DNA of 64,000 nt from Polyangiaceae bacterium (lineage in GTDB: Bacteria > Myxococcota_A > Polyangia > Polyangiales > Polyangiaceae), in NCBI GenBank assembly GCA_019637295.1, contig JAHBVX010000012.1, positions 1 to 64,000 on the forward strand, in the 5' to 3' direction. This document shows, in pieces, positions 1 through 64,000 of the stretch. The stretch's first letter is position 1; each line of letters opens with the position of its first letter. The position numbers and the translations under genes are program-made. The notes under the pieces were generated by a model that saw only the letters and a list, made by a program, of their open reading frames with translations, was not told the DNA's origin and searched no databases.

Positions 1-1962
1 GTGCTGGCCGGTGAGCGGCGTCTCGCTCCAGCGCTGCGCGGCGACGTCGTACACGTGCAGCCGCGCGTGGGGCTCGCCGGCCGCGCGTTCGAGCACGAAG
101 ACCTTGCCGTGCAGCGCCGACAGGCTGGCGACGCTCGCGGCCGAAGCCCCGGTCGCGCTGGTGGCCGCGAGCGGGCCGAGGTCGCCGTCATCGAACCGGC
201 GTCCGTGCTCGGAGAAGCCGCCGTCCGCCCGCTGCCCGACCGCGCCCACGAAGCTGCGGGTCTGCAGGTCCAGGACCGCCACCCGCGGCGCGCTGCGAGC
301 ATTACGCAGCGCGAGCAGGCCGCCGTGCTCCGCGGCGGGGATCACGGTGGCGCCCGGGGTGCCGAGCAGGCTCAGGGCCGCGGGCGAGACGAGGTCGGTC
401 AGATCCGACTGGACCGTCGGGGTCAGGCCGATGAGGGAGGGCTTGGCGTACGGGAACACATAGAGCGGGACCGAGAAGCCGAAGCGGCAGTTGGGGTCGT
501 TCTTGCAGGCGTCCTTCCACCAGCCCGGCAGCTTCACGGCCTCCTGGAGCTGGAAGATGGAGCCCGAGCTCAGGCGGAACCGCATCTGCATCGGCATCCA
601 GTAGCTGGCCAGATCCCGCAGCCCCGGCGTGAGCACGAACTGCGAGTGATTTCGCACGTAGTGCTGACGACGTGGGTCTCGTTGATCCGGGGGCGGAGGC
701 CGAAGGCCAGGCGCTCGGCGTCGTCGTTGCAGTTGCCGCCGTTCGGAGCCACGCCCGGACACAGATCGCACACGTCCCCGGGCTCCGATGCGCTGGTGCG
801 GTCCCAGGGGTCGTTTGGATCGTCGGTGTTCTCCTGATCGGGGTTGTAGTCGAGCGGGCAGTTGTCGTTCTTGTCGTAGATCAGATCGCAGTCGGGGTCC
901 TTGGCGACGTCGCAGCCCGGATCGAGCGCTGGAGCGCCCGAAGTGCCGAAGGCAGTTCGAACGTAGTCGACCTCCCCCTCCCAGCGGCCGTCCCCGTTGC
1001 GATCGAGCTCGGCCTCGATCCAACTCTTGATCGAGGGTGCGGTGATGTCGGGGTAAAGCGTGACGGCGTGCTCGTCGTCGACACCGACCAGTTGGCACAC
1101 CGGCGACGGGACCCCCCAAAGGGGCAATCTTCCCAGAAGAACCACGACAGGACGCCAATGACGTCGCGCGCCCCCGGGTGGTGAGGATGCGCCTGAAACA
1201 GCGGTCCCCCAGAGTCTCCATAGATCCCATGGGGAACACCCGAGGCGACCTCGCGCGGCCATCGGTGAACCCACAGCGCGAGACCACTTCCGACCACCAC
1301 GCGGCTCACCTGTAGGTTCAGGGACTCGAACGTCTGCCGCCGGTGCGGAGGTACGAGCGGCAACGCGCCTTCGAAGGCGCCGCCATACCCGGACCCGCCC
1401 CCTGGGAACACGGCGATCGGCGGTACGAGCCCGCCTGGGGTGAGCGCTGGGCGCTGAAACGATGGCTTGATTGGAGACGCATCCATCGTCACCGGCGGCG
1501 AGAAGAAGACGAGCGCGACGTCCTGAGCCAACACCGACAGCGGGGGAGATGAATTCAGCACCGACGGCGTAGGCTCGGGGAAGTGGGCGCTAGAAATGCG
1601 CTCGCTCACCCGATCCACGACGCGCCGAGCCCTGGCTGGTCCGGCGGTGGCCCTGGAGGGATTGTTCAGGCCGAAACTGACGATGGCTCCCGGAGTGACT
1701 CTGCAGTGCACCGCCGTCAGCCCAACGGTGGAGGTGATCAAGGATCCAGAGCACATACCCGTATTCGTCTGAACATGGAACGTCGCGTTGTTCATCGGCG
1801 CGTCGATGAACAACGCGACGTTGACAATCGGCTGACTCACCGCGGCGATCGGCGCACTGGGCTCCTCAGACTCGACGTTCCCGCAAGCGGGCATCACTGC
1901 TACTCCGAGCAGAAACAACCCGCACGCGATTGCGCGTGCTGCGTGCTGCGTGCCTTGGACAT
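1..1962 (-). pseudogene. Frame-broken exported trypsin-like protease with TSP3 and kelch-like regions (left-truncated)
   Basis: The gene reads leftward and its 3' end lies outside the window. Reading starts near an ATG at 1962; a hydrophobic stretch ending VAVMPACG suggests a lipoprotein or Sec signal. An S1 (trypsin) domain follows, with LTAVHC (His), QDVALVFF (Asp) and GDSGGP (Ser), so the triad looks complete. The next part has Asp-rich calcium-binding TSP type-3 repeats (CDLIYDKNDNCP, NPDQENTDDPND), and the last part looks like kelch/galactose-oxidase blades. These parts lie in different frames: one shift falls in a six-C run at 1112-1117, one near 660-664, and probably one between 1925 and 1955. 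Each is repaired by adding one base. It is either a decaying gene or an error-prone assembly segment; the protein sense is clear in all frames. Confidence 0.7.
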
Positions 1963-2491
1963 GATCACCCCTCTGGTGGTAGGTGACGTCAGAATACGCG
2001 GGGCGTCGTGAGGTTCAAGCGCTTCGGCGCCGGCCAGCTCAGTTTGGTGGGAGAGTGTCGCACCTCGACGAGCACGAGGGGTCTCGCGGCCGGGCGACGG
2101 TCGGTCACCCGAGTGCGCGTTAACCAATAGGCGTTTGGCTGCCCGCAACCCGCACGCGTCCGTCTCGCGAGGCGGGCAGCGAAACGTCGAGTTGAACGAG
2201 GCCGATCCGCGGCAGCAGGAGGGGGGTGCTAGCGGACGAAGGGCCGCGGAAGGGTCATGGACCAGGATGTGCAAATGGAAGAAGTGGCTGACGTCGCCGA
2301 GCGGCGTCGGGGTCGCGGGGCGCTTGATCGTGGGGATCGCGTGGTCGGCGGTGGGGTGCGGCGCAGGGGTCGACCGGTGTGGCTGGCCGACGGGGCCGCG
2401 CGGAGGCGCGGCGCAGCCGCGCCGGGCAAAGCGTGGCCCTCGGGCGATGCGTCGAGCACCCCGCAGAGCGTATCGAGGGGAGGTCGCGGTC
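1963..2491. other. Gap between the protease gene and the IS91 transposase; no convincing gene
   Basis: About 530 bases upstream of the protease gene and downstream of the leftward transposase. Open frames exist on both strands, but none shows protein-like composition or a known motif. One end of the IS91-type element should lie here, but no terminal signature could be recognised. Confidence 0.4.
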
Positions 2492-3613
2492 TCATGAGGT
2501 GTCCGGGGGGAGCGGCGCGGTGGTGTCGGTGCCAAGGGGATGGCGGAGCATCACGCCGACTGCACAGCGGGGGCAGCGGCGAATGTCGACGCCGGTGAGC
2601 CTGAGGAGGAGTTCGCGGAAGTCTCGCGGGGGGCGCGTGAAGGTCTCGGTCGTCGGCATCGGCGAGGCCTCGAGCAGACGCTTGGCCAAGGCGAGCCGGG
2701 TCCGGACGCTGCCCGACGCCATGAGGCCGTGATAGCGGATCTTGACGAAGCCCTTGGGCAGCACGTGTTGGACGAAGCGCCTGAGGAAGTCCACGGGAGC
2801 GACGGTGACGGTCTGCGCTCCGCGAGTGCGGAAGGTGACGCCGCGCTCGTCGAGGGAGACGAGCCTCCGGTTGGAGAGGCCGACGCGGTGGGTGTAGCGC
2901 CCGAGGTAGCGGAAGACCTCCTCGGGTCCACCGAAGGGCGGCTTGGCGTAGACGACCCATCGTGCACGATAGAGCTTGTCTCGAATGCGTGCGAATCGCG
3001 CTGGGTCGGCGAGGGGCGCGGCGGGACCCGTGAGGCGGAGCTCGCCACGGTCGTGCAGATGGGCGAGCCCGGCGAGCAACTTGCCACGGAAAAGCTTGCC
3101 GAGGACACGGACGGGGAAGAGGAAGTCGGGGCGGGTGGCGATCCATCGCTTGCCGTCGAGCGACAGTCCCCCGCCGGTCACGATGCAGTGCACGTGCGGG
3201 TGGAAGAGCAACTCGCGGGTCCACGTATGGAGCACGCTGGTGATCCCGAGCTGGGCGCTGAGCCATCTCGGGTAGCGTCCGAGTTCGAGGAGCGTCTCGG
3301 CAGCTGAAGCGAAGAGCAGATCGAAGAGCTTCTCGCGCTTGGCCATCACGAGGTCACGGAGCTCGGAGGGCAGCGTGAAGACGACGTGGAACGCATGCGT
3401 GGGGAGCAGCCGCTCCATGCGCCCTTCGAGCCACCGCGCCTGCGCCAAGCCCTGGCACTTCGGGCAATGCCGGTTGCGGCATGAATTGTAGGCATGTCGC
3501 GCGGCATGCGTGGCCTGCGCGGTGAGCGCCGCGGCTGGGGGGCTGGCCCGGGTCGGGGCGCTCCCAACAACAGCTAGGGCTGGGCCCGCTCGGGCCGAAG
3601 CAGGCGCCGAGCG
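2492..3613 (-). mobile_element. IS91-family HUH (Y2) transposase, N-terminus degenerate
   Basis: This is a rolling-circle transposase of the Y2/IS91 type. The sequence shows the zinc-binding signature SCRNRHCPKCQ, the metal-binding HUH motif in LFHPHVHCIV, and the paired tyrosines of FRYLGRYTHRVG, four residues apart. A C-terminal CPRC pair follows. The frame is open from an in-frame stop at 3614-3616, but it has no convincing start: the residues before YNSCRNRHC do not look like the usual first Cys motif, and a better match seems to lie in another frame. An N-terminal frameshift or truncation is therefore likely, and the copy may be inactive. The first usable start inside the frame is TTG at 3448 (318 aa), which would lose the zinc finger. 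Confidence 0.85.
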
Positions 3614-3729
3614 TCAGCCGCCGCTTCCGCGTCTTACCGACAGACCGCTCGGCATCGGGAGTGCCGGCAGGTGCCGGCGGGTCCTTTCCAGTAGACGCCG
3701 CCACAGCTTGGTCCGATGAGCACCTGACC

Positions 3730-4389
3730 ATGTTGAGCTGGGAGTCCGTCGAGACGGCGCGAGTCGCCGATGGCAGTGAGATGGTGCTCGCCCGTCACGA
3801 CGGTGACTGGGTCGTCCGCGTCGAGCAACGCATCCTGATGTCCAACCGGATGCACGACTCCGAGATCGCCCTGGCGGAGCGCGCCATCGAGCTTGCCGAC
3901 GAACCCAGGTCGGTGCTCGTGGGCGGTCTCGGTCTCGGCTACACGCTGCGCGCCGTCTTGGATCGAGTGTCGAACGACACGCAGGTCACCGTGGCCGAGC
4001 TGGTGCCCGAGCTCGTCGAGTGGAACCACAAGCATCTCGGTATCCTCAATGAGAACCCGCTCCAAGACCGCCGCTGCCAGGTCGTCGTCGGCGACGTGTT
4101 CGATCTGATCAAGCGCTCGGCCCGAAGCTTCGACGTGCTCCTGCTCGACGTCGACAACGGACCGCAGGCGCTCGCGCAGGCCAAGAACCAGCGACTGTAC
4201 GGCAGAGGTGGCGTCTCAGCGTGTCGCGCCGCGCTCACGCCGGGTGGCGTCCTCGGCGTCTGGTCTGCGGGGCCGAGCGCGCGCTACGAGCGGATGCTCC
4301 GGAGCGTCGGCTTCGACGTTCAGGTGTCGCGCGTCGCGGCTCGCGTCGGGTCCCGGGCCAAGCACGTCCTGTTCTTGGCCCGGCGCTAG
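3730..4389 (+). CDS. Spermidine-synthase-like class I methyltransferase
   Basis: A Rossmann-fold SAM-binding protein of the polyamine aminopropyltransferase/spermidine-synthase-like group, 219 aa from the ATG at 3730. The glycine motif GGLGLGYTLRAVL binds the nucleoside, an acidic residue follows in VTVAELVPELVEW, and FDVLLLDVDNGP is the active-site-side motif. The N-terminal part (LARHDGDWVVRVEQRILMSNRMHDSE) has the family's short beta domain. A longer GTG start at 3661 would run into the IS91 upstream region and adds residues without family character, so 3730 is preferred. Many such stand-alone proteins in bacteria are annotated as spermidine synthase without aminopropyl donor partners, so a true polyamine role is not supported. 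The stop codon lies within a 33-bp repeat. Confidence 0.75.
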   Translation: MLSWESVETARVADGSEMVLARHDGDWVVRVEQRILMSNRMHDSEIALAERAIELADEPRSVLVGGLGLGYTLRAVLDRVSNDTQVTVAELVPELVEWNHKHLGILNENPLQDRRCQVVVGDVFDLIKRSARSFDVLLLDVDNGPQALAQAKNQRLYGRGGVSACRAALTPGGVLGVWSAGPSARYERMLRSVGFDVQVSRVAARVGSRAKHVLFLARR

Positions 4390-4623
4390 GATCGACTTGG
4401 GCAGTCTGGGCACGATCAGATCACGATCGGCAAAGGAGGCAAGAACCCACGGAGAAGACCGGCGGGGCCGGCGCGTGCTCGGATGCCGGATGGGAGGGTC
4501 GCGGGTCTTCGACAGGTCGTCTCGGCCACCTGACCCGTCAGAGAGGCAATGAAGTCCCGGAATGCGCGGGCAGAAGGCGCCCTAGTCGAGGCTAGGATCG
4601 ACTTGGGCAGTCTTGGCACGATC
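4385..4623 (+). repeat. 33-bp direct repeat pair (4385-4417 and 4591-4623) filling the gap before the TPR gene
   Basis: Two copies of a 33-base sequence beginning GCTAGGATCGACTTGGGCAG differ at one base and start 206 bases apart. The first copy contains the last codon and stop of the methyltransferase. The intervening DNA is not duplicated further and holds no convincing gene. The second copy lies just beyond the stop of the leftward TPR gene. Confidence 0.8.
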
Positions 4624-4645
4624 GGATGCTTGGCCAGCCGAGCGG

Positions 4646-6904
4646 CTAGGCGCCGAGCCCGCTCGGGCTGCTGCGCGCTGGCAGCTCCTGGCTGCCAACT
4701 CCGATGCCCAGCGTGCGCCGAAGCGTGGCGTAGCGGGTGGAGACCGAGAACGGGATGGCATCGCGAATGCGGTCTGCCGCGGACAGTCCTCCAACGACGC
4801 GCCCGTCCACGGCGAGCATGCGCGCCGCCGCGGTGACGTCCCCGGAGACCAGGAGCCCCGCGCGGCAGGCAGCGAGCTCGAGCGAACACAGCCAAGGCTT
4901 CAGCTCCAGGCGTCCGTCCCGGGCTTCGAGCTCGCGAACGGCTCCGGTCAGTTCGGCCCGTTGGGCGTCGCCGAGGCGCGCTGCCAGCGCTTCGCGCAGC
5001 GCCAGCGCGTCCGCCGGCAGGCTCGTGGGTACGACCGCACCGACCGCGGCCAGGAGCAGCGCGCGAAGCTCCGGCAAGGTGGGGTAGAAGGTCAGTACCC
5101 GGGACGCCAGGTGTTGGCAGCTCAGCTCCCGGCCGATGGCGAACACCAGCTCCGGGACGGAGCGACCGCTGAGCAGCGACTTTCCGAGCACCAACGTCGG
5201 CTCCGGCAGCGGCGCCGACACCACCCCGCCGGGCAAGTCGTCGCTGTGGGTGTAGATCGCCGGCACGGGCAGGCCGAGCACCTTGCAGGCCCAACCCACG
5301 GTGCGCACCGCGGTGATCGTCGACTTGTCGGGGTCTTGGCGATTCTTGGGCTCGAGCACCGGCAGCCGGCCCGCCTTGCGCAGCTGCGCGAGCTTCAGCT
5401 CGATGGCGGGAGGTCCAAGCGCGCGCACGATGCGCGAGATCACGAAGTCGTGCTCCGGGACGAACAGATCCGAGAAGCCTCGGTCGCCGAGCGCGCTGCT
5501 GGGCCGCACCGTGGTCTGGGGCGCGTACTGTCGGTACACGGCCTGCTCCGCGACGTCCGCCTCGCCCAGATGGACCAGCACTGCGCAGGCGCTGTAGGCG
5601 CGATCCGGGTCGCCTAGCATCGTGAGCAGGCGATTCAGCTCTCGGAACGTGGCCACGCGCGAGGGAGCCCACAGCGCTGCGCTTTCGAGCGCGAGCGCCG
5701 CGAGCTGCAGCTGACCGGTGCGTTCCAAGAGCTCCGCCAGCCGCGCGCGCACGTCCACGGCTTTGGGGTCCTGCTGCACCAGCTGATCGAGCGCCACGAT
5801 GGCGCCCTCGGTGTCCCCCATCCGCTCGTCCCGCAGCCGGGACAGCTTGTCGAGCAACGCCGCGCGGGCGCCCTGCTCGCCCCGCTCGGCCAAGCGCTCG
5901 AGCTGCCGACCGTAGGCGCTCTCCACCTCCCGCCAGCTCTCGCTGCGCACCAACACCGCCTCGATCGCGTCGAAGGCGCCCGGTGTGGTCGGATCGTCGG
6001 CGATCGCCGCCTCGTACAGGGCCACCGCGCGCGCGACGTGTCCGGTCCGGCGCGCGCACATGCCCGCCGCAGCGCTGAGGGACCGCGCGCGATCCCGCGG
6101 GTTGCCAATCGTCTCCGAGAGGGCAACCTTCGCGTCGACGGCCTCGCTCCAGCGACCCGCCGCCTCCAACGTGGACTGCAGTCGCTCGAGCAGCCTCGGA
6201 TCTCTGGGCCTCAGAGCGAGCGCCTGCTCGAGCGCCTCGATGGTCGCGTTCAAGCACTCGTCGGCGATGGACGAGAGCTGCTCCGCACGCTCTGGGTCCG
6301 TCGTGGCTTTGCGGAGGAGCCGGCGCCGCAGCGCCGCGGCAGTCGCGTTGTCCGCGCACTCCCGCGCGATGGCGATGCGCTCCTTCAGCGCGGCCTCGTG
6401 GTTCGGGAAGATGGCGAGCGCGCGGTCGAGCAACGCGACGGCTTGCTCGGTGGAGCCGGTGCGACGCTCGATGGACGCCAGGCACACCAGCACCTCCGCA
6501 TGGCGAGGCCCGGTGTCCGACGCCAGGAGCGACTCGGCGAACGCGTATGCCCGCTGTGCGCGATCGAGCTCGCCGGCGTCGAGTCGACGTGCGCCCTCGG
6601 CGATGGCCTCCTCGAGGGCGGGGTCCTCCACCGGCTCGAGCCGGCGACAGCTCGCGCTCGCTGCGAGCGCGGCGTAGTCGTCCTCGGTCGCGCGGCCCCC
6701 GCCGGCGCGCGCCAGTACGAACACGTCCCCGTCCCCGGGCGTGTGCTCGCCCAGGGCGTGAGCCAGAGCGCGCGCCAGAGGGTCGATGGACGGCAGGGTG
6801 ACCAGCACGGCCTTTCGCCCTTCGGCGTGGCTCTGCAGCCAGGTGATTGGGCTTGCGTCCAGAGCAGGCGGATCGAGAACGACGGCGATGCGCATGGTGT
6901 GCAT
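4646..6904 (-). CDS. TPR protein with the C-terminal domain shared with the 1775-aa neighbour
   Basis: A 752-aa protein. The first ~90 residues form an alpha/beta region (MRIAVVLDPPALDASPITW) not recognised as a family. Residues ~100-430 are helical TPR-type repeats (for example the ALLDRALAIFPNHEAAL and ALEQALALRPRDPRLLERL units). The last ~250 residues align by eye with the C-terminus of the giant protein at 8144-13471: LVLGKSLLSG, a LVFAIGRELSCQ block, a PELRALLLAAVGAVVP block, and LAACRAGLLVSGD. The order of these blocks recalls M48 metallopeptidases, but the HExxH is absent, so a dead peptidase-like fold is inferred. ATG at 6904 or 6895 is equally possible. Probably a cytoplasmic scaffold; its partner is unknown. 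Confidence 0.75.
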   Translation of the reverse strand: MHTMRIAVVLDPPALDASPITWLQSHAEGRKAVLVTLPSIDPLARALAHALGEHTPGDGDVFVLARAGGGRATEDDYAALAASASCRRLEPVEDPALEEAIAEGARRLDAGELDRAQRAYAFAESLLASDTGPRHAEVLVCLASIERRTGSTEQAVALLDRALAIFPNHEAALKERIAIARECADNATAAALRRRLLRKATTDPERAEQLSSIADECLNATIEALEQALALRPRDPRLLERLQSTLEAAGRWSEAVDAKVALSETIGNPRDRARSLSAAAGMCARRTGHVARAVALYEAAIADDPTTPGAFDAIEAVLVRSESWREVESAYGRQLERLAERGEQGARAALLDKLSRLRDERMGDTEGAIVALDQLVQQDPKAVDVRARLAELLERTGQLQLAALALESAALWAPSRVATFRELNRLLTMLGDPDRAYSACAVLVHLGEADVAEQAVYRQYAPQTTVRPSSALGDRGFSDLFVPEHDFVISRIVRALGPPAIELKLAQLRKAGRLPVLEPKNRQDPDKSTITAVRTVGWACKVLGLPVPAIYTHSDDLPGGVVSAPLPEPTLVLGKSLLSGRSVPELVFAIGRELSCQHLASRVLTFYPTLPELRALLLAAVGAVVPTSLPADALALREALAARLGDAQRAELTGAVRELEARDGRLELKPWLCSLELAACRAGLLVSGDVTAAARMLAVDGRVVGGLSAADRIRDAIPFSVSTRYATLRRTLGIGVGSQELPARSSPSGLGA

Positions 6905-6997
6905 CCTAAGTCATCGCTCGCGGTCTCGTGACTGCCACGAGCGGCCACCCTGTGTTTCGGTTGCTCGCGGCGCGGTCTGACCTATCCTGGCGGCGCC

Positions 6998-8140
6998 ATG
7001 ATCTCGCCCAGGCCCCGCGGAGCTCCACGACTGCAGCGGCTAGGCTCGCTGCTCCTCCTGGCCGCGAGCGCGGGGCTTGGCTGCGAGCGCAAGCCCGACG
7101 AACCGGTCGCTCCTCGCGCGGTGGACGAGCCTGCCAACCCGGCGCCCTCCGCCGACGGCGCGACCGGTGCTGCGCGAGTCATCGCCGACCTGCGCCGCGA
7201 GAGGCTCCCCTTGGTCCCACGCGCTCGCGCCGCTCAGCGCATCGTGCTGCAGCGCGGCAAGCTGGCTCATCTGACGCAGGATGCCTTGGTCATCCGCGAC
7301 GTGGTTGGCAGCAAGGAGCAGCTGCGGCTCCCGGTCTCGGGGCCCCGCCTGCTGACGGTGCTCCGAGATGGCAGCCTGCTCGCGCTGTTGGAACGCGAGT
7401 CCCTGCGCGTCGAGCCGCGCAAGTACGAGGTGACGCGCCTGTCACGCGTACCCTTGTTCCCGCAATCGCAGCTCGTGCCGGACCCGCTGCGGGAGCGGCG
7501 ATTCTACGTTGTACACGCCTTCGACCCCACGCTGTATGGCTACGAGATCAGCGACGATGGAAAGCTCACCACCCTCGACTTCGTCGAGCTCGACGGCTTC
7601 GACGGCCGCGCGTTCGTGATGCTCAAGGACGGCTCGTTCCTGCACACCACGAAGCAGGGGCTGCGGCGCTTCTTCCTCGGTGGCAAGGCGCAGACCTTCG
7701 CGCTCGAAGGCGAGGCCGACGTGTGGCGCATCATGACGGCCAAGCGCCTCTCTCGCTTGTGGCTCGCGCGCAGCTCCGGACACTTCGAGCTGTGCGAAAT
7801 CGTCGGCTCCGCGCTGCGTGTCGTGGCGCGATTGCCGGCGACGGAGCCGGTCGACTCGGTCAGCTCCGACGCCGGGCTCGCCTGGCTCGGCGTGCAGTCC
7901 GCGGGGGCCGGTCGCCACTTCTCCCTCGAGCTGCTCGACGAAGCCGGCGCGAGCCGCGCGCTCGGCACCTATCCGCTGGCGGAGGCCTCCGGAAGCGGGG
8001 AGAGCTGGGTCTCGGAGGTGCTGGAGGACCGGGGGATCGCAGCCAGCGACGACGGCGCGCTCATAGCGGTCGGCGGGCCGAGCCTGCTCGAGGTGTGGAA
8101 CGCCAAGACCGGCGAGCGGCTGCTGCGCACTCCGCCCTGA
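6998..8140 (+). CDS. Lipoprotein with a probable beta-propeller fold
   Basis: A 380-aa exported protein. The N-terminus is a basic region, a hydrophobic stretch and a lipobox (LLLLAASAGLGC), so the mature protein should be lipid-anchored at Cys. A Pro/Ala-rich linker follows. The rest is a run of beta-rich segments with recurring patterns such as DGSLLALLER, DGSFLHTTKQ and DGALIAVGGPSLLEVWNAKTG, the last like a WD/PQQ blade. No catalytic motif was seen. It sits between two leftward TPR genes, is divergent from 4646-6904 (start-to-start 93 bp) and convergent with 8144-13471 (stops four bases apart). A shared divergent promoter region with the TPR gene is possible. Confidence 0.7.
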   Translation: MISPRPRGAPRLQRLGSLLLLAASAGLGCERKPDEPVAPRAVDEPANPAPSADGATGAARVIADLRRERLPLVPRARAAQRIVLQRGKLAHLTQDALVIRDVVGSKEQLRLPVSGPRLLTVLRDGSLLALLERESLRVEPRKYEVTRLSRVPLFPQSQLVPDPLRERRFYVVHAFDPTLYGYEISDDGKLTTLDFVELDGFDGRAFVMLKDGSFLHTTKQGLRRFFLGGKAQTFALEGEADVWRIMTAKRLSRLWLARSSGHFELCEIVGSALRVVARLPATEPVDSVSSDAGLAWLGVQSAGAGRHFSLELLDEAGASRALGTYPLAEASGSGESWVSEVLEDRGIAASDDGALIAVGGPSLLEVWNAKTGERLLRTPP

Positions 8141-8162
8141 GCCCTAGGCTCGAGCAGGGCTC
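8139..8162. terminator. Short hairpin between convergent stop codons
   Basis: GAGCCCT at 8139-8145 and AGGGCTC at 8156-8162 form a 7-bp stem with a 10-base loop. The stem includes the stop region of the plus-strand lipoprotein and the stop codon of the minus-strand pseudokinase gene. There is no T-run, so it is only a possible bidirectional terminator. Confidence 0.35.
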
Positions 8163-11100
8163 GCGATGTCGTCCTCGCTCAGTTCCTCGACGGTCAGGTC
8201 GGTGCTGAGCAAGAGCCGATGCCGCAGGCGCAGGTACTCGCTGCTGACGGCGTAGGTGAGCAGCGCGCGCTCTCGTTCCTCCGCGCTCGTCGCTCCGGGG
8301 GTCTGGGCGGCGCGGCGTACGGCAGTCGAGCAGGTCGCCAGGTCGCCGCAGAACACGAGGCCGACGCGATCGCAGCTCAGATCCACTCCCGCGATCCAAC
8401 GCGTCAGGTCCGCCTGGCCCCCCGCCGCGAGCAGCGCCTCGACCAGGCGCCGAACGCGCTCTTCGAGCCGGTCGTCGAGGTGTCGCGCGAGCGAACGTCC
8501 CGCGGACTCCACCGACTCGGCGATCTCCGCGGGGACGGGCAGATTGGGGGTGACCAGACGAATGGCCGCGAGCACCCAGGCCTTCAGCTCTGCAGGAGGC
8601 AGCAGCGTGCGCAGGTAGTAGCCCGGCCGAAGCAAGGACAAGCAGGACGCCGCCATGTAGCCTGCGGGCGCTCGCGGGAGCTCGCTCTGAGCGGCGCTGC
8701 GCGAGAGCAGCACCAGCGGCCGAGCGCTCCGGCGCAGCGTCATGGGCGCCATCGAGTCGGCCTCGAAGAACAGCGGTAGCGGGATCCGGAGGGCGTCCGA
8801 CACCCGCTGAAACGCCCGCACCAGCGTGCCTTGGCAGTTCTCGGGAGTGAGCGCGTCCTCTTCCCGGAGCCCCAGCGCCGAGAGCGAGTAGCGCTGCATG
8901 CTGTCCGCGACGACGGGCTGGATCTGGCTCAGCAGACTGGTCAGCGTCGGGTTGACGAACGGATGTGCGATGAGCGACCTGTACTCCTCGTCGCTGATCC
9001 GCAGCTCGAGCTCCAGAGGTCCGGCGCGACGCTGCTCTCGGAAGTACTCGTCTTCGGCTGGCGTCGCCGCGCCGAGGACGACCAAGACCTGCGCCGCGCA
9101 CCAGGCAGCGTCGCGCCGCTCGGCACCGAGGGACAAGTCGAACAGTCGACGATACCCGTCCGGGGCACGCGGATCCCGCGCCAGCACTCGGCGCGCCAGG
9201 GCAGCGGCACGATCGAGGTACTGCTTCGCGTCCGTGAGGTACAGCTCTGCGAGTACGTTCTCCCTCGCCGGATCCGAGGGAACCAGTCGCAGCGCGCTCT
9301 CGTTGATCGCGATCGCGTCGGCTACGTCGAGCTCCCCGAGATGCACGTCTGCCAGCCTCGTGGCCCACAGGTACGCGCGCTCCTTGTCCTGGCGCGCGGA
9401 GGCCCGCGCGATCTGTGCCTCCAGGATGCGGCGAACCCCCGCCACGTCGCCCACCTTGCTGCGCAGCGCCAGCGTCTCGGTCACGATGCTCTCCGAGTTG
9501 GGGTCGGCCTCGAGCGCGCGGTCGTACAGCACCAGCGCTTCCGCCGGATCGTCCAGCTCCTCGACCGTGATGCGGGCCGCCGTCTGCAGGTAGCGCGCGC
9601 GATCCCGTCTCCCGCTCGCGAGCTTGGCCAGCCGCAGCACGACCACCACCACCCGCTGAAAGTCCTGCGCATCGCTGTGGATGCGCAGCATGCGCAGCAG
9701 GATCTTGCGGTCGGACTCGCTGTCCGTGAGCGCCTCCACGTACACCTGGGTCGCCGCGTCCAGGTCCGACAGCCGCTCTGCGTAGGCGTCTCCCACCTCG
9801 AGCAGCAGCTCCTGGTCCTCGTCGAGCAGCGCGAGTTCGTGCAAGCGCTCGAGGGTGGCGCGGAGCTCGTCCCGCTGACCGAGGGTCTGGTGAGCCACGA
9901 CCAGCTCGCGCAACGCGTCGACCGAGCGACGATTCGCCACGAGCGCGTGCTCGAACGCGCTCACCGCGGCCTCGGGCTGCGCGAGCTGCTGGAGCAAGCG
10001 ACCCCGCCGCAGGTGCGCCTGGCACACCTCGTCCAAGGTCAGCGACTTCTCGTGGTGGTCGAGCAGTCGGTCCGTCAGCTCCAGCGCGAGCTGTGGCGTC
10101 TCGAGATCGACGCTCAGGCGCGACGCGAACGCGGCAGCGACTAGGCTCTCTTCGCTGCGCTCGACCAGGGAAGCCAGCCGGCCTCGCGCCATGGCGGCGT
10201 CGCCCGAGCGCTGTAGTGCTTCGGCCGAGTGAGCCAGGAGCCGCACGGCGCTGTCCGCGTCGAGCCGCGAAACGCCAGCCAGCGCCTGCTCGTAGTGCTC
10301 GCAGGCTGCCGCCCAGGCCTGCGCGTGCCGCTCGATGTCGCCGCAGAGCAGGCGAACGTCCGGGTTGCTCGGGTCGCGCTCGAGCGCGAGGTTGGCCGCG
10401 ACTGCCGCGCGGGCCGGGTCGCGCGCCTCGTCGAGCCAGAGCCGGCCCAGGGCCGCGCCAAGCTGGGCTGCGGCGCCGCTGGACGCAGCGTGCGACAACG
10501 AGCGCTCGAGCAGCGTGGTGGCCGCGCCCAGCTGCCCGCGGTTCGCCAGCAGTCGGGCGAGCTTGCGTGCCGCGAGGGGGTGACCCGGGAGCTCGTCGAG
10601 GAGACTTCGGTAGCGTTGCTCGGCGCCGCTGTCGTCGCCGAGTTGCTGCAGCATGTTCCCTGCCTTGAGCCAGGCTTCGGCGCGCTGCTCGGGCGACGTA
10701 GCCTGTCTGGCCAGGTTGTCGAGCGCGAGCGCAGCGCTCTCGGCGTCGCCCCGGGAGGCGCGCAGGGTGGCGGCCTTGTCGAGCGCGGTTCGGTCGTCCG
10801 GGCACAGCCGCAGGGCGGAATCGTAAGCAAAGAGCGCGCGGACTTCGTCGCCCAGCTCCGCCTCGGCCAGCTCCCCAGCCTGCACCCAGAGCTCGGCGCC
10901 GCGCGCTGCGCTGGGGGCGTGCTCGGCGTGACGCTCCAGGGTGCGCGCGAGGGGATCCCACAGGCGTTGCCTCCGGTAGGCGTGCGCCAGGGCCTCGAGC
11001 GCCGGCTCGGAGCTCGGATCGATGTCCAGCAGGCGCTCGAGGGCGTCGCTGGCGGCGCGGTCGTCCAAGAGCTCGGTCCGCGACAGCGTCGCGATGCGCC

Positions 11101-13471
11101 CGAGCAAGCTGACGCGCTGCGCGGGAGTGAGCGCGATCTGCAGTCGTCGCTCGAGGGTCGCGCGTGCCTTCTCCGGCAGCCCGGCGCGAAGGTAGCCCCT
11201 CTCGAGCGCGTCGAGCGCCGCCACGTGAGACGGATCGTCGGCGACCACCTGCTCCCAGACCAGCAGCGCCCGGTCCGGATCGTCGAGTCGCGTCTCCAGA
11301 CCGCGGGCGAGCTCGAGCAGCAGCCGCGTACGCTCACCGCCTTCCGCCGCATCGGCGCGGCGCTCCATCAGCTCGACCCAGTCGCGGTGACTCCCGGTCC
11401 GCAGGTACAGCGCGCTCAGCGCCTCGGCAGCTCGCCGGTGCCCGGGATCTTCCGAGAGCACCTGCTCGAGCAGCTGGCGGGCGTGATTCTCGGGTCCGCC
11501 GTGCTCCATGAACACCGCCGCGGCTTCGACCCGCAGGTCCCGCGCCCGTGGCGGAGCCGCCGCCGTCGCCGCGCGGGCCAGCAGCGCGTGGCCGAGCTCG
11601 CCGTACAGCTGCCCTCTCCGATAGATTTCCTCGATGCGGTCGAGGGCGACGTCGTGCAACGGATCCAGCGCGACCACGGCGCGATGGCACTCGAGGGCGA
11701 GGTCGGGGCGGCCGAGGCGGGCGTCGTACCAGTGGCCCATCCGCTCCAACAGCGCGACCCGACGCTCCGGATTGATGGTGTCGGCTGACTCGGCCAGGGT
11801 CGCGAGCGCCGTCGCCCAGCTCGCCGGATCGCTGCCCACCGCGCGCTCGAGGGCCAGTGCGTGCCCGTCATTCGTAGGGTCCTCCGCGGCGGCCGCCGTG
11901 AGGGCCACCAGCGCTTGCTCGCGATTGTCGAGCTCGGTCGACAGCAAGTGACCGAGCTTGCCCAAGACTCGCGCGCGGTCCACGGGATCATCCAGCGCGT
12001 CGCGTTGGTCCAGCAGCAGCTCGACCACCTGAGCGAACTCCCCGCGCCGGCGCAAGACTCGCTCTAGCGCCGTGCGCGCGCCGTCATCCGCGCGGTTCGC
12101 GTCGAGCACCTGCCGGTACACGCGGGCCGCCGTGGCCGTGTCTCCCATCAGGTTCTCGAAGATCGCGCCCGCTCGCACCAGTAGTCCGCGCCTGGCCGCG
12201 CGCGCCGCGCCCTCGTCATCGAGTTGATCCGCTGCGAGCAGCAGCGCTTCGGCGACCCGGCGAGGCTCCGCGCCCTGATCGATCGCCGACTCGAGCACGC
12301 CCCGCGCTTCCTCGCTCGCTGGTTCGGCGAGCAGCCGAGCGATCTGCGTGTCGAGCGCCTCCTCCGGCACCAGTCCGCCCGAGGGCGAGCGCGCAGCGGC
12401 GAAGGGGACCAGGAGCTCCAGCACCGCCGACGCGTGCGGTGGCCGAACCCCCGGCGCCGGGTCGATCAACTCGAGCACCAACTCGTCCAGCCCTGGGGCC
12501 AGTCGTCCGGATGGGACCAGAAACCCCAGCGGCTCGGGCTCGGCGGCGAAGCGCCGCCTCGCGAGCTCGGGGTCCGTCGGCGCCCAGGGCAGGCGCCCGG
12601 CGAGCAGCGCGTAGAGCCACAAGCCGATGGAGAACACGTCACTGCGCGGCGTGGGAAGCTCGCCGCGGAGCTGCTCGGGGGCCGCCCACGCCGCGACCAG
12701 CGGGCGCACCTGGCCGGTGGCCAGGCCGCCGACGAGCGTCTGGCCGCGCAGGTAGTGGGCCCCCGCGTCCAGCAGCACCGGCGCGGGCCCGTCCTCGCGC
12801 GCGGCGACGAGCAGGTTGTTCGCGTGTAGAGCGCCGTGCGCCAGCTGTGCCCCGTGTAGGGCCGCGAGCCCGGTCAGCACGCGGCGCACCAGCGGCCAGG
12901 CGTCCGCGAAGGACATCGGCCCCGCCGCGCCGAGCACGAACGGCTCCCCCTCGGCCGCCTGGTGGACGACCACGTGACGATCGTCGATCGGGCCGGCGAA
13001 GGCGAGCTGCGGCAGCCAGCGCTCGCCGGCGCTGCCTGCGGCTCGGGTGGCCGTCAGGAATCGCTGGGCCGCCGCAGCCGCGACGCTGCGTCGCAGCAGC
13101 TTGAGCCGCACGGCTCGACTCCCAGCGCGCGCGCGATAGACCACCGCGGCGGGTCCGCTGCCGAGCTCGGCCTCCAGTCGGTACTCGCCCAGTCGGTCTC
13201 CAGGCCCCAAGCCCTCTTCCACGCGACTGCCCGCGTGGCGCAGGGTCAGCAGCTGCGCCGCGAGCTGGGGGCGTCGCAGCACCATGGCGTCCGCGAGCGC
13301 CTCGAGCGCCTCGTGCTTCTCGCAGTGGTCGACGAGCTGCGCCGCCAGCTCCGCTCGCGTGCGACCCGAGAGTACCCCGGCATCCACGCCCAAGAGCTCG
13401 ACGCCCAAGGCGGCGATCTCTTGCGCTTCGAAGTCGCGCTCCAGCTCCGCCAACACGAGGGTGTTCCCCAC
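8144..13471 (-). CDS. Giant pseudokinase-TPR protein (1775 aa)
   Basis: A three-part protein. Residues ~90-360 have a Hanks-kinase layout: GDRLGEYRLEAELGSG (glycine loop), VRLK (Lys124), then HGALHANN at 212-219 where an active kinase has HRDLKxxN, LLDAG at the DFG position, and AAPEQLRGELPTPRSDVFSIG in the activation region. The catalytic Asp is missing, so it should be a pseudokinase. Residues ~390-1450 are dozens of TPR-like helical units (e.g. ARVYRQVLDANRADDGA, ALLVWEQVVADDPSHVAAL). The last ~330 residues match the C-terminus of the 752-aa protein at 4646-6904, ending with WIAGVDLSCDRVGLVFCGD. Start ATG at 13471 gives a natural N-terminus. It is divergent from tetR. It probably acts as a large cytoplasmic scaffold. 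Confidence 0.85.
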   Translation of the reverse strand: MGNTLVLAELERDFEAQEIAALGVELLGVDAGVLSGRTRAELAAQLVDHCEKHEALEALADAMVLRRPQLAAQLLTLRHAGSRVEEGLGPGDRLGEYRLEAELGSGPAAVVYRARAGSRAVRLKLLRRSVAAAAAQRFLTATRAAGSAGERWLPQLAFAGPIDDRHVVVHQAAEGEPFVLGAAGPMSFADAWPLVRRVLTGLAALHGAQLAHGALHANNLLVAAREDGPAPVLLDAGAHYLRGQTLVGGLATGQVRPLVAAWAAPEQLRGELPTPRSDVFSIGLWLYALLAGRLPWAPTDPELARRRFAAEPEPLGFLVPSGRLAPGLDELVLELIDPAPGVRPPHASAVLELLVPFAAARSPSGGLVPEEALDTQIARLLAEPASEEARGVLESAIDQGAEPRRVAEALLLAADQLDDEGAARAARRGLLVRAGAIFENLMGDTATAARVYRQVLDANRADDGARTALERVLRRRGEFAQVVELLLDQRDALDDPVDRARVLGKLGHLLSTELDNREQALVALTAAAAEDPTNDGHALALERAVGSDPASWATALATLAESADTINPERRVALLERMGHWYDARLGRPDLALECHRAVVALDPLHDVALDRIEEIYRRGQLYGELGHALLARAATAAAPPRARDLRVEAAAVFMEHGGPENHARQLLEQVLSEDPGHRRAAEALSALYLRTGSHRDWVELMERRADAAEGGERTRLLLELARGLETRLDDPDRALLVWEQVVADDPSHVAALDALERGYLRAGLPEKARATLERRLQIALTPAQRVSLLGRIATLSRTELLDDRAASDALERLLDIDPSSEPALEALAHAYRRQRLWDPLARTLERHAEHAPSAARGAELWVQAGELAEAELGDEVRALFAYDSALRLCPDDRTALDKAATLRASRGDAESAALALDNLARQATSPEQRAEAWLKAGNMLQQLGDDSGAEQRYRSLLDELPGHPLAARKLARLLANRGQLGAATTLLERSLSHAASSGAAAQLGAALGRLWLDEARDPARAAVAANLALERDPSNPDVRLLCGDIERHAQAWAAACEHYEQALAGVSRLDADSAVRLLAHSAEALQRSGDAAMARGRLASLVERSEESLVAAAFASRLSVDLETPQLALELTDRLLDHHEKSLTLDEVCQAHLRRGRLLQQLAQPEAAVSAFEHALVANRRSVDALRELVVAHQTLGQRDELRATLERLHELALLDEDQELLLEVGDAYAERLSDLDAATQVYVEALTDSESDRKILLRMLRIHSDAQDFQRVVVVVLRLAKLASGRRDRARYLQTAARITVEELDDPAEALVLYDRALEADPNSESIVTETLALRSKVGDVAGVRRILEAQIARASARQDKERAYLWATRLADVHLGELDVADAIAINESALRLVPSDPARENVLAELYLTDAKQYLDRAAALARRVLARDPRAPDGYRRLFDLSLGAERRDAAWCAAQVLVVLGAATPAEDEYFREQRRAGPLELELRISDEEYRSLIAHPFVNPTLTSLLSQIQPVVADSMQRYSLSALGLREEDALTPENCQGTLVRAFQRVSDALRIPLPLFFEADSMAPMTLRRSARPLVLLSRSAAQSELPRAPAGYMAASCLSLLRPGYYLRTLLPPAELKAWVLAAIRLVTPNLPVPAEIAESVESAGRSLARHLDDRLEERVRRLVEALLAAGGQADLTRWIAGVDLSCDRVGLVFCGDLATCSTAVRRAAQTPGATSAEERERALLTYAVSSEYLRLRHRLLLSTDLTVEELSEDDIASPARA

Positions 13472-13615
13472 GGTCGGCTCTTACCACGGCGAGCACCCGA
13501 GGGAATAGCCAGCGTTGAGCGCGCTCTCCAAGCAGGGCAGGGGCAGCTCGCGCCGTCACCACTGGTAGACCGCCGTCCTCCAGGCGGAGCCCGCTGACGT
13601 CGCAGTTGACCTCTG

Positions 13616-13642
13616 CGAAACGGAGTATTATCCTCCGTTTCG
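13616..13642 (+). promoter_or_regulatory. Palindromic operator overlapping the tetR promoter and start
   Basis: A perfect 10-bp inverted repeat, CGAAACGGAG (13616-13625) and CTCCGTTTCG (13633-13642), separated by TATTATC. The TATTAT in the spacer is a good -10 element, with CAGTTG 17 bases upstream as a weak -35. The right arm ends at the G of the GTG start. Binding by the TetR protein would block its own promoter and that of the coupled rph gene. If the -10 is correct, the transcript is nearly leaderless. Confidence 0.7.
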
Positions 13643-14244
13643 TGAGCCGGACCGCCACCTCGCCGAGAGCCGCCAAGGAGCCGCCGCTGCGCGCCGATGC
13701 TCGACGCAATCGCGAGCGGCTGCTCGACGCGGCGATCGAGCTAATCCTCGACGTCGGTGGCGAGCCATCACGCGATGCGCTCGCCGGGCACGCCGGGGTG
13801 GGCATCGGCACGGTCTATCGCCACTTCCCCGACCAGCAGTCGCTGCTGCACGCGGTGGTGCGCCACGCGCTGGAGCGGAGCATGGCGGCAGGCGAGGCCG
13901 CCCTCGCCAGCTCGGCGGACGCGTTCGAGGCGCTCCGGACCTACCTGCATGCGGCCATCGACCACGGCATCGGCGTGGTCAACGTGATCTACCCGCTGCT
14001 GGACCGACCCCACCCCGATCTTCGGGCGCGCGCCGAAGCGCTGATCCGCACCCTGATCGCGCGCGGGAAGCGGGCAGGGCTCCTGCGCAGCGACGCGACC
14101 CCGGCCGACCTCGTGTTCGCGATGATCCGGTTCAGCCGGCCCCTCGCGGTGGGGCTCTCCACCGCCGACGAGCGCGCCAGCGCGCATCGCCAGCTCGACA
14201 TCTACCTCGACGGACTGGCCGCGCGCAGAGGACGAAGCCGATGA
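13642..14244 (+). CDS. TetR/AcrR-family repressor of the rph operon
   Basis: A 200-aa regulator from the GTG at 13642. The N-terminal DNA-binding domain is typical: RNRERLLDAAIELI, a recognition helix region AGVGIGTVYRHFPDQQSLL, and then an all-helical ligand-binding domain. An upstream TTG at 13606 would put the operator inside the gene and adds non-family residues, so GTG is chosen. Its stop overlaps the rph start (ATGA), so the two genes are translationally coupled. The natural inference is a ligand-released repressor of a rifamycin-inactivating enzyme, and the operator at its own start supports autorepression. The ligand is not shown by the sequence. Confidence 0.85.
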   Translation: MSRTATSPRAAKEPPLRADARRNRERLLDAAIELILDVGGEPSRDALAGHAGVGIGTVYRHFPDQQSLLHAVVRHALERSMAAGEAALASSADAFEALRTYLHAAIDHGIGVVNVIYPLLDRPHPDLRARAEALIRTLIARGKRAGLLRSDATPADLVFAMIRFSRPLAVGLSTADERASAHRQLDIYLDGLAARRGRSR

Positions 14245-16844
14245 CCAAGCCGTGTCTCGTGATCGCGTTCGACGAGCTCGACCAGCGCTCCGTCGCCCTG
14301 GTGGGTGGCAAGGGCGCGCACCTCGGGGAGCTGTCGCGCCTCGACCGGATCCGCGTCCCCGAGGGCTTCTGCGTGACGACGCAGGGGTTTCGCCACGTGA
14401 TGTCGACAGAGCCGTCGCTGGCTGCGCTGCTCGATCGGCTGGCTCGCCTCGCGGCTGACGACGGGGAGGCGATCCGCGCCATCACCGCGGAGCTCCGCCA
14501 GACCGTCGAGGCGATCGCGATCCCCGACGAGCTCTCGGACGCGATCGCCCGCGCCTACGCTCGGCTCGGCGAGCGAGCCGCGTGTGCCGTCCGCTCCAGC
14601 GCCACCGCGGAGGACTCGGCGACGGCCTCGTTCGCGGGCCAGCACGACAGCTACCTGAACGTGTCGGGCCTGGCCGCGATCCTCCAGCACGTCCGCCGGT
14701 GCTGGGCGTCGCTGTTCACCGAGCGCGCCGTGACCTACCGGATCCGCAACGGCGTCGATCACCGGCGGGTCGAGATGGCGGTGGTCGTCCAGCGGCTGGT
14801 CGCTGCCGAGGCAGCGGGCATCCTGTTCACGGCCGATCCGGTCACCGGGAACCGCAAGGTCGCCTCGGTGGAGGCCAGCTTCGGGCTCGGCGAGGCCCTG
14901 GTGTCGGGCCTGGTGAACGCGGACACCTACCAGGTTCGGGACGGCGCGATCCTCGCGCGGGCGATCGGCAGCAAGCGCCTCGCCGTGTACGCCGCGCTGG
15001 ACGGCGCGACCCGGCAGCACGAGATCGATGCGGCGCTGCAGAGCCAGCCCGTGCTCGGCGATGCGCAGGTGCTGCAGCTCGTGGAGCTGGGCCGCCATAT
15101 CGAGGCGCACTTCGGATCGCCGCAGGACATCGAGTGGTGCCTCGCCGGCGATGGCTTTCACATCGTCCAGAGTCGACCGATCACCACACTGTTCCCGATC
15201 CCGGCCGCCAGCGATTTGGCGAACCGGGTCTACGTCTCGGTCGGCCACCAGCAGATGATGACCGACGCCATGCGGCCGCTCGGGCTCTCCATGTGGCAGC
15301 TCAAGGCCGCCAGGCCGATGAGCGAAGCGGGCGGCAGGCTGTTCGTGGATGTCACCAAGGCGCTGGCGTCGCCCGCGGGTCGCCAGGGCCTCCTGAATAG
15401 CCTGGGCAGGTCCGATCCGCTGATCGGGGATGCCCTGCAGACGATCATCGCGCGCGGCGACTTCCTCGCGTCGCAGCCCGACGCCACCGCGGCGGGTACG
15501 CCATCGACCGCCGCGGCGCCCCCACTGCTCGAGGCCGATCCCGCGATCGTCGCCGAGCTGATCGGGCGCAGCCAGGCGGCGGTCGCCGCCCTCACCCGCG
15601 ACATTCAGGGCAAGGCGGGGACCGAGCTGCTCGACTTCATCCGGTCGGATATCGAGGAGCTCAAGCGCTTCCTGTTCGATGCGACGGGCATGCAGGTGAT
15701 CATGGCGGCGATCTCGGCCGCCTGGCGGCTCGACGAGCACCTCGAGACCTGGCTCGGCGTGCAGCACGCGGCCGACACGCTCACGCAGTCGGTCCCCAAC
15801 AACGTCACCTCGGAGATGGGCCTCGCGCTGCTCGACGTCGCGGACGTGATCCGCCCGCACCCCGACGTGGTGCGCGCTCTCGAGCGCGCCGATCGCGAGG
15901 ACTTCATCGACGAGCTGCCGAGGCTCTCCGGCGGCCGGGAGGCGCGCGACGCCCTGCGGACCTGGCTCGCCAGGTACGGCGTGCGCGGGGTCGGCGAGAT
16001 CGACATCACGAGGCCGCGGTTTGCCGAGCGCCCCACGCTGCTCCTGCCGATGCTCCTCGGCAACGTCCGCAACTTCGCGCACGGGGAGGCCGAGCGGCGC
16101 TTCGAGCAGGGGAGGCGGAACGCCGCCCAGCTCGAGCACGAGCTGCTGGAGCGCCTGCGCGGCCTGCCGGACGGGAGCCGAAAGGCCGACGAGGCGAAGC
16201 GGATGATCGATCGCGTTCGCACGTTCGCCGGGTATCGCGAGTACCCGAAGTACGCCTGGGTCAGCCACGACTTCGTGTACAAGCAGGCGCTGCTGGCGGA
16301 GGCCGAGCGGCTCGTGCACGCGGGCGTGCTTCGCGACCCGGAGGCCATCTACTTCCTCCGGTACGAGGAGCTGACGGAGGTCGTCCGCACGCGACGGGTG
16401 AACGAGCAGCTCGTCCGCGAGCGCGAGCACGCCTTCCGGGCGTATCAGCGGCTCCACCCGCCCCGGGTGCTGACGTCCGAGGGCGAGGCCGTCACCGGCA
16501 CGTACCGGCGCGACGACGTGCCCGCCGGCGTGCTGGTCGGGTTGCCGGTCAGCGCCGGGGTCGTCGAGGGACGGGCTCGCGTCATCAGAGACATCGCCGA
16601 CGCCGATCTCGAGCCCGACGACGTGCTCGTCACCGTCTACACGGATCCCAGCTGGACGCCGCTGTTCGTCGCGATCAAGGGGCTGGTCACCGAGGTGGGC
16701 GGCCTCATGACCCACGGCGCGGTCATCGCGCGCGAATATGGCCTGCCGGCCGTGGTAGGCGCCGAGCACGCGACCACGCGCATCAAGGACGGGCAGCGCA
16801 TCCGCGTCGATGGCACGACCGGCTACGTCGAGGTCCTGGCCTGA
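14241..16844 (+). CDS. rph: Rifamycin phosphotransferase (PEP-synthase-like)
   Basis: An 867-aa protein with the rifampin phosphotransferase architecture. The enzyme uses ATP to phosphorylate the ansa-chain hydroxyl of rifamycins, giving AMP and phosphate. An ATP-grasp domain occupies ~1-310 (GGKGAHLGEL, CAVRSSATAEDSATASFAGQ, IQSRP-like VQSRPITTL). A central rifamycin-binding region follows, then a swivelling His domain with GGLMTHGAVIAREYGLPAVVG. The catalytic histidine falls at residue 825 and total length is 867, the same as the characterised Listeria enzyme as I recall it. True PEP synthases and pyruvate phosphate dikinases carry an additional C-terminal PEP-binding barrel, absent here. 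It lies directly behind tetR with overlapping codons. A role in self-protection or environmental resistance is inferred. Confidence 0.9.
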   Translation: MTKPCLVIAFDELDQRSVALVGGKGAHLGELSRLDRIRVPEGFCVTTQGFRHVMSTEPSLAALLDRLARLAADDGEAIRAITAELRQTVEAIAIPDELSDAIARAYARLGERAACAVRSSATAEDSATASFAGQHDSYLNVSGLAAILQHVRRCWASLFTERAVTYRIRNGVDHRRVEMAVVVQRLVAAEAAGILFTADPVTGNRKVASVEASFGLGEALVSGLVNADTYQVRDGAILARAIGSKRLAVYAALDGATRQHEIDAALQSQPVLGDAQVLQLVELGRHIEAHFGSPQDIEWCLAGDGFHIVQSRPITTLFPIPAASDLANRVYVSVGHQQMMTDAMRPLGLSMWQLKAARPMSEAGGRLFVDVTKALASPAGRQGLLNSLGRSDPLIGDALQTIIARGDFLASQPDATAAGTPSTAAAPPLLEADPAIVAELIGRSQAAVAALTRDIQGKAGTELLDFIRSDIEELKRFLFDATGMQVIMAAISAAWRLDEHLETWLGVQHAADTLTQSVPNNVTSEMGLALLDVADVIRPHPDVVRALERADREDFIDELPRLSGGREARDALRTWLARYGVRGVGEIDITRPRFAERPTLLLPMLLGNVRNFAHGEAERRFEQGRRNAAQLEHELLERLRGLPDGSRKADEAKRMIDRVRTFAGYREYPKYAWVSHDFVYKQALLAEAERLVHAGVLRDPEAIYFLRYEELTEVVRTRRVNEQLVREREHAFRAYQRLHPPRVLTSEGEAVTGTYRRDDVPAGVLVGLPVSAGVVEGRARVIRDIADADLEPDDVLVTVYTDPSWTPLFVAIKGLVTEVGGLMTHGAVIAREYGLPAVVGAEHATTRIKDGQRIRVDGTTGYVEVLA

Positions 16845-16856
16845 GGGGCTCGCCGA

Positions 16857-17033
16857 TCAGCGCACGCCGCTGCCGAAGCCCGAGAACTCGGCCTGGATCT
16901 GGCCGATGCCGGACCGGAGCACCTCGCGCAGGCGGTCGCGGTACACGTCACGGAGGCGCTCACGCATCGCGTCGTTCAGCCGCTCGCGCATGACGTGAGC
17001 GATCCGGCCGGCGGCGGCGGCGCGTAGGAAGCT
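16857..17033 (-). pseudogene. C-terminal tail of a gene cut by an IS91-type remnant
   Basis: Reading leftward, an open frame ends in a highly charged, protein-like segment: AAAAGRIAHVMRERLNDAM, then RERLRDVYRDRLREVLRSG, then QIQAEFSGFGSGVR and a stop at 16857. GC3 is high throughout. Upstream of about 17033 the frame enters DNA that codes on the opposite strand for an IS91-type C-terminus, so the 5' part of this gene is missing. A 44-aa peptide from the ATG at 16991 is the only translatable piece. The original function is unknown. Confidence 0.4.
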
Positions 17034-17587
17034 AGACGACGGCGACGCGCCCGAGGTCTGCCTCGACGAGCCTGGCCTGGCGGCGTGCTACGACCCTTGG
17101 AAGTCCCACCCCTTCGGGTGTTCCGCAGCGGCTCCGACGGGGGACGCCGCCGCCGCGCAGGGCGTCGCGCGCCTCGTCGCCGCCGTGCCGCCCCCGCGTT
17201 TTCACACGCTCCGCTACTTCGGGGTACTTTCGAGCCACTCATCGCGCCGGCGCCTCGTCGTTCCAAAGCCCGTGCCCGACGTGGCCGCGACCAAGCCCCG
17301 GCCTGCACGCGGCGATCAGCTCGCGCTGCTCGGCGAGACAGACGACGCGCCAGCGAAGGCGTGGTTGCTCGCCCATGTGTTCGCGGCCGACCTCGAGAGC
17401 TGTCCCCGCTGCTCGGGGCCCATGCGCTGGGCGGAGGTCGCGACGAGCCGCAGCGCCGTCACGCGCGTGCTCTCGGAGCACGGGCTCGGCCCCCGCGCGC
17501 CACCCGTCCCGCGCACGGCCGTTGCAGCGCCTCCCGAACAGCTGCAGTTGCCGTGGGGTAAGCGTCACGGTGCGCACTTCCGGGATG
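17034..17587 (+). mobile_element. C-terminal remnant of an IS91-type (IS801/ISCR-like) transposase
   Basis: An open frame on the plus strand gives the family's C-terminal signature: VPPPRFHTLRYFGVLSSHS, then WLLAHVFAADLESCPRCSGP, then MRWAEVATSRSAVTRVLSEHG and a Pro-rich end. In this family the segment follows the catalytic HUH/Y2 region, which is absent here. The piece is therefore a 5'-truncated, non-functional remnant. It differs in type from the copy at 2492-3613, whose C-terminus is short with a single CPRC. Its 3' end runs straight into the left inverted repeat at 17588. Its 5' end abuts the cut-off gene tail at 16857-17033. Confidence 0.75.
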
Positions 17588-17648
17588 AGCGATCGAACCC
17601 GCAACAGGATTCCAGGCTCGGGCGGTGGGCATCACCAATCAGTGGTGG
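17588..17648 (+). repeat. Left ~58-bp inverted repeat
   Basis: It begins AGCGATCGAACCC and ends CATCACCAATCAGTGGTG. It pairs with the reverse complement of 19735-19792, with mismatches and a two-base indel in the middle. A shorter, diverged copy in the same orientation lies at 20067-20091, just upstream of the MntA gene. Confidence 0.7.
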
Positions 17649-17694
17649 GTCTCGCGCACGCAACTGACGGCTCGCCGTGCTCGCTTCTCGGCGG

Positions 17695-17850
17695 CTATGC
17701 GTCGACGCCGGGAGAGTGCGCCATCCAGAACGCTTCCATTGCGCTGCAAAGCTCGTCGTCGTCGATCTCGTGACGTGTTCCTCGAGTTGGGCCTGCAAGT
17801 CTGGATCGTTCGCTTGCTCCTCGAAGCTGCCGCTTCTTTCGCTACCAGAT
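17695..17850 (-). pseudogene. Fragment of an unknown gene with one frameshift
   Basis: Reading leftward, one frame gives EEQANDPDLQAQLEEH and, one frame over, HEIDDDELCSAMEAFWMAHS and a stop at 17695. Each piece has natural composition and high GC3, and together they look like the end of a small acidic protein broken by a single-base shift near 17775. No start or family was recognised. Confidence 0.3.
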
Positions 17851-18197
17851 CGACTTGGCGGCGCTACGAACATTGCTCCTTGAACCGTTGGGCCCAGCGG
17901 CTCCCGCACCAGTGCCACACCATCACCATCGACGGGCCCTCCCTGCGCGGCCCCTCCAGCTAGCCGCCATCGACGCCACCACCGACGCCGCAGCGTGCCT
18001 CGTCCAGGCGCCTGCGGCGTTCTCCTTTCTCCACGCCCAACCTCGTTGATGGTTCCGGAAGATCTGCGGCTCCGCCACGGCCTGGCAGCAATACCTGCCA
18101 CCCGTTGCGACCGAGCTCGCGGTCCCCTGCGACGCACCATCGACCTCGATCACGACCCGCGCCGCTATTGTCCTTGGTTGCCACGGAAGATCGCTGT

Positions 18198-18213
18198 ATA
18201 TAGATTTCTATAT
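18198..18213 (+). promoter_or_regulatory. Palindromic operator/promoter at the antitoxin start
   Basis: ATATAGA, TT, TCTATAT is a perfect 7-bp inverted repeat that ends inside the ATG of the antitoxin gene. TATATA at 18197-18202 can serve as -10, with TTGGTT 17 bases upstream as -35. In GC-rich DNA this AT-rich palindrome stands out. It is the expected site for self-repression by the ribbon-helix-helix protein. Confidence 0.65.
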
Positions 18214-18496
18214 GAAACAAATCCTCATCGAGCTCGACGATCGTTCGGCCCGGGACCTGGAGCGCGTCGCACCGGCGAGGAAGCGCGTGCGCGCCGAGTT
18301 CGTGCGTCGGGCCATCCGCAGGGCCATCGACCTCGAGATCGACCGCGACACTGAGGAGGCCTACCGCGAGCAGCCGCTGCCGGCAGCGTTGGACGCTGGA
18401 GATCTCATGGGTTGGGATCCGGAGAACGAGCTCGCGGAGCCAAGGCCGCGGGTGCGAGCGTCGCGCGCAACGAAGCGACGGAAGCGAGTAGCGTGA
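18212..18496 (+). CDS. Ribbon-helix-helix antitoxin
   Basis: A 94-aa protein with the ribbon-helix-helix (CopG/Arc-like) pattern at its N-terminus: MKQILIELDDRSARDLERVA for the strand and first helix, then RKRVRAEFVRRAIRRAIDLE for the second helix. The C-terminal half is charged and Pro-rich, with a basic tail (RASRATKRRKRVA), typical of a flexible toxin-binding segment. It overlaps the following MazF-like gene by four bases (GTGA), and a palindrome lies at its start. Antitoxin and autorepressor are the likely roles. It belongs to the putative 17588-19792 unit. Confidence 0.8.
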   Translation: MKQILIELDDRSARDLERVAPARKRVRAEFVRRAIRRAIDLEIDRDTEEAYREQPLPAALDAGDLMGWDPENELAEPRPRVRASRATKRRKRVA

Positions 18497-18840
18497 GCGG
18501 TCCCGAGCCGCGCCAGTTCGACATTTGGTGGGCTCTCCTTCCCGAGCCCGCCGGTCGACGTCCCGTGCTACTGCTCAGCCGCACGAGCGCGTATGTCTAC
18601 TTGACTCGCGTGCTCGTGGTCGAGGTGACGACGACGGTCCGTGGCATTCCGCAGGAGATCGGGCTGGGTCAGCGCGAGGGGCTGAAGCGACCGTGCATCG
18701 CCAACCTCGACACCGTGCGCAACGTTCCCACGAGCTGCCTGCATGCACGTGCCGGTAGGCTCGCCGCCCGCCGGCACGTCGAGGTGAAGCGAGCGCTCGG
18801 CCACGCTTTGCACTGGCCAGAGCTCACAGCGCTGGCGTAG
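18493..18840 (+). CDS. MazF/PemK-family toxin
   Basis: A 115-aa protein from the GTG at 18493. The MazF signature is visible: FDIWWALLPEPAGRRPVLLLSR (Gly/Arg-Pro loop and first strands), VVEVTTTVRGIPQEIGLG, and the conserved ANLDTVRNVP strand before the C-terminal helix. Family members are ribosome-independent mRNA endonucleases. The upstream 81 bases in the same frame give an Ala/Arg-rich extension that overlaps the antitoxin, so the later GTG that overlaps the antitoxin stop is preferred. Cleavage specificity cannot be read from the sequence. Confidence 0.85.
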   Translation: MSGPEPRQFDIWWALLPEPAGRRPVLLLSRTSAYVYLTRVLVVEVTTTVRGIPQEIGLGQREGLKRPCIANLDTVRNVPTSCLHARAGRLAARRHVEVKRALGHALHWPELTALA

Positions 18841-18970
18841 CGCGCGCGTGCCTTCCCGTGAGCCCCCCATGCCGATGCATGTCACACCGCGCACGCTTGC
18901 GCAGACCAGTCCCACCCAACCGCGCGCAAGGCCGGCGCCGTGCTCGATCAGGCGTCTTCTTGGGTTTGGC

Positions 18971-18997
18971 GATGGCGGACTTCGGCGCGTTGGCCCT
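18971..18997 (+). repeat. Copy a of a dispersed 27-bp repeat
   Basis: Core GATGGCGGACTTCGGCGCG followed by TTGGCCCT. The reverse complement at 19644-19670 matches in 26 of 27 positions. A third, partial copy sits at 19562-19578 and a fourth at 63697-63718. Copies a and c face each other around the two small Cys-rich frames. Confidence 0.8.
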
Positions 18998-19014
18998 TAG
19001 CAGTACGGGGGCGG

Positions 19015-19341
19015 TCAGTGCGGCGCGGGCTCAACGAGCACGCAGACCTGGTCGATGCACTCCGCGGCCAGGGGTCGGCAGCTGACGCCCTGCCAGGGTG
19101 CAGCGATCATTTCGGCGTCACTCGCGCCATAGTGCAAGCGGGCGGCGCGCGCGGAGTCGTGACGCACCGCCATGACTCCGCGCGGCTCGACGCAGTACGG
19201 CCGAACGCCCAGGGTGAGCACGCGACAATCGTCGTTCTCTTCGCAGTGGGTCCATTCGTTCTCGGCAGCTAGCAGCGTGATCGCCGCCTGCGGCGCGATG
19301 GCAGTGTCGTGCGATGCAGTGCGCCCCGCCCGTGTTCCCAC
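19015..19341 (-). CDS. Small Cys-containing protein, possibly 5'-truncated
   Basis: The last ~90 codons look real, with strong GC3: AITLLAAENEWTHCEENDDC, RVLTLGVRPYC, then APWQGVSCRPLAAECIDQVC and a stop. The paired cysteines suggest an exported disulphide-bonded domain like others in this genome. The start is unclear; GTG at 19341 gives 108 aa without a signal peptide. The 5' end overlaps a plus-strand frame that also looks coding, so one or both may be truncated. Inverted copies of the 27-bp repeat surround the pair. Function unknown. Confidence 0.45.
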   Translation of the reverse strand: MGTRAGRTASHDTAIAPQAAITLLAAENEWTHCEENDDCRVLTLGVRPYCVEPRGVMAVRHDSARAARLHYGASDAEMIAAPWQGVSCRPLAAECIDQVCVLVEPAPH

Positions 19342-19777
19342 GGAGGACCTCGTCGTGACGACCGTGCGCCCGCGCTCGGCGCTGCCCCTCGACTGTGAGG
19401 TAAGGATGATCGACGGCGCGTGCCGCTTCGAGGAAGGCGTGCGGCTGGTGTGCCCTTCAGCCCCTCCGCCCGAGAAGATGCAATGCACGTGGGCTGAGGT
19501 GGATGAAAGCACTTGGATGGGAGTGACCGCCGCGACCCTGTGCTGGGACCTGAACGGGAGCGTGGCGGACTTCGGCGCACTCCTGCGAGTATTCCCGCCG
19601 GCCCGCCAGGGACTTCAAAGGGTCGTCGCGAAGCGCGTCGAGCAGGGCCGACGCGCCGAAGTCCGCCATCGTCACGCCAGGAACGGCAACGACGCTGGTC
19701 TCAGCTGTCAGCCGTTTGATGCCGCGTGGCGCGCACCACTGATTGGTGATGCCCACCGGCCGGGCCTGGAATCCTGA
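19298..19777 (+). CDS. Small Cys-containing protein, probably truncated or chimeric
   Basis: Codons from ATG 19298 (or GTG 19277) to about 19560 look like a real protein, for example VPTEDLVVTTVRPRSALPLD, CEVRMIDGACRFEEGVRLVC and KMQCTWAEVDESTWMGVTAA. After 19560 the frame enters repeat copies b and c and then the right inverted repeat, where it finally stops, so the last ~70 residues are not native. It overlaps the leftward frame at 19015-19341 antisense by 44 bases. The original protein was probably an exported Cys-rich domain. Function unknown. Confidence 0.35.
   Translation: MAVSCDAVRPARVPTEDLVVTTVRPRSALPLDCEVRMIDGACRFEEGVRLVCPSAPPPEKMQCTWAEVDESTWMGVTAATLCWDLNGSVADFGALLRVFPPARQGLQRVVAKRVEQGRRAEVRHRHARNGNDAGLSCQPFDAAWRAPLIGDAHRPGLES
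19562..19670. repeat. Copies b and c of the dispersed repeat, forming an inverted pair
   Basis: GTGGCGGACTTCGGCGC at 19562-19578 and its inverted counterpart at 19644-19670 (reverse complement starts GATGGCGGACTTCGGCGCG) enclose about 65 bases. Copy c also pairs with copy a at 18971. In RNA the two could form a long hairpin. Confidence 0.75.
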
Positions 19778-19792
19778 AAGGGTTCGATCGCT
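19735..19792 (-). repeat. Right ~58-bp inverted repeat
   Basis: The reverse complement begins AGCGATCGAACCC and contains GGATTCCAGG and GGTGGGCATCACCAATCAG, matching 17588-17648. It interrupts the plus-strand Cys-rich frame and marks the right edge of the putative unit. Confidence 0.7.
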
Positions 19793-20136
19793 TGTGGGTT
19801 CGACGCGGGCTCGGCAGTCGTGCGCGCAGATTCGCAAGGCGTGGTCGAGTGCAAGGGGCAGAGGCAGGGGTAGTGGGGCCGGATCGGGGGTGGCGAGCGA
19901 GGGGTGAGGGTTGAGCTGGCTCGGCTGCTTCGAGTCTGCCCGGGTGCTCGACCGCGTCGAGGAGCCTTCGCTCGCTTCGCGAGCTCGGCCCGCTTCGCGG
20001 CGCCTTCGCCTCCGCTGAGCAGACCCCCTTCGGCTCCTCCGACCGGTCACCCAAGCTCGCCCCAGGGGACCACCGATCAAAGGTGCGCGCCGTTGCGGAC
20101 GTCGCCAGGGCGCTCGAGTCGGGCTACGCTGGCCGT
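19793..20136. other. Repeat-rich gap before the MntA/HepT pair
   Basis: No gene is supported here. The stretch holds direct repeat A (19885-19923, starting CGGGGGTGGCGAGCGAGGGG), whose partner lies beyond hepT, and at 20067-20091 a diverged copy of the inner part of the 58-bp inverted repeat (ACCACCGATCAAAGGTGCGC). The MntA promoter should lie at its right end, but no clear -35/-10 pair was found. Confidence 0.5.
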
Positions 20137-20529
20137 GTGGAGAACGACGAGATACGGCGAGCCATCGTGCAGCGCTTCGGGCACGACCCCAGGGTGGCAG
20201 CCGTGTATCTGTTTGGCAGTCGCGCGCGCGGCACTGCCCGGCCCGACAGCGACGTCGATCTGGGCGTCCTGTACCGAACCGCTCCCCCCCGGACGCTTCT
20301 CGAACAACCCTTTGGCGCCCAGGAGGAGCTGGCACACGAACTTGGGGCGCCGGTGCAGGTCGTGGTCATGAATACCGCTCCCGTGGACTTGATCCACCGT
20401 GTGCTCCGCGACGGGCAGTTGTTGTACGAGGCCGACCGAAGCGCTCGCATCGCCTTCGAGGTTGATGCACGCAACGGGTACTTCGACCTATTACCGGTGC
20501 TCGAACAGTACCGGCGGCCCAGCACATGA
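20137..20529 (+). CDS. mntA: MntA-type minimal nucleotidyltransferase antitoxin
   Basis: A 130-aa MNT-domain protein from GTG 20137. The nucleotidyltransferase motif is complete: GSRARGTARPDSDVDLGV, that is GS at 27-28, then ten residues, then D39-x-D41. Proteins of this type neutralise HepT by AMPylating a tyrosine in the toxin's RX4HXY site. A 5' extension to 20083 would add residues without family likeness. The stop overlaps the start of the HEPN gene (ATGA). The pair is bracketed by 40-bp direct repeats, which suggests a cassette. Confidence 0.85.
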   Translation: MENDEIRRAIVQRFGHDPRVAAVYLFGSRARGTARPDSDVDLGVLYRTAPPRTLLEQPFGAQEELAHELGAPVQVVVMNTAPVDLIHRVLRDGQLLYEADRSARIAFEVDARNGYFDLLPVLEQYRRPST

Positions 20530-20945
20530 CGGACGCGGACCTCATCCAGAAGAAGCTCGCATTCATCGAGACATGCCTGCAGGAGCTCCGGAGCCTGGCC
20601 AACCTGGACACGATCGAGCTGGACGTGAAGGAGCGGCGCTTCATCGAACACACGTTGCAGGTGTGCGTGCAGGCCGTGCAAGACGTCGCCTCGCACATCG
20701 TCTCCGATGCCAGGTTGGGAGAGCCCAGGACCAATCAGGAGCTATTCTCCCTCCTGACCGCGGCCGGCTGGCTGAGCCCGGACCTGGCCGCCAAGATGCG
20801 AGCAGCGGTGGGCTTCCGGAACGTGCTGGTGCATGGCTACACGGTCGTCGATCTGGACATCTTGCGCGACGTGGTGACACATCGCCTCGGCGACCTCGAG
20901 TCGTTCGTTCGCGAGATCCGCGCGCAGCTCGCGCGGCGCGGCTGA
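20526..20945 (+). CDS. hepT: HepT-type HEPN ribonuclease toxin
   Basis: A 139-aa all-helical HEPN protein. The RNase signature RX4HXY is present as RNVLVHGY (Arg98, His103, Tyr105), at the usual place in the C-terminal third. It follows mntA with a four-base overlap. In described pairs the HEPN toxin degrades RNA (tRNA in one studied case) and is silenced by poly-AMPylation of the motif tyrosine. A hairpin lies 20 bases after the stop. Confidence 0.88.
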   Translation: MTDADLIQKKLAFIETCLQELRSLANLDTIELDVKERRFIEHTLQVCVQAVQDVASHIVSDARLGEPRTNQELFSLLTAAGWLSPDLAAKMRAAVGFRNVLVHGYTVVDLDILRDVVTHRLGDLESFVREIRAQLARRG

Positions 20946-20965
20946 TGCCATGAGGCCGGCAGCCA

Positions 20966-21001
20966 GGAAGCCGGTCTTGCAGCCGGCCACTACCGGCTTC
21001 C
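20966..21001 (+). terminator. Hairpin after hepT
   Basis: GGAAGCCGGT at 20966-20975 and ACCGGCTTCC at 20992-21001 form a perfect 10-bp stem with a 16-base loop. A competing stem, GGCCGGC with GCCGGCC, overlaps it. There is no T-tract. It is a probable transcript end for the toxin-antitoxin pair. Confidence 0.5.
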
Positions 21002-21003
21002 CG

Positions 21004-21043
21004 CGGGGGTGGCGGACGAGGGGGTGAGGGTCGAGCTGGCTCG
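21004..21043 (+). repeat. Direct repeat B flanking the mntA-hepT module (partner A at 19885-19923)
   Basis: It starts CGGGGGTGGCGGACGAGGGG and ends GAGCTGGCTCG. It matches A at all but about four of 40 positions, in the same orientation, 1.1 kb apart. The two copies bracket mntA-hepT and its hairpin. Confidence 0.75.
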
Positions 21044-21151
21044 CGCGAGATGCTCTCTCCAGCAGGCTTCGTGATAAGCTGCCAGGCGTTGAAAGCTGCA
21101 GGGTTGGCGCGTCGTCCGGATCGCGTGCGAGCGGGCGTGACAGCGCGTGGC

Positions 21152-21586
21152 ATGCTGGTGGTTCACCGGCTGTGGCGCGCGGGCCTAGCGCTTTCGTGGG
21201 TTGCCCTGGGTTGCGGCTCGCCGCCGCCGCCCGCGCCTTCGGCGGTGATCGTGGTGGCGCCATCGGCGGTCTGCGCCGGAGACGACCACCAGACCGAGAT
21301 CGTGATCCACGCGCGCGACTCGCAGTCGAGGCTCACCCTGGTGCCAGTTGCGCCGGAGCCGAGCGCGCCGCCGCTCGCCATTCACTGGTCGTTCTCCGGC
21401 GCGGAGCATCGCATCGTCGACGAGGACCCCGACCGTCAGCAGGTCGTCCTCACCATCGCGGGCGACCGGCCGTTGCACGTTCGCTTGCGGGTGCGCAACG
21501 CCGACGGCGGGGAGGCCATCGCGCTCACGACGGTGGGCATCACTCTGCCGGACTCCGAGTCCGGCGTGTGCGTGGGCTCACCATGA
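21152..21586 (+). CDS. Small lipoprotein, first gene of an envelope operon
   Basis: A 144-aa protein from ATG 21152: MLVVHRLWRAGLALSWVALG followed by Cys (lipobox ALGC). The mature part is beta-rich with an Ig-like flavour: APSAVCAGDDHQTEIVIHAR, LAIHWSFSGAEHR, and the GDRPLHVRLRVRNADGG strand pattern, ending in a Cys. It resembles a single bacterial Ig-like/PKD domain, but no family was firmly recognised. It overlaps the next gene by ATGA, so it opens a translationally coupled set of four genes. GTG 21137 is an alternative start. Confidence 0.65.
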   Translation: MLVVHRLWRAGLALSWVALGCGSPPPPAPSAVIVVAPSAVCAGDDHQTEIVIHARDSQSRLTLVPVAPEPSAPPLAIHWSFSGAEHRIVDEDPDRQQVVLTIAGDRPLHVRLRVRNADGGEAIALTTVGITLPDSESGVCVGSP

Positions 21587-22896
21587 GCCGACCCCGAGCG
21601 CACGCCCATGTCGCGCTGAGCGCCGTGCTGTTGCTGGGGAGCCACGCCGCGGCTGACGCCGGGGCGTTCCTGGGCGACAGCTCGCGGGTGGCGGCGCTCG
21701 CGGGTGCGGCGAGCGCGCGGCCGGGGGACGCCGCGAGTCTGCACACGAACCCCGCCGGGCTCGCCGATCTCACGGGCGCCGAGCTCGCGGTCTTGGCACA
21801 GCTCGCGCGGCTCGAGCACTGGTTCGCTCGCGACGGCGAAGCTCGCGAAGACAGGAGCCGCACCCTCGGCGGCTTCGGGCTGGCCGTCGGCGCGCGCCTT
21901 CCCGGTCCGGATTGGCTGAGGCAATTCCGTTTCGGCTTCGCCTTTCACACGCCTGCCGAGCACGCCCTGCGGGTGCGTGCTCCCGAGCGCCTGGACGAGC
22001 CCGAGAGCCCCTTCTACGACGGGCGCCCGGACAAACTCGGCGCCCTCGGCGCGCTCGCGGTCGAGGTCTTGCCCAGCTTGCGCGTCGGGGTAGGCCTCAG
22101 CGTCGCGCCCACGCTCCACGCCCCCTCGGATGTCACCTACGTGGCCGGGCGCGGCAGCGGTCCCGAAGAGGACGTGGAGATCCGGCTGGAGCGCGACCTG
22201 CGTTTCGGACTCGCGCCGCTGGTCGGGATCCGCGCACAGCCCTTGGACGCTCTCTCGCTCGCGTTGGTCTACCGCGGCGAGAACGCGTCGGTCGCTTCGG
22301 GCCGGCTCCGGGTCGTCGCCGGCGGCATCTTGGCCGACGATCCGGTGAGGTTTCGCCGGCTGTGGTCGCCCGAGCAGTTCGTGTTCGGTGCGCACGCCCG
22401 CGTGTCGTCACGCCTCTCGCTCTCGGCGGATCTCACTTGGTCCCGCTTCAGTCGCATGCGGGATGGCTACGATCGCCCGCTCGCCGAGCCCTTTCAGGAT
22501 GTCTTGTCTCCCGCGGCGGGCGGCGAGCTCGCGGTGGTCTCGGGCTTCGTGCTGCGAGCGGGCTACGCGCTGGAGCCCTCGCCCATCCCCGAGCAGGTGG
22601 GAGACACGAACTACCTGGGCGCCATGACGCATGTCCTCGCCGTGGGGGCGGGTCATGACTTCGCCAGCTCGCTGGCGGTGCCCCTGCGGCTCGACCTACA
22701 TGGCCGCGGCCGGATCGACGCGCGGCAGAGCGCCCGCAAAGATCCCGCGCGGCTCAGCGACGCGGACCCCGAGGCGCCGGGCACGCAGGTCACCAACCTG
22801 GGCTACCCTGGCTTCGAGTCGCGCGCGCTCCTGGTGCAGCTTGGCCTGACGCTGACCGTCGCGCTCGACGCCGCGGCCTGGGAGGCGGCGCGATGA
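21583..22896 (+). CDS. FadL/OMPP1-like outer-membrane protein A
   Basis: A 437-aa protein with a signal peptide (ALSAVLLLGSHAAADAGA). The start resembles the FadL/OMPP1/TodX family: SSRVAALAGAASARPGDAAS, then HTNPAGLADL, the family's NPAGL motif. The remainder is a series of amphipathic strands, and the last segment ALLVQLGLTLTVAL could close the barrel. Family members are 14-stranded outer-membrane channels for hydrophobic compounds, and the N-terminal hatch lies near NPAGL. It is coupled to the genes on both sides by ATGA overlaps. The substrate is unknown. Confidence 0.75.
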   Translation: MSRPRAHAHVALSAVLLLGSHAAADAGAFLGDSSRVAALAGAASARPGDAASLHTNPAGLADLTGAELAVLAQLARLEHWFARDGEAREDRSRTLGGFGLAVGARLPGPDWLRQFRFGFAFHTPAEHALRVRAPERLDEPESPFYDGRPDKLGALGALAVEVLPSLRVGVGLSVAPTLHAPSDVTYVAGRGSGPEEDVEIRLERDLRFGLAPLVGIRAQPLDALSLALVYRGENASVASGRLRVVAGGILADDPVRFRRLWSPEQFVFGAHARVSSRLSLSADLTWSRFSRMRDGYDRPLAEPFQDVLSPAAGGELAVVSGFVLRAGYALEPSPIPEQVGDTNYLGAMTHVLAVGAGHDFASSLAVPLRLDLHGRGRIDARQSARKDPARLSDADPEAPGTQVTNLGYPGFESRALLVQLGLTLTVALDAAAWEAAR

Positions 22897-24218
22897 GGGG
22901 CCACTGCGCGCGGCTCGTGCTGGGCCTGCTGAGCGCCGCTGCCGCGGCCGAGGCGAGCGTCGAGACGGACGTCGGCCTCGGTCCGCGCGGCGTCGCCCTG
23001 GCGGGATCCCGCGCGGCCCGACCGGGTAGCTACGACGCGGTGTTCTACAACCCCGCGGGCTTGGCCCCCGGCGGAGCGACGAGCGAGCAGGGCGGACACC
23101 TCGAGCTCGAGCTTGGCGCCCTGTACGGGCGACCGGTGGTGCACGCCACCCGCGCCGACGGCACGCCGCTGCCCGCCGCCACGACTCCCGACCTCGCTGG
23201 CGCGGTGCTCGGGATGCGCTTCAGCGTGGGCCAGCCCTTCGGCGTCGACGGCCTCGACGCGGGCGTCGCCGTGTGGCTGCCGAGTCGGCTGTTCCGTTGG
23301 AACATCGTGCCGGACGACGACCCCCACTGGTGGCTGCTCACGGATCGCCATCAGGTCGTCAGCGCTCACTTCGGCCTCGGGTGGCGCATCGACCGCTGGC
23401 TCTCGATCGGTGCCGCCTTGCGCGTCGGGTTCGACGTCGAGACATTCACGCGCGGTGAGGTCACCGACGTGACCGTCGGTCCCGATCCTCAATCCGGCAA
23501 GAACGTGATCCGCGCCGGGACTCAGTTTGGTACCGACGCCACCGTCTACGGCACCGTGTCGCCGCTGTTCGGCGTACTCCTCACGCCGGTGGATCAGCTG
23601 CGCATCGGCCTGGTGTACCGCCACCAGAGCGTCGTGGACGACTGGGGGGAGACGCGCGCGTCGGGCGTGCCCGGTCTGGGCAACCTCGGCTACGGCCACC
23701 GCTTCACTCACTACTTCGAGCCGAGCAGCTTCACCGCGGCCGTCAGCGCCGATCTGGCGCCCGGGCTCGATGTCTCCGTCGACGTCACGCTGCATCGCTA
23801 CGGGGACGCAACCACCACCAACATGGACTTCTTCGGCCCCGGGCGGTTCGGCGACACGCTCTCACCCGCGGCCGGGGTGAGCTATCGCACCAGCGCGGCG
23901 ACCTCGCTGCTGCTGGGCTATCGGTTCGCTCCCTCCCCGGTGGACAATCTCGGCGGTCCGACCAACCTCCTGGACAACGATCGCCACAACATCGGCCTCG
24001 GATCCGAGCTGCGACTCGCGCCGCTGCTCGGCGCACCCGCGCTCGACGCGAAGCTGGTGTTCGGTGTGCAACACCAAATCTTCGTCGAACGCAGCGAGCA
24101 CAAGGACTTCCGACGCTTCACGGACGATGAGGCGCTCGAGGGCAATCCGGGCTACCCTTCGTATCGGCATGGCGGGCATTTGCTCGTCGGCACGGTTGGC
24201 TTGGAGGCACGATGGTGA
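22893..24218 (+). CDS. FadL/OMPP1-like outer-membrane protein B
   Basis: A 441-aa paralogue of the preceding gene, with a short signal peptide (LVLGLLSAAAAAEA) and a stronger family start: VGLGPRGVALAGSRAARPGS and AVFYNPAGLAPGG. Strands with turns such as DQLRIGLVYRHQS, TSLLLGYRFAPSP and the final GGHLLVGTVGLEARW support a barrel ending in an aromatic residue. Two FadL-type genes in tandem with lipoproteins suggest a dedicated outer-membrane uptake or export assembly. It overlaps the next gene by seven bases. Confidence 0.8.
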   Translation: MRGHCARLVLGLLSAAAAAEASVETDVGLGPRGVALAGSRAARPGSYDAVFYNPAGLAPGGATSEQGGHLELELGALYGRPVVHATRADGTPLPAATTPDLAGAVLGMRFSVGQPFGVDGLDAGVAVWLPSRLFRWNIVPDDDPHWWLLTDRHQVVSAHFGLGWRIDRWLSIGAALRVGFDVETFTRGEVTDVTVGPDPQSGKNVIRAGTQFGTDATVYGTVSPLFGVLLTPVDQLRIGLVYRHQSVVDDWGETRASGVPGLGNLGYGHRFTHYFEPSSFTAAVSADLAPGLDVSVDVTLHRYGDATTTNMDFFGPGRFGDTLSPAAGVSYRTSAATSLLLGYRFAPSPVDNLGGPTNLLDNDRHNIGLGSELRLAPLLGAPALDAKLVFGVQHQIFVERSEHKDFRRFTDDEALEGNPGYPSYRHGGHLLVGTVGLEARW

Positions 24219-25126
24219 GGCGTCGAAGCTTGGCACTGGTCGTGACGGCCGCTCTGGCGCTGGGCTGCGGACCGGATCCCGAAGCGGTCCCCTTCCTGCG
24301 CACGGAGCGCTGTCCAACCGGCGAGTGCGCCGCGGACGGAGGCGTCTCGGACGCCGCGCCCGAGCCCATCGTCGATGAGCCGCTCGAGGACTGGGACGAA
24401 GAGGGTGCCGGGCTGCTCACGGGCATCTTCGCCGTGGAGGCGACCATTCGCGCGCGGGTCGTGATCGAGATCGAGACGAGGCAGATCTTCCGACTGCGCA
24501 TCGTGCAGCGCGGGCGCAGCATCAAACAGAAGGTCACCCTCTGTTCGTTCAAGCTGCCGGTCGTCGAAGACGTGGCCACGCTCCACATCTCACCCGCGAT
24601 CATCGCGCTCATGCGCTCGAAGGTGATCGAGTCCGAGGGGGACTTCCTGTCCAGCGAGTCGCTGCTGGGCGCCGAGTACGATCCGCCTCCGGCGCTCGTC
24701 GTCGTCGGCGCCGACTTGGCCGACCCGAAGGCGGATCCGCTGCCAACGGAAGAGGATACGAGTCTCGCCATCGACGAGGACGGAGACGGGCATCCCGGGG
24801 TCACCCTGTCGGCGGATGTGCTCACCTGCAAGAACCGAGAGCAGCTGTACGTGGCGCTGCGCACTAGCGCTGGGCTGGCCGGTGTGGTCAAGACCCCCGA
24901 CTTGATCTCCGGAGAGGCCGACGTCGCGCTCGACCAGTCGCCGCTCGGCTACAGCGATCCGTGCATGTCCACCGTCTCCAAGATCAACATCTTGATCGAG
25001 CCTGGCAGCACGTTCCGAGCGGTTCGCACCTCCGCGGCAGACGACATCGACGGCAACGGTAACGTCTCGTGCCCGGAGCTCGCCCGCCGTGGGGAGGCGC
25101 TGTTCGGCGAGTACTGGGCGGAGTGA
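24212..25126 (+). CDS. Lipoprotein of the FadL operon
   Basis: A 304-aa protein with a lipobox (LVVTAALALGC). After an acidic linker, a beta-rich domain begins at FAVEATIRARVVIEIETRQI. DEDGDGHPGVTL and DDIDGNGNVSCPELARRGE are Asp-rich loops like calcium-binding EF-hand or dockerin-type turns. Four more cysteines suggest disulphides. It starts seven bases inside the second FadL gene. It probably sits at the outer membrane with those porins. No enzyme motif was seen. Confidence 0.65.
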   Translation: MVRRRSLALVVTAALALGCGPDPEAVPFLRTERCPTGECAADGGVSDAAPEPIVDEPLEDWDEEGAGLLTGIFAVEATIRARVVIEIETRQIFRLRIVQRGRSIKQKVTLCSFKLPVVEDVATLHISPAIIALMRSKVIESEGDFLSSESLLGAEYDPPPALVVVGADLADPKADPLPTEEDTSLAIDEDGDGHPGVTLSADVLTCKNREQLYVALRTSAGLAGVVKTPDLISGEADVALDQSPLGYSDPCMSTVSKINILIEPGSTFRAVRTSAADDIDGNGNVSCPELARRGEALFGEYWAE

Positions 25127-25139
25127 GCCCCTCTGCATC

Positions 25140-25529
25140 ATGAATCCGTCACCCCAGCCGCCTCCCGTCCCCTATCCCCACGCGCACGCTCAGCCTGCAG
25201 GTGCCGCGGCGGCGGTGCTGCCCGTACACAGCGGTCCGCTCGAGTGTCCAATTTGCCGCGCTCCGACCCTGAGCCTGAAGAAGCACACCTACCTGGCCTA
25301 CTTGGTGTTCATCGGGATCTTCGCGTTCTGGTCGGTCAAGCACACCCTCGCTTGCCCGCCGTGCCTGCGCAAGGATCTGCTGTGGCGGCTCGCGTTCAAC
25401 ACCGTGCTCGCCAACGTGCTGTGGCCGATCGTGATCTTGCCCTGGAACGGCATCCTGCTCGCGTTGTCGTTCTCGGCCGGTCACTCCCGCGGCGTCGCCG
25501 CGCTGGCCAAGGATCGATCCCGGGGGTGA
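25140..25529 (+). CDS. Small membrane protein with a zinc-ribbon-like Cys pattern
   Basis: A 129-aa protein from ATG 25140, 13 bases after the lipoprotein stop. A Pro/Ala-rich N-terminus leads to ECPICRAPTLSLKK, then a transmembrane helix (YLAYLVFIGIFAFW), a second Cys pair CPPCLRKD, and a second hydrophobic stretch (VLWPIVILPWNGILLALSF). The two CxxC pairs could bind one metal at the membrane face. It is the last gene of the operon. Function unknown. Confidence 0.65.
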   Translation: MNPSPQPPPVPYPHAHAQPAGAAAAVLPVHSGPLECPICRAPTLSLKKHTYLAYLVFIGIFAFWSVKHTLACPPCLRKDLLWRLAFNTVLANVLWPIVILPWNGILLALSFSAGHSRGVAALAKDRSRG

Positions 25530-25679
25530 GCGCCCGCGAGGGCGCGCAGAGAGCCGCTAGCCGACGAACGCCGCGGGACGCACGCCTTCTTGTGTCGATG
25601 CGGCGCGGGAACGGCCCACTCCGCAGGAGCCGCCGCCGTCGCGCTCGGCGCACGTTTGCCTGGAGCGGAACGCGCCGCC

Positions 25680-26330
25680 TCAGAGCTGGTCGTCGATCTG
25701 CGCCAGCTCCCAGAGCTCCAGGAACTTGTCGCGCACCCACGGGTGCAGCTCGTTGGCCGTCTCGCGGGGCAGTTGGGCGCTGCGGCACAGCTCTTGGACG
25801 TCGACCAGGTCCTTGCCGCGGTGCGGAGCCACCATGCCGGAGGCGAGCTTCAGCTCGATCCAGCACGGCATCGGCAACAGCGCGAATCGCTCGCCCCGCA
25901 GGGCCATGGTCCGCGGGTCCGGGAACGCGATGGGCTTCGGCTTGTCATCGCCCGGAAAGCGACCGGTGCTGAGCACGTCCACGGGCACGTTGAACTCGGT
26001 GTCGAGGAGTTTCCCCGTTCCCGCCACGCGCTCGGCGTAACCCCTTCCCAGCCAGCGACTCTTGAACACCTGCAGATCGTCCTCCCGCATCACGAGATCC
26101 ACGTCCACGGTCACCCGGTGGTGGCCGTACTCGTTGAGCGCGAACGCGCCGATGATGGCGTAGGCCAACCCTTCTGCCTCGAGCAGCGCGGTGAGCTTGT
26201 ACAGCGCCTTGTGGGCTTCCGACATCTCCATGAAGAACCTCCCGCAGTACTCGACACCGCGGGTGAACCGCGACTCGGCCTCGGGCGACAGCCTCCCCGC
26301 GCCCCAGTCTCGAACCCGGTGTTCGCTCAC
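25680..26330 (-). CDS. Orphan nucleotidyltransferase-like protein
   Basis: A 216-aa protein with a nucleotidyltransferase-fold motif, YAIIGAFALNEYGHHRVTVD followed by VDL. This matches the G-G/A-x-A-x-x-x-x-G-x-R-x-T-x-D-x-D pattern of AbiEii-like and related antibiotic-NTase-type proteins. The C-terminal half (CWIELKLASGM, GKDLVDVQELC) has the family's helical region that often ends in an Asp-containing K-D-x-x-D motif. No partner antitoxin gene lies beside it: the neighbours are an envelope operon and a porin. The start may be internal (MEMSEAHKALYKL), since the first ~34 residues look less conserved. Confidence 0.65.
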   Translation of the reverse strand: MSEHRVRDWGAGRLSPEAESRFTRGVEYCGRFFMEMSEAHKALYKLTALLEAEGLAYAIIGAFALNEYGHHRVTVDVDLVMREDDLQVFKSRWLGRGYAERVAGTGKLLDTEFNVPVDVLSTGRFPGDDKPKPIAFPDPRTMALRGERFALLPMPCWIELKLASGMVAPHRGKDLVDVQELCRSAQLPRETANELHPWVRDKFLELWELAQIDDQL

Positions 26331-26430
26331 GTCCCGAAGCTAGCACGATCGTGTGTCGGGCCCACACGTTGACGTCCTTCACGACCCCGGGCGCTTGGCG
26401 CTGAGCCCGGTCCCGTGCACACTCGTGCGC

Positions 26431-27000
26431 GTGAAGATCCGGTCGCCGCTGGTGGTGGTGTTCCTGTGGGCAGGGTCTGGCGCTGCCCAGGAATCCCGGC
26501 CGGTGGTGCTGGGTGCTGGCGTTGGTCTCGGCAGCTTCACTCAAGGCAGTCAGGCGCCACCGCTGTGCTGCGGAGAGCGCGACGACTGGAGCAGCTACGG
26601 TCCGGAGTTGCGGCTGCAGTTCGGCTACCTCGTGCTCGACTGGCTGGAGCCGGGGCTCGATGTCGGGGTTGGGCGCTACCGCGGCACCCGGCGTGAGCTC
26701 GACGTCGCGCTCACGAAGCTGGAGGTCGCGCCGCGGATCGCCTTCCGTTTCGGTGACCCGCTCACGGTCGCGCCTCGCGTGGGCTGGCACGTCGCCCACA
26801 TCGCTGCCGACTTCGACGAGCCGACGTTCTCCACCTCCGAGAGCGCGCTGTTCATGGGGCCCGGGCTCGGCCTCTCGGCAGGGTACCGGCTAGTGCCCGA
26901 GCTCGCGGTTGGCGCGGACGCCGGCTTTGCCATCATCTCCGCGAACGCAGACGCATCCCAGGCCTGGCACGCCGGCCTGCTCGCCAGCTGGCGACCGTGA
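26431..27000 (+). CDS. Outer-membrane beta-barrel protein
   Basis: A 189-aa protein from GTG 26431 (VKIRSPLVVVFLWAGSGAAQ), a signal peptide with a likely cut after GAAQ. The mature chain alternates strands and turns (VVLGAGVGLGSFTQG, LRLQFGYLVLDWLEPGLDVG, SAGYRLVPELAVGADAG) and ends HAGLLASWRP, as in small OmpA/OmpW-like 8-strand barrels. Two adjacent Cys (LCCGE) are unusual for such a barrel. The next gene starts six bases later, so the two are probably co-transcribed. Confidence 0.65.
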   Translation: MKIRSPLVVVFLWAGSGAAQESRPVVLGAGVGLGSFTQGSQAPPLCCGERDDWSSYGPELRLQFGYLVLDWLEPGLDVGVGRYRGTRRELDVALTKLEVAPRIAFRFGDPLTVAPRVGWHVAHIAADFDEPTFSTSESALFMGPGLGLSAGYRLVPELAVGADAGFAIISANADASQAWHAGLLASWRP

Positions 27001-27006
27001 GATCGA

Positions 27007-27486
27007 ATGCTAGACGACGACGCAACAGAACGCTTCGAACAGCAACTCCAGTGGCTCGAAGCCGCGCTGGGCGACCAGCGCGACGTGGCGGTGGCGCGGC
27101 TGCGCGCGCTGCACGAGGCTCGCGCCCGCGCCTTGCTGGGCATCGGCGCGCAGGGGGAGCTCGTCTCGCGGGTGCGGGCGCTGGTGGAACGGGGGGTCGA
27201 GCCTGGGCTGGCTCGGGATGCCATCGCGCGGCTCGAGGACGCGGAGCGGTACCAGTGGGAGATCGGCACCTGGTCCACCGGCTCCGGCGAAGGGCTGTCG
27301 TCGATGTTCGAAGTGCGCACCCTTCAGCTGGCTCGTGGCTGGCTGTGCGCCGCCCGGGTGGAGGTCGATCCCGACGCTGCCGCAACTGCCCGACGTTGTG
27401 CGCGAGACGTGGACGAGGATCCGAACGACATCGCGGCTTCCTTGCGCGCCCATGTCGTGGCGCTGCGGGACCGTCTGGGCAGCTAG
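27007..27486 (+). CDS. Hypothetical helical protein
   Basis: A 159-aa soluble protein without signal or membrane segment. The first ~85 residues are a long amphipathic helix or coiled coil (ERFEQQLQWLEAALGDQRDV, ALHEARARALLGI). The rest, with YQWEIGTWSTGSGEGLSSMF and ARRCARDVDEDPND, is not recognised. It follows the beta-barrel gene by six bases. Function unknown. Confidence 0.55.
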   Translation: MLDDDATERFEQQLQWLEAALGDQRDVAVARLRALHEARARALLGIGAQGELVSRVRALVERGVEPGLARDAIARLEDAERYQWEIGTWSTGSGEGLSSMFEVRTLQLARGWLCAARVEVDPDAAATARRCARDVDEDPNDIAASLRAHVVALRDRLGS

Positions 27487-27537
27487 CTCGGCGCCGCCGG
27501 CGCGGCGACTCTCGATCAGGTGCTACCCTGCGGTCAC

Positions 27538-28434
27538 GTGGACCTTCGATTGGCGTGCGCTGTCAGCGGCAGGACGATGCTCGTCGTCGTGGGCCTGCTC
27601 CTGCCGGCGTGCGACGGTTGCTCTTGCGGCGGAGGCAAGCCCTCCCCGCCGGCCGAGCGTAGCTCACGGGCGCAGCTCGGGTGCAGCTCCGACGACGAGT
27701 GCGGCGAGTCGGGGCCGTGCAGCGTCGCGACGTGCGCTCAGGGTCGCTGCTCGACCGCGCTCGCGCCGAAGGGCACCAGCTGCGACGACGGGGACGCGTG
27801 CAATGGGATTGCGCTGTGCGATGGCCTTGGCGGATGTGTGCCCGGCGCGCCACCCAACCTCGACGACGGCGACCCGTGCACCGTCGACAGTTGTGACCCG
27901 GTCCACGGGCCCCGCCACCAGCCCGTCGCCATCGATGACTTCGACGTGTGCACCATCGACCGCTGCGATCCGGTGACGGGCCAGATCACGCATGAACCCG
28001 TCGACCTCGACGACGGCGACGACTGCACCTTCGATACTTGTGATCCGAAGTCTGGGGTCTCGCATCGACGTCTGCCCACCACCACCACCTGCGGCGCGAG
28101 CTGTGGCGCTGGCTACCATCCCACCTCGCGCTCGCCGTCCAGCAGCTGTGGACCGGGCGGGATGCAGACGCTCTGTGCGCCGGACTGCGGCACCTCGTTC
28201 TACTCGTGCGCCGACACCTGCCCCGGCGGCTATCACGTCTCGACCCGCAGCCCGAGCGCGCAGTGTGGCGCCGACGCCCGGATAGTCACCTTCTGTATGA
28301 AGAACGCGGGCGAGCCATTCTACACCTGCGATCCGGCGTGCCCTTCCGGCTACGGCAAGCAGGGGGAGTCGGCGACGAGCCACTGTGGCCCCGACGTGCG
28401 GCTCCGAACGCGCTGCGTCCCGCGCCCCGGGTGA
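27538..28434 (+). CDS. Cys-rich lipoprotein with two repeat types
   Basis: A 298-aa protein from GTG 27538; the hydrophobic run MLVVVGLLLPAC gives a lipobox. The first half contains repeats with Asp-Asp-Gly turns (DDGDPCTVDSCDP, DDFDVCTIDRCDP, DDGDDCTFDTCDP), each about 30 residues. The second half has three Cys-x-x-Gly-Tyr units (CGAGYHPTSRSPSSSC, CPGGYHVSTRSPSAQC, CPSGYGKQGESATSHC). Both are typical of extracellular disulphide-rich repeat proteins in myxobacteria. Its stop is two bases from the stop of the convergent kinase gene. Confidence 0.7.
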   Translation: MDLRLACAVSGRTMLVVVGLLLPACDGCSCGGGKPSPPAERSSRAQLGCSSDDECGESGPCSVATCAQGRCSTALAPKGTSCDDGDACNGIALCDGLGGCVPGAPPNLDDGDPCTVDSCDPVHGPRHQPVAIDDFDVCTIDRCDPVTGQITHEPVDLDDGDDCTFDTCDPKSGVSHRRLPTTTTCGASCGAGYHPTSRSPSSSCGPGGMQTLCAPDCGTSFYSCADTCPGGYHVSTRSPSAQCGADARIVTFCMKNAGEPFYTCDPACPSGYGKQGESATSHCGPDVRLRTRCVPRPG

Positions 28435-28436
28435 GG

Positions 28437-31154
28437 CTAGCGCCGTGGAAGTCGCTTCACGACGCGGAACGACGTCCCCGTTCCCCGAGTGAACGCGTGC
28501 AGGCCGCCGCGGGAGGCGGCACGGACCCAGCTCTGATCCGTGTTCCAGGAGCCCGCTCGCACCATGCGCCAGCCGGATTGGTCTCGGCCTGTCTCTGGGT
28601 CCGGCTCCGGCTCGGCGTCGAGCTCCTCCGCCGTCCGCTCGCCGTGGATGTCACCCACCCACTCGCGCATGCCGCCGACCATGTCGCGAACGCCGTACGG
28701 GGAAACGTCCGTGGGGAAGGTCCCGATCGGCTCGGGCTGCTGGATGAAGGGTCGCGAGTCACGCATCAGGCAGAACACGGGATCGAACTCGTCACCCCAC
28801 GGGAAGTAGCGACCGTCGGTCCCACGCGCCGCCTTCTCCCACTCGGCCTCGGTGGGCAGGCAGATTGTTGCGCCGAGCTTGCCGGACAGCCAGCGGCAGT
28901 ACGCCCGGGCATCGAACCAGTCCACTAGCCACACCGGAACCCGCCAGGCGTGACCCTCCTCGAGTGGGAACTGCTTGCGGGCGTCCCCCTCGATGATGGT
29001 GTCGCTGACGTGCCACTCACCCGAGGCGTCCCGCCACAGCGACGCCGCGTCCATGCCCGAGTGTCCGATGCCGCGGATGTCGTGGGGTACACGCTTGACG
29101 GCCTCCAGCGGGGACCTTGCGCTCAGCTCCGCGATGAACTCGCAGTACTCGCGGAAGGTCACGGGAAACTCGGCGATGGCGAAGTCACCGACTTCCACGG
29201 CCTGACGGCGGATGGGATCGATGGCCTGCGAATCGCCGCCCAAGATCACCGCTCCCGCGGGTACGTGGATGAAGCCCGCTCCGATCTCCGCGTCCGTGTA
29301 GAGCGTCACCGAGGCCACATGATGGCCACCACGCGCGAGCAGCACCGGGTAGCGGGTGTCGCGGAACCCCGGAGCGCGAAGCGTGAGCAGGTAGCTGCCG
29401 GGCTCGAGGTGCACGTCCTCGAGTGGCGCTGCGCCGAGGGGGCGCTCGTCGCCGGCGACGAGCACTCGATCTTGCGCGACGTAGCGCTGCGCCACCACCT
29501 GCGCCCCGGGCGGATTGGAGCGGAGCGACAGCCGCGCGTCTGCGCGCAGCTGAGCCGCGTAGGTTCCGTCCACGTCGTGCTCGAGCACCAGCGCTTCGTA
29601 GTAGATCCGTGACGCGACTCGCCGCTGGCGCTCGGCTTCCCGGGCGCGCGACCAGTACAGCTCGCCGAGTCCCCGATGGGCCTCCACGCTCTCGGCGTCG
29701 TAGCCCAGGGCCTTGGTGTAAAGCTCGATCGCTTGCGCCAAGGCCAAGGCAGCCTCGCGCTCGGCCTCGGCCATGCGGTCCGTGAGGCGCCAGACGCCGC
29801 GCTTGCGCTCGACCGACTCCCAGCTCTCGATCTCCCGCTCGGCTTGGCGAGCCACGGTGGCTAGGTGCTGCTGCTCGCTCTCCAGCTCGTGGTATCTGCG
29901 TACGGGCTCGGTGGCCTGCTCGCACAATCGGCGGGCTTCGATGCGGCGCCGCTCTCGCTCCTGTGCGCCATCGAGGAACTCCTCGATCTGTCGCGCGACG
30001 TCGCTCGCCGATTGGACGCGCTGGGCCGGGTCCTTGACCAGCAGAGCCAGGCACAGATCCTCCAGCAACAGTGGGCAGCCCGGCACCAGCTGCCGCGGCG
30101 GCACGGGCTCCTGCTCGTACGCCGCGAGCAACGTCGCGTAATCGGTCGCGCAGCCGAACGGATGCTGGCCCGTGAGGATCTCGTACAGCATCACGCCCAG
30201 GGCAAACACGTCGCTGCGCTCGTCGACCTCGGCCCAGTTGCCGATCGCGACCTCCGGCGCCAGGTAGCCCGGCGTGCCGCCGATGGGCGAGGTGAACTCG
30301 GGGGGCGGTGACGAGTCGCTCATCGCCGCGCGCACCTCGCTGGTACGATCCACCCGCGCGAGGCCCCAGTCCGCCAGGTACACCTCGCCGAAGTCACCGA
30401 GCAGGATGTTGTCGGGCTTGATGTCTCCGTGCAGCACCCCGCGCGAGTGGGCGTAGTCGAGCGCACGACAGACCTGCACGAATGCGCCGAGCAAGCGCAC
30501 CAGCGGCCACTTCTCGCGAGGAAGTGGCAGATCGAGCACGTCCCCGAGGGACTGCTTCTTGACGACCCGCATCGTGTAGTACGGCTCGCCCGAGGGCAGC
30601 GCTCCCAGGTCGTAGACCGGGACCACGTTCGGGTGCTCGAGCTGAGCGGTGATGCGTGCCTCGTGGACGAAGCGACGCACGACGTGGGGCTCTGCGTGGA
30701 CGCCTTCGCGCAGGGTCTTGAGCGCCACGACGCGGCCGATCTCCCGATCCTGGCTGGCGACGACCTTGCCGACGCCGCCGCGTCCGAGCGGCTCGATGAT
30801 GCCGTAGCGCGGGCCAGCCAGGTGGCCCGGCAGCGCACCCATCGAGACCGGCGGCTCATCCGGATCGAGCGGTACGCTCGAGATTGGCGAGCGCTTGCCC
30901 CCGATGGCGGCGCCGGGCCCTAGCTCGATCACGCCGTTCCCGCTCGGGCTCGGGTACGAGGGCTGCGTCTCCGCGCTGCGGTCCGCCGCCTGCGGTGACG
31001 GCTGCGTTGCCGCAGGCGAAGGCCTCTTTCCAACTGGGAGACCATCGACGCGAACCGACGCCACCTTGGACGCCGCCTCCCACAGCTGCTCCGGTGTGAT
31101 CAGCCCGCGGGCGAGAGCATCGAGCGCCAGCGCGCGGGGATCCGGGAACTTCAT
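28437..31154 (-). CDS. Ser/Thr protein kinase fused to a formylglycine-enzyme-type domain
   Basis: A 905-aa protein. Residues ~1-110 form a Pro/Ser-rich leader. The Hanks kinase spans ~117-390: [16 protein letters not shown] (Lys146), HGDIKPDN with catalytic Asp244 (HRD is HGD) and ADWG in place of DFG. A helical, coiled-coil-like linker follows (~390-520, with [12 protein letters not shown]), then a PEGA-like strand segment ([15 protein letters not shown]). The C-terminus from ~640 is an FGE/SUMF1-type domain ([51 protein letters not shown]). Such kinase-FGE fusions occur in myxobacteria and Planctomycetes; the FGE part is often a binding module rather than an oxidase. The catalytic cysteines of true FGE were not seen. 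Confidence 0.85.
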
Positions 31155-31198
31155 CGGCGGGTTGCCGAGGAGTCTACCACTCTAGGGTGGACTGCTGC

Positions 31199-31612
31199 TC
31201 ACCTGCCGGTGGGCGCGACGGAGATGATCGGCTGCGGATCCGAGTTGACGTCGCGGGAAATGACGACCTCGCACTGCTTCTCGGCGAGCCGGCCGAGGAG
31301 CGTGGTGACCGCGCCGCGCCGCTTGTCGATGGGGGTTGCCGCGACGACGCGGTTCCAAGCTCGCGCCAGCCCAATGCATGGGTTGGGGGGCGCCTTGGGG
31401 TCGATGAGGCCGGGCACGTGCTGGGTGACCTCCGAACGAATGTACCAACCCAGCGGTGGCTGGTCGTGCGGGTACCCGAGCACTTCATCCGTGTCCGGGT
31501 CGAAGTCCATCAGTCGAACGGGCCCTGTGACGTGCGAACTCGACTGCCCAGCGTCGGCTACCGAGAGAGTGGCGACCACGACGAGCAGCGTCGAGAGCTT
31601 GGTGAACTTCAC
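31199..31612 (-). CDS. Small secreted protein
   Basis: A 137-aa protein with a clear Sec signal (MKFTKLSTLLVVVATLSVAD followed by AG). The mature part has PHDQPPLGWYIRSEVTQHV, two Cys (NPCIGLARAW, EKQCEVVIS) and a basic central helix; no family was recognised. It begins behind an AT-rich stretch at 31630-31660 that could hold its promoter, and it is divergent from the lipoprotein at 31946. Function unknown. Confidence 0.6.
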   Translation of the reverse strand: MKFTKLSTLLVVVATLSVADAGQSSSHVTGPVRLMDFDPDTDEVLGYPHDQPPLGWYIRSEVTQHVPGLIDPKAPPNPCIGLARAWNRVVAATPIDKRRGAVTTLLGRLAEKQCEVVISRDVNSDPQPIISVAPTGR

Positions 31613-31945
31613 TGGGAACCTCCGGTACAGAGACCGCGCGAAAATTTTCGAGCGTTAGCTTGAACTTATCACGCCGCCGACTTCTCGGTCAACGCGGCGA
31701 ACGCGAACGAGTGCGGGGTTGTGCGCACATGTCGCACTCACACCGACGCCCGAGAGCAGGACCGAGTGCGGAGCCAGGCGCGGCAGCGCCGGTGGTCGGC
31801 TCGGGCCCTCCATCGGTCGGTCGCAGCCTGCCACGCTCGCGCTCCTCAGCGCTCGAGCACCCGAGAAAGAAGGCGATTCGCCTGCGGCACGCCGGGTGCA
31901 AAGGGGGCAGTCACGCCGCGCTCACTGCGGCGAATTCCCAGGAGC
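31613..31945. promoter_or_regulatory. Divergent intergenic region
   Basis: This separates the leftward secreted protein from the rightward lipoprotein. An AT-rich island (AAAATTTTCGAGCG and nearby AACTTATCA, about 31645-31670) stands out and is the likely leftward promoter. CAGGAGC seven bases before the ATG at 31946 is a plausible ribosome-binding site for the lipoprotein. Nothing else was recognised. Confidence 0.4.
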
Positions 31946-32650
31946 ATGAACATGAAATCGACTTTGATTGGCTTCTCGCTGCTGCTCGTCCTCGGCGGCT
32001 GCACGGTCACGAACACCGAGAACGGCGACGGCGAAGGTGGCAGCGCCGGGCAGACGAACAGCGGCGGCGCTGCAGGCAACGCCGGCAGCGGAGGAACCTC
32101 GAGCGGAGGAACCTCGAGCGGCGGGGGCGGCTCGACGCCCACGGGCTGCGTCTCGCTCTGCTCCCACACCAGCACTGCGACGGACGACGAAGTCGACTGC
32201 GTCGCGGCGCAGGCCTACCTGCAGGGCTACGACTGGCCAGGCGATCCCGTGTGCGTGGCCATCGAGGTGGATGCGGACTGCGAGCTCTGCACCGGTCGGC
32301 TGAAGTTGCCGGACGCGGTCTGCGCCAACCTCGAGAGCACCTGCTTCGGGGCAGGCTCCGGTGGCTCCGGCGGCGGCTCCGGTGGTGTCCCAGGCACTGG
32401 CGGCAGCGGCGGCGGTAGCGGTGGGACGAGCAGCAGCGTCTCCACCTGCGGCGAGCTCTGCCAGTTCGCTCCGACGGTGACCACCAAGCAAGCCGAGTGC
32501 GTCGAGCTGAACGCCTACCTCATGGGCTACAACTGGCCGGGCGAGCCGATCTGCGCCGCCTCCGGCACGGTGCCCGGCTGCAACGCCTGCACGACCAAGC
32601 TGGCGATGAAGGACGCCGACTGCGCGGCCCTGCATCAGAAATGCTTCTAA
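31946..32650 (+). CDS. Lipoprotein with a duplicated Cys-rich domain
   Basis: A 234-aa protein from ATG 31946, preceded by a ribosome-binding-like CAGGAGC. MKSTLIGFSLLLVLGGC is a good lipoprotein signal. A Gly/Ser linker leads to two copies of a ~65-residue domain separated by a second Gly/Ser linker: the first runs from CVSLCSHTST to LESTCF, the second from CGELCQFAPT to LHQKCF. Conserved positions include AYLQGYDWPGDPVC versus AYLMGYNWPGEPIC and six cysteines. The domain was not recognised as a named family. It is probably a surface-displayed binding module, duplicated within the gene. Confidence 0.75.
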   Translation: MNMKSTLIGFSLLLVLGGCTVTNTENGDGEGGSAGQTNSGGAAGNAGSGGTSSGGTSSGGGGSTPTGCVSLCSHTSTATDDEVDCVAAQAYLQGYDWPGDPVCVAIEVDADCELCTGRLKLPDAVCANLESTCFGAGSGGSGGGSGGVPGTGGSGGGSGGTSSSVSTCGELCQFAPTVTTKQAECVELNAYLMGYNWPGEPICAASGTVPGCNACTTKLAMKDADCAALHQKCF

Positions 32651-32658
32651 GCGAAGCG

Positions 32659-32698
32659 GGACGACGGCGGGACGCCATGCGAGCGTCCCGCCTCGTCC
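32659..32698. terminator. Bidirectional hairpin between convergent genes
   Basis: GGACGACGGCGGGACG (32659-32674) and CGTCCCGCCTCGTCC (32684-32698) form a 15-bp GC-rich stem with one bulge and a nine-base loop. It lies eight bases after the lipoprotein stop and 30 bases after the stop of the leftward FHA regulator gene. It has no T-run, but position and strength fit a shared terminator. Confidence 0.55.
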
Positions 32699-32727
32699 TC
32701 GACGCGAGTCGGCCGGGGCCGCGCTCG

Positions 32728-34044
32728 TCAACGCAGCCGATGGCGCTTCATCAACTCCATGAGGTAGGAGCGATCCATGCGCGCGTCACGCGCGGCTTGC
32801 CGCGCGTTGCCGCCGCTCTTCTGCAGCAAGCGCTCGACGTAACGTCGCTCGAAGTCATCCATGACCACCCGCTTCGCCTCCCGGTACGGCAGCTCGAAGG
32901 CAGAGGCGCTCTCGAGCGAGTTGCCCTCGTCGCCGCCGGCCGGGACCGAGTCGAGACGCGCGGGCTCTCCGAGCGCCAGCGTGCCGAGCACGAAGTTTCG
33001 CAGCTCTCGCACGTTGCCGGGCCAGGGGTGGGACAGGAGCTGCTTCACGGCGTCCGGGGGGAAGACGTCCCCCAGGCGCCCGGAGTACCCGGCGTCGGCC
33101 AGGAAGTGCTCGATCAGCCCCGGGATGTCCTCGCGTCGCTCCCGCAGCGGCGGCACCGCGAGCGTCACGACCGCGATGCGATAGAAGAGATCCAGGCGAA
33201 ACGCGCCGCTGTTGACGTGGCTGCGCAGGTCGCGGTGGGTCGCCGACACGAGGCGTACGTCGATCTCGATGTCGTCGCGGCCGCCGACGCGACGCACACG
33301 CCGGCGCTCGAGGGCGCCGAGCAGCGCCGACTGCAGCTCTGCGGGGAGCTCACCGATCTCGTCCAGGAACACGGTGCCGCCGTGGGCTCGCTCGAAGGCT
33401 CCGATGTGCTGGCGCTCCGCGCCAGTGAACGCACCGCGCTCGTGACCGAACAGCTCACTGGAGAAGAGCGTGGGGGTGATCGCGCCGCAGTCGACCGTGA
33501 CGAAGGGCTCGGCCGCGCGCGAGCTCGCGTCGTGCAGCGCGCGGGCGATCAGCTCCTTGCCCGTGCCTGACTCGCCGAGCACCAGCACCGACACGTCGCT
33601 GGCCGCGACGCGGGTCGCTTGCGCCATCAGGCGGCGGACCGGCTCGCCCTGGCCGAAGAAGTCGCCGAGTCGCGCGGGAGCGTCCCCGACCGCGACGATG
33701 TCGCCGTCGTCCACGCGTAGCGTGGTGGCGCCGACCGACAGCGAGGTCTTCGGGTCCACCGTGGCGCTGCTCGACTGGAGCACGGCGCTGCCGATGCGCG
33801 TCCCGTTCGTCGAGCCGAGGTCGACCGCGAGGATGCGACCGGCCTGGCGGCGCACTTCGAGGTGAAAGCGGCTGACCGTGTTGTCCGTCAGGACCAGGTC
33901 GTTGCCATCCGCGGTGCCCACGCTGATCGCGCCAGTGTCCGACGCGATCGTCCGGCCGGTGTCGGGCCCCGAGCAGACCTCCACGCGCAGGGTCCGGACG
34001 AGCCGTCCGCTCCGCTCGAGGGGAACCGTGCGATCCGAGGGCAT
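32728..34044 (-). CDS. FHA-domain sigma-54-dependent transcription activator
   Basis: A 438-aa enhancer-binding protein. The FHA domain at ~20-110 shows [24 protein letters not shown] and [12 protein letters not shown], the phosphothreonine-binding pattern. The AAA+ domain at ~125-365 has Walker A GESGTGKE (157-164), the sigma-54-contact loop GAFTGA (204-209), and [13 protein letters not shown] as Walker B. A Fis-type helix-turn-helix ends the protein ([20 protein letters not shown]). In place of a receiver it reads phosphothreonine through FHA, so kinases of the same operon are its likely input. It is the last gene of a leftward six-gene set, 38 bases after the kinase ahead of it. Confidence 0.92.
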
Positions 34045-34082
34045 GGGGGCAGCCTAGCCAATTGTCGGCGCGGGTGGCGGAT

Positions 34083-36044
34083 TCAGGCGCCGCTCGCCCG
34101 TCCCTCGAGCACGCCCCCGTCCGCGGTGACCAGGATCACGCGGTCGGTCTCGGCGTGGACGCTCACGAAGGGCGCGGTCCAGCGGCTGTCGCGCCAGCAC
34201 TCGGACCAAGCGGCGCCCTCGGCTGGGGCGTACCAGACGACGCCGGCGCCGGCGAGCCACGCTCCGCCGTCCAGATCGAGCCCACAGGCTGACCAGGACG
34301 TGCCGCCGCCGAGGGCGAGCGGGTGCCCACCCCGTGGCCCCACTCGCAGCACATGAGCGCCGCCCGTCGCGATGGCCACGCCGCGCTCGGGTAGCCCGGC
34401 AGCCGAGACCCACGCGGCCGCCGCGCCGCTGTCGAGCTCCTCGAGCCGCCCCTCGACAGGCCGGAAGAGCGCCGCATAGCCACCGCCGGCGTCGCGGCGT
34501 CCAGTGACCAGCCAGCGCTCGCGCTCGAGCTGAGCGAGACCCGAGATCGTCGTGACCGCCGGCAGCGCGAGCGGCTCGCGCCACCGGCCGCCGCGAAGCG
34601 CAGCCAGCAGCGGCGGGGCGCCGCCCCGGCTGATGACCAGCACGCACAGCTCCGTCAGGTTTCCCGAGAACGCCGTGATGTTGCCGCCCAGCTCCGGGCA
34701 AGACAGCAGCTCATCCATCTTCCCGGCGCCGAGGGCTTGCAGCCGGCACCCATCCAGGGACAACAGCCAGCGCCCGGCGCCGAGTCGCCTCACCATGTGG
34801 ACGGGCGAACCCAGAGGTCGAGCCAGGTCCGACCAGCCGACCCCATCCCAGAAGCTCAGCCCGTCGAGGGTGGCGGCGAGGCAGTGTCCGTCACTCTCCC
34901 ACGCGACGTCGACCATCACCCGAGCGCCGCCGGGATGTCGCGGCATCCAGCGCCAGCGCGCGGGATCGCGCCCCGTGATGCGCTCGGTGCGAACCGAGAG
35001 CACGCTCGCGGTGAGGCGCTCGCTCGGCTGCCCGCTCGGTGGGAACTCGTCGAGCGCCGCGGCGAGCGCTGCCCCGAAGTCAGCGGCCGACTGGGGGCGG
35101 TGCCGAGGATCGGCGGCCGTCGCGCGCGCCAAGACGTCGTCGACGGCGCGACAGGTGCCCGGCCGGGCCGCGAGCTCGGGGGACACGGTCGCGCACTCTG
35201 CGAGCCGACGACGGCCGGGCTGAGTTGTGGCCAGCACGCCGTCGATCGCGGACTTCACGTCGAAGTAGCGCTGCCCCGTCAACATGAAGAACACGATCGC
35301 GGCCAGACTGAACACGTCCGTCGTGGGTCCGATCTCGTCGCGCAGATGGATTTGCTCCGGCGCGACGTAGCCGGGTGAGCCCAGCGCGATGTCCCCGAAG
35401 GTGGAGAGTACTCCGCTCGGGCGGGCGATCCCGAAGTCCGAGACCTTGACGACCTCGGACGCGCCGAACCCGCAGCACAGCACGTTGCCCGGCTTCAGAT
35501 CCCGGTGAGTGATGCGAGCGGCGTGGATCTCGGTGAGCGCCGCGACGAGCTGCTCGAGCAGCGCGGCGACGCGCGGCGGATCGAAGGCGTACCCCGTCTT
35601 GGCGACGGCGTAGCGGACGCGCTTGGAGAGGGTCTCGCCCTCGATCCCGCCCGGAACGTACTCCACGGCGAGCCACGGCAGCCCGACGCTCCTGCCCTCG
35701 TGCTGGACGTGCGTGGAGCCCGTGTCCAGCAGCCGGACCACGAAGGGAGTGGGAGGCACCCGCTCGTTCAGGCGTCCGAGCGCGACTACCTCCTTCTTGA
35801 ACAAGCGAGTCACGATGTCCCCGCTCTCGAACACCACCTCGGGTCGCATGACCTTGAGCACGACCGGGAAGCTCCCCTCCGGGGCGTGGCGCTGAGCCAG
35901 CACTGCATGCGCGAACCCGCCGCGCCCGATCGCTCGCTCCAGCGTGTAGCTGACCTCCGGGCGGTACTCGGAGCGGAAGCTGGCCGCCGCTAGTCCCGCG
36001 GGGAGCGCGTCACGCCCCGACGCGCTGTCGGAGGCACTACTCAC
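34083..36044 (-). CDS. Ser/Thr kinase with a C-terminal propeller-like region
   Basis: A 653-aa protein with no membrane segment. Its kinase domain (~30-340) has IGRGGFAHAVLA, VVLK, HRDLKPGN near residue 180, SDFGIARPSG and GSPGYVAPEQ, so it should be active. Residues ~390-653 are repeated beta segments (CLAATLDGLSFWDGVGWSDL, TEDGG-like turns, VILVTADGGVLEG) that resemble a seven-bladed propeller and could bind a ligand or partner. It lies 16 bases after the preceding kinase gene and 38 before the FHA activator. It is a good candidate for the kinase that acts directly on that activator. Confidence 0.88.
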   Translation of the reverse strand: MSSASDSASGRDALPAGLAAASFRSEYRPEVSYTLERAIGRGGFAHAVLAQRHAPEGSFPVVLKVMRPEVVFESGDIVTRLFKKEVVALGRLNERVPPTPFVVRLLDTGSTHVQHEGRSVGLPWLAVEYVPGGIEGETLSKRVRYAVAKTGYAFDPPRVAALLEQLVAALTEIHAARITHRDLKPGNVLCCGFGASEVVKVSDFGIARPSGVLSTFGDIALGSPGYVAPEQIHLRDEIGPTTDVFSLAAIVFFMLTGQRYFDVKSAIDGVLATTQPGRRRLAECATVSPELAARPGTCRAVDDVLARATAADPRHRPQSAADFGAALAAALDEFPPSGQPSERLTASVLSVRTERITGRDPARWRWMPRHPGGARVMVDVAWESDGHCLAATLDGLSFWDGVGWSDLARPLGSPVHMVRRLGAGRWLLSLDGCRLQALGAGKMDELLSCPELGGNITAFSGNLTELCVLVISRGGAPPLLAALRGGRWREPLALPAVTTISGLAQLERERWLVTGRRDAGGGYAALFRPVEGRLEELDSGAAAAWVSAAGLPERGVAIATGGAHVLRVGPRGGHPLALGGGTSWSACGLDLDGGAWLAGAGVVWYAPAEGAAWSECWRDSRWTAPFVSVHAETDRVILVTADGGVLEGRASGA

Positions 36045-36060
36045 GCCGAGCCCCCGTCGT

Positions 36061-37479
<1,419 letters not shown>

Positions 37480-37520
37480 GCCCGGAGCCTACTGCGAGCC
37501 GGCGGCGGGCGCTCAGCGAT

Positions 37521-40085
37521 TCAGGGGCGCAGGCGAACGCCGGTGTTCGTCGGCGCGACCGGGGCGGCGGAGAGCCCGCCCCAGAGCACGAACTCGGACC
37601 CGGTCCACACGCCGACCCCGAACAGGTGCTCGTGGGGGCCGAAGGCGGGCAGCTCGGTCCACGTGTCGGTAGCCGTGTTGTAGAGCGCGGCCTGCTTCTG
37701 CACCACGCCCGTGGTGTTGACGCCGCCGACGAACAGCACCGTGGAGCTGGCGACCCGCACGGCGTGGCCGTGCTCGCGCCAGGGCGCCGCGCGCGCTCCG
37801 AAGCCGGCCGGTGCCGTCGCGAGATCCACCCACTGACTGGCAGGATTGGTGCGCTTGCCGTTCGCGAGCAGGCTTTGGTTCATCCGCCCGCCCCACACCA
37901 CGAAGCTCGCGCCGTCATGCACGCCCAGGGCGCTGTGGCGCTGGTTCGGTCCCTTGGCGAGCTTTGCCCAGGCGTCGTCGCCGACCCGGTAGCGGTAGTA
38001 GTCGTGGGCCTGCCCGTTGCCGCCGGGGCGACCGCCGAAGACGTGCAGGTCCCCCGCGGCGAAGGCGATGGCCGGGTGAAGCAGGCTCGGCGGCTCGGCT
38101 GTGCTGCTGCCCTGGGTCCAGGCGCCAGTCTGGGGATCGTAGAGGTGGATCTGGCTGCTCGCGGGGGTGGGGGACGAGCCGGTGAACCCGCCGACGAACA
38201 GGACCCGGGAGCCCGTCCAGACGCCGAAGGCGGCCCGGCGCGCCGCCGGAGCGCCGGTGCTCGACAGCGGCGTCCAGCTGTCGGTGAGCGGATCGTAACG
38301 ACCGCCGTCGTTGAAGTCCGCGTTGCCCTGGACGTTGCCGCCGCCCCAGACGACCACCGAGGAGCCCGTCCACACGGCCGTGGCCAGGGCGCGTCCCGAG
38401 GGAGCGCCTTGAGTCGAGATGAGGGACCAGCTGTTCGTGGATGGCTCGTACAGCGCGCCGTCGGTCAGCAACTGGGAGCCGGCGCCGATGCCGCCCCAGA
38501 CGAACACCTTGCCCAGGGACGGGATGAACGTGAACGCCGCGTGGCTGCGCGCCGGCAAGCTTGGCGTCGCCATGGTGACCCACTTGGGCGTACACGAGCC
38601 CTGGACGCAGGTGCGACCGACGCCGCAGTCGGTGCCGCAGCCGCCGCAGTGCTTGGGGTTGGTGCTCGCGTCGACGCACTGCCCGCTGCACAGGATCTGT
38701 GGATTGGCGCAGCTGGGCGTGACGCACTGTTGGTTGCTGCACACCTGGCCCCCAGAGCAGTCCGTGCTCGCGCAGCACTCGAAGCAGCCCAGGCCCGCGC
38801 AGCACTTGCCGCCGCCGGCGCAGGAGGCACCGAACGTGCACACCCCCGAGCTGTTACAGACGTTCTCGGTGCACGGATCGCCGTCGCTGCAGTCCGAGCT
38901 CGAACAGCACTGCCGACACGCAGCGCCGCAGTCTTGCGGCGTCCCGGCGGCGCACTGGCAGGTCGAAGCGCTGCACACCGCGCCCGGCTTGCAGGCGCCG
39001 TTGCAGCTGCCGCAGTGCAAGGGGGACGAGGTCACGTCGGTCTCGCAGCCATCGCTCGCCGAGCCGTTGCAGTCACCGAACCCGGCCAGACAGACTCGCT
39101 GCCCGCCGACGCACGCTTGGTTGGTACCGACCGGCGAGTTGCAGGCTCCGCAGTGCTCGGGATCCGTCGTCAGGGCGACGCACGACGCGCCGCACTGGGT
39201 GAGGCCGCCGCTGCAGCTGCTGACGCACCCCTGGCCGTCGCACACGGGGGTCGGCGCGCTGCACGCCGTGGTGCAGCTGCCGCAGCTGCCCGGGGAGGTG
39301 AGGGATGCCTCGCATCCGGGTTGGGCGTTGCAGTCCAGGAAGCCGGTCAAGCAGCCGCAGGTGCCGCCTTGGCACGCGCCGTTCTCGCCGCAGCCTTGGT
39401 CGCAGTTCCCACAGTGAGTGCTGCTGGTGGACAGGTTCGCCTCGCAGCCATCGTCTGCGTTTTGGTTGCAGTCCGCGAAGCCGCTGACGCAAGCGCACGT
39501 GCCTTGCTCGCAGCTCTGGTTCGACCCGCAGCTCTTGCCGCACGCGCCGCAGTTGCTCGTGCTCGAGGAGATGTCGGTCTCGCAGCCGTCGCTGGCTTCA
39601 CCGTTGCAGTTGGCGCTGCCGGCGGGGCACTTGCAGATGCCCCCTTCACAGCTGGCGTCGAAGGCGCATGCGGACCCACAACCTCCGCAATTGTCGACGT
39701 CCGTTGCTGCGTTCACCTCGCAGCCGGTGACGACGTTTTGGTCGCAGTCCAAGAAGGGCAGGACGCAGGTGCTGGTGCAGTTCCCGCTCACGCACGCCGT
39801 ACCCGGGCAGCCTTGGTTGCAGCCGCCGCAGTGCCGCGAGCTCGACGTGGTGTCGGCGCACACGCCGTCGCAACAGGTCTCGCTGCTCGTGCAGCTGGCG
39901 CAGGGATCGGCGTCCCCGCCGTCCGAGCCGCTCGAGCCCTCTACGGAGCCGTCCCCGCTGCTGCCTCCGGTCGACGCGTCTGCCTGTCCGGACGCGGTGA
40001 CGAAGTCGTCGTCGAGCAGCTGCGGGCAGCCCACCAGCGACGCCAGGGGCAACAGCACGAACAGCACACGCAGCAGCTTGAGCAT
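37521..40085 (-). CDS. Cys-repeat and kelch-repeat lipoprotein
   Basis: An 854-aa surface protein from the ATG at 40083-40085. Signal and lipobox: MLKLLRVLFVLLPLASLVGC. An acidic linker leads to about ten Cys-rich repeats of ~35-45 residues with recurrent HCGxCxxxC and DCNxxxxDGCE patterns (e.g. CNGEASDGCETDISSSTSNC), like the Stig1-type repeats found in many myxobacterial exoproteins. The C-terminal ~330 residues form kelch-type blades (FVWGGIGAGSQLLTDGALYE, VVWGGGNVQGNADFNDGGRY, LFVGGFTGSS, HVFGGRPGG, LFVGGVNTTG, VLWGGLSAAPV). Its start overlaps the stop of the TPR/PEGA gene by one base. It is probably displayed on the outer membrane and belongs to the kinase operon. Confidence 0.88.
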   Translation of the reverse strand: MLKLLRVLFVLLPLASLVGCPQLLDDDFVTASGQADASTGGSSGDGSVEGSSGSDGGDADPCASCTSSETCCDGVCADTTSSSRHCGGCNQGCPGTACVSGNCTSTCVLPFLDCDQNVVTGCEVNAATDVDNCGGCGSACAFDASCEGGICKCPAGSANCNGEASDGCETDISSSTSNCGACGKSCGSNQSCEQGTCACVSGFADCNQNADDGCEANLSTSSTHCGNCDQGCGENGACQGGTCGCLTGFLDCNAQPGCEASLTSPGSCGSCTTACSAPTPVCDGQGCVSSCSGGLTQCGASCVALTTDPEHCGACNSPVGTNQACVGGQRVCLAGFGDCNGSASDGCETDVTSSPLHCGSCNGACKPGAVCSASTCQCAAGTPQDCGAACRQCCSSSDCSDGDPCTENVCNSSGVCTFGASCAGGGKCCAGLGCFECCASTDCSGGQVCSNQQCVTPSCANPQILCSGQCVDASTNPKHCGGCGTDCGVGRTCVQGSCTPKWVTMATPSLPARSHAAFTFIPSLGKVFVWGGIGAGSQLLTDGALYEPSTNSWSLISTQGAPSGRALATAVWTGSSVVVWGGGNVQGNADFNDGGRYDPLTDSWTPLSSTGAPAARRAAFGVWTGSRVLFVGGFTGSSPTPASSQIHLYDPQTGAWTQGSSTAEPPSLLHPAIAFAAGDLHVFGGRPGGNGQAHDYYRYRVGDDAWAKLAKGPNQRHSALGVHDGASFVVWGGRMNQSLLANGKRTNPASQWVDLATAPAGFGARAAPWREHGHAVRVASSTVLFVGGVNTTGVVQKQAALYNTATDTWTELPAFGPHEHLFGVGVWTGSEFVLWGGLSAAPVAPTNTGVRLRP

Positions 40086-41080
40086 CAGAACGCCCCGCGC
40101 AGCGTCGCGGAGGCTGGCCCCACCGCCAGCGCGACGCCGCGCTCTTTGGGAGCGGTGAGCCACAGCGCCGCCGCGGTACCCAGCCCCACCACGCCCACGA
40201 CGTAGCCCACCGTCGAGACAGTGCGCAGCGTGCGGAACGCATCGACGTCGTCTTGCCCTGCGCTGCCCGGCGCGCAGCGCAGGTTGGGGCAGGCCGCGGT
40301 CGCGTCCGAGTGCCGACCCGTCGCCAGCACGCCGCCGACGATGCCCACCCCCAGCCCCGCCACCCCCACGCCGCCCGCGATCCACACCAGCGCGGGCTTC
40401 GAGGGGGCGACCGCGGGCTTCGACCCGGACGCGTCGGAGGGCTGCTCCCTGGCGGTGACGGCGCCGCCGCTCGCGACCTCGAGCGTCAGGGTGCGGGCCT
40501 GCCCTTCGGTCAGGTCGACGCTGCGGCGCAGCTCCTTGCCGTCCGCGCCGCGCACCACGATCTCGTGTTTGCCCGGATCGATGGGGGCGGGGACTCCAAT
40601 CAGCGCAGCCGGCAGCGGCTTGCCGTTCAGCAGCACGACGAGGTCCGGCGACTTGGCCCCGGGGCCGCCGAGCGCGAGGGTGAGCTTGGGGATGCGGGGC
40701 CTGAGCGCGCTGAGCGCGGAGTTGGCTTCCTGCACGGCCTCCTGAAACGCGCGTGGTGAGTCGTCCGTGAGGCGGAATCGGGTAGTGCGCACGTACGCCT
40801 CGCTGGCCTCCACCAGGCGCCCGAGCTGCTCGAGCGCGCGGCCCTCGCGCACGGACAGCGAAGGCGCACCCACCAACGCGTGGGCGCGACGATAGAGATC
40901 GGCGGCGACGGCGAACTCCTTGCGCTGAAACGCCTCCCCGGCTTGCGCGGCGAGCTCTCTGGCCGCGTTGCGGGTCGCGTCGTCGGGCTGCGCGAGGCCT
41001 CGGCCCGCGCTCAACGTGAGCGCGGCCGCCGTGAGCCAACTTGCGGCGGCACGCGCGCTAGAAACCGAGATCCTCGGCAT
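40085..41080 (-). CDS. Exported TPR/PEGA protein with C-terminal membrane helices
   Basis: A 331-aa protein with a signal peptide (AASWLTAAALTLSAGRGLAQ). Residues ~40-110 form TPR-like helices (AGEAFQRKEFAVAADLYRRA). A PEGA-like beta segment follows (DLVVLLNGKPLPAAL, IDPGKHEIVVRGADGKELRR). Two hydrophobic helices close the protein (LVWIAGGVGVAGLGVGIVGG and VGYVVGVVGLGTAAALWL). This architecture recurs beside myxobacterial Ser/Thr kinases. It starts 23 bases inside the upstream kinase gene and ends on the start of the lipoprotein gene, so translation of the three is coupled. It probably links envelope and kinase. Confidence 0.8.
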   Translation of the reverse strand: MPRISVSSARAAASWLTAAALTLSAGRGLAQPDDATRNAARELAAQAGEAFQRKEFAVAADLYRRAHALVGAPSLSVREGRALEQLGRLVEASEAYVRTTRFRLTDDSPRAFQEAVQEANSALSALRPRIPKLTLALGGPGAKSPDLVVLLNGKPLPAALIGVPAPIDPGKHEIVVRGADGKELRRSVDLTEGQARTLTLEVASGGAVTAREQPSDASGSKPAVAPSKPALVWIAGGVGVAGLGVGIVGGVLATGRHSDATAACPNLRCAPGSAGQDDVDAFRTLRTVSTVGYVVGVVGLGTAAALWLTAPKERGVALAVGPASATLRGAF

Positions 41081-42584
41081 ACGGGCTCTTCGGTGCGGGC
41101 GGCTGCGGCGCCTTGGCGCTCGCTGGCGGCGCGGTGGTGGCCGGACGGGACGTGGCGGCCGCTGCTGGGGTCGCCTTCTTGCTAGCGGCTGCGGGAGCGG
41201 AACCTGCAGGCGTCGGCTGCGGGGCCTCCTCGGCTGCGGGCTGCGGGCTTGGCGCGGCGACGGGCGCCGGCGCGCTCAGCACGGGCGGCGGAGTGGGCGT
41301 CGTGGCTGCGAAAACCTGGGGGGCGGCCTGCGGCGCCTCGGCGGCGGGCTCGGGTCGAGTCAAGAACCACACGGCCGTGAAGCCGCTCGCGGCGATGAGC
41401 AGGGCCACCACCGCGAGCACGGCCGTACGCGACGGCGCGGGCTTCGCTGGGGCGGGCGCCGGGGTCGGCGTGACGGTCGGCGGAGGGGGCGCGAGCGTGG
41501 GCACCGAGCCGCTCGCGAGGCGCCCCTCGGTGATGCTGATGCGGGACAGGTTGGGGTTCGACGAGGAGGTGTCGAGCCAGGTGACCTTCAGGGACTGCCC
41601 GCAGGCGTCCTCGGTGAAACCATGCGAGAGCAGCCAGGCCGCCAGGTCCTCGCCCAGCTCGCGCATCGTCAAGTAGCGGTCGCTGCGGTCCTTCGCCAAG
41701 CCCCTGCGCAGGATGCGCCACAGCTCCGCATCACCCGCGGCGTACTCCAGGATGCTGGGGACGTCGCTCTCGATGATGTGGCGCAAGAGCGCGTGGTAGT
41801 TGGCCTCCTGGAACGGGACCCGGCCCGTGATGCACTCGTACAGCACGACGCAGAACGCCCACACGTCCGCGCGATGATCGATGTCCTCTTCGCCGCGCGC
41901 CTGCTCCGGCGACATGTAGTCCGGGCTGCCCAGCAGCGTCCCAGCTTCCGTCAAGCGTCGGTCACGGACGCCCTCGGTCTGCGCGAAGCGCGCGATTCCG
42001 AAGTCCACGATCTTGGGCTGCAGGCGCCCGTCCGAGTCGGACAAGAAGAAGTTGTCCGGCTTCAGATCCCGGTGCATGATGCCCTTGGCGTGTGCGGCGA
42101 TGAGGCCGTCGGCGATCGGGAGCATCAGCTGCACGGTCGTGACCGCGTCGAGCCGGCCATCTCGGTCGAGGACATCCCCGAGGGTCTCGCCCTGCAGATG
42201 CTCCATGACGATGAACGGGTCGCCGCTCCGGGTGCGTCCGAAGTCGAACACGCGCAAGATGCTCGGATGCTTGAGCCGCGCCGCGGCGCGGGCCTCCGTC
42301 AGCAGTCGCTCGTCCGCGCCGTCCGCCTTGACGTCCAGGCGGATCAGCTTGAGCGCCACCTGTACGTCGAGCGCGAGGTTGTGCGCGATCCAGATCGACC
42401 CCATCCCGCCTTGGGCGATGAGCCGCACCAGCCGGTACTTCTCGGCGATGAGCTCGCCGGGGGCATAGGCGTGCCCGCTCCCCGACTGCGGGCCTTCGGG
42501 GAGGGAGCTGTCCGTTCGGACCACTTGAGACAATTGAGCACCCACTGGCATGGGGAGCATGGCACGCGGCTCTGGCGGGACCAA
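41058..42584 (-). CDS. Transmembrane Ser/Thr kinase, first gene of the signalling operon
   Basis: A 508-aa protein. The kinase domain at ~48-320 has IAQGGMGSIW, VALK with Lys79, HRDLKPDN at 171-178, VDFGIAR at 193-199 and GSPDYMSPEQ. After a Pro/Thr-rich linker there is one membrane helix (~388-408, AVLAVVALLIAASGFTAVWF). An Ala/Pro-rich outer tail ends SPYAEDLGF. It is the promoter-proximal gene of the leftward set 42584 to 32728, divergent from 42735. It may autophosphorylate and set the activity of the FHA activator through the other kinases; this is inference from gene order. Confidence 0.9.
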   Translation of the reverse strand: MVPPEPRAMLPMPVGAQLSQVVRTDSSLPEGPQSGSGHAYAPGELIAEKYRLVRLIAQGGMGSIWIAHNLALDVQVALKLIRLDVKADGADERLLTEARAAARLKHPSILRVFDFGRTRSGDPFIVMEHLQGETLGDVLDRDGRLDAVTTVQLMLPIADGLIAAHAKGIMHRDLKPDNFFLSDSDGRLQPKIVDFGIARFAQTEGVRDRRLTEAGTLLGSPDYMSPEQARGEEDIDHRADVWAFCVVLYECITGRVPFQEANYHALLRHIIESDVPSILEYAAGDAELWRILRRGLAKDRSDRYLTMRELGEDLAAWLLSHGFTEDACGQSLKVTWLDTSSSNPNLSRISITEGRLASGSVPTLAPPPPTVTPTPAPAPAKPAPSRTAVLAVVALLIAASGFTAVWFLTRPEPAAEAPQAAPQVFAATTPTPPPVLSAPAPVAAPSPQPAAEEAPQPTPAGSAPAAASKKATPAAAATSRPATTAPPASAKAPQPPAPKSPYAEDLGF

Positions 42585-42734
42585 CGAGGATAGCTAGCGC
42601 GGGGTGAGCGCGGTTGACTTTTGCTGCTTGCAGCAGGGACGGAAGCCTCGAGCGACCCAGGTGGCCTCTTGGGGGACCAGCGTCCGCGTCATTGGCACCC
42701 GCCCCGGGTCGAGCTATTCCCCGCCGAGGCTCGG

Positions 42735-43472
42735 ATGCGCAGTGAACTCACACGGCTGGGATGGGGTGGGGTCGTCGGCCTCGCGGTCACCACCGCGTGC
42801 GTGGGGGGTGCAGCCGAGGCCAGTCACACGGCGCGCCTCGCGGCGCTGGAGGCGCGCGTGACCGAGCTCGAAGGGCGGGTCGGGTCTCGAGCAGCCCCCG
42901 GCGATGCCGGAGCGGAAGCGCCCCGGACGGCGGGCCCAACCAGCGGCGGCGCGCTGAGTCTGCCGGAGGCGGCCCCCCCCGAGCGGACGCCCGAGCAGGT
43001 CGAGTCGGCCTGTCTGGAGCTCAGCGCCGGCGCCTGCGAGCACGAGGCCCGAGGCAAGCGCCTGGCCGCGCTGGCCGCTGCGGGCAAGCACGAGTGGGTG
43101 CCGGAGGCGTCGACGCCGGCCGAGTCAACGGCCGAGGGGCGCGCGTGCCTCGCGCGACGCAAGGCGGAGTGTCGGGCGCAGGGCCAGGCCCGGCGACGTC
43201 GCGTCGAGCTCGTCGCCTGGCTCGACGGCCAGCTGACGCCCGAGCGCGTCGATCACGCATTCACCGCGGCGCTCGTCGAGCGCGTCCGGCGCGTGGACAA
43301 GTTCGGCGGCGCGGTCAACTGCACTTTGCAGTTCTGTCGAGTCCAGGCCGGGGTCGATCAGGTGAACCTCAGCCACGTCCTCGACCTCAGCGACGGCGGC
43401 GGCAACCTCATGCTCCTGTCTCACGGCGGCTTTCTGTACGTCAACCGCCCGGGCTACGCCTTCCCGCACTGA
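42735..43472 (+). CDS. Hypothetical exported coiled-coil protein
   Basis: A 245-aa protein from ATG 42735. A hydrophobic stretch (WGGVVGLAVTTACVGGAAEA) may be a signal peptide or lipoprotein signal (TTAC). A short coiled coil follows (ARLAALEARVTELEGRV), then an Ala/Pro linker and a conserved-looking C-terminal domain with paired Cys (CLELSAGACEHEA, CLARRKAEC, CTLQFCRVQAGVD). It is divergent from the first kinase gene, 150 bases away, so it could share regulation with it. No family was recognised. Confidence 0.6.
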   Translation: MRSELTRLGWGGVVGLAVTTACVGGAAEASHTARLAALEARVTELEGRVGSRAAPGDAGAEAPRTAGPTSGGALSLPEAAPPERTPEQVESACLELSAGACEHEARGKRLAALAAAGKHEWVPEASTPAESTAEGRACLARRKAECRAQGQARRRRVELVAWLDGQLTPERVDHAFTAALVERVRRVDKFGGAVNCTLQFCRVQAGVDQVNLSHVLDLSDGGGNLMLLSHGGFLYVNRPGYAFPH

Positions 43473-43515
43473 ACTCGATCGCGACGCGCCGTCGTGCCGC
43501 GGCGCCGGTCGATCG

Positions 43516-44685
43516 TCAAGGCACCTTGCACCCCACTCGCTCCGTCGCGAGCACGACGTCGTCATACCAGATCACCTGCGCCTCCGGCACCTCGATACCG
43601 CTGCTCTCCTTGGCGTCCAGCGTCCCCTTCTCGTAGTAGGCGTCCAGGATGATGCGCTGGAAGCCGACCTCGGCGCTGGTGCGGAAGTTGAAGCCTTCGA
43701 AGTCTTGTTCGTCGCGGTAGTACTGGCCGTGCGAGAAGAAGTTCTCCCGTAGCCAGCGGCCGCGCGGCGTGCCCGTGCGATACTCGCCTACCAGCTTACC
43801 GTCGATCCAGAACCACAGCTCACCGTCGTACTGCCCGGGAGTGTTGGCCTTGCCGCGGATCTCGACGCAGAACCAGTCGTCGCGTGGAAACGCGGTCTGC
43901 TGCGCTGGATGAAAGTTGTTGCCATAGTAGGCGTTGTTCGAAGGACCGTTGTAGCCCGCGCAGCCTGGATCCGTGGAGCCATCGTTGCACATCCAGGAGC
44001 GCATCTCGTGCCAGTACGCGTAGAAGAAGAAGCTGCCGTCGTTGCGCGCGTCCAGGTTGAACCAGAAGGCCTGATCGCCTCCGGGCTTCTTGCCGGCCTG
44101 ACCCTCTGGGTTGAAGGTCCCGTTGGTGGCCGCGCTGCGGATCCAGTGGTGCGGCACCGCGGTCTTGCCCACGTACTGAGCGTAGAAGCGCCAGTAGATC
44201 TCGGGCACGCGGTTGGGCAGGTGAAACTGCGCCTGAGCCGAGAGGTACGGGTTCTGCGCCAGCTGAGTGCGGGTGATCGACGCGCGCAGATACGCCGAGC
44301 CGCCGTGGGCGCGGCTGCCGCTCTGCTCCACCGCGAGCAGGGAGCTGTTCTGCGTGTACGACGTCCACCCCGACATCCCGGACTCGAAGTCCGAGTGGAA
44401 CAGCACGCTCGGGTGGGTGCCGATGCCTTGGTCGCCGGGGTACGCTGCGCTCAACCCCTCGCCGGGCGTCGTCGCGCCGCCGCCGCCGCTCCCCCCTGAA
44501 GTGGCGCCCGCGCCGGTGCCGCCCGAGCTCTGCGCGCCGGTGCCGCCCGAGCTCTGTGCGCCCGCTCCGGCCTGTGCCCCGCTGCCGCCCTCGCCGGAGT
44601 CTCCCGAGCAGCCGGTGAGCGACGTGACCGCGCCGAACGAGACCAACGCCAGCACGCCCGAACGCAGCCCGGCGCGGCGTCGCAT
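43516..44685 (-). CDS. Lipoprotein with a carbohydrate-binding/lyase-type jelly-roll domain
   Basis: A 389-aa protein if started at ATG 44685: RRRAGLRSGVLALVSFGAVT then SLTGC is a good lipoprotein signal. A Gly/Ser/Ala linker is followed by a jelly-roll-like domain: VLFHSDFESGMSGWTSYTQN, YWRFYAQYVGKTAVPHHWI, then KPGGDQAFWFNLDARNDGSF, WFCVEIRGKANTPGQYDGEL and FQRIILDAYYEKG. It resembles the concanavalin-like/polysaccharide-lyase folds used to bind or cut glycans; catalytic residues were not identified. The frame stays open upstream into a MYXO-CTERM-type tail (see 44686-44997), so the start is partly a choice. Confidence 0.7.
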   Translation of the reverse strand: MRRRAGLRSGVLALVSFGAVTSLTGCSGDSGEGGSGAQAGAGAQSSGGTGAQSSGGTGAGATSGGSGGGGATTPGEGLSAAYPGDQGIGTHPSVLFHSDFESGMSGWTSYTQNSSLLAVEQSGSRAHGGSAYLRASITRTQLAQNPYLSAQAQFHLPNRVPEIYWRFYAQYVGKTAVPHHWIRSAATNGTFNPEGQAGKKPGGDQAFWFNLDARNDGSFFFYAYWHEMRSWMCNDGSTDPGCAGYNGPSNNAYYGNNFHPAQQTAFPRDDWFCVEIRGKANTPGQYDGELWFWIDGKLVGEYRTGTPRGRWLRENFFSHGQYYRDEQDFEGFNFRTSAEVGFQRIILDAYYEKGTLDAKESSGIEVPEAQVIWYDDVVLATERVGCKVP

Positions 44686-44997
44686 GCCGAACGCACCCAG
44701 CAGCGCCAAGAGCGCGACCCAGCCGCCTCCCGAGCCGCCGCGAGATGGCACACGGCAGCCGCAGCGGCTTGGGCGGCAGCTGAAGTCGGCGTTGGCGGCG
44801 CTGGTGAACAGCGGATCGCCGGACAGCGACGACGCCTCCGCGCCGTGGGTGGACTGCATGACCGAGTCGTCCTGGTTGTCGAAGAACAAGTTGTGGTGCG
44901 CGCCGAACACGGGCAGAGAGTCTGCCACCGCGCGCGGCGTGCCGCCACCGCCGGCGTTGAGGTACACGCCGCGCGAGTACGCCGGGGTGACCAACTG
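44686..44997 (-). pseudogene. C-terminal fragment of a beta-helix protein with a MYXO-CTERM-like tail
   Basis: In the same frame as the downstream lipoprotein and with no stop between them. The segment reads as the end of a parallel beta-helix exoprotein (SRGVYLNAGGGGTPRAVADS, then LPVFGAHHNLFFDNQDDSVM and GDPLFTSAANADF). A sorting tail follows: CGCRVPSRGGSGGG, the hydrophobic run WVALLALLGAFG, and MRRRAG. The arginine cluster of the tail is also the positive n-region of the lipoprotein signal. The frame opens just after a TGA at 44998-45000, right behind the stop of the LamG gene, so the bulk of the beta-helix gene is missing. Recombination between two exoprotein genes is inferred. Confidence 0.6.
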
Positions 44998-45003
44998 TCA
45001 CCT

Positions 45004-45927
45004 CTAGAACGCCACCACGCTGAACAGGCGAAACTCGTCGATCCGCGCGCGGGCGGGGTTGTTGTAGCCCGCGGAACCGACGTACACGTTCGTGTTGCCG
45101 CTGCCGTTGGCCGTCGTCGACAGCGCGTTGCTGTCGACGACCGCGCCGTTCACCAGCAGGCGCAAGTCCGTGCCCCAAGTCAGCGAGACGCGCGTCCAGA
45201 CGTTGGGGTTACAGACGAAGGGCGTGTTGTTGCCGACGAGGACCAGCGCCGACGGCTCCGCCGCGTAGTGACCCTGCAACCTGACTTCTCCGCCCTGCGC
45301 GATGACCACGGCGACGCTGATGCCGGGGTAGGCCCCGGCATGCGCCTTGTGGAAGAGCACGCGCTGCTGCAGAGCGCCGGTCGAGGCGCAGCCGTCGACG
45401 GGGCGAAACCAGAAGTCGACCGAGCCTGCTTGATAGAACGACTCGGCCACGCTGAACTTGGCGCCCTGGTTGTCTGCCGTAGTCTCGAGCGCGTCGCCGC
45501 ACAACCCATCGCCGAAGGTTCCGCCAGCGAAGTGCCCGTTGGGGGTGCCGATGGCTGGGCTCGTGACGGCGCCGGCGTCGTCGAGGGTGCTGTAGAGAAT
45601 TGGAGGGGTGCTGCTGGGTGGGAGGCAGGCCGTCGCTCCGCCAGTACCCACCGCACCGCCGACCCCGACCCCGCCCACGCCACCCGTGGCGAGGCCGCCG
45701 CTGCCGCTGACACCGCCGCCGTCGCTGCCACCGACACCGCCGCCGCCGCTGCCCGCGCTCGCGCCGCTGCCCGCGCTCGCGCCGCTGCCCGCGCTCGCGC
45801 CGCTGCCCGCGCTCGCGCCGCTGCCACCGCTGCCGTTCGCTCCGCCGGAGCCCGCGCTGCTGAAGTCGTCACCGCCGCAGCCCAGCAACGGCGCACACAC
45901 CACCACCGTCCGCGCACCTCTCCACAT
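45004..45927 (-). CDS. LamG/concanavalin-like lipoprotein
   Basis: A 307-aa protein from the ATG at 45927: MWRGARTVVVCAPLLGC is a short lipoprotein signal. A Gly/Ser/Ala stalk (partly encoded by 18-bp tandem repeats) leads to a LamG-type jelly roll with the family's usual phrases: ILYSTLDDAG, AGSVDFWFRPVDGCAST, RVSLTWGTDLRLLVNGAVVD, TNVYVGSAGYN and IDEFRLFSVVAF at the end. Two to three Cys pairs are present. Such domains bind sugars or matrix polymers. The same frame is open far upstream (to 47100), but that part lies antisense to the gene at 46108 and is not coding. Confidence 0.82.
   Translation of the reverse strand: MWRGARTVVVCAPLLGCGGDDFSSAGSGGANGSGGSGASAGSGASAGSGASAGSGASAGSGGGGVGGSDGGGVSGSGGLATGGVGGVGVGGAVGTGGATACLPPSSTPPILYSTLDDAGAVTSPAIGTPNGHFAGGTFGDGLCGDALETTADNQGAKFSVAESFYQAGSVDFWFRPVDGCASTGALQQRVLFHKAHAGAYPGISVAVVIAQGGEVRLQGHYAAEPSALVLVGNNTPFVCNPNVWTRVSLTWGTDLRLLVNGAVVDSNALSTTANGSGNTNVYVGSAGYNNPARARIDEFRLFSVVAF
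45745..45816 (-). repeat. Four perfect 18-bp tandem repeats in a linker
   Basis: The unit GCCGCTGCCCGCGCTCGC occurs four times head to tail at 45745-45816, with a degenerate fifth unit after it. It encodes a six-residue Gly-Ser-Ala linker repeat. The copy number probably changes by slippage, which would alter stalk length without changing frame. Confidence 0.95.
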
Positions 45928-46107
45928 GAGACCGAGTCTACGCGCAAGCGACACCGCCCGCCAGGCCATCTGGGCCCTGAATCGGCCGAAGGCGAGCGGC
46001 AGACCGGGACATCCCACCTTTGAATCGGTAGTCCCCGAGGTCATGATGGTAGCCCGCGCCCACGCTGACGAGAGGCGCGCAGCACCCGAGGAGCCGGTTC
46101 GGACACC

Positions 46108-47199
46108 ATGCAAGACGTCGTCGATTTCATCGCTCGATTCATCGACGCAGAGTGGGAGTTCCTGTCTCGGATCGAGCCCGGACCCGCCGATGAGCTGCGG
46201 ATCGAAGGAGCGCTCGCGGACTTCTTCGTGACGGAGCCCGAGCAGGCGCGCCTGCTGTTCGTCCGCCGCGTCCCTGGCGGTGATCCTACCGGCCTCATCG
46301 GCCGATCGGCGCTGACGCTGGCGAGTCGGCGCTCCTACCGAGACGTGCTGGCCAGACGCTGCTGCTTTCAGATCAAGGAGTACCGAGAGAGCCGCATCGA
46401 GAGGCTGCAGTTGAGCGAGCAGCCCCTGTTCCGGGCATACCTGAGCGGTGCCCTGCGATTCGAGCTGCGAGGCGTCCCTCAGGCCCCCCCCGGCTATGCC
46501 GTAAACCTCTTCGTCGCGCGCGTGCGCGGCGAGCTCAAGATCGTCAGTTACTATACGTTGCTCGAGGAGGGCGTAGCGGGCGTACCACGCGAGTGGCCCC
46601 GCTTCGTCGACGGCGGCTTGACCTGGTTGTTCGGCGAGGGGCTCGCGCTCGAGAGCTTGGGCACGTTGGCTGCGGTCACCAAGCTGCAGCCTCCCGCGGA
46701 CACTCGTGGTGCGGGCCATGAGTACCACCGGGACGCTCCCACCACGCTGGATGGTCACTTCGACGGCGTCGACCTGAGCCGGATCAGCGACTGGGACGCG
46801 TTCTTCAGCGATCAACTGCGGCACGGTACGCATCGCCGGGCCCTGGACGGCGCTCCGTCGGACTGGCTCCATGGTCTGTGGCAAGAGGTCCCCGCGACGA
46901 GGCCCGAGCTGTCCGGCTATCTGACGAGGCTGGGTGAACTGCGGGGCCCAGAGTCGTTCCTCGAGGCCCTCCGACTCATCGACACCATCGGGGTCGAGGC
47001 GCTGAAGCTCGATCTGCGGCGCTTTGCGGAGCTCCTCGACGAGCACTTCGATCGCCTCCCCCCGAGGTCCAAGTTCGGCCATCCGTACGTGTACGACCAT
47101 GACCTGCTCCGCTTCATCGCAGGCCAGCGGACTCGGGCCGCCGACCAGTTGCGCGAGAAGCTGCAGCAGACCATCGATGCTCTGGCGAAGTCCGGGTAG
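46108..47199 (+). CDS. Hypothetical soluble protein
   Basis: A 363-aa protein from ATG 46108, with natural composition and no signal or membrane helices. Visible features are MQDVVDFIARFIDAEWEFLS at the start, a beta-rich middle (YAVNLFVARVRGELKIVSYY) and a helical end (LDLRRFAELLDEHFDRLPPR, QLREKLQQTIDALAKSG). No family motif was recognised. It is divergent from the LamG gene and 62 bases ahead of the GT39 gene. Function unknown. Confidence 0.6.
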   Translation: MQDVVDFIARFIDAEWEFLSRIEPGPADELRIEGALADFFVTEPEQARLLFVRRVPGGDPTGLIGRSALTLASRRSYRDVLARRCCFQIKEYRESRIERLQLSEQPLFRAYLSGALRFELRGVPQAPPGYAVNLFVARVRGELKIVSYYTLLEEGVAGVPREWPRFVDGGLTWLFGEGLALESLGTLAAVTKLQPPADTRGAGHEYHRDAPTTLDGHFDGVDLSRISDWDAFFSDQLRHGTHRRALDGAPSDWLHGLWQEVPATRPELSGYLTRLGELRGPESFLEALRLIDTIGVEALKLDLRRFAELLDEHFDRLPPRSKFGHPYVYDHDLLRFIAGQRTRAADQLREKLQQTIDALAKSG

Positions 47200-47261
47200 T
47201 CGACGCGAGGACGCCGTCCGATTGACCGCTCGCGCGCCGACCGTTCAGCTAGCGTGACTCG

Positions 47262-48815
47262 ATGGTCGCTGCCGTTCTCCCGAAGGAAGCGCGGGCATGG
47301 CGGGCGGTATCGCTCGGCCTCGTCGCGGCGAAGCTGGCCGTCCATCTGTCGGTGCTCGGGCGCTGGGACTACCACCGCGACGAGTTCTACTTCGTCATGT
47401 GCGCACGGCGGCTCGCCGCAGGCTACGTCGACCACCCGCCGATGATCGCCTGGCTCACTGCGCTCGTCGGCGCACCCTTCGGCTACGATCTGCGCGCGCT
47501 GCGGGTCGTGCCCGCGCTCGCGGCTGCCGTGACCATGGCCCTGACCTGCTTGCTCGTCCGAGCGCTTGGAGGCGGAGCACGGGCGGCGTTGCTCGCGGGG
47601 GCCTGCGTGCTGGTCGGCCCGGTGTTCCTGCGTTCCGGCTCTCTGCTGTGCATTCCCGCGCTCGAGCCTGCGCTGTGGAGCGGCGCGGCGCTGGTGGTCG
47701 TGAAGCTGTCTCGTGGCGGGAGCCCTCGGCTGTGGCTCGTGCTCGGCGCGGTCGTGGGGGCGGGGCTCTTGACGAAGCACTCGATGGGGCTTTGGGCTCT
47801 CGGCCTGGCGACGGGCGTCCTGTTCACGCCGCTGCGCGCGGCGCTTCGAACTCGGTGGCCCTGGCTGGGGCTCGCTCTCGCGGCGCTGCTGTTCGCGCCC
47901 AACGTTTGGTGGCAGATGCAGCACGACTTCGCCACGGTCGAGTTCCTGCGCACCATGTCGACCTCCGTGCTGTCCAAGGTGCCCCGCTGGCTGTTCCTCG
48001 CCGGCATCGCGCTGTACCTCAATCCACTGACCATTCCCGTGTGGGGGGCCGGCCTGCTAGCAGCGCTCCGCCCACCGGACCGCGCGCTCGGGGTCACCTT
48101 CCTGCTCACCCTGGGCGTCTTGCTCCTGACGCACGCCAAGCCGTACTACATCGCGGGTGCGTTCCCCGCGCTGTTCGCGGCGGGCGGCGTTGCCATCGAG
48201 CGCTGGTCCCGAGCGAGTCGCCCGTCACTGCCTGCGTACGCTGCAGTCGGCCTGCTCGTCACGGCGCCGCCACTGGCGCTCGTCGCGCTGCCGATAGTGG
48301 CGGTGGACGCGGTGGATCGGGGGCTCGAGCCGGTCGTGGGCTTTGCTACCGCTCCGATGAACCTCACCGGCGAGCTCCACGATCAGCACGGGTGGCGAGA
48401 GCACGCGGCAGCGGTGACCCGCGCCGCACGGACCCTGAGCGACGAAGACCGCGCCCGAGCGGTAGTGCTCGCGGCGAACTACGGGCAGGCCGGCGCCATC
48501 GAGGTGCTGGCTCGCGGCGCGGCCCGCGCGATCGAGGCCCCCGGGGTCGTCCCACCCGTCGCCTCCGGACACATGAACTACCACCTGTGGGGGCTGCCTG
48601 CTGGCCGCGGAGACGTCGCGATCGCCATCGGCTTCGAAGCGAGCGAGCTTGGGGCCCTCTTCGCGGATGTCCGCGAGGTCACCCGCTCGGTCGACGCGCC
48701 GTTGGCGTGGCCCCGCGAGCGGGCGCTCCCTGTGTTCATCTGTCGAGAGCCGACGCGTCCCCTGCGCGACGCGTGGCCGGACCTGCGGCGCTACCACCAC
48801 GTCGGCCTGCTCTAG
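47262..48815 (+). CDS. GT39-type membrane glycosyltransferase (ArnT/PMT-like)
   Basis: A 517-aa polytopic protein. The N-terminal loop has the GT39/GT-C signature: RWDYHRDEFYFVMCARRLAA, where the Asp-Glu pair is the catalytic acidic site, then YVDHPPMIAWLTAL. About ten to eleven hydrophobic helices follow, including LTKHSMGLWALGLATG and NVWWQMQHDFATVEFLR. The C-terminal ~130 residues form a soluble domain. GT39 enzymes transfer a sugar or aminosugar from a polyprenyl carrier to lipid A or protein at the periplasmic face of the inner membrane. The substrate here cannot be told. GT83 (ArnT) is a close alternative label. Confidence 0.85.
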   Translation: MVAAVLPKEARAWRAVSLGLVAAKLAVHLSVLGRWDYHRDEFYFVMCARRLAAGYVDHPPMIAWLTALVGAPFGYDLRALRVVPALAAAVTMALTCLLVRALGGGARAALLAGACVLVGPVFLRSGSLLCIPALEPALWSGAALVVVKLSRGGSPRLWLVLGAVVGAGLLTKHSMGLWALGLATGVLFTPLRAALRTRWPWLGLALAALLFAPNVWWQMQHDFATVEFLRTMSTSVLSKVPRWLFLAGIALYLNPLTIPVWGAGLLAALRPPDRALGVTFLLTLGVLLLTHAKPYYIAGAFPALFAAGGVAIERWSRASRPSLPAYAAVGLLVTAPPLALVALPIVAVDAVDRGLEPVVGFATAPMNLTGELHDQHGWREHAAAVTRAARTLSDEDRARAVVLAANYGQAGAIEVLARGAARAIEAPGVVPPVASGHMNYHLWGLPAGRGDVAIAIGFEASELGALFADVREVTRSVDAPLAWPRERALPVFICREPTRPLRDAWPDLRRYHHVGLL

Positions 48816-48872
48816 GGTGTCGGCGTCACTCGCGTTGCGGGAACGCGGGATGAGCAGGCGATCCCGCGCGGC

Positions 48873-49445
48873 TCAGAGCGCCCGCGGCCCGTCCGCTTGG
48901 GTCGGCACCATGAGGTCTTCCAAGAAGAACGCGGCGAGGTCGTGCCGCCCACTCAGCCCCGCCTTCTTGTAGACCGCGCGGGCTTGCTGCCGGGCGGTGG
49001 CTTCGGTGACGGACCTCGCCTCTGCGATCTCGCGGTGACTCAGCCCTTTCAGCAGCAGCAACCCGACCTCCTTCTCCGCGGGAGAGAGCTGCCAGCGATC
49101 GAACTGCTCGTCGATGGCCTGGCTCAAGCCGTGCACGAGGTTTCGAGCCTCGCTGCGCCAGCGCGCGGCCTCTGCCGCGCTCTTGGCCAGCTCCCCGGCG
49201 AGGGCCCGCGCCTCGGCGGAGGCGGCCCGACCGAGGCGCGTGACCGTGATCATCTTGCGAGCGACCAGCGCGGCACCCAGGAACCCGAGGAGCAAGATCG
49301 TCCCTTCGATGGCGACGTGGGAGATCGTCGTGCCTTCCCGGAGGTCGGAGACGAGATCGACCCCCGCCAGGCACGCCATCAGGGTGAACGCGACCAGAGT
49401 GAACGCGAGGATGGGTCGCTCGGATGTGAAGTCAGGCTCGTTCAA
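48873..49445 (-). CDS. Membrane-anchored LuxR-type regulator
   Basis: A 190-aa protein. Two N-terminal membrane helices (ILAFTLVAFTLMACLAGVDL and VAIEGTILLLGFLGAALVAR) are joined by a short periplasmic loop. A coiled-coil-like cytoplasmic part (SAEARALAGELAKSAAEAAR) leads to a GerE/LuxR helix-turn-helix: LSPAEKEVGLLLLKGLSHRE, IAEARSVTEATARQQARAVY. There is no receiver domain, so the signal is probably membrane-related. It is convergent with the GT39 gene and divergent from 49542. Such small membrane-LuxR proteins are common beside transport and redox genes in Proteobacteria and Myxococcota. Confidence 0.8.
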   Translation of the reverse strand: MNEPDFTSERPILAFTLVAFTLMACLAGVDLVSDLREGTTISHVAIEGTILLLGFLGAALVARKMITVTRLGRAASAEARALAGELAKSAAEAARWRSEARNLVHGLSQAIDEQFDRWQLSPAEKEVGLLLLKGLSHREIAEARSVTEATARQQARAVYKKAGLSGRHDLAAFFLEDLMVPTQADGPRAL

Positions 49446-49541
49446 GTCCCTGCAACTCCTCTCGTATCACGTCCGGAGGATGGCCCCATACGGCGCTCGG
49501 GACCACTGTGGCCACGTACACATACCGCCGGAGGGCTCATC

Positions 49542-50075
49542 ATGGACACCCTGTTCTTTCATCCCAAGATCGTTCACATCCCCATCGCCTTGGGAGTGCT
49601 GATGCCACTGCTCTCCGGTGCGATCCTGGTCGCCTGGTGGCGCAAGTGGCTGCCGGTCCGGAGCTGGGTGCTCGTCGTCGCCCTGCAGGCCCTGCTGCTC
49701 GGCTCCGGGCTGCTCGCGCTGCAGACCGGAGAGTCCGAGGAGGACCGGGTCGAGCGCGTCGTGCCGGAGCCTGCCCTCGAGGCGCACGAAGAAGCGGCTG
49801 AGGCGTTCGTCTGGGCCAGCGGAGCCGTCCTGGGGTTGATGCTGCTCGGGCTGGCGCTCGGCCGAAGCAGGGCCGGGCTGCCCGCGGCGGCGGTGGCGAC
49901 ACTCGGGACGCTCGCCGTCTTGGGCCTCGGCTACCGCACCGGGCAGGCCGGCGGCGACCTCGTCTATCGCCACAACGCGGCCAGCGTCTACTCCGGCGGG
50001 AGCCCCGGAGCCGGCAGCCCGCAAGGAGCCGCGCCGAGTCGGTATGGCGGTGGGTCCGAAGAGGACGGCGACTGA
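49542..50075 (+). CDS. DUF2231-like membrane protein
   Basis: A 177-aa protein from ATG 49542. MDTLFFHPKIVHIPIALGVL is typical of the DUF2231 family, in which a His pair (HPxxVHxP) lies at the first membrane helix. Four helices are visible (GVLMPLLSGAILVAW, WVLVVALQALLLGSGLLAL, FVWASGAVLGLMLLGLALG, AVATLGTLAVLGLGYRTG). TGESEEDRVE and the C-terminal YRHNAASVY are recurrent in this group. The family's role is unknown; links to redox or haem proteins have been suggested. The tail GGSEEDGD is soluble. It is divergent from the LuxR gene. Confidence 0.75.
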   Translation: MDTLFFHPKIVHIPIALGVLMPLLSGAILVAWWRKWLPVRSWVLVVALQALLLGSGLLALQTGESEEDRVERVVPEPALEAHEEAAEAFVWASGAVLGLMLLGLALGRSRAGLPAAAVATLGTLAVLGLGYRTGQAGGDLVYRHNAASVYSGGSPGAGSPQGAAPSRYGGGSEEDGD

Positions 50076-50087
50076 GCTGCGCGCCCT

Positions 50088-50300
50088 TCAGAGCTTCAGC
50101 GCCGAACGCAGCACGAGCTCGAGTTGGCCCTCGAGCCACTGCGCTCCGCCCACGACCAGCCCGAGTCCAGCGGATAGGCCGAGCACCAGCGCGAGGGACC
50201 GGCGCTGGGCAGCATCGCCGACGCGAGGGTGGGAGCACAGCGAGCTCGCGAGCAGCGCAGCCGCAATCGCAATGGTGAGCGCGTAGGTGACAGGCTGCAT
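50088..50300 (-). CDS. Small two-helix membrane protein
   Basis: A 70-aa protein with two hydrophobic helices (VTYALTIAIAAALLASSLC and LALVLGLSAGLGLVVGGAQW) and a short polar loop (SHPRVGDAAQRRS). Codon use is normal for the region. It is convergent with the DUF2231-like gene, stops 12 bases apart. The remaining 236 bases up to 50536 hold nothing recognisable. Function unknown. Confidence 0.5.
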   Translation of the reverse strand: MQPVTYALTIAIAAALLASSLCSHPRVGDAAQRRSLALVLGLSAGLGLVVGGAQWLEGQLELVLRSALKL

Positions 50301-50536
50301 CGTGTTCTCGTCTCCGGTTCGCGGGGATGGACACCTATCGTCCCCGCGCGCGACCAGTTGCGTAGAACGACGTGCGTCGCGCTCACGTCCACCTTGTCCG
50401 TGGTGTCACCGAGCTAATCGACGAGATGCGCTGGACGGAAGGCGAAGCTGGACCTGCCCCCCGACTTCAGAGATCCGTTGGCGGGGCCTAGGTCGCTGTC
50501 GAGCTAAGCGCGAGCCTCGACGCGCGGCGACGCGCC

Positions 50537-52126
50537 CTACCGCACTCGGACCCAAGTCCCCGGGCCGCTCTCGCCGCCGGAGCGCACCGAGTGCCAGCCT
50601 GGCGGCAGCCGTGGCTCGGTCCAGTCGAACAGCCACTTCGCGTCGGCGACGCTCAGGTTGATGCAGCCGCCGCTCTTGGGTTCGCCGAAGCGATCGTGCC
50701 AATAGGTCGCGTGCAGAGCGAAGGGCATGTGAAAGAACTGGGTCCAGGGGACCTCGGCCAGGGAGTAGCTGGGGCGCTCGGGGTCTGGGCTCATGGTGGT
50801 GGAGCGGTGCTTCCACTCCAGTCGAAAGGTGCCGGTGGGAGTCGTGTATTTGGCGAAGGAGCCGTCGGCGTCGCGCTGGTAGCCCATGGCGCCCGGCGAG
50901 ATGAGTGACGCGAAGACGGCGCGGCGACCCTCGTAGGCGACGAGGGTGCCCCGGAAGATGCTGACGTCGATCCACTTCTCTCCGCCCGCGAGCTCGAAGC
51001 CCCGCGGCGGCTCCTCGGCGACGACCGCTACTCGCGCGTCGTCCTCGAGATACAGACCATCGTCGCGGGTCTCGAGGTAGCGTCGTCCGTTGCGCGTCAG
51101 GGACTTGCCCGTGAGCTCGACGTAGCTCGAACGCGGAAAGGAGCGCCCCGTGGGTTCGAGCTCGGCGCGCTCCTTCGGGCCGAGGCTGGCGGTGACGACC
51201 GGGCCTGCGGCGGCAACGCGCAGCTTCGGCGCGTCGTCGCGGCGGATGAACGCCAACGGCAAGCGGACTCGCGTGCCGAGCCGCACGCCGGCGAACGCGG
51301 AGGGCGTCTTGGGCGCCACCTTGTCTTTGGGGATGACGAGCAGGTCGCTGGTGAGCCAGTAGCTGCGCTCGTGTGCGAAGAACTCAGCGAGCACCGCCAC
51401 GGTGGAGCGCGCGGACACCACGCTCTTGCGCGGGCGGGAGTCGTTCGGCGCGAGCAGCGCATCGAGCGGCGAGCGCGCGCCGTTCGTGAGGAAGGAGGGC
51501 GGGCCCACGCTCGCAGGGGTGGCCGCGAGATCGATGTCCGCGAACGCAGCCGGCAACGCGCGACCTCCGCTGCGCGCGCGCTCGAGACGCGCGAGGTAGT
51601 CCGCGAGACCGGGCTCGCTCTGCCGCTGCTGCTGCGGCGTCGGGACGACCCGGTAGAGCGGCGCTTGCTTCGACTCCACCCAGCGATACGGCGCCGGCGC
51701 CTCGAAGTCGCCCGCGTAGCGCGCGAGCAGCTTCAGCACCGGATGAGTCGCGACGTCACGGGTGACCGTCTCGTCTTGACACACGTAGCCGCTGGGTTTG
51801 ACCGCCAGCCAGCCGCCGCGACAGCCGCTGTACCCCGCAGGCTCGTCGGACGCGAGCTCGACGATGCTACCGAGGTGCAGCGCGCCGATCTCCGCGCTCG
51901 AGAGCGACGGCGCGCGGCGGATGTAGACCCGCGGCGCCAGCGAGCCGAGCACCGCCGGGGGAGGCGACGGTAGAGGGTACAGGATGGCCGTGGGCTCCGG
52001 CTCCTGAGGTTGGTCCGACGCGGTCACGGCGTCGCTGCCCGCGGGCGGAGCTTGCACGTCGGCGCAGCCCGCGAGCCCGGCGCCACACAGCCCGATCCCG
52101 ATCAATCGACGCATCGCGCCGAGCAT
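50537..52126 (-). CDS. Lipoprotein L,D-transpeptidase (YkuD family)
   Basis: A 529-aa protein. MRRLIGIGLCGAGLAGC is a lipoprotein signal. An SH3-like region may lie at ~60-120 (VYIRRAPSLSSAEIGALHLG). The C-terminal YkuD domain has the catalytic pattern HATYWHDRFGEPKSGGCINL, with Cys488 as nucleophile, Ser and His as expected, and Asn after the Cys where Arg is more common (SGGCIN rather than SHGCIR). The enzymes form 3-3 peptidoglycan cross-links or attach lipoproteins to the wall. The start could be ATG 52126 or 52114. It is likely periplasmic and anchored. Confidence 0.85.
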   Translation of the reverse strand: MLGAMRRLIGIGLCGAGLAGCADVQAPPAGSDAVTASDQPQEPEPTAILYPLPSPPPAVLGSLAPRVYIRRAPSLSSAEIGALHLGSIVELASDEPAGYSGCRGGWLAVKPSGYVCQDETVTRDVATHPVLKLLARYAGDFEAPAPYRWVESKQAPLYRVVPTPQQQRQSEPGLADYLARLERARSGGRALPAAFADIDLAATPASVGPPSFLTNGARSPLDALLAPNDSRPRKSVVSARSTVAVLAEFFAHERSYWLTSDLLVIPKDKVAPKTPSAFAGVRLGTRVRLPLAFIRRDDAPKLRVAAAGPVVTASLGPKERAELEPTGRSFPRSSYVELTGKSLTRNGRRYLETRDDGLYLEDDARVAVVAEEPPRGFELAGGEKWIDVSIFRGTLVAYEGRRAVFASLISPGAMGYQRDADGSFAKYTTPTGTFRLEWKHRSTTMSPDPERPSYSLAEVPWTQFFHMPFALHATYWHDRFGEPKSGGCINLSVADAKWLFDWTEPRLPPGWHSVRSGGESGPGTWVRVR

Positions 52127-52192
52127 GATCCCCCCGATCGAAGCCTCGGGCCAAGAAGGCGCCTTGGGTCCCCCGGCCCAAGTCGAGTCAAG

Positions 52193-52579
52193 TCATGCCG
52201 CGGGCGGCAAGCGCGCCGTCACCGCGGCGATGAACGCGGCGGGGTCCGTCAGGGAGACCGCGACGTGCTTCGGGTGTCTCATGAACAGCACGCCGTTCAC
52301 GGTCGGTTCGCGCAGGGAGATCTGCACCACGCCGTGGCTGGAGCCGACCAGGCCCAGCGTCTTGTCGCTGGCGATGCGGATCCCGTAGCCGAGCCACCAG
52401 GCCCAGTCGCGCTCAGCGAGCGCGCGCACGTTGGCGTAGGGGATGCGGACGTGCGCGATCCCGAAGCGCAGATCGATGTCTTCTTCCTCGAGGGTCGCCA
52501 CGGAGCGCGACTCGGTCGCCCCAATGATGAGCAGCGGCGCCCTCCATGCCCAGTCCCGTGCGATGGCGAAGGTCTCCAT
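52193..52579 (-). CDS. Hypothetical small protein
   Basis: A 128-aa protein, mostly beta (RAPLLIIGATESRSVATLEE, FGIAHVRIPYANVRALAERD, GVVQISLREPTVNGVLFMRH) with a C-terminal helix (DPAAFIAAVTARL). The pattern resembles a small PH-like fold (bPH type), in which a strand sandwich ends in a helix, but this is a guess from strand order. It has no membrane helix. It lies upstream of the L,D-transpeptidase gene on the same strand, 66 bases away, and may be co-transcribed. Confidence 0.5.
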   Translation of the reverse strand: METFAIARDWAWRAPLLIIGATESRSVATLEEEDIDLRFGIAHVRIPYANVRALAERDWAWWLGYGIRIASDKTLGLVGSSHGVVQISLREPTVNGVLFMRHPKHVAVSLTDPAAFIAAVTARLPPAA

Positions 52580-52732
52580 GGCCCGAGGGTACTACCCAGG
52601 CCTCGGCAGTAGAAGGGCAACTGCTTCGTGGCGTGTCGGACGCGTCGGACGCTCAGCGCCGCCCCGTCGACTTTGGTGGTACACTTGGGCAACCGCGCCC
52701 GCAGCGGGCAGCGTCAAGAGCGAGGCACGACC

Positions 52733-53458
52733 ATGAAGCGACTCCAGACCTGGTGGGTGATCGGCGCCACCCTCTCCCTCGTGGCGTGCGGCTCGACGAG
52801 CAGCGACTCCCCCGGGGCGGGTGGCAGTGGTGGAGCCTCGGCGAGCGGCGGCGCGAGCGCCGGCAGCGGGGGTGCAGCGGCCGCCAGCGGAGTGGGCGGC
52901 GTTGGTGGCAGCGCCGCGTCCGGCGGAGCCGGCGGCGTCGTGCCGGGTTGTCCGAGTGACACGCCACCAACCGCCGGCAGCGAGTGCGTTCCCGGGGCCG
53001 CCATTTGTCAGTACTCCTGTGAGTCGTGCAAGTGCGCGACGGGCACCTGGGAGTGCGCGCCTCACGAGTGCAAGACGCTGTGCAGTCACCCCGGCGCCTG
53101 GTGCGAGACCAGCACCGACGCGTGTCTCTGCTGGGGCGGCAGCTTCACCTGCGCGAACTCCGATGCTGGCACGGCGCCCGCAGGGCTGCCCTCGATCGTC
53201 GCAGACGGACAGAGCTGCACCAACGCTCAGATGGTCTGCAGCCCCCACGGCAGCAACGGCGAAGCGTGCAAGTGCGAAGCCGGCAAGTGGGACTGCGCGC
53301 CCCAGGCCCCGCCCAACCAGGGCTGCCCGTCCACCATCGATGACGGTGCGGCTTGTTCGACGCCGGGTCAGTTCTGTCAGACGTCGGGATTCTGTAAGCC
53401 CGTCTGCGTGTGCCAGCACTCGGGCACCTGGTCCTGCGCGCTGTTCACGCCTTGTTGA
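52733..53458 (+). CDS. Cys-rich lipoprotein with Gly/Ser stalk
   Basis: A 241-aa protein from ATG 52733. MKRLQTWWVIGATLSLVAC gives the lipobox. A ~55-residue Gly/Ser/Ala stalk is followed by Cys-rich modules of a repeated kind: CQYSCESCKCATGTWECAPH, CETSTDACLCWGGSFTCANS, CSPHGSNGEACKCEAGKWDC and CKPVCVCQHSGTWSC. Each ends in a C-x-C...G-x-W-x-C turn. The modules resemble small disulphide-stabilised domains of exported myxobacterial proteins. No enzyme motif was seen. It is convergent with the GH13 gene, stops seven bases apart. Confidence 0.72.
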   Translation: MKRLQTWWVIGATLSLVACGSTSSDSPGAGGSGGASASGGASAGSGGAAAASGVGGVGGSAASGGAGGVVPGCPSDTPPTAGSECVPGAAICQYSCESCKCATGTWECAPHECKTLCSHPGAWCETSTDACLCWGGSFTCANSDAGTAPAGLPSIVADGQSCTNAQMVCSPHGSNGEACKCEAGKWDCAPQAPPNQGCPSTIDDGAACSTPGQFCQTSGFCKPVCVCQHSGTWSCALFTPC

Positions 53459-53464
53459 GCGCCC

Positions 53465-55105
53465 TCACTTCGTCCTGAACACTGCCCCTTGGCGCGCGGG
53501 CATCGAGAGCGTGCCGGCCTCGCCCTCGATGGTGAGCGTGCCCTGCCCGAGGACGCGGCCGGGGCGTGACTCACCTCCCGGAAGCGCCAGCTTGGCCGAC
53601 ACGGGGTCGTCGGTCATGTTCACGACTACGACGTAGCGCTGGTCGGCGTCGAAGCGCCGGGCGGCGAAGACCCCCGCGTGATCCACGCTCAGGATCTCCG
53701 CGTCGCCGCTGCCCCACACCGCGCGGCCGCGTCTCAGGCCGAGTAGACTGCGGTAGTACGAGTGCATGCTGGCCGGGTCGCCCTGCTGCACCTCGAGGTT
53801 GGTGCTGTCGGCGTCGGCGCCGAAGGGGAGCCACGGCGTACCCGTCGTGAAGCCGTAGCCCGGCCCTCCGCTCCACAGCATGGGAGTGCGCGCGCTGTCG
53901 CGAAAGTCCACCACCTTCGCCGTACCCGAGCGCATGCCGAGCTCTTCACCGTAGTAGATGAAGGGTGATCCTCGCATGGTCATTTGGATTAGCGCGGCGC
54001 GGCGATGGCGGGACTCGTCGCCTTGCGCCGCGTCGAACGCGCGCACCACATCGTGCGAGCCGATCACGAGCGCGTCTTGGCTGCCCGCCGGGTACTCCGT
54101 CAGCGCGTTCTGAAAGGTGGCCAGCGTGGCTGCGGCGTTCTGCGAGCCGAACTGCAGGCTCCAGAAGTAACCAAAGCCGAAGTGGAACGCCATGTGGAAC
54201 TGATCGTTGCCACTTCCGAAGTACGACTTGGCGTCCGTCAGGTTCGTGGGCTCGGCGACGAGCACCCGGTCCGGGTACTCGTCCACCACCTGACGCAGTT
54301 GCTTGATGTAGGCCTTGGTCTTGTCGAGGAAGCCGCAGTCGTCCGCCGACTCGTAGAGCAGGCTGATGACGTCGCAGCGAAAACCGTCCACGCCCTTGTC
54401 GAGCCAGAAGCGCGCGACGTCGAGGGTCGCGGCCACCACCTCGGGGCTCTCGTAGTTCAGGTCCGGCTGCTCCGGGTAGAAGCGGTGAAAGTAGTACTGA
54501 TCGCGGCCCGCGTCGTACTCCCAGGCGCTCGGGCCGAACACGACGTTCTGCGTGCCGCAGGAGTTGTTGGGGTCCGAAGGCGTGTCGCTCCAGACGTACC
54601 AGTCCGCCTTTGGGTTGGTCTTGTCGGCGCGGGACTCCTGAAACCAGGCGTGCTCACTGCTCGTGTGATTGAGCACCAAGTCGATGATCACGCGCATGCC
54701 GCGGGCGTGAGCGGCGTCGAGCAGCGCCTCGAAGTCGCTCATGGCGCCGTAGTCCGGGTTGATGCCCTCGTAGTCCGCCACGTCGTAGCCCGAGTCCTTG
54801 AAGGGCGTGGGCATGATGGGCATGAGCCACAAGGCATCCACTCCGAGCGCCCTGAGGTCGTCCAAGCGCGACGTGAGCCCGGGCAAATCCCCGATACCGT
54901 CGCCGTCGGAGTCCTGCAGCGAGCGCACGTACACCTCGTAGAACACCGCGTGGCGATACCAGTCCGGCCCCGCCAACAGCAGGTCGGCCTCGGCTTCCCA
55001 GTCCCTCTCCGGAAATACCGGGTCGCTCGGTCTGTCGGCGCCGTCGTCTCCGCAGCCGAGCGCGCTCAGAGCGAGCGCCAACAACATCGTCCCTGCTCGT
55101 GCCAT
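53465..55105 (-). CDS. GH13-family glycosidase lipoprotein
   Basis: A 546-aa protein. MLLALALSALGC is a lipoprotein signal (Cys18). The alpha-amylase barrel shows DSDGDGIGDLPGL (early calcium loop), IIDLVLNHTS (region I), GFRCDVIS with the nucleophile Asp245 (region II), VLVAEP with acid/base Glu285 (region III), and GSHDVVR with Asp352 (region IV). In region IV the usual Asn of NHD is Ser, which is uncommon. The domain after ~470 is a beta sandwich (YVVVVNMTDDPVSAKLALPG). The sequence looks like the oligo-1,6-glucosidase/alpha-glucosidase/trehalose-synthase branch. It is surface- or periplasm-anchored. Confidence 0.85.
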   Translation of the reverse strand: MARAGTMLLALALSALGCGDDGADRPSDPVFPERDWEAEADLLLAGPDWYRHAVFYEVYVRSLQDSDGDGIGDLPGLTSRLDDLRALGVDALWLMPIMPTPFKDSGYDVADYEGINPDYGAMSDFEALLDAAHARGMRVIIDLVLNHTSSEHAWFQESRADKTNPKADWYVWSDTPSDPNNSCGTQNVVFGPSAWEYDAGRDQYYFHRFYPEQPDLNYESPEVVAATLDVARFWLDKGVDGFRCDVISLLYESADDCGFLDKTKAYIKQLRQVVDEYPDRVLVAEPTNLTDAKSYFGSGNDQFHMAFHFGFGYFWSLQFGSQNAAATLATFQNALTEYPAGSQDALVIGSHDVVRAFDAAQGDESRHRRAALIQMTMRGSPFIYYGEELGMRSGTAKVVDFRDSARTPMLWSGGPGYGFTTGTPWLPFGADADSTNLEVQQGDPASMHSYYRSLLGLRRGRAVWGSGDAEILSVDHAGVFAARRFDADQRYVVVVNMTDDPVSAKLALPGGESRPGRVLGQGTLTIEGEAGTLSMPARQGAVFRTK

Positions 55106-55321
55106 GCACGGAGCCTATCCGTCGCCTCCGCCCCCGTCGACCGAGTTCACTCGGCCTGCGCCGCGCGGCCAGAGTCCATTCGTCGGTCCGCACCCTCTGG
55201 TAGGCTCGACCTCCGTGTGCGACGAGCCATCACCTTCGCGCCCAAGGGCGGAACCCTGGTGCGCGCGTCGGCCCGGGCGTGAGACCGAGGCGTCCGGCGG
55301 TCCACCGGCCGGCACGGGCCA

Positions 55322-58297
55322 TCACGGGTACGGACGCCTGACCCACGCGCGCCCGCCGTGAAACGATCCACAGCTCGAGAGCTGGGGTGGGATCACGAAC
55401 TCTCCGGTCGCGTCGATGAAGCCCCACGCACCGCCGCTGCGCGCCGCGGCCAGGCCCTCCGAGAAGCCCATCACGCCGGCGAAGCGTGGAGGGATCACGA
55501 GCTGCCCGGCGGTGTCCAGGAATCCCCAGCGTGCGCGTCGTTGGATCGCCGCGAGGCCCTCACGGAACTCGTGGGCGCTCTCGAGACCCTCCGCCAGCGT
55601 CTCGCCGGACGGAGAGACGAACCCTCTGGTTCCGCGGTGCTCGAAGATACCGATGCCTGCGCTCGCGTCGAAGACTCGCTCGTAGCGGGGCTCGCCCAGG
55701 GCGCGACCGGTCGGCGTGATCCACGTCCAAGCCTCTCCGAGGCGCACCGCCGCGAGTCCCTCGACGAAGTCTCGAGCTTGCTCGAAGCGCGCTTCGATCA
55801 CCAGCGCCCCCTGGTCGTTCACGTAGCCCCAGCGATCCCCGCGACGCACCCGCGCGAGCCCGCCGCAGTGTAAGCCCGCTTCATCGAACTCGGCGTCCCC
55901 GCGCGAGTCGCCGTCGCGGTCGATGAAGCGAAAGCCCCCGCCGGCGAGCCTCACGGCAGCCACGCCCTCGGAGAACGCGCTCGCCTGCTGGAAACGCGGC
56001 TCGACGACCCAGCTGCCCCGGTCATCGACGTAGCCCCAGAGCTCGCCGACCGACGCGGCGCAGCGACCTTCGCGGAACGTGCCGCAACCGGAGACAGGCT
56101 CGCCGAACAGGAGTCCGCCGTCGCGGTCAACCAAGTCGTAGCCGCCCGCCGACCACTCGACGCGAGCGAAGCCCTCCACCATGTCGGTCAACGCGCGCGC
56201 GGCGGGCAGCCACACACACTGGCCGTCGCGGCGCAAGAGCCCCCACAGCGCCACCGCGGGGAAGCGACCCAGGATGTCCGGCTCGCCTCGGGCCACGCGA
56301 CGGCAACCGCCAGACAGCGGTCCAATCCAGCTGTAGTAGTGCGGCTCGTGGAGCTCGCCGCTCGGGCCGACCAGACCAAACAACCTAGGCCCCAAGTGAG
56401 CGACTCGGCTCGCGCCGCCCTCGAAGTCGAACACCGACGTGAACTGGAAGTCGATGACCCGATGGCCCTCGCGATCGATGAAGCCGAAGTCGTGGTCGTA
56501 GCGCGGGAGAAACTCACGCTTGCCGTAGTGACCCGCCACGTCGAACACGATCGCGCGCAGCGGTCGAGTCTCCCTGGTGCGTGACTGCTCCAGGGCCGCG
56601 TCGACGCCGCTGAGCTCGTACGCCGTGCCACCGAGCAGCTCCGCGTACGTTCGGTCGCCCTCGTCCCACACAGCGGACACCACGCGATTGAGCCGACCGA
56701 GGTGATGGAGCGCGCCTTCGCCGTCCACGCCGACGAACACCGTGAAGGCCAGCTCCGGCGGCGAGTTCTGGAGGGTCAAGGCCAGCAGCCGGCCGCCGCC
56801 ACCGAGGTGGAGCTGGTCGAAGCCAGTCACGGGGAGACTGAGATCCCGCGCCCACACGCCGTCGCGAAGGCAGAAGCGTTGAACCTCCGAGTGAGCCTGG
56901 AACACCCTCAGGAGCAGCCAGCACTCATCCTGGCCGCGTTGCACGGACAGCACCTGGGGCCAACAGCGGTACACGGGCTCGATGGCGCCAGTGCCGACGT
57001 CGACGTCCCACACGGCGTCCAGCGTGGCGACGGCGCAGCGCGCCCGGTCGGGCGAGAGCGCATGGCGCTTGACCTCTCCCACCGCAGTCACATCGATCCC
57101 GAGCGCCTCCAGGTCACGGACCGACGGTCGACGCGCGTCGGAGCGGAGGTTTAGCCAGAGTGCGCTCGAGCCGTCGAAGCGCAGCTCGCTCGCAGGCGGC
57201 GCAGGCGGCGTCTCGAGGGCGAGCCGGTCGTGGATCTTCTGTACGCGCCACGCGCCCGCCGCTCGCAACGCTTCGGACACGCCCAAGAGCTCGAACCCGT
57301 GAGAGCCTACGATGCGATCGCTCCCGACGCGCAGCGGCCCGATGTCCGCCGGGTGTTTGGCGAGCACCATCACCCCTGCGTCCGTGGCTCCGAGCACGAC
57401 CGTCCCCCAGCGATCTTTGCGGGCCGCGCGCGTGAGCACCACGACGCGTCCGTCCATCGCGGACTGAACGTGCTCGGCGAGGACCTCTATCTGATACAGA
57501 TAATCCCCGGTCGCGCTCACGACGTGCAGCAGACCCTTGGACTGCACCTTCGCCCATCGCTCCGAACCCGGGAACGCGCCATTCAGGGAGTCGAGAGTCG
57601 CGACCTCGGGATCGTGGCGATCGAGCTCGACTTTCCCCTCGCTGCACAGCACGCACACCCGATCGTCCGCGACCCACGCCGACTCGAGCTGCCACCAGCC
57701 CTCGAGCACGACCGTCTCGGCGCCGGAGTCGAGGCTGACCACGCGCGTGCGCACCGGATGCGTCGACAGGCGAAGAGCCTTGCTGGGCGAGGTCAGCGAG
57801 ACCGGGTCGGGGGGAATGTCGTGGGTGGGCAAGAAGCCGACCTGCCCGTTCGCTTGCGCTTCGCGCGCCTCGACGCAAGCTCGTTCGAACGCTCCTTCGG
57901 CGAAGTACTGGTCGTAGCGGTCGATCTCCCGGAGCGCGGCGCCGAGCCCGGCGCTGTCCTTGGACGGCTGGTAGTACGTGCGCAGCAGATCGTCGAGATC
58001 CGCATAGTCACGCGCGGCCTCACCGTTCGGGCGCACGCACCACACCCCGCCCGACTCGGGCTCGAGCTCGAAGCGGGTGCCATCGTCGCGCGTCGCGATC
58101 GATACGCGGCCCGACGAGGCGACGGGCAACTCCGGGTCAGGAGTCGTGAACGTGACCGCGCCGAGCACGAGCCGATGGGGCCCGTGCTCGGCCACGGCGC
58201 GGGAGAACGCGGCGAGATCTGCCGTGCCCTCGCCGGAGTAGTCCCCACGCCGCGCCAGCCGCAGCCACGCGCGGGAGAACCGTCCGGGCGCCGTCAC
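55322..58297 (-). CDS. WG-repeat protein of a coupled TPR/WG pair
   Basis: A 991-aa protein from the GTG at 58295-58297, which overlaps the TPR stop (GTGA). A longer start at 58438 would overlap the TPR gene by 145 bases. Residues ~1-500 are beta-rich and unrecognised, with TWEDVDVGTG-like turns (AVWDEGDRTYAELLGGTAYE). From ~620 a series of WG repeats appears: LWGYVDDRGSWVVEPRFQQA, RWGYVNDQGALVIEARFEQA, RWGFLDTAGQLVIPPRFAGV and AWGFIDATGEFVIPPQL, with degenerate units between. WG repeats are binding surfaces in many uncharacterised bacterial proteins. There is no signal peptide. It probably works with the TPR partner. Confidence 0.85.
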   Translation of the reverse strand: MTAPGRFSRAWLRLARRGDYSGEGTADLAAFSRAVAEHGPHRLVLGAVTFTTPDPELPVASSGRVSIATRDDGTRFELEPESGGVWCVRPNGEAARDYADLDDLLRTYYQPSKDSAGLGAALREIDRYDQYFAEGAFERACVEAREAQANGQVGFLPTHDIPPDPVSLTSPSKALRLSTHPVRTRVVSLDSGAETVVLEGWWQLESAWVADDRVCVLCSEGKVELDRHDPEVATLDSLNGAFPGSERWAKVQSKGLLHVVSATGDYLYQIEVLAEHVQSAMDGRVVVLTRAARKDRWGTVVLGATDAGVMVLAKHPADIGPLRVGSDRIVGSHGFELLGVSEALRAAGAWRVQKIHDRLALETPPAPPASELRFDGSSALWLNLRSDARRPSVRDLEALGIDVTAVGEVKRHALSPDRARCAVATLDAVWDVDVGTGAIEPVYRCWPQVLSVQRGQDECWLLLRVFQAHSEVQRFCLRDGVWARDLSLPVTGFDQLHLGGGGRLLALTLQNSPPELAFTVFVGVDGEGALHHLGRLNRVVSAVWDEGDRTYAELLGGTAYELSGVDAALEQSRTRETRPLRAIVFDVAGHYGKREFLPRYDHDFGFIDREGHRVIDFQFTSVFDFEGGASRVAHLGPRLFGLVGPSGELHEPHYYSWIGPLSGGCRRVARGEPDILGRFPAVALWGLLRRDGQCVWLPAARALTDMVEGFARVEWSAGGYDLVDRDGGLLFGEPVSGCGTFREGRCAASVGELWGYVDDRGSWVVEPRFQQASAFSEGVAAVRLAGGGFRFIDRDGDSRGDAEFDEAGLHCGGLARVRRGDRWGYVNDQGALVIEARFEQARDFVEGLAAVRLGEAWTWITPTGRALGEPRYERVFDASAGIGIFEHRGTRGFVSPSGETLAEGLESAHEFREGLAAIQRRARWGFLDTAGQLVIPPRFAGVMGFSEGLAAARSGGAWGFIDATGEFVIPPQLSSCGSFHGGRAWVRRPYP

Positions 58298-60207
58298 GAG
58301 GACTCGAGGAACTCCACCAGCCAGTCCACCTCGTCGGGCTCGAGCTCCTCGTCCGCCTCGAGCTTGGCGACGAGGGCGGAGGCCTTGTCCGAGCTCTGGG
58401 TCCGCGCCTTCAAGAAGTCGATGTGCGCCGATGGGCACTCGTTGGCTTCGATGCGTTCGATGACGTTGTCGAGGATCTCACTAGCGTCCACGCTCGAAGG
58501 ATCCTCGGCGGCGATCCGCGTGCGGATGTGATCCCCTCGCGCGTAGCCAATGGGGTGTCCGAAGTCGTACGCCAAGTCGTAGTCTCGCTTGGCGTCCTGC
58601 AGGCGTCCGAGCGCCTCGTTCGCCTCGCCTCGCATCATCGCGGCGTCGGCCGCGAACCGCCCTTGGCCGCGATTGCGGTACGCCTCGAAGGCTCGCGTCG
58701 CGTCCGGGAGCACGTTCTCGTGCTCTGCATTTTCAGCGAAATGGCGCGCTCGATAGAACCAAGGCTGGCCTGCCGAGGGATCCGCGGCTCCCGCCCTGGC
58801 CAGGTACTCGAGCCCTTCTTGGAGCCGGTCGGTCCTGATGCACAGGTTGCCCAAGGCGCACAAGGCGTCGGGGTACGCGGGGTCGAGCGCGATCGCTTCG
58901 CGCAGGTTCGGCTCGATGACGGAGTCGGGCACCTCGAGCTCTCGCAAGAACGCCGAGTTGTACAGGGCCTTGGAGAGGTAGCGGCTCGGCGCATCGCCTG
59001 GCACGCGCGCCTCCTTGCGGAACGCCTCGGCAGCCGTCTCGAACTCGGCGACCGCGTCGGCCTGCATGCGCTGGTCGAGCAGGTCGAGGGCCGCGTCGAA
59101 GTGATCCAGGCCGCGCTCGTTGCCGAAGGTCTGAGTGCGCAGCTTGCGGGCTTGCGCGTCTCCCAAGGCCTCCGCGCGAAGCCACGCCGCCTTGGCGTCG
59201 TCCATCTGCTCCAGGGAGCGGTAGAGTTCCCCGAGCAGCACCTGCGCGCTGGCGTCCATGGGATCGTCGGTGGCGTGCTTGGAGCAGATCTCGAGCGCCT
59301 TTGGCTTGTCCCCTTGGGCAAACAGGTGTCGCGCGTAGAGCACAGCGGCCTCCTTCGCCGAGAGTTCGTGTGCCTTGGCGAAGGACGCCGTCTCGCCGTC
59401 GATCGCTGCGCGCGTCAGCCAAGTATCGGCTCGGTCCGGGTGGCGCTCCGTCAGCGCCCGCGCCGCCGCCACCGCTTCGTCCTTGCGCCCCAGCGCGCCC
59501 AGCATCCGGCCCAGGTAATCCACCGTGCGCAGATCGCGCCTGGGCGAAGACAGCCCGAGCTCGAGGGCCTTGCTGCAGTGCTCGACTCCCAGGGCCGGGT
59601 TCGACTGCTCGAGCGTGGTGCCGAACATGAAGTGCTCGTCGCCCGAGACGAGGGGGAAGCCGGCCTGCACCAAGATCTCCGCCGCGACGGGGTCCCCCTT
59701 CACGTGGAGGCACGCCTTTCTCAGATCGCTCTCGGCGCCATCGCGGTCGCCTGCGTCGAGGCGCCGCTTGCCGCGCAGCCGGTACAGGTAGCCCTTCTCC
59801 GCGCCGAGACGCTCCAGGTTCGAGAGCGCGCGATCGCACGTCTCCGGGTCTTGGGTGTCGAAGGAGACATAAAACAGATTCTCCCACGCGTACGGGTAGT
59901 CGGGATCGAGCTCGAGAGCGCGGCGCAGATCGGCCTTCGCGGGCTCGCGCTGCAGCATGCGATCCGAGACGCCTCCCCGATGGGCGAGCGCGTGCGCATG
60001 GTCCGGCGCTTCGGCCAAGATCTGCTCGAGGCAGTGCAGGGCCGGCGGATGCTGACGCAGTTGCTCGAGCGCGCGGCCGACGAGCACACGCATCTCGAGC
60101 GCTGCGGGCGACGGCCCGAGCTCCTTGGCGGCCAAGAGTGCGTGGTCGATCGTGGCAACGAAGTGATTGCGCTCGAACAGCGCCCGTGCGTGTGCAGCGT
60201 GGTCCAT
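58294..60207 (-). CDS. TPR protein of a coupled TPR/WG pair
   Basis: A 637-aa protein, almost entirely helical repeats: ALHCLEQILAEAPDHAHALA, KADLRRALELDPDYPYAWEN, HCSKALELGLSSPRRDLRTV and REAIALDPAYPDALCALGNL, plus an acidic end (DEELEPDEVDWLVEFLESS). It has no signal or membrane helix, so it is cytoplasmic. It is the first gene of the pair; the WG gene begins within its stop codon. The IS21-like element lies upstream, beyond 60283, and the gap 60208-60282 may carry the promoter. Confidence 0.82.
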   Translation of the reverse strand: MDHAAHARALFERNHFVATIDHALLAAKELGPSPAALEMRVLVGRALEQLRQHPPALHCLEQILAEAPDHAHALAHRGGVSDRMLQREPAKADLRRALELDPDYPYAWENLFYVSFDTQDPETCDRALSNLERLGAEKGYLYRLRGKRRLDAGDRDGAESDLRKACLHVKGDPVAAEILVQAGFPLVSGDEHFMFGTTLEQSNPALGVEHCSKALELGLSSPRRDLRTVDYLGRMLGALGRKDEAVAAARALTERHPDRADTWLTRAAIDGETASFAKAHELSAKEAAVLYARHLFAQGDKPKALEICSKHATDDPMDASAQVLLGELYRSLEQMDDAKAAWLRAEALGDAQARKLRTQTFGNERGLDHFDAALDLLDQRMQADAVAEFETAAEAFRKEARVPGDAPSRYLSKALYNSAFLRELEVPDSVIEPNLREAIALDPAYPDALCALGNLCIRTDRLQEGLEYLARAGAADPSAGQPWFYRARHFAENAEHENVLPDATRAFEAYRNRGQGRFAADAAMMRGEANEALGRLQDAKRDYDLAYDFGHPIGYARGDHIRTRIAAEDPSSVDASEILDNVIERIEANECPSAHIDFLKARTQSSDKASALVAKLEADEELEPDEVDWLVEFLESS

Positions 60208-60282
60208 GACTCCTCCACTAGTTGGAACGGTCGCCCACGGTAGGCACGCCGAGCGGCGACGTCCACCCTCTTCAGCGGCGGC

Positions 60283-60477
60283 TTAACACTGATCCATTCC
60301 CGGGCCTGGAACAGAGCCACCCGGGGCTGGCCTCCGCGGCGGCTCGTCGAGCCTGGGGTGCTGGACGAAGAAGGCGGCGACGAGGGCCTCGAGGGAAAGG
60401 TCGGCGAGGGCGAGGGCGGCGACGATCTGTTGGTCGAGGTCGCCGACGTCGAGCGGTGGGCGCAGGCGTGCGATCAT
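60283..60477 (-). CDS. Small frame coupled to istB
   Basis: A 64-aa open frame, starting ATG at 60475-60477 inside the istB stop (ATGA). The first ~45 residues (MIARLRPPLDVGDLDQQIVA and ALALADLSLEALVAAFF) look natural, helical and leucine-rich; the Pro-rich end does not. Some IS21-type elements have short accessory frames after istB, which would fit here. It may equally be the leftover of the inter-element sequence. Confidence 0.35.
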   Translation of the reverse strand: MIARLRPPLDVGDLDQQIVAALALADLSLEALVAAFFVQHPRLDEPPRRPAPGGSVPGPGMDQC

Positions 60478-61346
60478 GGCTGCTCCGGCTCAGGGGTCTC
60501 AGTTGGCTCCTTGGACTTCTTGCGCTTGGTGGCGCGGTCGGCAGCGACGCGCTGGCGGTAGCTCGGTCCGTCGACGTCGATGCGGATGGCGTGCATGGCC
60601 AGGCGGTCGAGGATGGCTGCGGTCACGACGGCGTCGCCGAGGTAACGACCCCAGTGGCTGAGGTCGATGTTGGAGGTGATGGCGGTCGATGAGTGGCCGT
60701 GGCGGCGGTCGATGAGGTTGTAGAGGGTGTGAGCGGCGGTGGGCTCGTCGCCGCGCTTGCGCACCTGTCCGAGGCCGACGTCGTCGATGATCAGCAAGGC
60801 CGGGCGCACCCAGGCACGGAGGCGACTCGGGTAGGTGCCATCGGCGAGGCCGACGTGCAGGTCGTCGAGCAGATCGACGCAGCGGGCATAGCGGAGGGCG
60901 ATGCGTTGCTCGCAGGCACTCAGGCCGCAGGCCTTGAGGATGTGGCTCTTTCCGGTGCCAGGCTTGCCGGTGATGATCACGTCGTCGTGACGGCGGACGA
61001 AGTCGAGGCGAGCAAGCTCGAGGATGAAGTCCTTGTCGAGGGTGGGCTGGAAGTCCCAGTCGAAGGCCTCGAGGGTCTTTCGCTCGACGAGGCCGCTGTT
61101 ACGGATGCGGCGCTCGATGCGGTGTGCGCTCTTGTGGCCGACCTCGGCGCCGAGCACGTGCTCGAGCCAGGCGGAGTGCACGGGGCGCTCGCGGCTCGCC
61201 CACGCAAGCAAGTCGTCGAGGGAGGCGAGGGTGTGGGTCAGTCCGAGGAAGGCGAGGTGTCGGGTCGAGCTTGTGTCCCCCGCCGCGGGGCGCAAGCTCG
61301 TGGCGTGCGACGCACGCGAGGTTGGCGGCGTAGACGAAGAGCTCAT
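60474..61346 (-). CDS. istB: IstB-like AAA+ transposition helper
   Basis: A 290-aa AAA+ protein of the DnaC/IstB type. Walker A GKPGTGKS (127-134) and Walker B LLIIDDVG (184-191) are intact. Sensor-like STAITSNIDLSHWGRYLGDA and the C-terminal arginine region ILDRLAMHAIRIDVDGPSYR match the family end. The N-terminal ~30 residues (MSSSSTPPTSRASH) are atypical and overlap istA; homology starts near HLAFLGLTHTLASLDDLL. It directs the transposase to target DNA in IS21 systems. Confidence 0.88.
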   Translation of the reverse strand: MSSSSTPPTSRASHATSLRPAAGDTSSTRHLAFLGLTHTLASLDDLLAWASRERPVHSAWLEHVLGAEVGHKSAHRIERRIRNSGLVERKTLEAFDWDFQPTLDKDFILELARLDFVRRHDDVIITGKPGTGKSHILKACGLSACEQRIALRYARCVDLLDDLHVGLADGTYPSRLRAWVRPALLIIDDVGLGQVRKRGDEPTAAHTLYNLIDRRHGHSSTAITSNIDLSHWGRYLGDAVVTAAILDRLAMHAIRIDVDGPSYRQRVAADRATKRKKSKEPTETPEPEQP

Positions 61347-61995
61347 GCTGCGTGACGCGCACGGGCAAGAGGTCGGTCACGTGGTCGTAGGGGACGGCGT
61401 AGCGGTTGCCTGCCCAGTCGACGAAGCCGTCGATGCTGCAGATGCGGTAGGCGACACGGGCGGTGTCGTACGGATGACGTGGAAGCGGCAAGAGGTGCTC
61501 GCGCTCTTCTTCGAAGCGCTCGAGCGGAGTGCGACCATGGCGACGACGGTGGTCGACCGTGTGGTCGAGCCAGTGGGCGAGCTGCCGCACGATGTCGTCG
61601 AAGTCGCGGAACGAGCGGCCATTGAGGAACGAGCGCTCGAACTCCCAGAAATTGCGCTCGACGCGAGGCTTGGCGTTGGGCTTGCCGCGCACCGCCTCGA
61701 GCTGGAACTCGTAGTGGGCCGCGAAGGCGAGGAAGCGCGGGTTGAAGATCGCCTGCTGCCCCTCCCAGCGCGGGACGACGGGCTTCTGACTGTCGTAGAT
61801 GCAAGTCCTGGCGCACCCCTTGAAGCGGTCGAAGGTACGGACGTGGCCGTCCATCAGCGCGTACAGGTCGTTGCGCTCGAACAAGTAGTAGGCCTTGCGC
61901 GTGCTGTGGCGCAGCGCGTACCCGAAGGCCTGCACTGGGCACACCTCACCGGAGAGCAGCGGGATCGGGTACGGCGACCAGTCCGACTCGCCCAT
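61099..61995 (-). pseudogene. istA: IstA-like transposase, N-terminally truncated
   Basis: A 298-aa frame that begins inside the catalytic DDE/rve domain: GESDWSPYPIPLLSGEVCPV, FGYALRHSTRKAYYLFERND, CIYDSQKPVVPRWEG and PRVERNFWEFERSFLNG. A stop seven codons upstream (TGA) removes the helix-turn-helix N-terminus (normally 100-150 residues). The natural C-terminus (HELFVYAANLACVARHELAP, RGGGHK) is followed by ~75 codons that run in another frame through istB without natural composition, so the original stop may be lost by a shift. The element is therefore defective. Confidence 0.75.
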
Positions 61996-62080
61996 CTGTG
62001 TCCAGTCGATGGTTCAGCGGCATCACGGATCGCGGGGGCGAGCGTTCGGGTGGCAGCGGCCCCATTGATATGCTGCGTTC

Positions 62081-62096
62081 TTGACAAATATGTCAA
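62081..62096 (+). promoter_or_regulatory. Palindromic promoter/operator of the AbiE-type pair
   Basis: TTGACA, AATA, TGTCAA is a perfect 6-bp inverted repeat, and its left arm is a consensus -35. A weak -10 (ACTTAT) lies 17 bases downstream at 62104-62109, five bases before the GTG start at 62115. The AT-rich stretch 62080-62110 contrasts with its surroundings. Autoregulation by the winged-helix antitoxin is expected. Confidence 0.6.
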
Positions 62097-62114
62097 TTAT
62101 GCAACTTATCGGGA

Positions 62115-62861
62115 GTGCTCTCCTCTCGCGAAGCCGTGGAGTTCTTCCACCTTGCCTTGCTGGGTCAGCTCGCGAGTCAGCTCGACCAGCGGCTCTACTC
62201 CGTCAAGGGCGGGTGCAATCTGCGCTTCTTCTTCGGGAGCCCGCGGTACTCGGAGGATCTCGACCTCGACATCGCGCAGGTGGCGGAGGGCACGCTGCGC
62301 AACAAGATCGAGCGCCTGCTCAGCAGCCGACCCCTCGCGTTGGTGCTGCGCACGCAGGGTGTACAGCTCGAACGAGCCTCTGCCCCGAATCAGCCACCAA
62401 CCACCCAGCGCTGGAAGGTCGGGCTGTCTCTCCCAGGGCAGACACTGCACACCAAGCTGGAGTTCAGCAGGCGCGGCCTCGACGAAGGGAGCGAAGTCGC
62501 GCCCCTCAGTCCCGTGCTCTGCGGCCGCTACGGCGTCGTCCCCGCGCTGGTGAGCCACTATCGAGCGGAACGGGCAATCCTGCAAAAGGTCCGAGCATTG
62601 GCTGGGCGAAGCGAAACCCAGGCCCGGGACGTGTTCGACCTGCAGCATCTGCTCGGCCGATACCCCGAGTCGCAGGCGACTGTCGACGACGCCCTACGGC
62701 GGCAGGCCCGGGAGCGTGCCGCAGCGGTGACCTCCGACGCATTCGTAGCGCAAGTGATCGCGTACCTGCCGCCCGAGGAGCAGCACGTCTACGAGTCCGA
62801 AGCAGCGTTCGACGGGATGCGGCTCGCTTGCGTGGAGCTCTTGGGACCCGGTGGACCGTGA
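62115..62861 (+). CDS. abiEii: AbiEii-type nucleotidyltransferase toxin
   Basis: A 248-aa protein from GTG 62115. The nucleotidyltransferase motif is complete: KGGCNLRFFFGSPRYSEDLD, with Asp48 and Asp50 as metal ligands. The second family motif lies in the C-terminal half (SHYRAERAILQKVRALAGRS and ARDVFDLQHLLGRYP, the K-x-R-D-x-x-D pattern). In characterised systems this GTP-binding toxin modifies tRNA or blocks growth during phage infection. Here it precedes the antitoxin gene, the reverse of the usual abiEi-abiEii order, and overlaps it by four bases (GTGA). Confidence 0.85.
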   Translation: MLSSREAVEFFHLALLGQLASQLDQRLYSVKGGCNLRFFFGSPRYSEDLDLDIAQVAEGTLRNKIERLLSSRPLALVLRTQGVQLERASAPNQPPTTQRWKVGLSLPGQTLHTKLEFSRRGLDEGSEVAPLSPVLCGRYGVVPALVSHYRAERAILQKVRALAGRSETQARDVFDLQHLLGRYPESQATVDDALRRQARERAAAVTSDAFVAQVIAYLPPEEQHVYESEAAFDGMRLACVELLGPGGP

Positions 62862-63463
62862 AGCTGACCGACGCCCACGCCCGGTTGCTCGAGGCGGGAG
62901 TGCCCACGTTTCACACCAACGATGCTGCGGCTTTGTGGCGCATCCGGCGCGACCACGCCTCACAATTGCTGGGGCGACTTGCGGCGAGCGGACACGTCGT
63001 TCGGCTGGCGCGGGGGCGCTACGCCCTACCGACGCTCGCGCCGTTCGCTCTTCCTCGAGCGCTGTCGTCGCCATCGCCAAGCTACGTCTCGTTTCACTCC
63101 GCTCTGTACCACCATGGCCTCATCGAGCAGGTGCCCTTCGTAATCTACGCCGCGACGCTCGCGCCGACTCGGCGTGTGGAGACTCCACTGGGGGTCGTGT
63201 CGTTCCACCAACTCAGCCCAGGGTTCTTTGGGGGCTACGAGTACGACGCCCGGTCCACCGGAGACGTCGCCACACCGGAGAAGGCACTGGTCGACTACCT
63301 CTACCTCGCGCCCACGAAGAGCAAACTCTTTCGGGCGTTGCCCGAGCTCGAGCTCCCGCGGAGCTTTCGGCGAAGGGAAGCCCGACGCTTCGCTCAGAGC
63401 ATCGCATCATCCGCGCGAAGGACGTTCGTGTTCGAAGCGCTCGCGCGCATTATGGAACGTTGA
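62858..63463 (+). CDS. abiEi: AbiEi-type winged-helix antitoxin
   Basis: A 201-aa protein from GTG 62858. The N-terminal winged helix is visible (FHTNDAAALWRIRRDHASQL, LLGRLAASGHVVRLARGRY). The AbiEi antitoxin domain follows (YVSFHSALYHHGLIEQVPFV, ETPLGVVSFHQLSPGFFGGY, VATPEKALVDYLYLAPTKSK), with the conserved ATPEKALVDYLY phrase. The antitoxin binds inverted repeats in its promoter, and one lies at 62081-62096. A frame that continues further upstream is antisense-like noise over the toxin gene. Confidence 0.88.
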   Translation: MKLTDAHARLLEAGVPTFHTNDAAALWRIRRDHASQLLGRLAASGHVVRLARGRYALPTLAPFALPRALSSPSPSYVSFHSALYHHGLIEQVPFVIYAATLAPTRRVETPLGVVSFHQLSPGFFGGYEYDARSTGDVATPEKALVDYLYLAPTKSKLFRALPELELPRSFRRREARRFAQSIASSARRTFVFEALARIMER

Positions 63464-63510
63464 CGCGCGGCCACCGCTGGGCTCGAACGGCGCTTGCCGA
63501 ACTCAGCGGC

Positions 63511-63684
63511 CTAGGTTGCGGAGGTGTCAGCCCGGGGGACCCGGCTGAAGAGTTCCCAGCCCTTCCTCTGTCGCTCGGCTGCGTACATGGCGAGGTCCGC
63601 GCACTCGAGCAGCGCCGGCGCCGACTGTCCATCCTCTGGATACCTGGAGCTCCCCGTCAACGACGCGCTTCGCGATACCCGGAG
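63511..63684 (-). pseudogene. C-terminal remnant of a GGDEF (diguanylate cyclase) domain
   Basis: Reading leftward, a short frame gives the end of a GGDEF domain: SRSASLTGSSRYPEDGQSAP, then ALLECADLAMYAAERQRKG and WELFS. This matches the family's S-x-G-x-A-x-x-P-x-D-G, LLxxADxAMYxAK and final strand. The GGDEF active-site loop lies upstream of the break and is absent. The break coincides with copy d of the dispersed repeat (63697-63718), so the gene was cut there. Confidence 0.65.
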
Positions 63685-63696
63685 GGCCGGAGGGGT

Positions 63697-63718
63697 GCGA
63701 CGAAGTCCGCCATCGTCA
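63697..63718 (-). repeat. Copy d of the dispersed repeat at the GGDEF break
   Basis: The reverse complement reads TGACGATGGCGGACTTCGTC. It shares GATGGCGGACTTCG with the three copies between 18971 and 19670 and continues into related bases on the left (GGCC-rich). Its position at the end of the GGDEF remnant suggests that it marks an insertion or deletion edge. Confidence 0.65.
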
Positions 63719-63761
63719 AACCCACTCCCGCACCCGCACCCGCAGAGCAAAGGGCGGGTGA

Positions 63762-64000
63762 TTAGAGCTCAGCGGCAGCCTCGACCAATTGCAGCAGAAA
63801 CGGGCGCTCAGAGATGTTGACGCCGTTGGTCTCACGGAGCACGGAGAAGCTCACGCGGATCTCGTCGCCCCAGCCGGTTAGAGAGCGCGACGATCGTCGT
63901 CGAAGACTCGGTGAGCTCCAGTGCCGATCTTGTCGAAGGCAACACGCTCGCTTACTGGCGCTGTCAGCTCGCCTGCCCGAGCAGCAGGGACTGCTCGGCG
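63762..64000 (-). CDS. C-terminal part of an unknown gene at the right edge
   Basis: Reading leftward from the window edge, the final ~38 codons are clearly protein-like: GWGDEIRVSFSVLRETNGVN, then ISERPFLLQLVEAAAEL and a stop at 63762. Upstream, a natural segment appears in another frame (ALELTESSTTIVALSNRL), so a one-base shift near 63875 or a chimera is likely. Family and start are unknown. Confidence 0.4.
   Translation of the reverse strand, partial: PSSPCCSGRRADSASKRACCLRQDRHWSSPSLRRRSSRSLTGWGDEIRVSFSVLRETNGVNISERPFLLQLVEAAAEL

What the first reader, a model, noticed from the sequence alone, without database searches (positions are those of the whole stretch)
4646..13471. Pseudokinase-TPR giant and its TPR paralogue with a possible dead M48-like C-terminal domain
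The 1775-aa protein keeps the kinase layout but has HGALHANN for HRDLKxxN and LLDAG for DFG. It shares its last ~250-330 residues with the 752-aa neighbour. In both, the blocks are ordered like an M48 peptidase, yet the HExxH is gone (AGYMAASCL and AIGRELSCQ). Two dead enzyme folds joined by more than 25 TPR units suggest a scaffold or sequestration system. I know of no described system with this composition.
Basis: partly seen in the sequence, partly recalled or inferred. Interest (0 to 1): 0.72.

Follow-up and report, generated by a model that had tools for sequence, protein, structure and literature searches.

The report
Dead kinase joined to dead protease
This bacterial gene encodes a very large protein built from two enzyme-like parts that look burnt out, a kinase and a metalloprotease, joined by a long chain of binding repeats; it belongs to a protein family, apparently undescribed, that is common in one group of soil bacteria and probably works as a scaffold rather than an enzyme.

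Summary
Largely confirmed, with corrections. P1 (1775 aa) has a kinase fold (Foldseek E 2e-13 to PknA) lacking HRD Asp, HRD Arg and αC Glu, but it keeps β3 Lys, catalytic-loop Asn and the DFG Asp. The C-terminal domain (CTD) shared with P2 (752 aa) is most likely a degenerate M48 peptidase: a profile match to HExxH-bearing M48s of the same genome (Prob 90.6; 12 controls ≤0.9), and structural neighbours that are all metallopeptidases at Z≥4 (17 entries, middling Z). HExxH is absent from P1, P2 and all 122 CTD segments examined. P1 is one member of a family: 70 of 80 named Myxococcota loci show the EAD7-like/kinase block and CTD in one protein of about 1780 aa, the other ten being cut by contig ends. 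αC Glu and HRD Arg are missing in 85 of 85 proteins, HRD Asp in 47. The CTD occurs in 60 of 60 same-family genomes and 97 of 187 of the phylum, also on very long ORFs and on proteins with a caspase-like N-terminus. P1–P2 adjacency is not conserved, so a P1–P2 system is not supported. Best reading: conserved non-catalytic scaffolds; function is inferred only.

The parts
8144..13471 (-). P1, 1775 aa: EAD7-like domain + pseudokinase + TPR solenoid + M48-like CTD without HExxH
13268..13447 (-). EAD7-like N-terminal domain (aa 9-68)
   Evidence: Pfam PF19960: 25.6 bits in full length, 29.1 in aa 1-430, 32.9 in the genome search; cut-off 32
12407..13198 (-). protein-kinase fold (about aa 92-355)
   Evidence: Pfam Pkinase 37 bits over cut-off 31.7; model pLDDT 89.4, Foldseek PknA 2.1e-13
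13043..13063 (-). αC segment RFLTATR (aa 137-143): Ala141 where canonical kinases have Glu
12815..12838 (-). HGALHANN (aa 212-219): HRD Asp and Arg lost, Asn kept
12761..12769 (-). DAG (aa 235-237) in place of DFG; Asp kept
9017..12184 (-). TPR solenoid (about aa 430-1485)
   Evidence: several Pfam TPR families; length count
8207..9016 (-). M48-like C-terminal domain (about aa 1486-1755)
   Evidence: model of aa 1440-1775 pLDDT 91.9; VIA-align; hhalign
8633..8647 (-). SCLSL (aa 1609-1613) at the place of HExxH
8360..8386 (-). VDLSCDRVG (aa 1696-1704), counterpart of the third-ligand region of own-genome M48s (AEITCDRAG, AELTADRVG); Glu replaced by Asp
4646..6904 (-). P2, 752 aa: short N-terminal region + TPR + M48-like CTD
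6620..6904 (-). P2 N-terminus (aa 1-95), weakly similar to the start of the caspase-like region of D-type relatives
   Evidence: hhalign Prob 56 against alignment A9, 5 shuffled controls at or below 0.3
4700..5527 (-). M48-like C-terminal domain of P2
5117..5131 (-). RELSC (aa 592-596) in P2 at the place of HExxH

Best explanation
P1 is a non-catalytic scaffold/adaptor. It belongs to a family that, in Polyangia and related Myxococcota, joins an EAD7-like adaptor domain, a kinase-fold domain that has lost part of its catalytic machinery, a TPR superhelix of about 30 unit lengths and a degenerate M48 domain. Shown here: the architecture, its narrow length range (1754-1838 aa from the conserved start in 85 proteins) and wide distribution; loss of αC Glu and HRD Arg in all 85 members examined and of the catalytic Asp in 47, including all four of the P1 clade; absence of HExxH in every CTD segment examined; strong conservation of other residues at that place. 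Inferred: the EAD7-like domain self-associates or pairs P1 with its paralogue A; the kinase fold, which in P1 keeps K, N and the DFG Asp, binds nucleotide or a partner as a switch; the TPRs collect partners; the M48-like cleft, whose HExxH helix has become (R/Q)HLxYYRPG-like in most members, binds a peptide or protein without cutting it. P1 is a second, diverged paralogue of protein A and may regulate or replace it under some conditions.
For: In 80 named loci, 70 proteins have both the N-terminal block and the CTD and the other 10 are cut by contig ends. In 85 distinct proteins (110 less 25 duplicates): αC Glu 0, HRD Arg 0, HRD Asp 38, β3 Lys 64, Asn 78, DFG Asp 82, while HRD His, subdomain IX Asp and subdomain XI Arg are 85 of 85 and APE Glu 83 of 85; no Glu within two residues of the αC place. 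P1 clade (P1, L046, L047, L056; support 1.0) all HGA, with β3 Lys changed to R, R and Q in the other three. Kinase fold. M48 fold; profile. No HExxH in 122 CTD segments. Conserved residues beside the lost motif. CTD in 60 of 60 same-family genomes and 97 of 187 of the phylum.
Against: No functional data. 27 of 85 members keep K, D, N and D, and 14 of these keep DFG too, so some may be active or altered kinases; own paralogue A keeps K, D, N, D. For M48: Foldseek alone gave no match at E≤0.001; VIA Z is 4-6, below the level the tool calls safe; Pfam gave no M48 hit in 38 CTDs; hhalign against HtpX alone found nothing; with the 63-row alignment headed by P1 the Prob falls to 61.4; a CTD HMM scores L087 and L088 at only 21.0 and 18.2 bits, chiefly over the third-ligand region, and L086 and L090 at about zero. 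EAD7 scores straddle the cut-off and only 16 of 62 relatives reach E≤0.01.
Confidence: 0.6

Rival explanations
1. The kinase fold is not dead but repurposed: like SelO or SidJ it uses the retained Lys, Asn and DFG Asp with bound ATP for another transfer reaction.
For: P1 keeps K124, N219 and D235; 64, 78 and 82 of 85 relatives keep them. A table in PMC12599244 lists SelO with Hgvmntdn and DYG, the same HG start.
Against: αC Glu absent in 85 of 85; within the P1 clade β3 Lys has become R, R and Q, and L056 has also lost the DFG Asp, which looks like drift rather than a kept active site.
Confidence: 0.15
2. P1 is an effector or decoy of an EAD-type biological conflict system (MoxR-vWA/VMAP, STAND), in which inactive kinases and peptidases are typical cargo.
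For: EAD7-like N-terminus; Kaur et al. 2020 describe inactive kinases and peptidases as effectors in EAD-linked systems (PMC7159879, passages), and a 2021 paper places EAD7 on STAND proteins (PMC8195603, passages); some CTD relatives carry a caspase-like N-terminus.
Against: In the own genome P1 is the only EAD7 hit at E≤0.01, and in 26 genomes 9 of 12 hits lie in this family's own long ORFs. No MoxR, vWA or STAND protein among 23 window genes scanned around P1. Wide presence in one bacterial family and narrow length range do not look like sporadic conflict genes.
Confidence: 0.15
3. Long-type members are housekeeping partners of the type II secretion machinery, as the pseudokinase EssB is for type VII secretion; P1 is a divergent copy.
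For: Gsp genes (GspK-, GspL- or GspM-like, each named from one representative) lie convergent to the long-type gene in 18 of 80 named loci.
Against: The gsp genes are on the opposite strand, so not one operon; not found beside most members (of 73 named loci with a called gene, 55 had 4.5 kb of 3' flank), nor beside P1. May be inherited gene order only.
Confidence: 0.07

Closest known systems
Bacterial Hanks-type Ser/Thr kinases (PknA/PknB/StkP)
   Same: fold and most structural motifs
   Different: αC Glu and HRD Arg lost in 85 of 85 relatives, HRD Asp in 47; TPR giant, no PASTA domain in P1
Described bacterial pseudokinase families (ActPs1-3, GLW, CP1, DYD, DLHK; PMC12599244)
   Same: kinase fold with lost catalytic residues; DYD also lacks αC Glu (sections 12, 13 and part 1 of 2 of section 4 read)
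   Different: no hit for myxo, Sorangium, TPR or tetratricopeptide in that review's main text; the sections on ActPs1-3, GLW and CP1 were not read, so no residue-by-residue comparison with them
M48 peptidases (BepA, ZMPSTE24, 3c37) and the BlaR1 protease domain
   Same: nearest structural neighbours of the CTD; third-ligand region alike in own-genome M48s
   Different: no HExxH in 122 CTD segments
EAD-containing conflict systems (Kaur et al. 2020, PMC7159879; passages seen)
   Same: EAD7-like adaptor and inactive kinase/peptidase modules
   Different: no ternary-system genes among the window genes scanned; present across one bacterial family rather than patchy
EssB/YukC pseudokinase of type VII secretion (PMC12599244 section 4)
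   Same: kinase fold with a non-catalytic, scaffolding role
   Different: described there as a transmembrane protein; TPR giant and M48-like domain are not mentioned for it

Membership tests
Active Hanks-type protein kinase | bilobal kinase fold | tested here: met
Active Hanks-type protein kinase | αC Glu and HRD Asp/Arg | tested here: not met
   P1: A141, G213, A214
Active Hanks-type protein kinase | β3 Lys, catalytic-loop Asn, DFG Asp | tested here: met
   P1 K124, N219, D235
Pseudokinase | kinase fold without at least one canonical catalytic residue, shared by relatives | tested here: met
Pseudokinase | no phosphotransfer activity | not testable with these tools
   needs biochemistry
Peptidase M48 | HExxH zinc motif | tested here: not met
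   SCLSL in P1, RELSC in P2; 0 of 122 segments
Peptidase M48 | common descent/fold | tested here: met
   hhalign Prob 90.6 (three own-genome M48s) and 81.5 (two), 12 controls at or below 0.9; 17 of 17 VIA entries with Z≥4 are metallopeptidases (the class of some entries is recalled). Against: no Pfam hit, none to HtpX alone, no significant Foldseek hit, Prob 61.4 with the P1-headed alignment
EAD7 (PF19960) | score over Pfam's cut-off of 32 bits | tested here: inconclusive
   25.6, 29.1 and 32.9 bits by context; 16 of 62 relatives at E≤0.01; P1 is the only one over the cut-off in 26 genomes
MoxR-vWA/VMAP ternary conflict system | MoxR and vWA genes adjacent | tested here: not met
   none among 23 window genes scanned; the window's left end is a contig end and not every ORF was scanned
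Caspase-like (PF00656) N-terminus of some CTD relatives | Pfam match over cut-off | tested here: inconclusive
   one of nine (L215, 22.9 against 21.4 bits; seven other D-type/L220 N-termini and L004 gave none); segments where His and Cys would lie are not kept

The most novel reading that the evidence does not exclude
A phylum-wide toolkit of dead enzymes in Myxococcota: a degenerate M48 domain is the shared C-terminal 'socket' of TPR scaffolds that carry interchangeable dead heads (EAD7-pseudokinase, caspase-like, or none as in the 3789-aa giant). These proteins assemble with each other through the CTD and EAD7 and act as a central, non-catalytic signalling or cell-death platform.
Probability: 0.25. 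Interest if true: 0.85.

Novelty: new variant of a known kind. Interest (0 to 1): 0.58.

Why it matters
No Pfam family matched more than 2 of 38 CTDs, and none better than E 0.024, yet this domain ends a 3789-aa TPR giant here and ORFs of about 3,300-4,700 aa in many Myxococcota genomes. A conserved protein of about 1780 aa built from two apparently lost enzymes means that some genes of Sorangium, Polyangium and relatives that score as Ser/Thr kinases are probably not ordinary kinases. It also gives a clean test case for what pseudoenzymes do in multicellular bacteria.

Tried and rejected
Rejected: (1) P1 as a freak degenerate gene: it has relatives at 46% and 38% identity over its length in G055 and G017 and the architecture is general. 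(2) P1 and P2 as an operon or conserved pair: a gene on the other strand lies between; in G055 the P1-like gene (C3) and the P2-like gene (C1) lie on different contigs. (3) Anti-phage families: PADLOC hits of P1 lie over the kinase region; P2 has none. (4) 'DFG lost': the Asp is there. (5) A caspase label for the own genome's 877-aa protein: no Pfam C14 hit in it and none in the whole genome, so that label rests on relatives only.

Led nowhere: the CTD profile against PDB sequences (one hit, E 0.16, unrelated); Foldseek of the CTD without VIA (no E≤0.001); the 380-aa gene between P1 and P2 has no Pfam, NCBIfam or PADLOC hit. Paper searches: 'pseudokinase'+'TPR'+'Sorangium', 'pseudopeptidase'+'M48'+'bacteria', 'Myxococcota'+'tetratricopeptide'+'giant protein' and 'inactive'+'M48'+'metallopeptidase'+'tetratricopeptide'+'Myxococc' returned nothing; 'pseudokinase'+'myxobacteria' listed 6 papers, among them EcpK, a tyrosine pseudokinase of Myxococcus xanthus (listing only); 'pseudokinase'+'Sorangium' found 2, one listed; 'Sorangium cellulosum'+'kinome' listed 10, none opened. 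Only open-licence papers are held, so 'undescribed' means not found by these searches.

Full report
THE OBSERVATION. Both ORFs are as described. P1 (1775 aa, GTG start) carries Pfam Pkinase at aa 97-297 (37.0 bits, cut-off 31.7), TPR families through its middle and no Pfam hit in its last 300 residues. P1 and P2 match over 542 aa at 25% (E 3e-11), TPRs included. 'DFG gone' overstates: in DAG the Asp stays. P1 also keeps the β3 Lys (K124) and the catalytic-loop Asn (N219), and lacks the HRD Asp and Arg and the αC Glu.

A FAMILY, NOT A ONE-OFF. The own genome (7.65 Mb) holds a full-length paralogue A at 33% identity, a 3789-aa TPR protein, a 495-aa and an 877-aa protein, all ending in the same domain. 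The P1 CTD found a relative at E≤1e-5 in 60 of 60 genomes of the family. By my reading of that table some 45-50 of the 60 have a hit that fits the long type; I checked the kinase end in 41 loci (the own paralogue and 40 fetched) and found it in 39, the other two being cut by contig ends. A scan of named genomes gave 92 relatives, of which the best 80 loci were kept; by record title all are Myxococcota or 'Deltaproteobacteria', including Sorangium, Polyangium and Minicystis. 70 of the 80 have the kinase block and the CTD in one ORF; the other ten are cut by contig ends. The TPR middle was checked with Pfam only in P1; in the relatives it follows from full-length alignment and length. In the phylum 97 of 187 genomes carry the CTD at E≤1e-6, often at the end of ORFs of about 3,300-4,700 aa; of these only the own genome's was shown to be TPR.

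THE KINASE IS DEGENERATE THROUGHOUT. Among 85 distinct proteins (110 pooled from the anonymised and named sets, 25 with an identical C-terminal 1600 aa dropped) αC Glu is found in 0, HRD Arg in 0 (G in 84, A in 1), HRD Asp in 38 (A 27, N 19, T 1), β3 Lys in 64, Asn in 78, DFG Asp in 82, DFG Phe in 21. HRD His, subdomain IX Asp and subdomain XI Arg are in 85, APE Glu in 83. So structural residues stay while catalytic ones drift. 27 of 85 keep K, D, N and D, among them own paralogue A, and 14 keep DFG as well; these could be active in some form. A tree of the 85 (midpoint-rooted) puts P1 with L046, L047 and L056 in one clade (support 1.0), all with HGA. The model of aa 1-430 has pLDDT 89.4 and matches PknA at 2.1e-13.

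THE C-TERMINAL DOMAIN IS MOST LIKELY A LOST M48 PEPTIDASE. The P1 CTD model has pLDDT 91.9. Foldseek alone gave nothing significant. VIA-align of the top 1000 chains gave Z 4.0-6.1 for 17 entries, all metallopeptidases (class of some recalled), headed by BlaR1, ZMPSTE24, 3c37 and BepA; these Z values are middling. Independently, a 38-sequence CTD profile matched an alignment of three own-genome M48s at Prob 90.6 and one of two at 81.5, in the right order, while one reversed and 11 shuffled controls stayed at or below 0.9. With the 63-row alignment headed by P1 the Prob was 61.4. A CTD HMM gave L087 21.0 and L088 18.2 bits, chiefly over the third-ligand region, and nothing for L086 and L090. 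HtpX alone did not match, nor did any CTD match Pfam's M48. In the alignment HExxH falls on R(H/Q)LxY in most members, RHLSH in the own giant, SCLSL in P1, RELSC in P2; none of 122 segments (domain score ≥40 bits and at least 250 aa; some are pieces of one gene) has HExxH. The third-ligand region is close to that of the HExxH-bearing M48s L087 and L088, with Asp for Glu in most members.

THE N-TERMINUS. Pfam EAD7 covers aa 9-68: 25.6, 29.1 or 32.9 bits by context against a cut-off of 32. 16 of 62 relatives reach E≤0.01. In 26 genomes 12 EAD7 hits were found (in 11 genomes), 9 of them in long ORFs of this family; P1 is the only one in its genome and the only one over the cut-off. Kaur et al. 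2020 (PMC7159879, passages) describe EADs as homotypic recruiters and inactive kinases and peptidases as frequent cargo.

OTHER HEADS ON THE SAME TAIL. Eight relatives of about 880-1,100 aa (D type) begin with a homologous region of about 230 aa (19-55% identity to the first). One of the eight matches Pfam caspase over its cut-off (L215, 22.9 against 21.4 bits); the other seven and the 1503-aa L220 do not. In L215 the segments where the catalytic His and Cys would lie read YLSAFSH and LDLVYAG (the caspase motif itself is recalled). P2's first 90 residues resemble the start of that region (Prob 56, five controls at or below 0.3). P2 relatives in three genomes are 63-64% identical to P2.

NEIGHBOURS. 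P1 lies between a TetR gene (13606, +) and a 380-aa gene (6998-8140, +) with no Pfam hit. In 18 of 80 named loci at least one GspK-, GspL- or GspM-like gene lies convergent to the long-type gene, and in 15 all three do, with a 347-aa gene; P1 has none beside it. No MoxR or vWA protein was seen among 23 window genes scanned.

JUDGEMENT. A widespread family of probably non-catalytic modular scaffolds that my searches did not find described; P1 is a diverged second copy. O'Boyle et al. 2025 (PMC12599244: outline and abstract, sections 12 and 13, and part 1 of 2 of section 4 read) list bacterial pseudokinase families, and a term search of its text found no myxobacterial or TPR mention. Function is inference throughout.

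Noticed in passing
G000 C12:867093-878459 (L002:2594-13960, +): 3789-aa TPR giant ending in the same M48-like domain; CTD-bearing ORFs of similar size occur in many Myxococcota genomes. It keeps RHLSH and the Glu of the third-ligand motif, so it may be nearest to the ancestral peptidase.
   Followed up: partly
L215, L217, L216, L214, L205, L207, L004, L223 (N-terminal about 230 aa): Homologous caspase-like regions, apparently without catalytic His and Cys, on TPR + M48-like proteins.
   Followed up: partly
L051:1003-8089 and the like: Type II secretion genes (GspK-, GspL-, GspM-like, a pseudopilin) convergent with the long-type gene in 18 of 80 named loci; an MshEN protein (21 loci), a DivIC protein (19) and a methylmalonyl-CoA mutase (24) also recur nearby.
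   Followed up: partly
window 28440-31154, 34086-36044, 36064-37479, 41061-42584 (-): Cluster of Ser/Thr kinase genes, one fused to an FGE-sulfatase domain, with a sigma-54 activator carrying an FHA domain at 32731-34044.
   Followed up: no
window 2495-3448 (-), 60477-61346 (-), 62115-62858 (+): Y2 transposase, IstB of IS21 type and an AbiEii-like gene near the window's ends; the window begins at a contig end.
   Followed up: no
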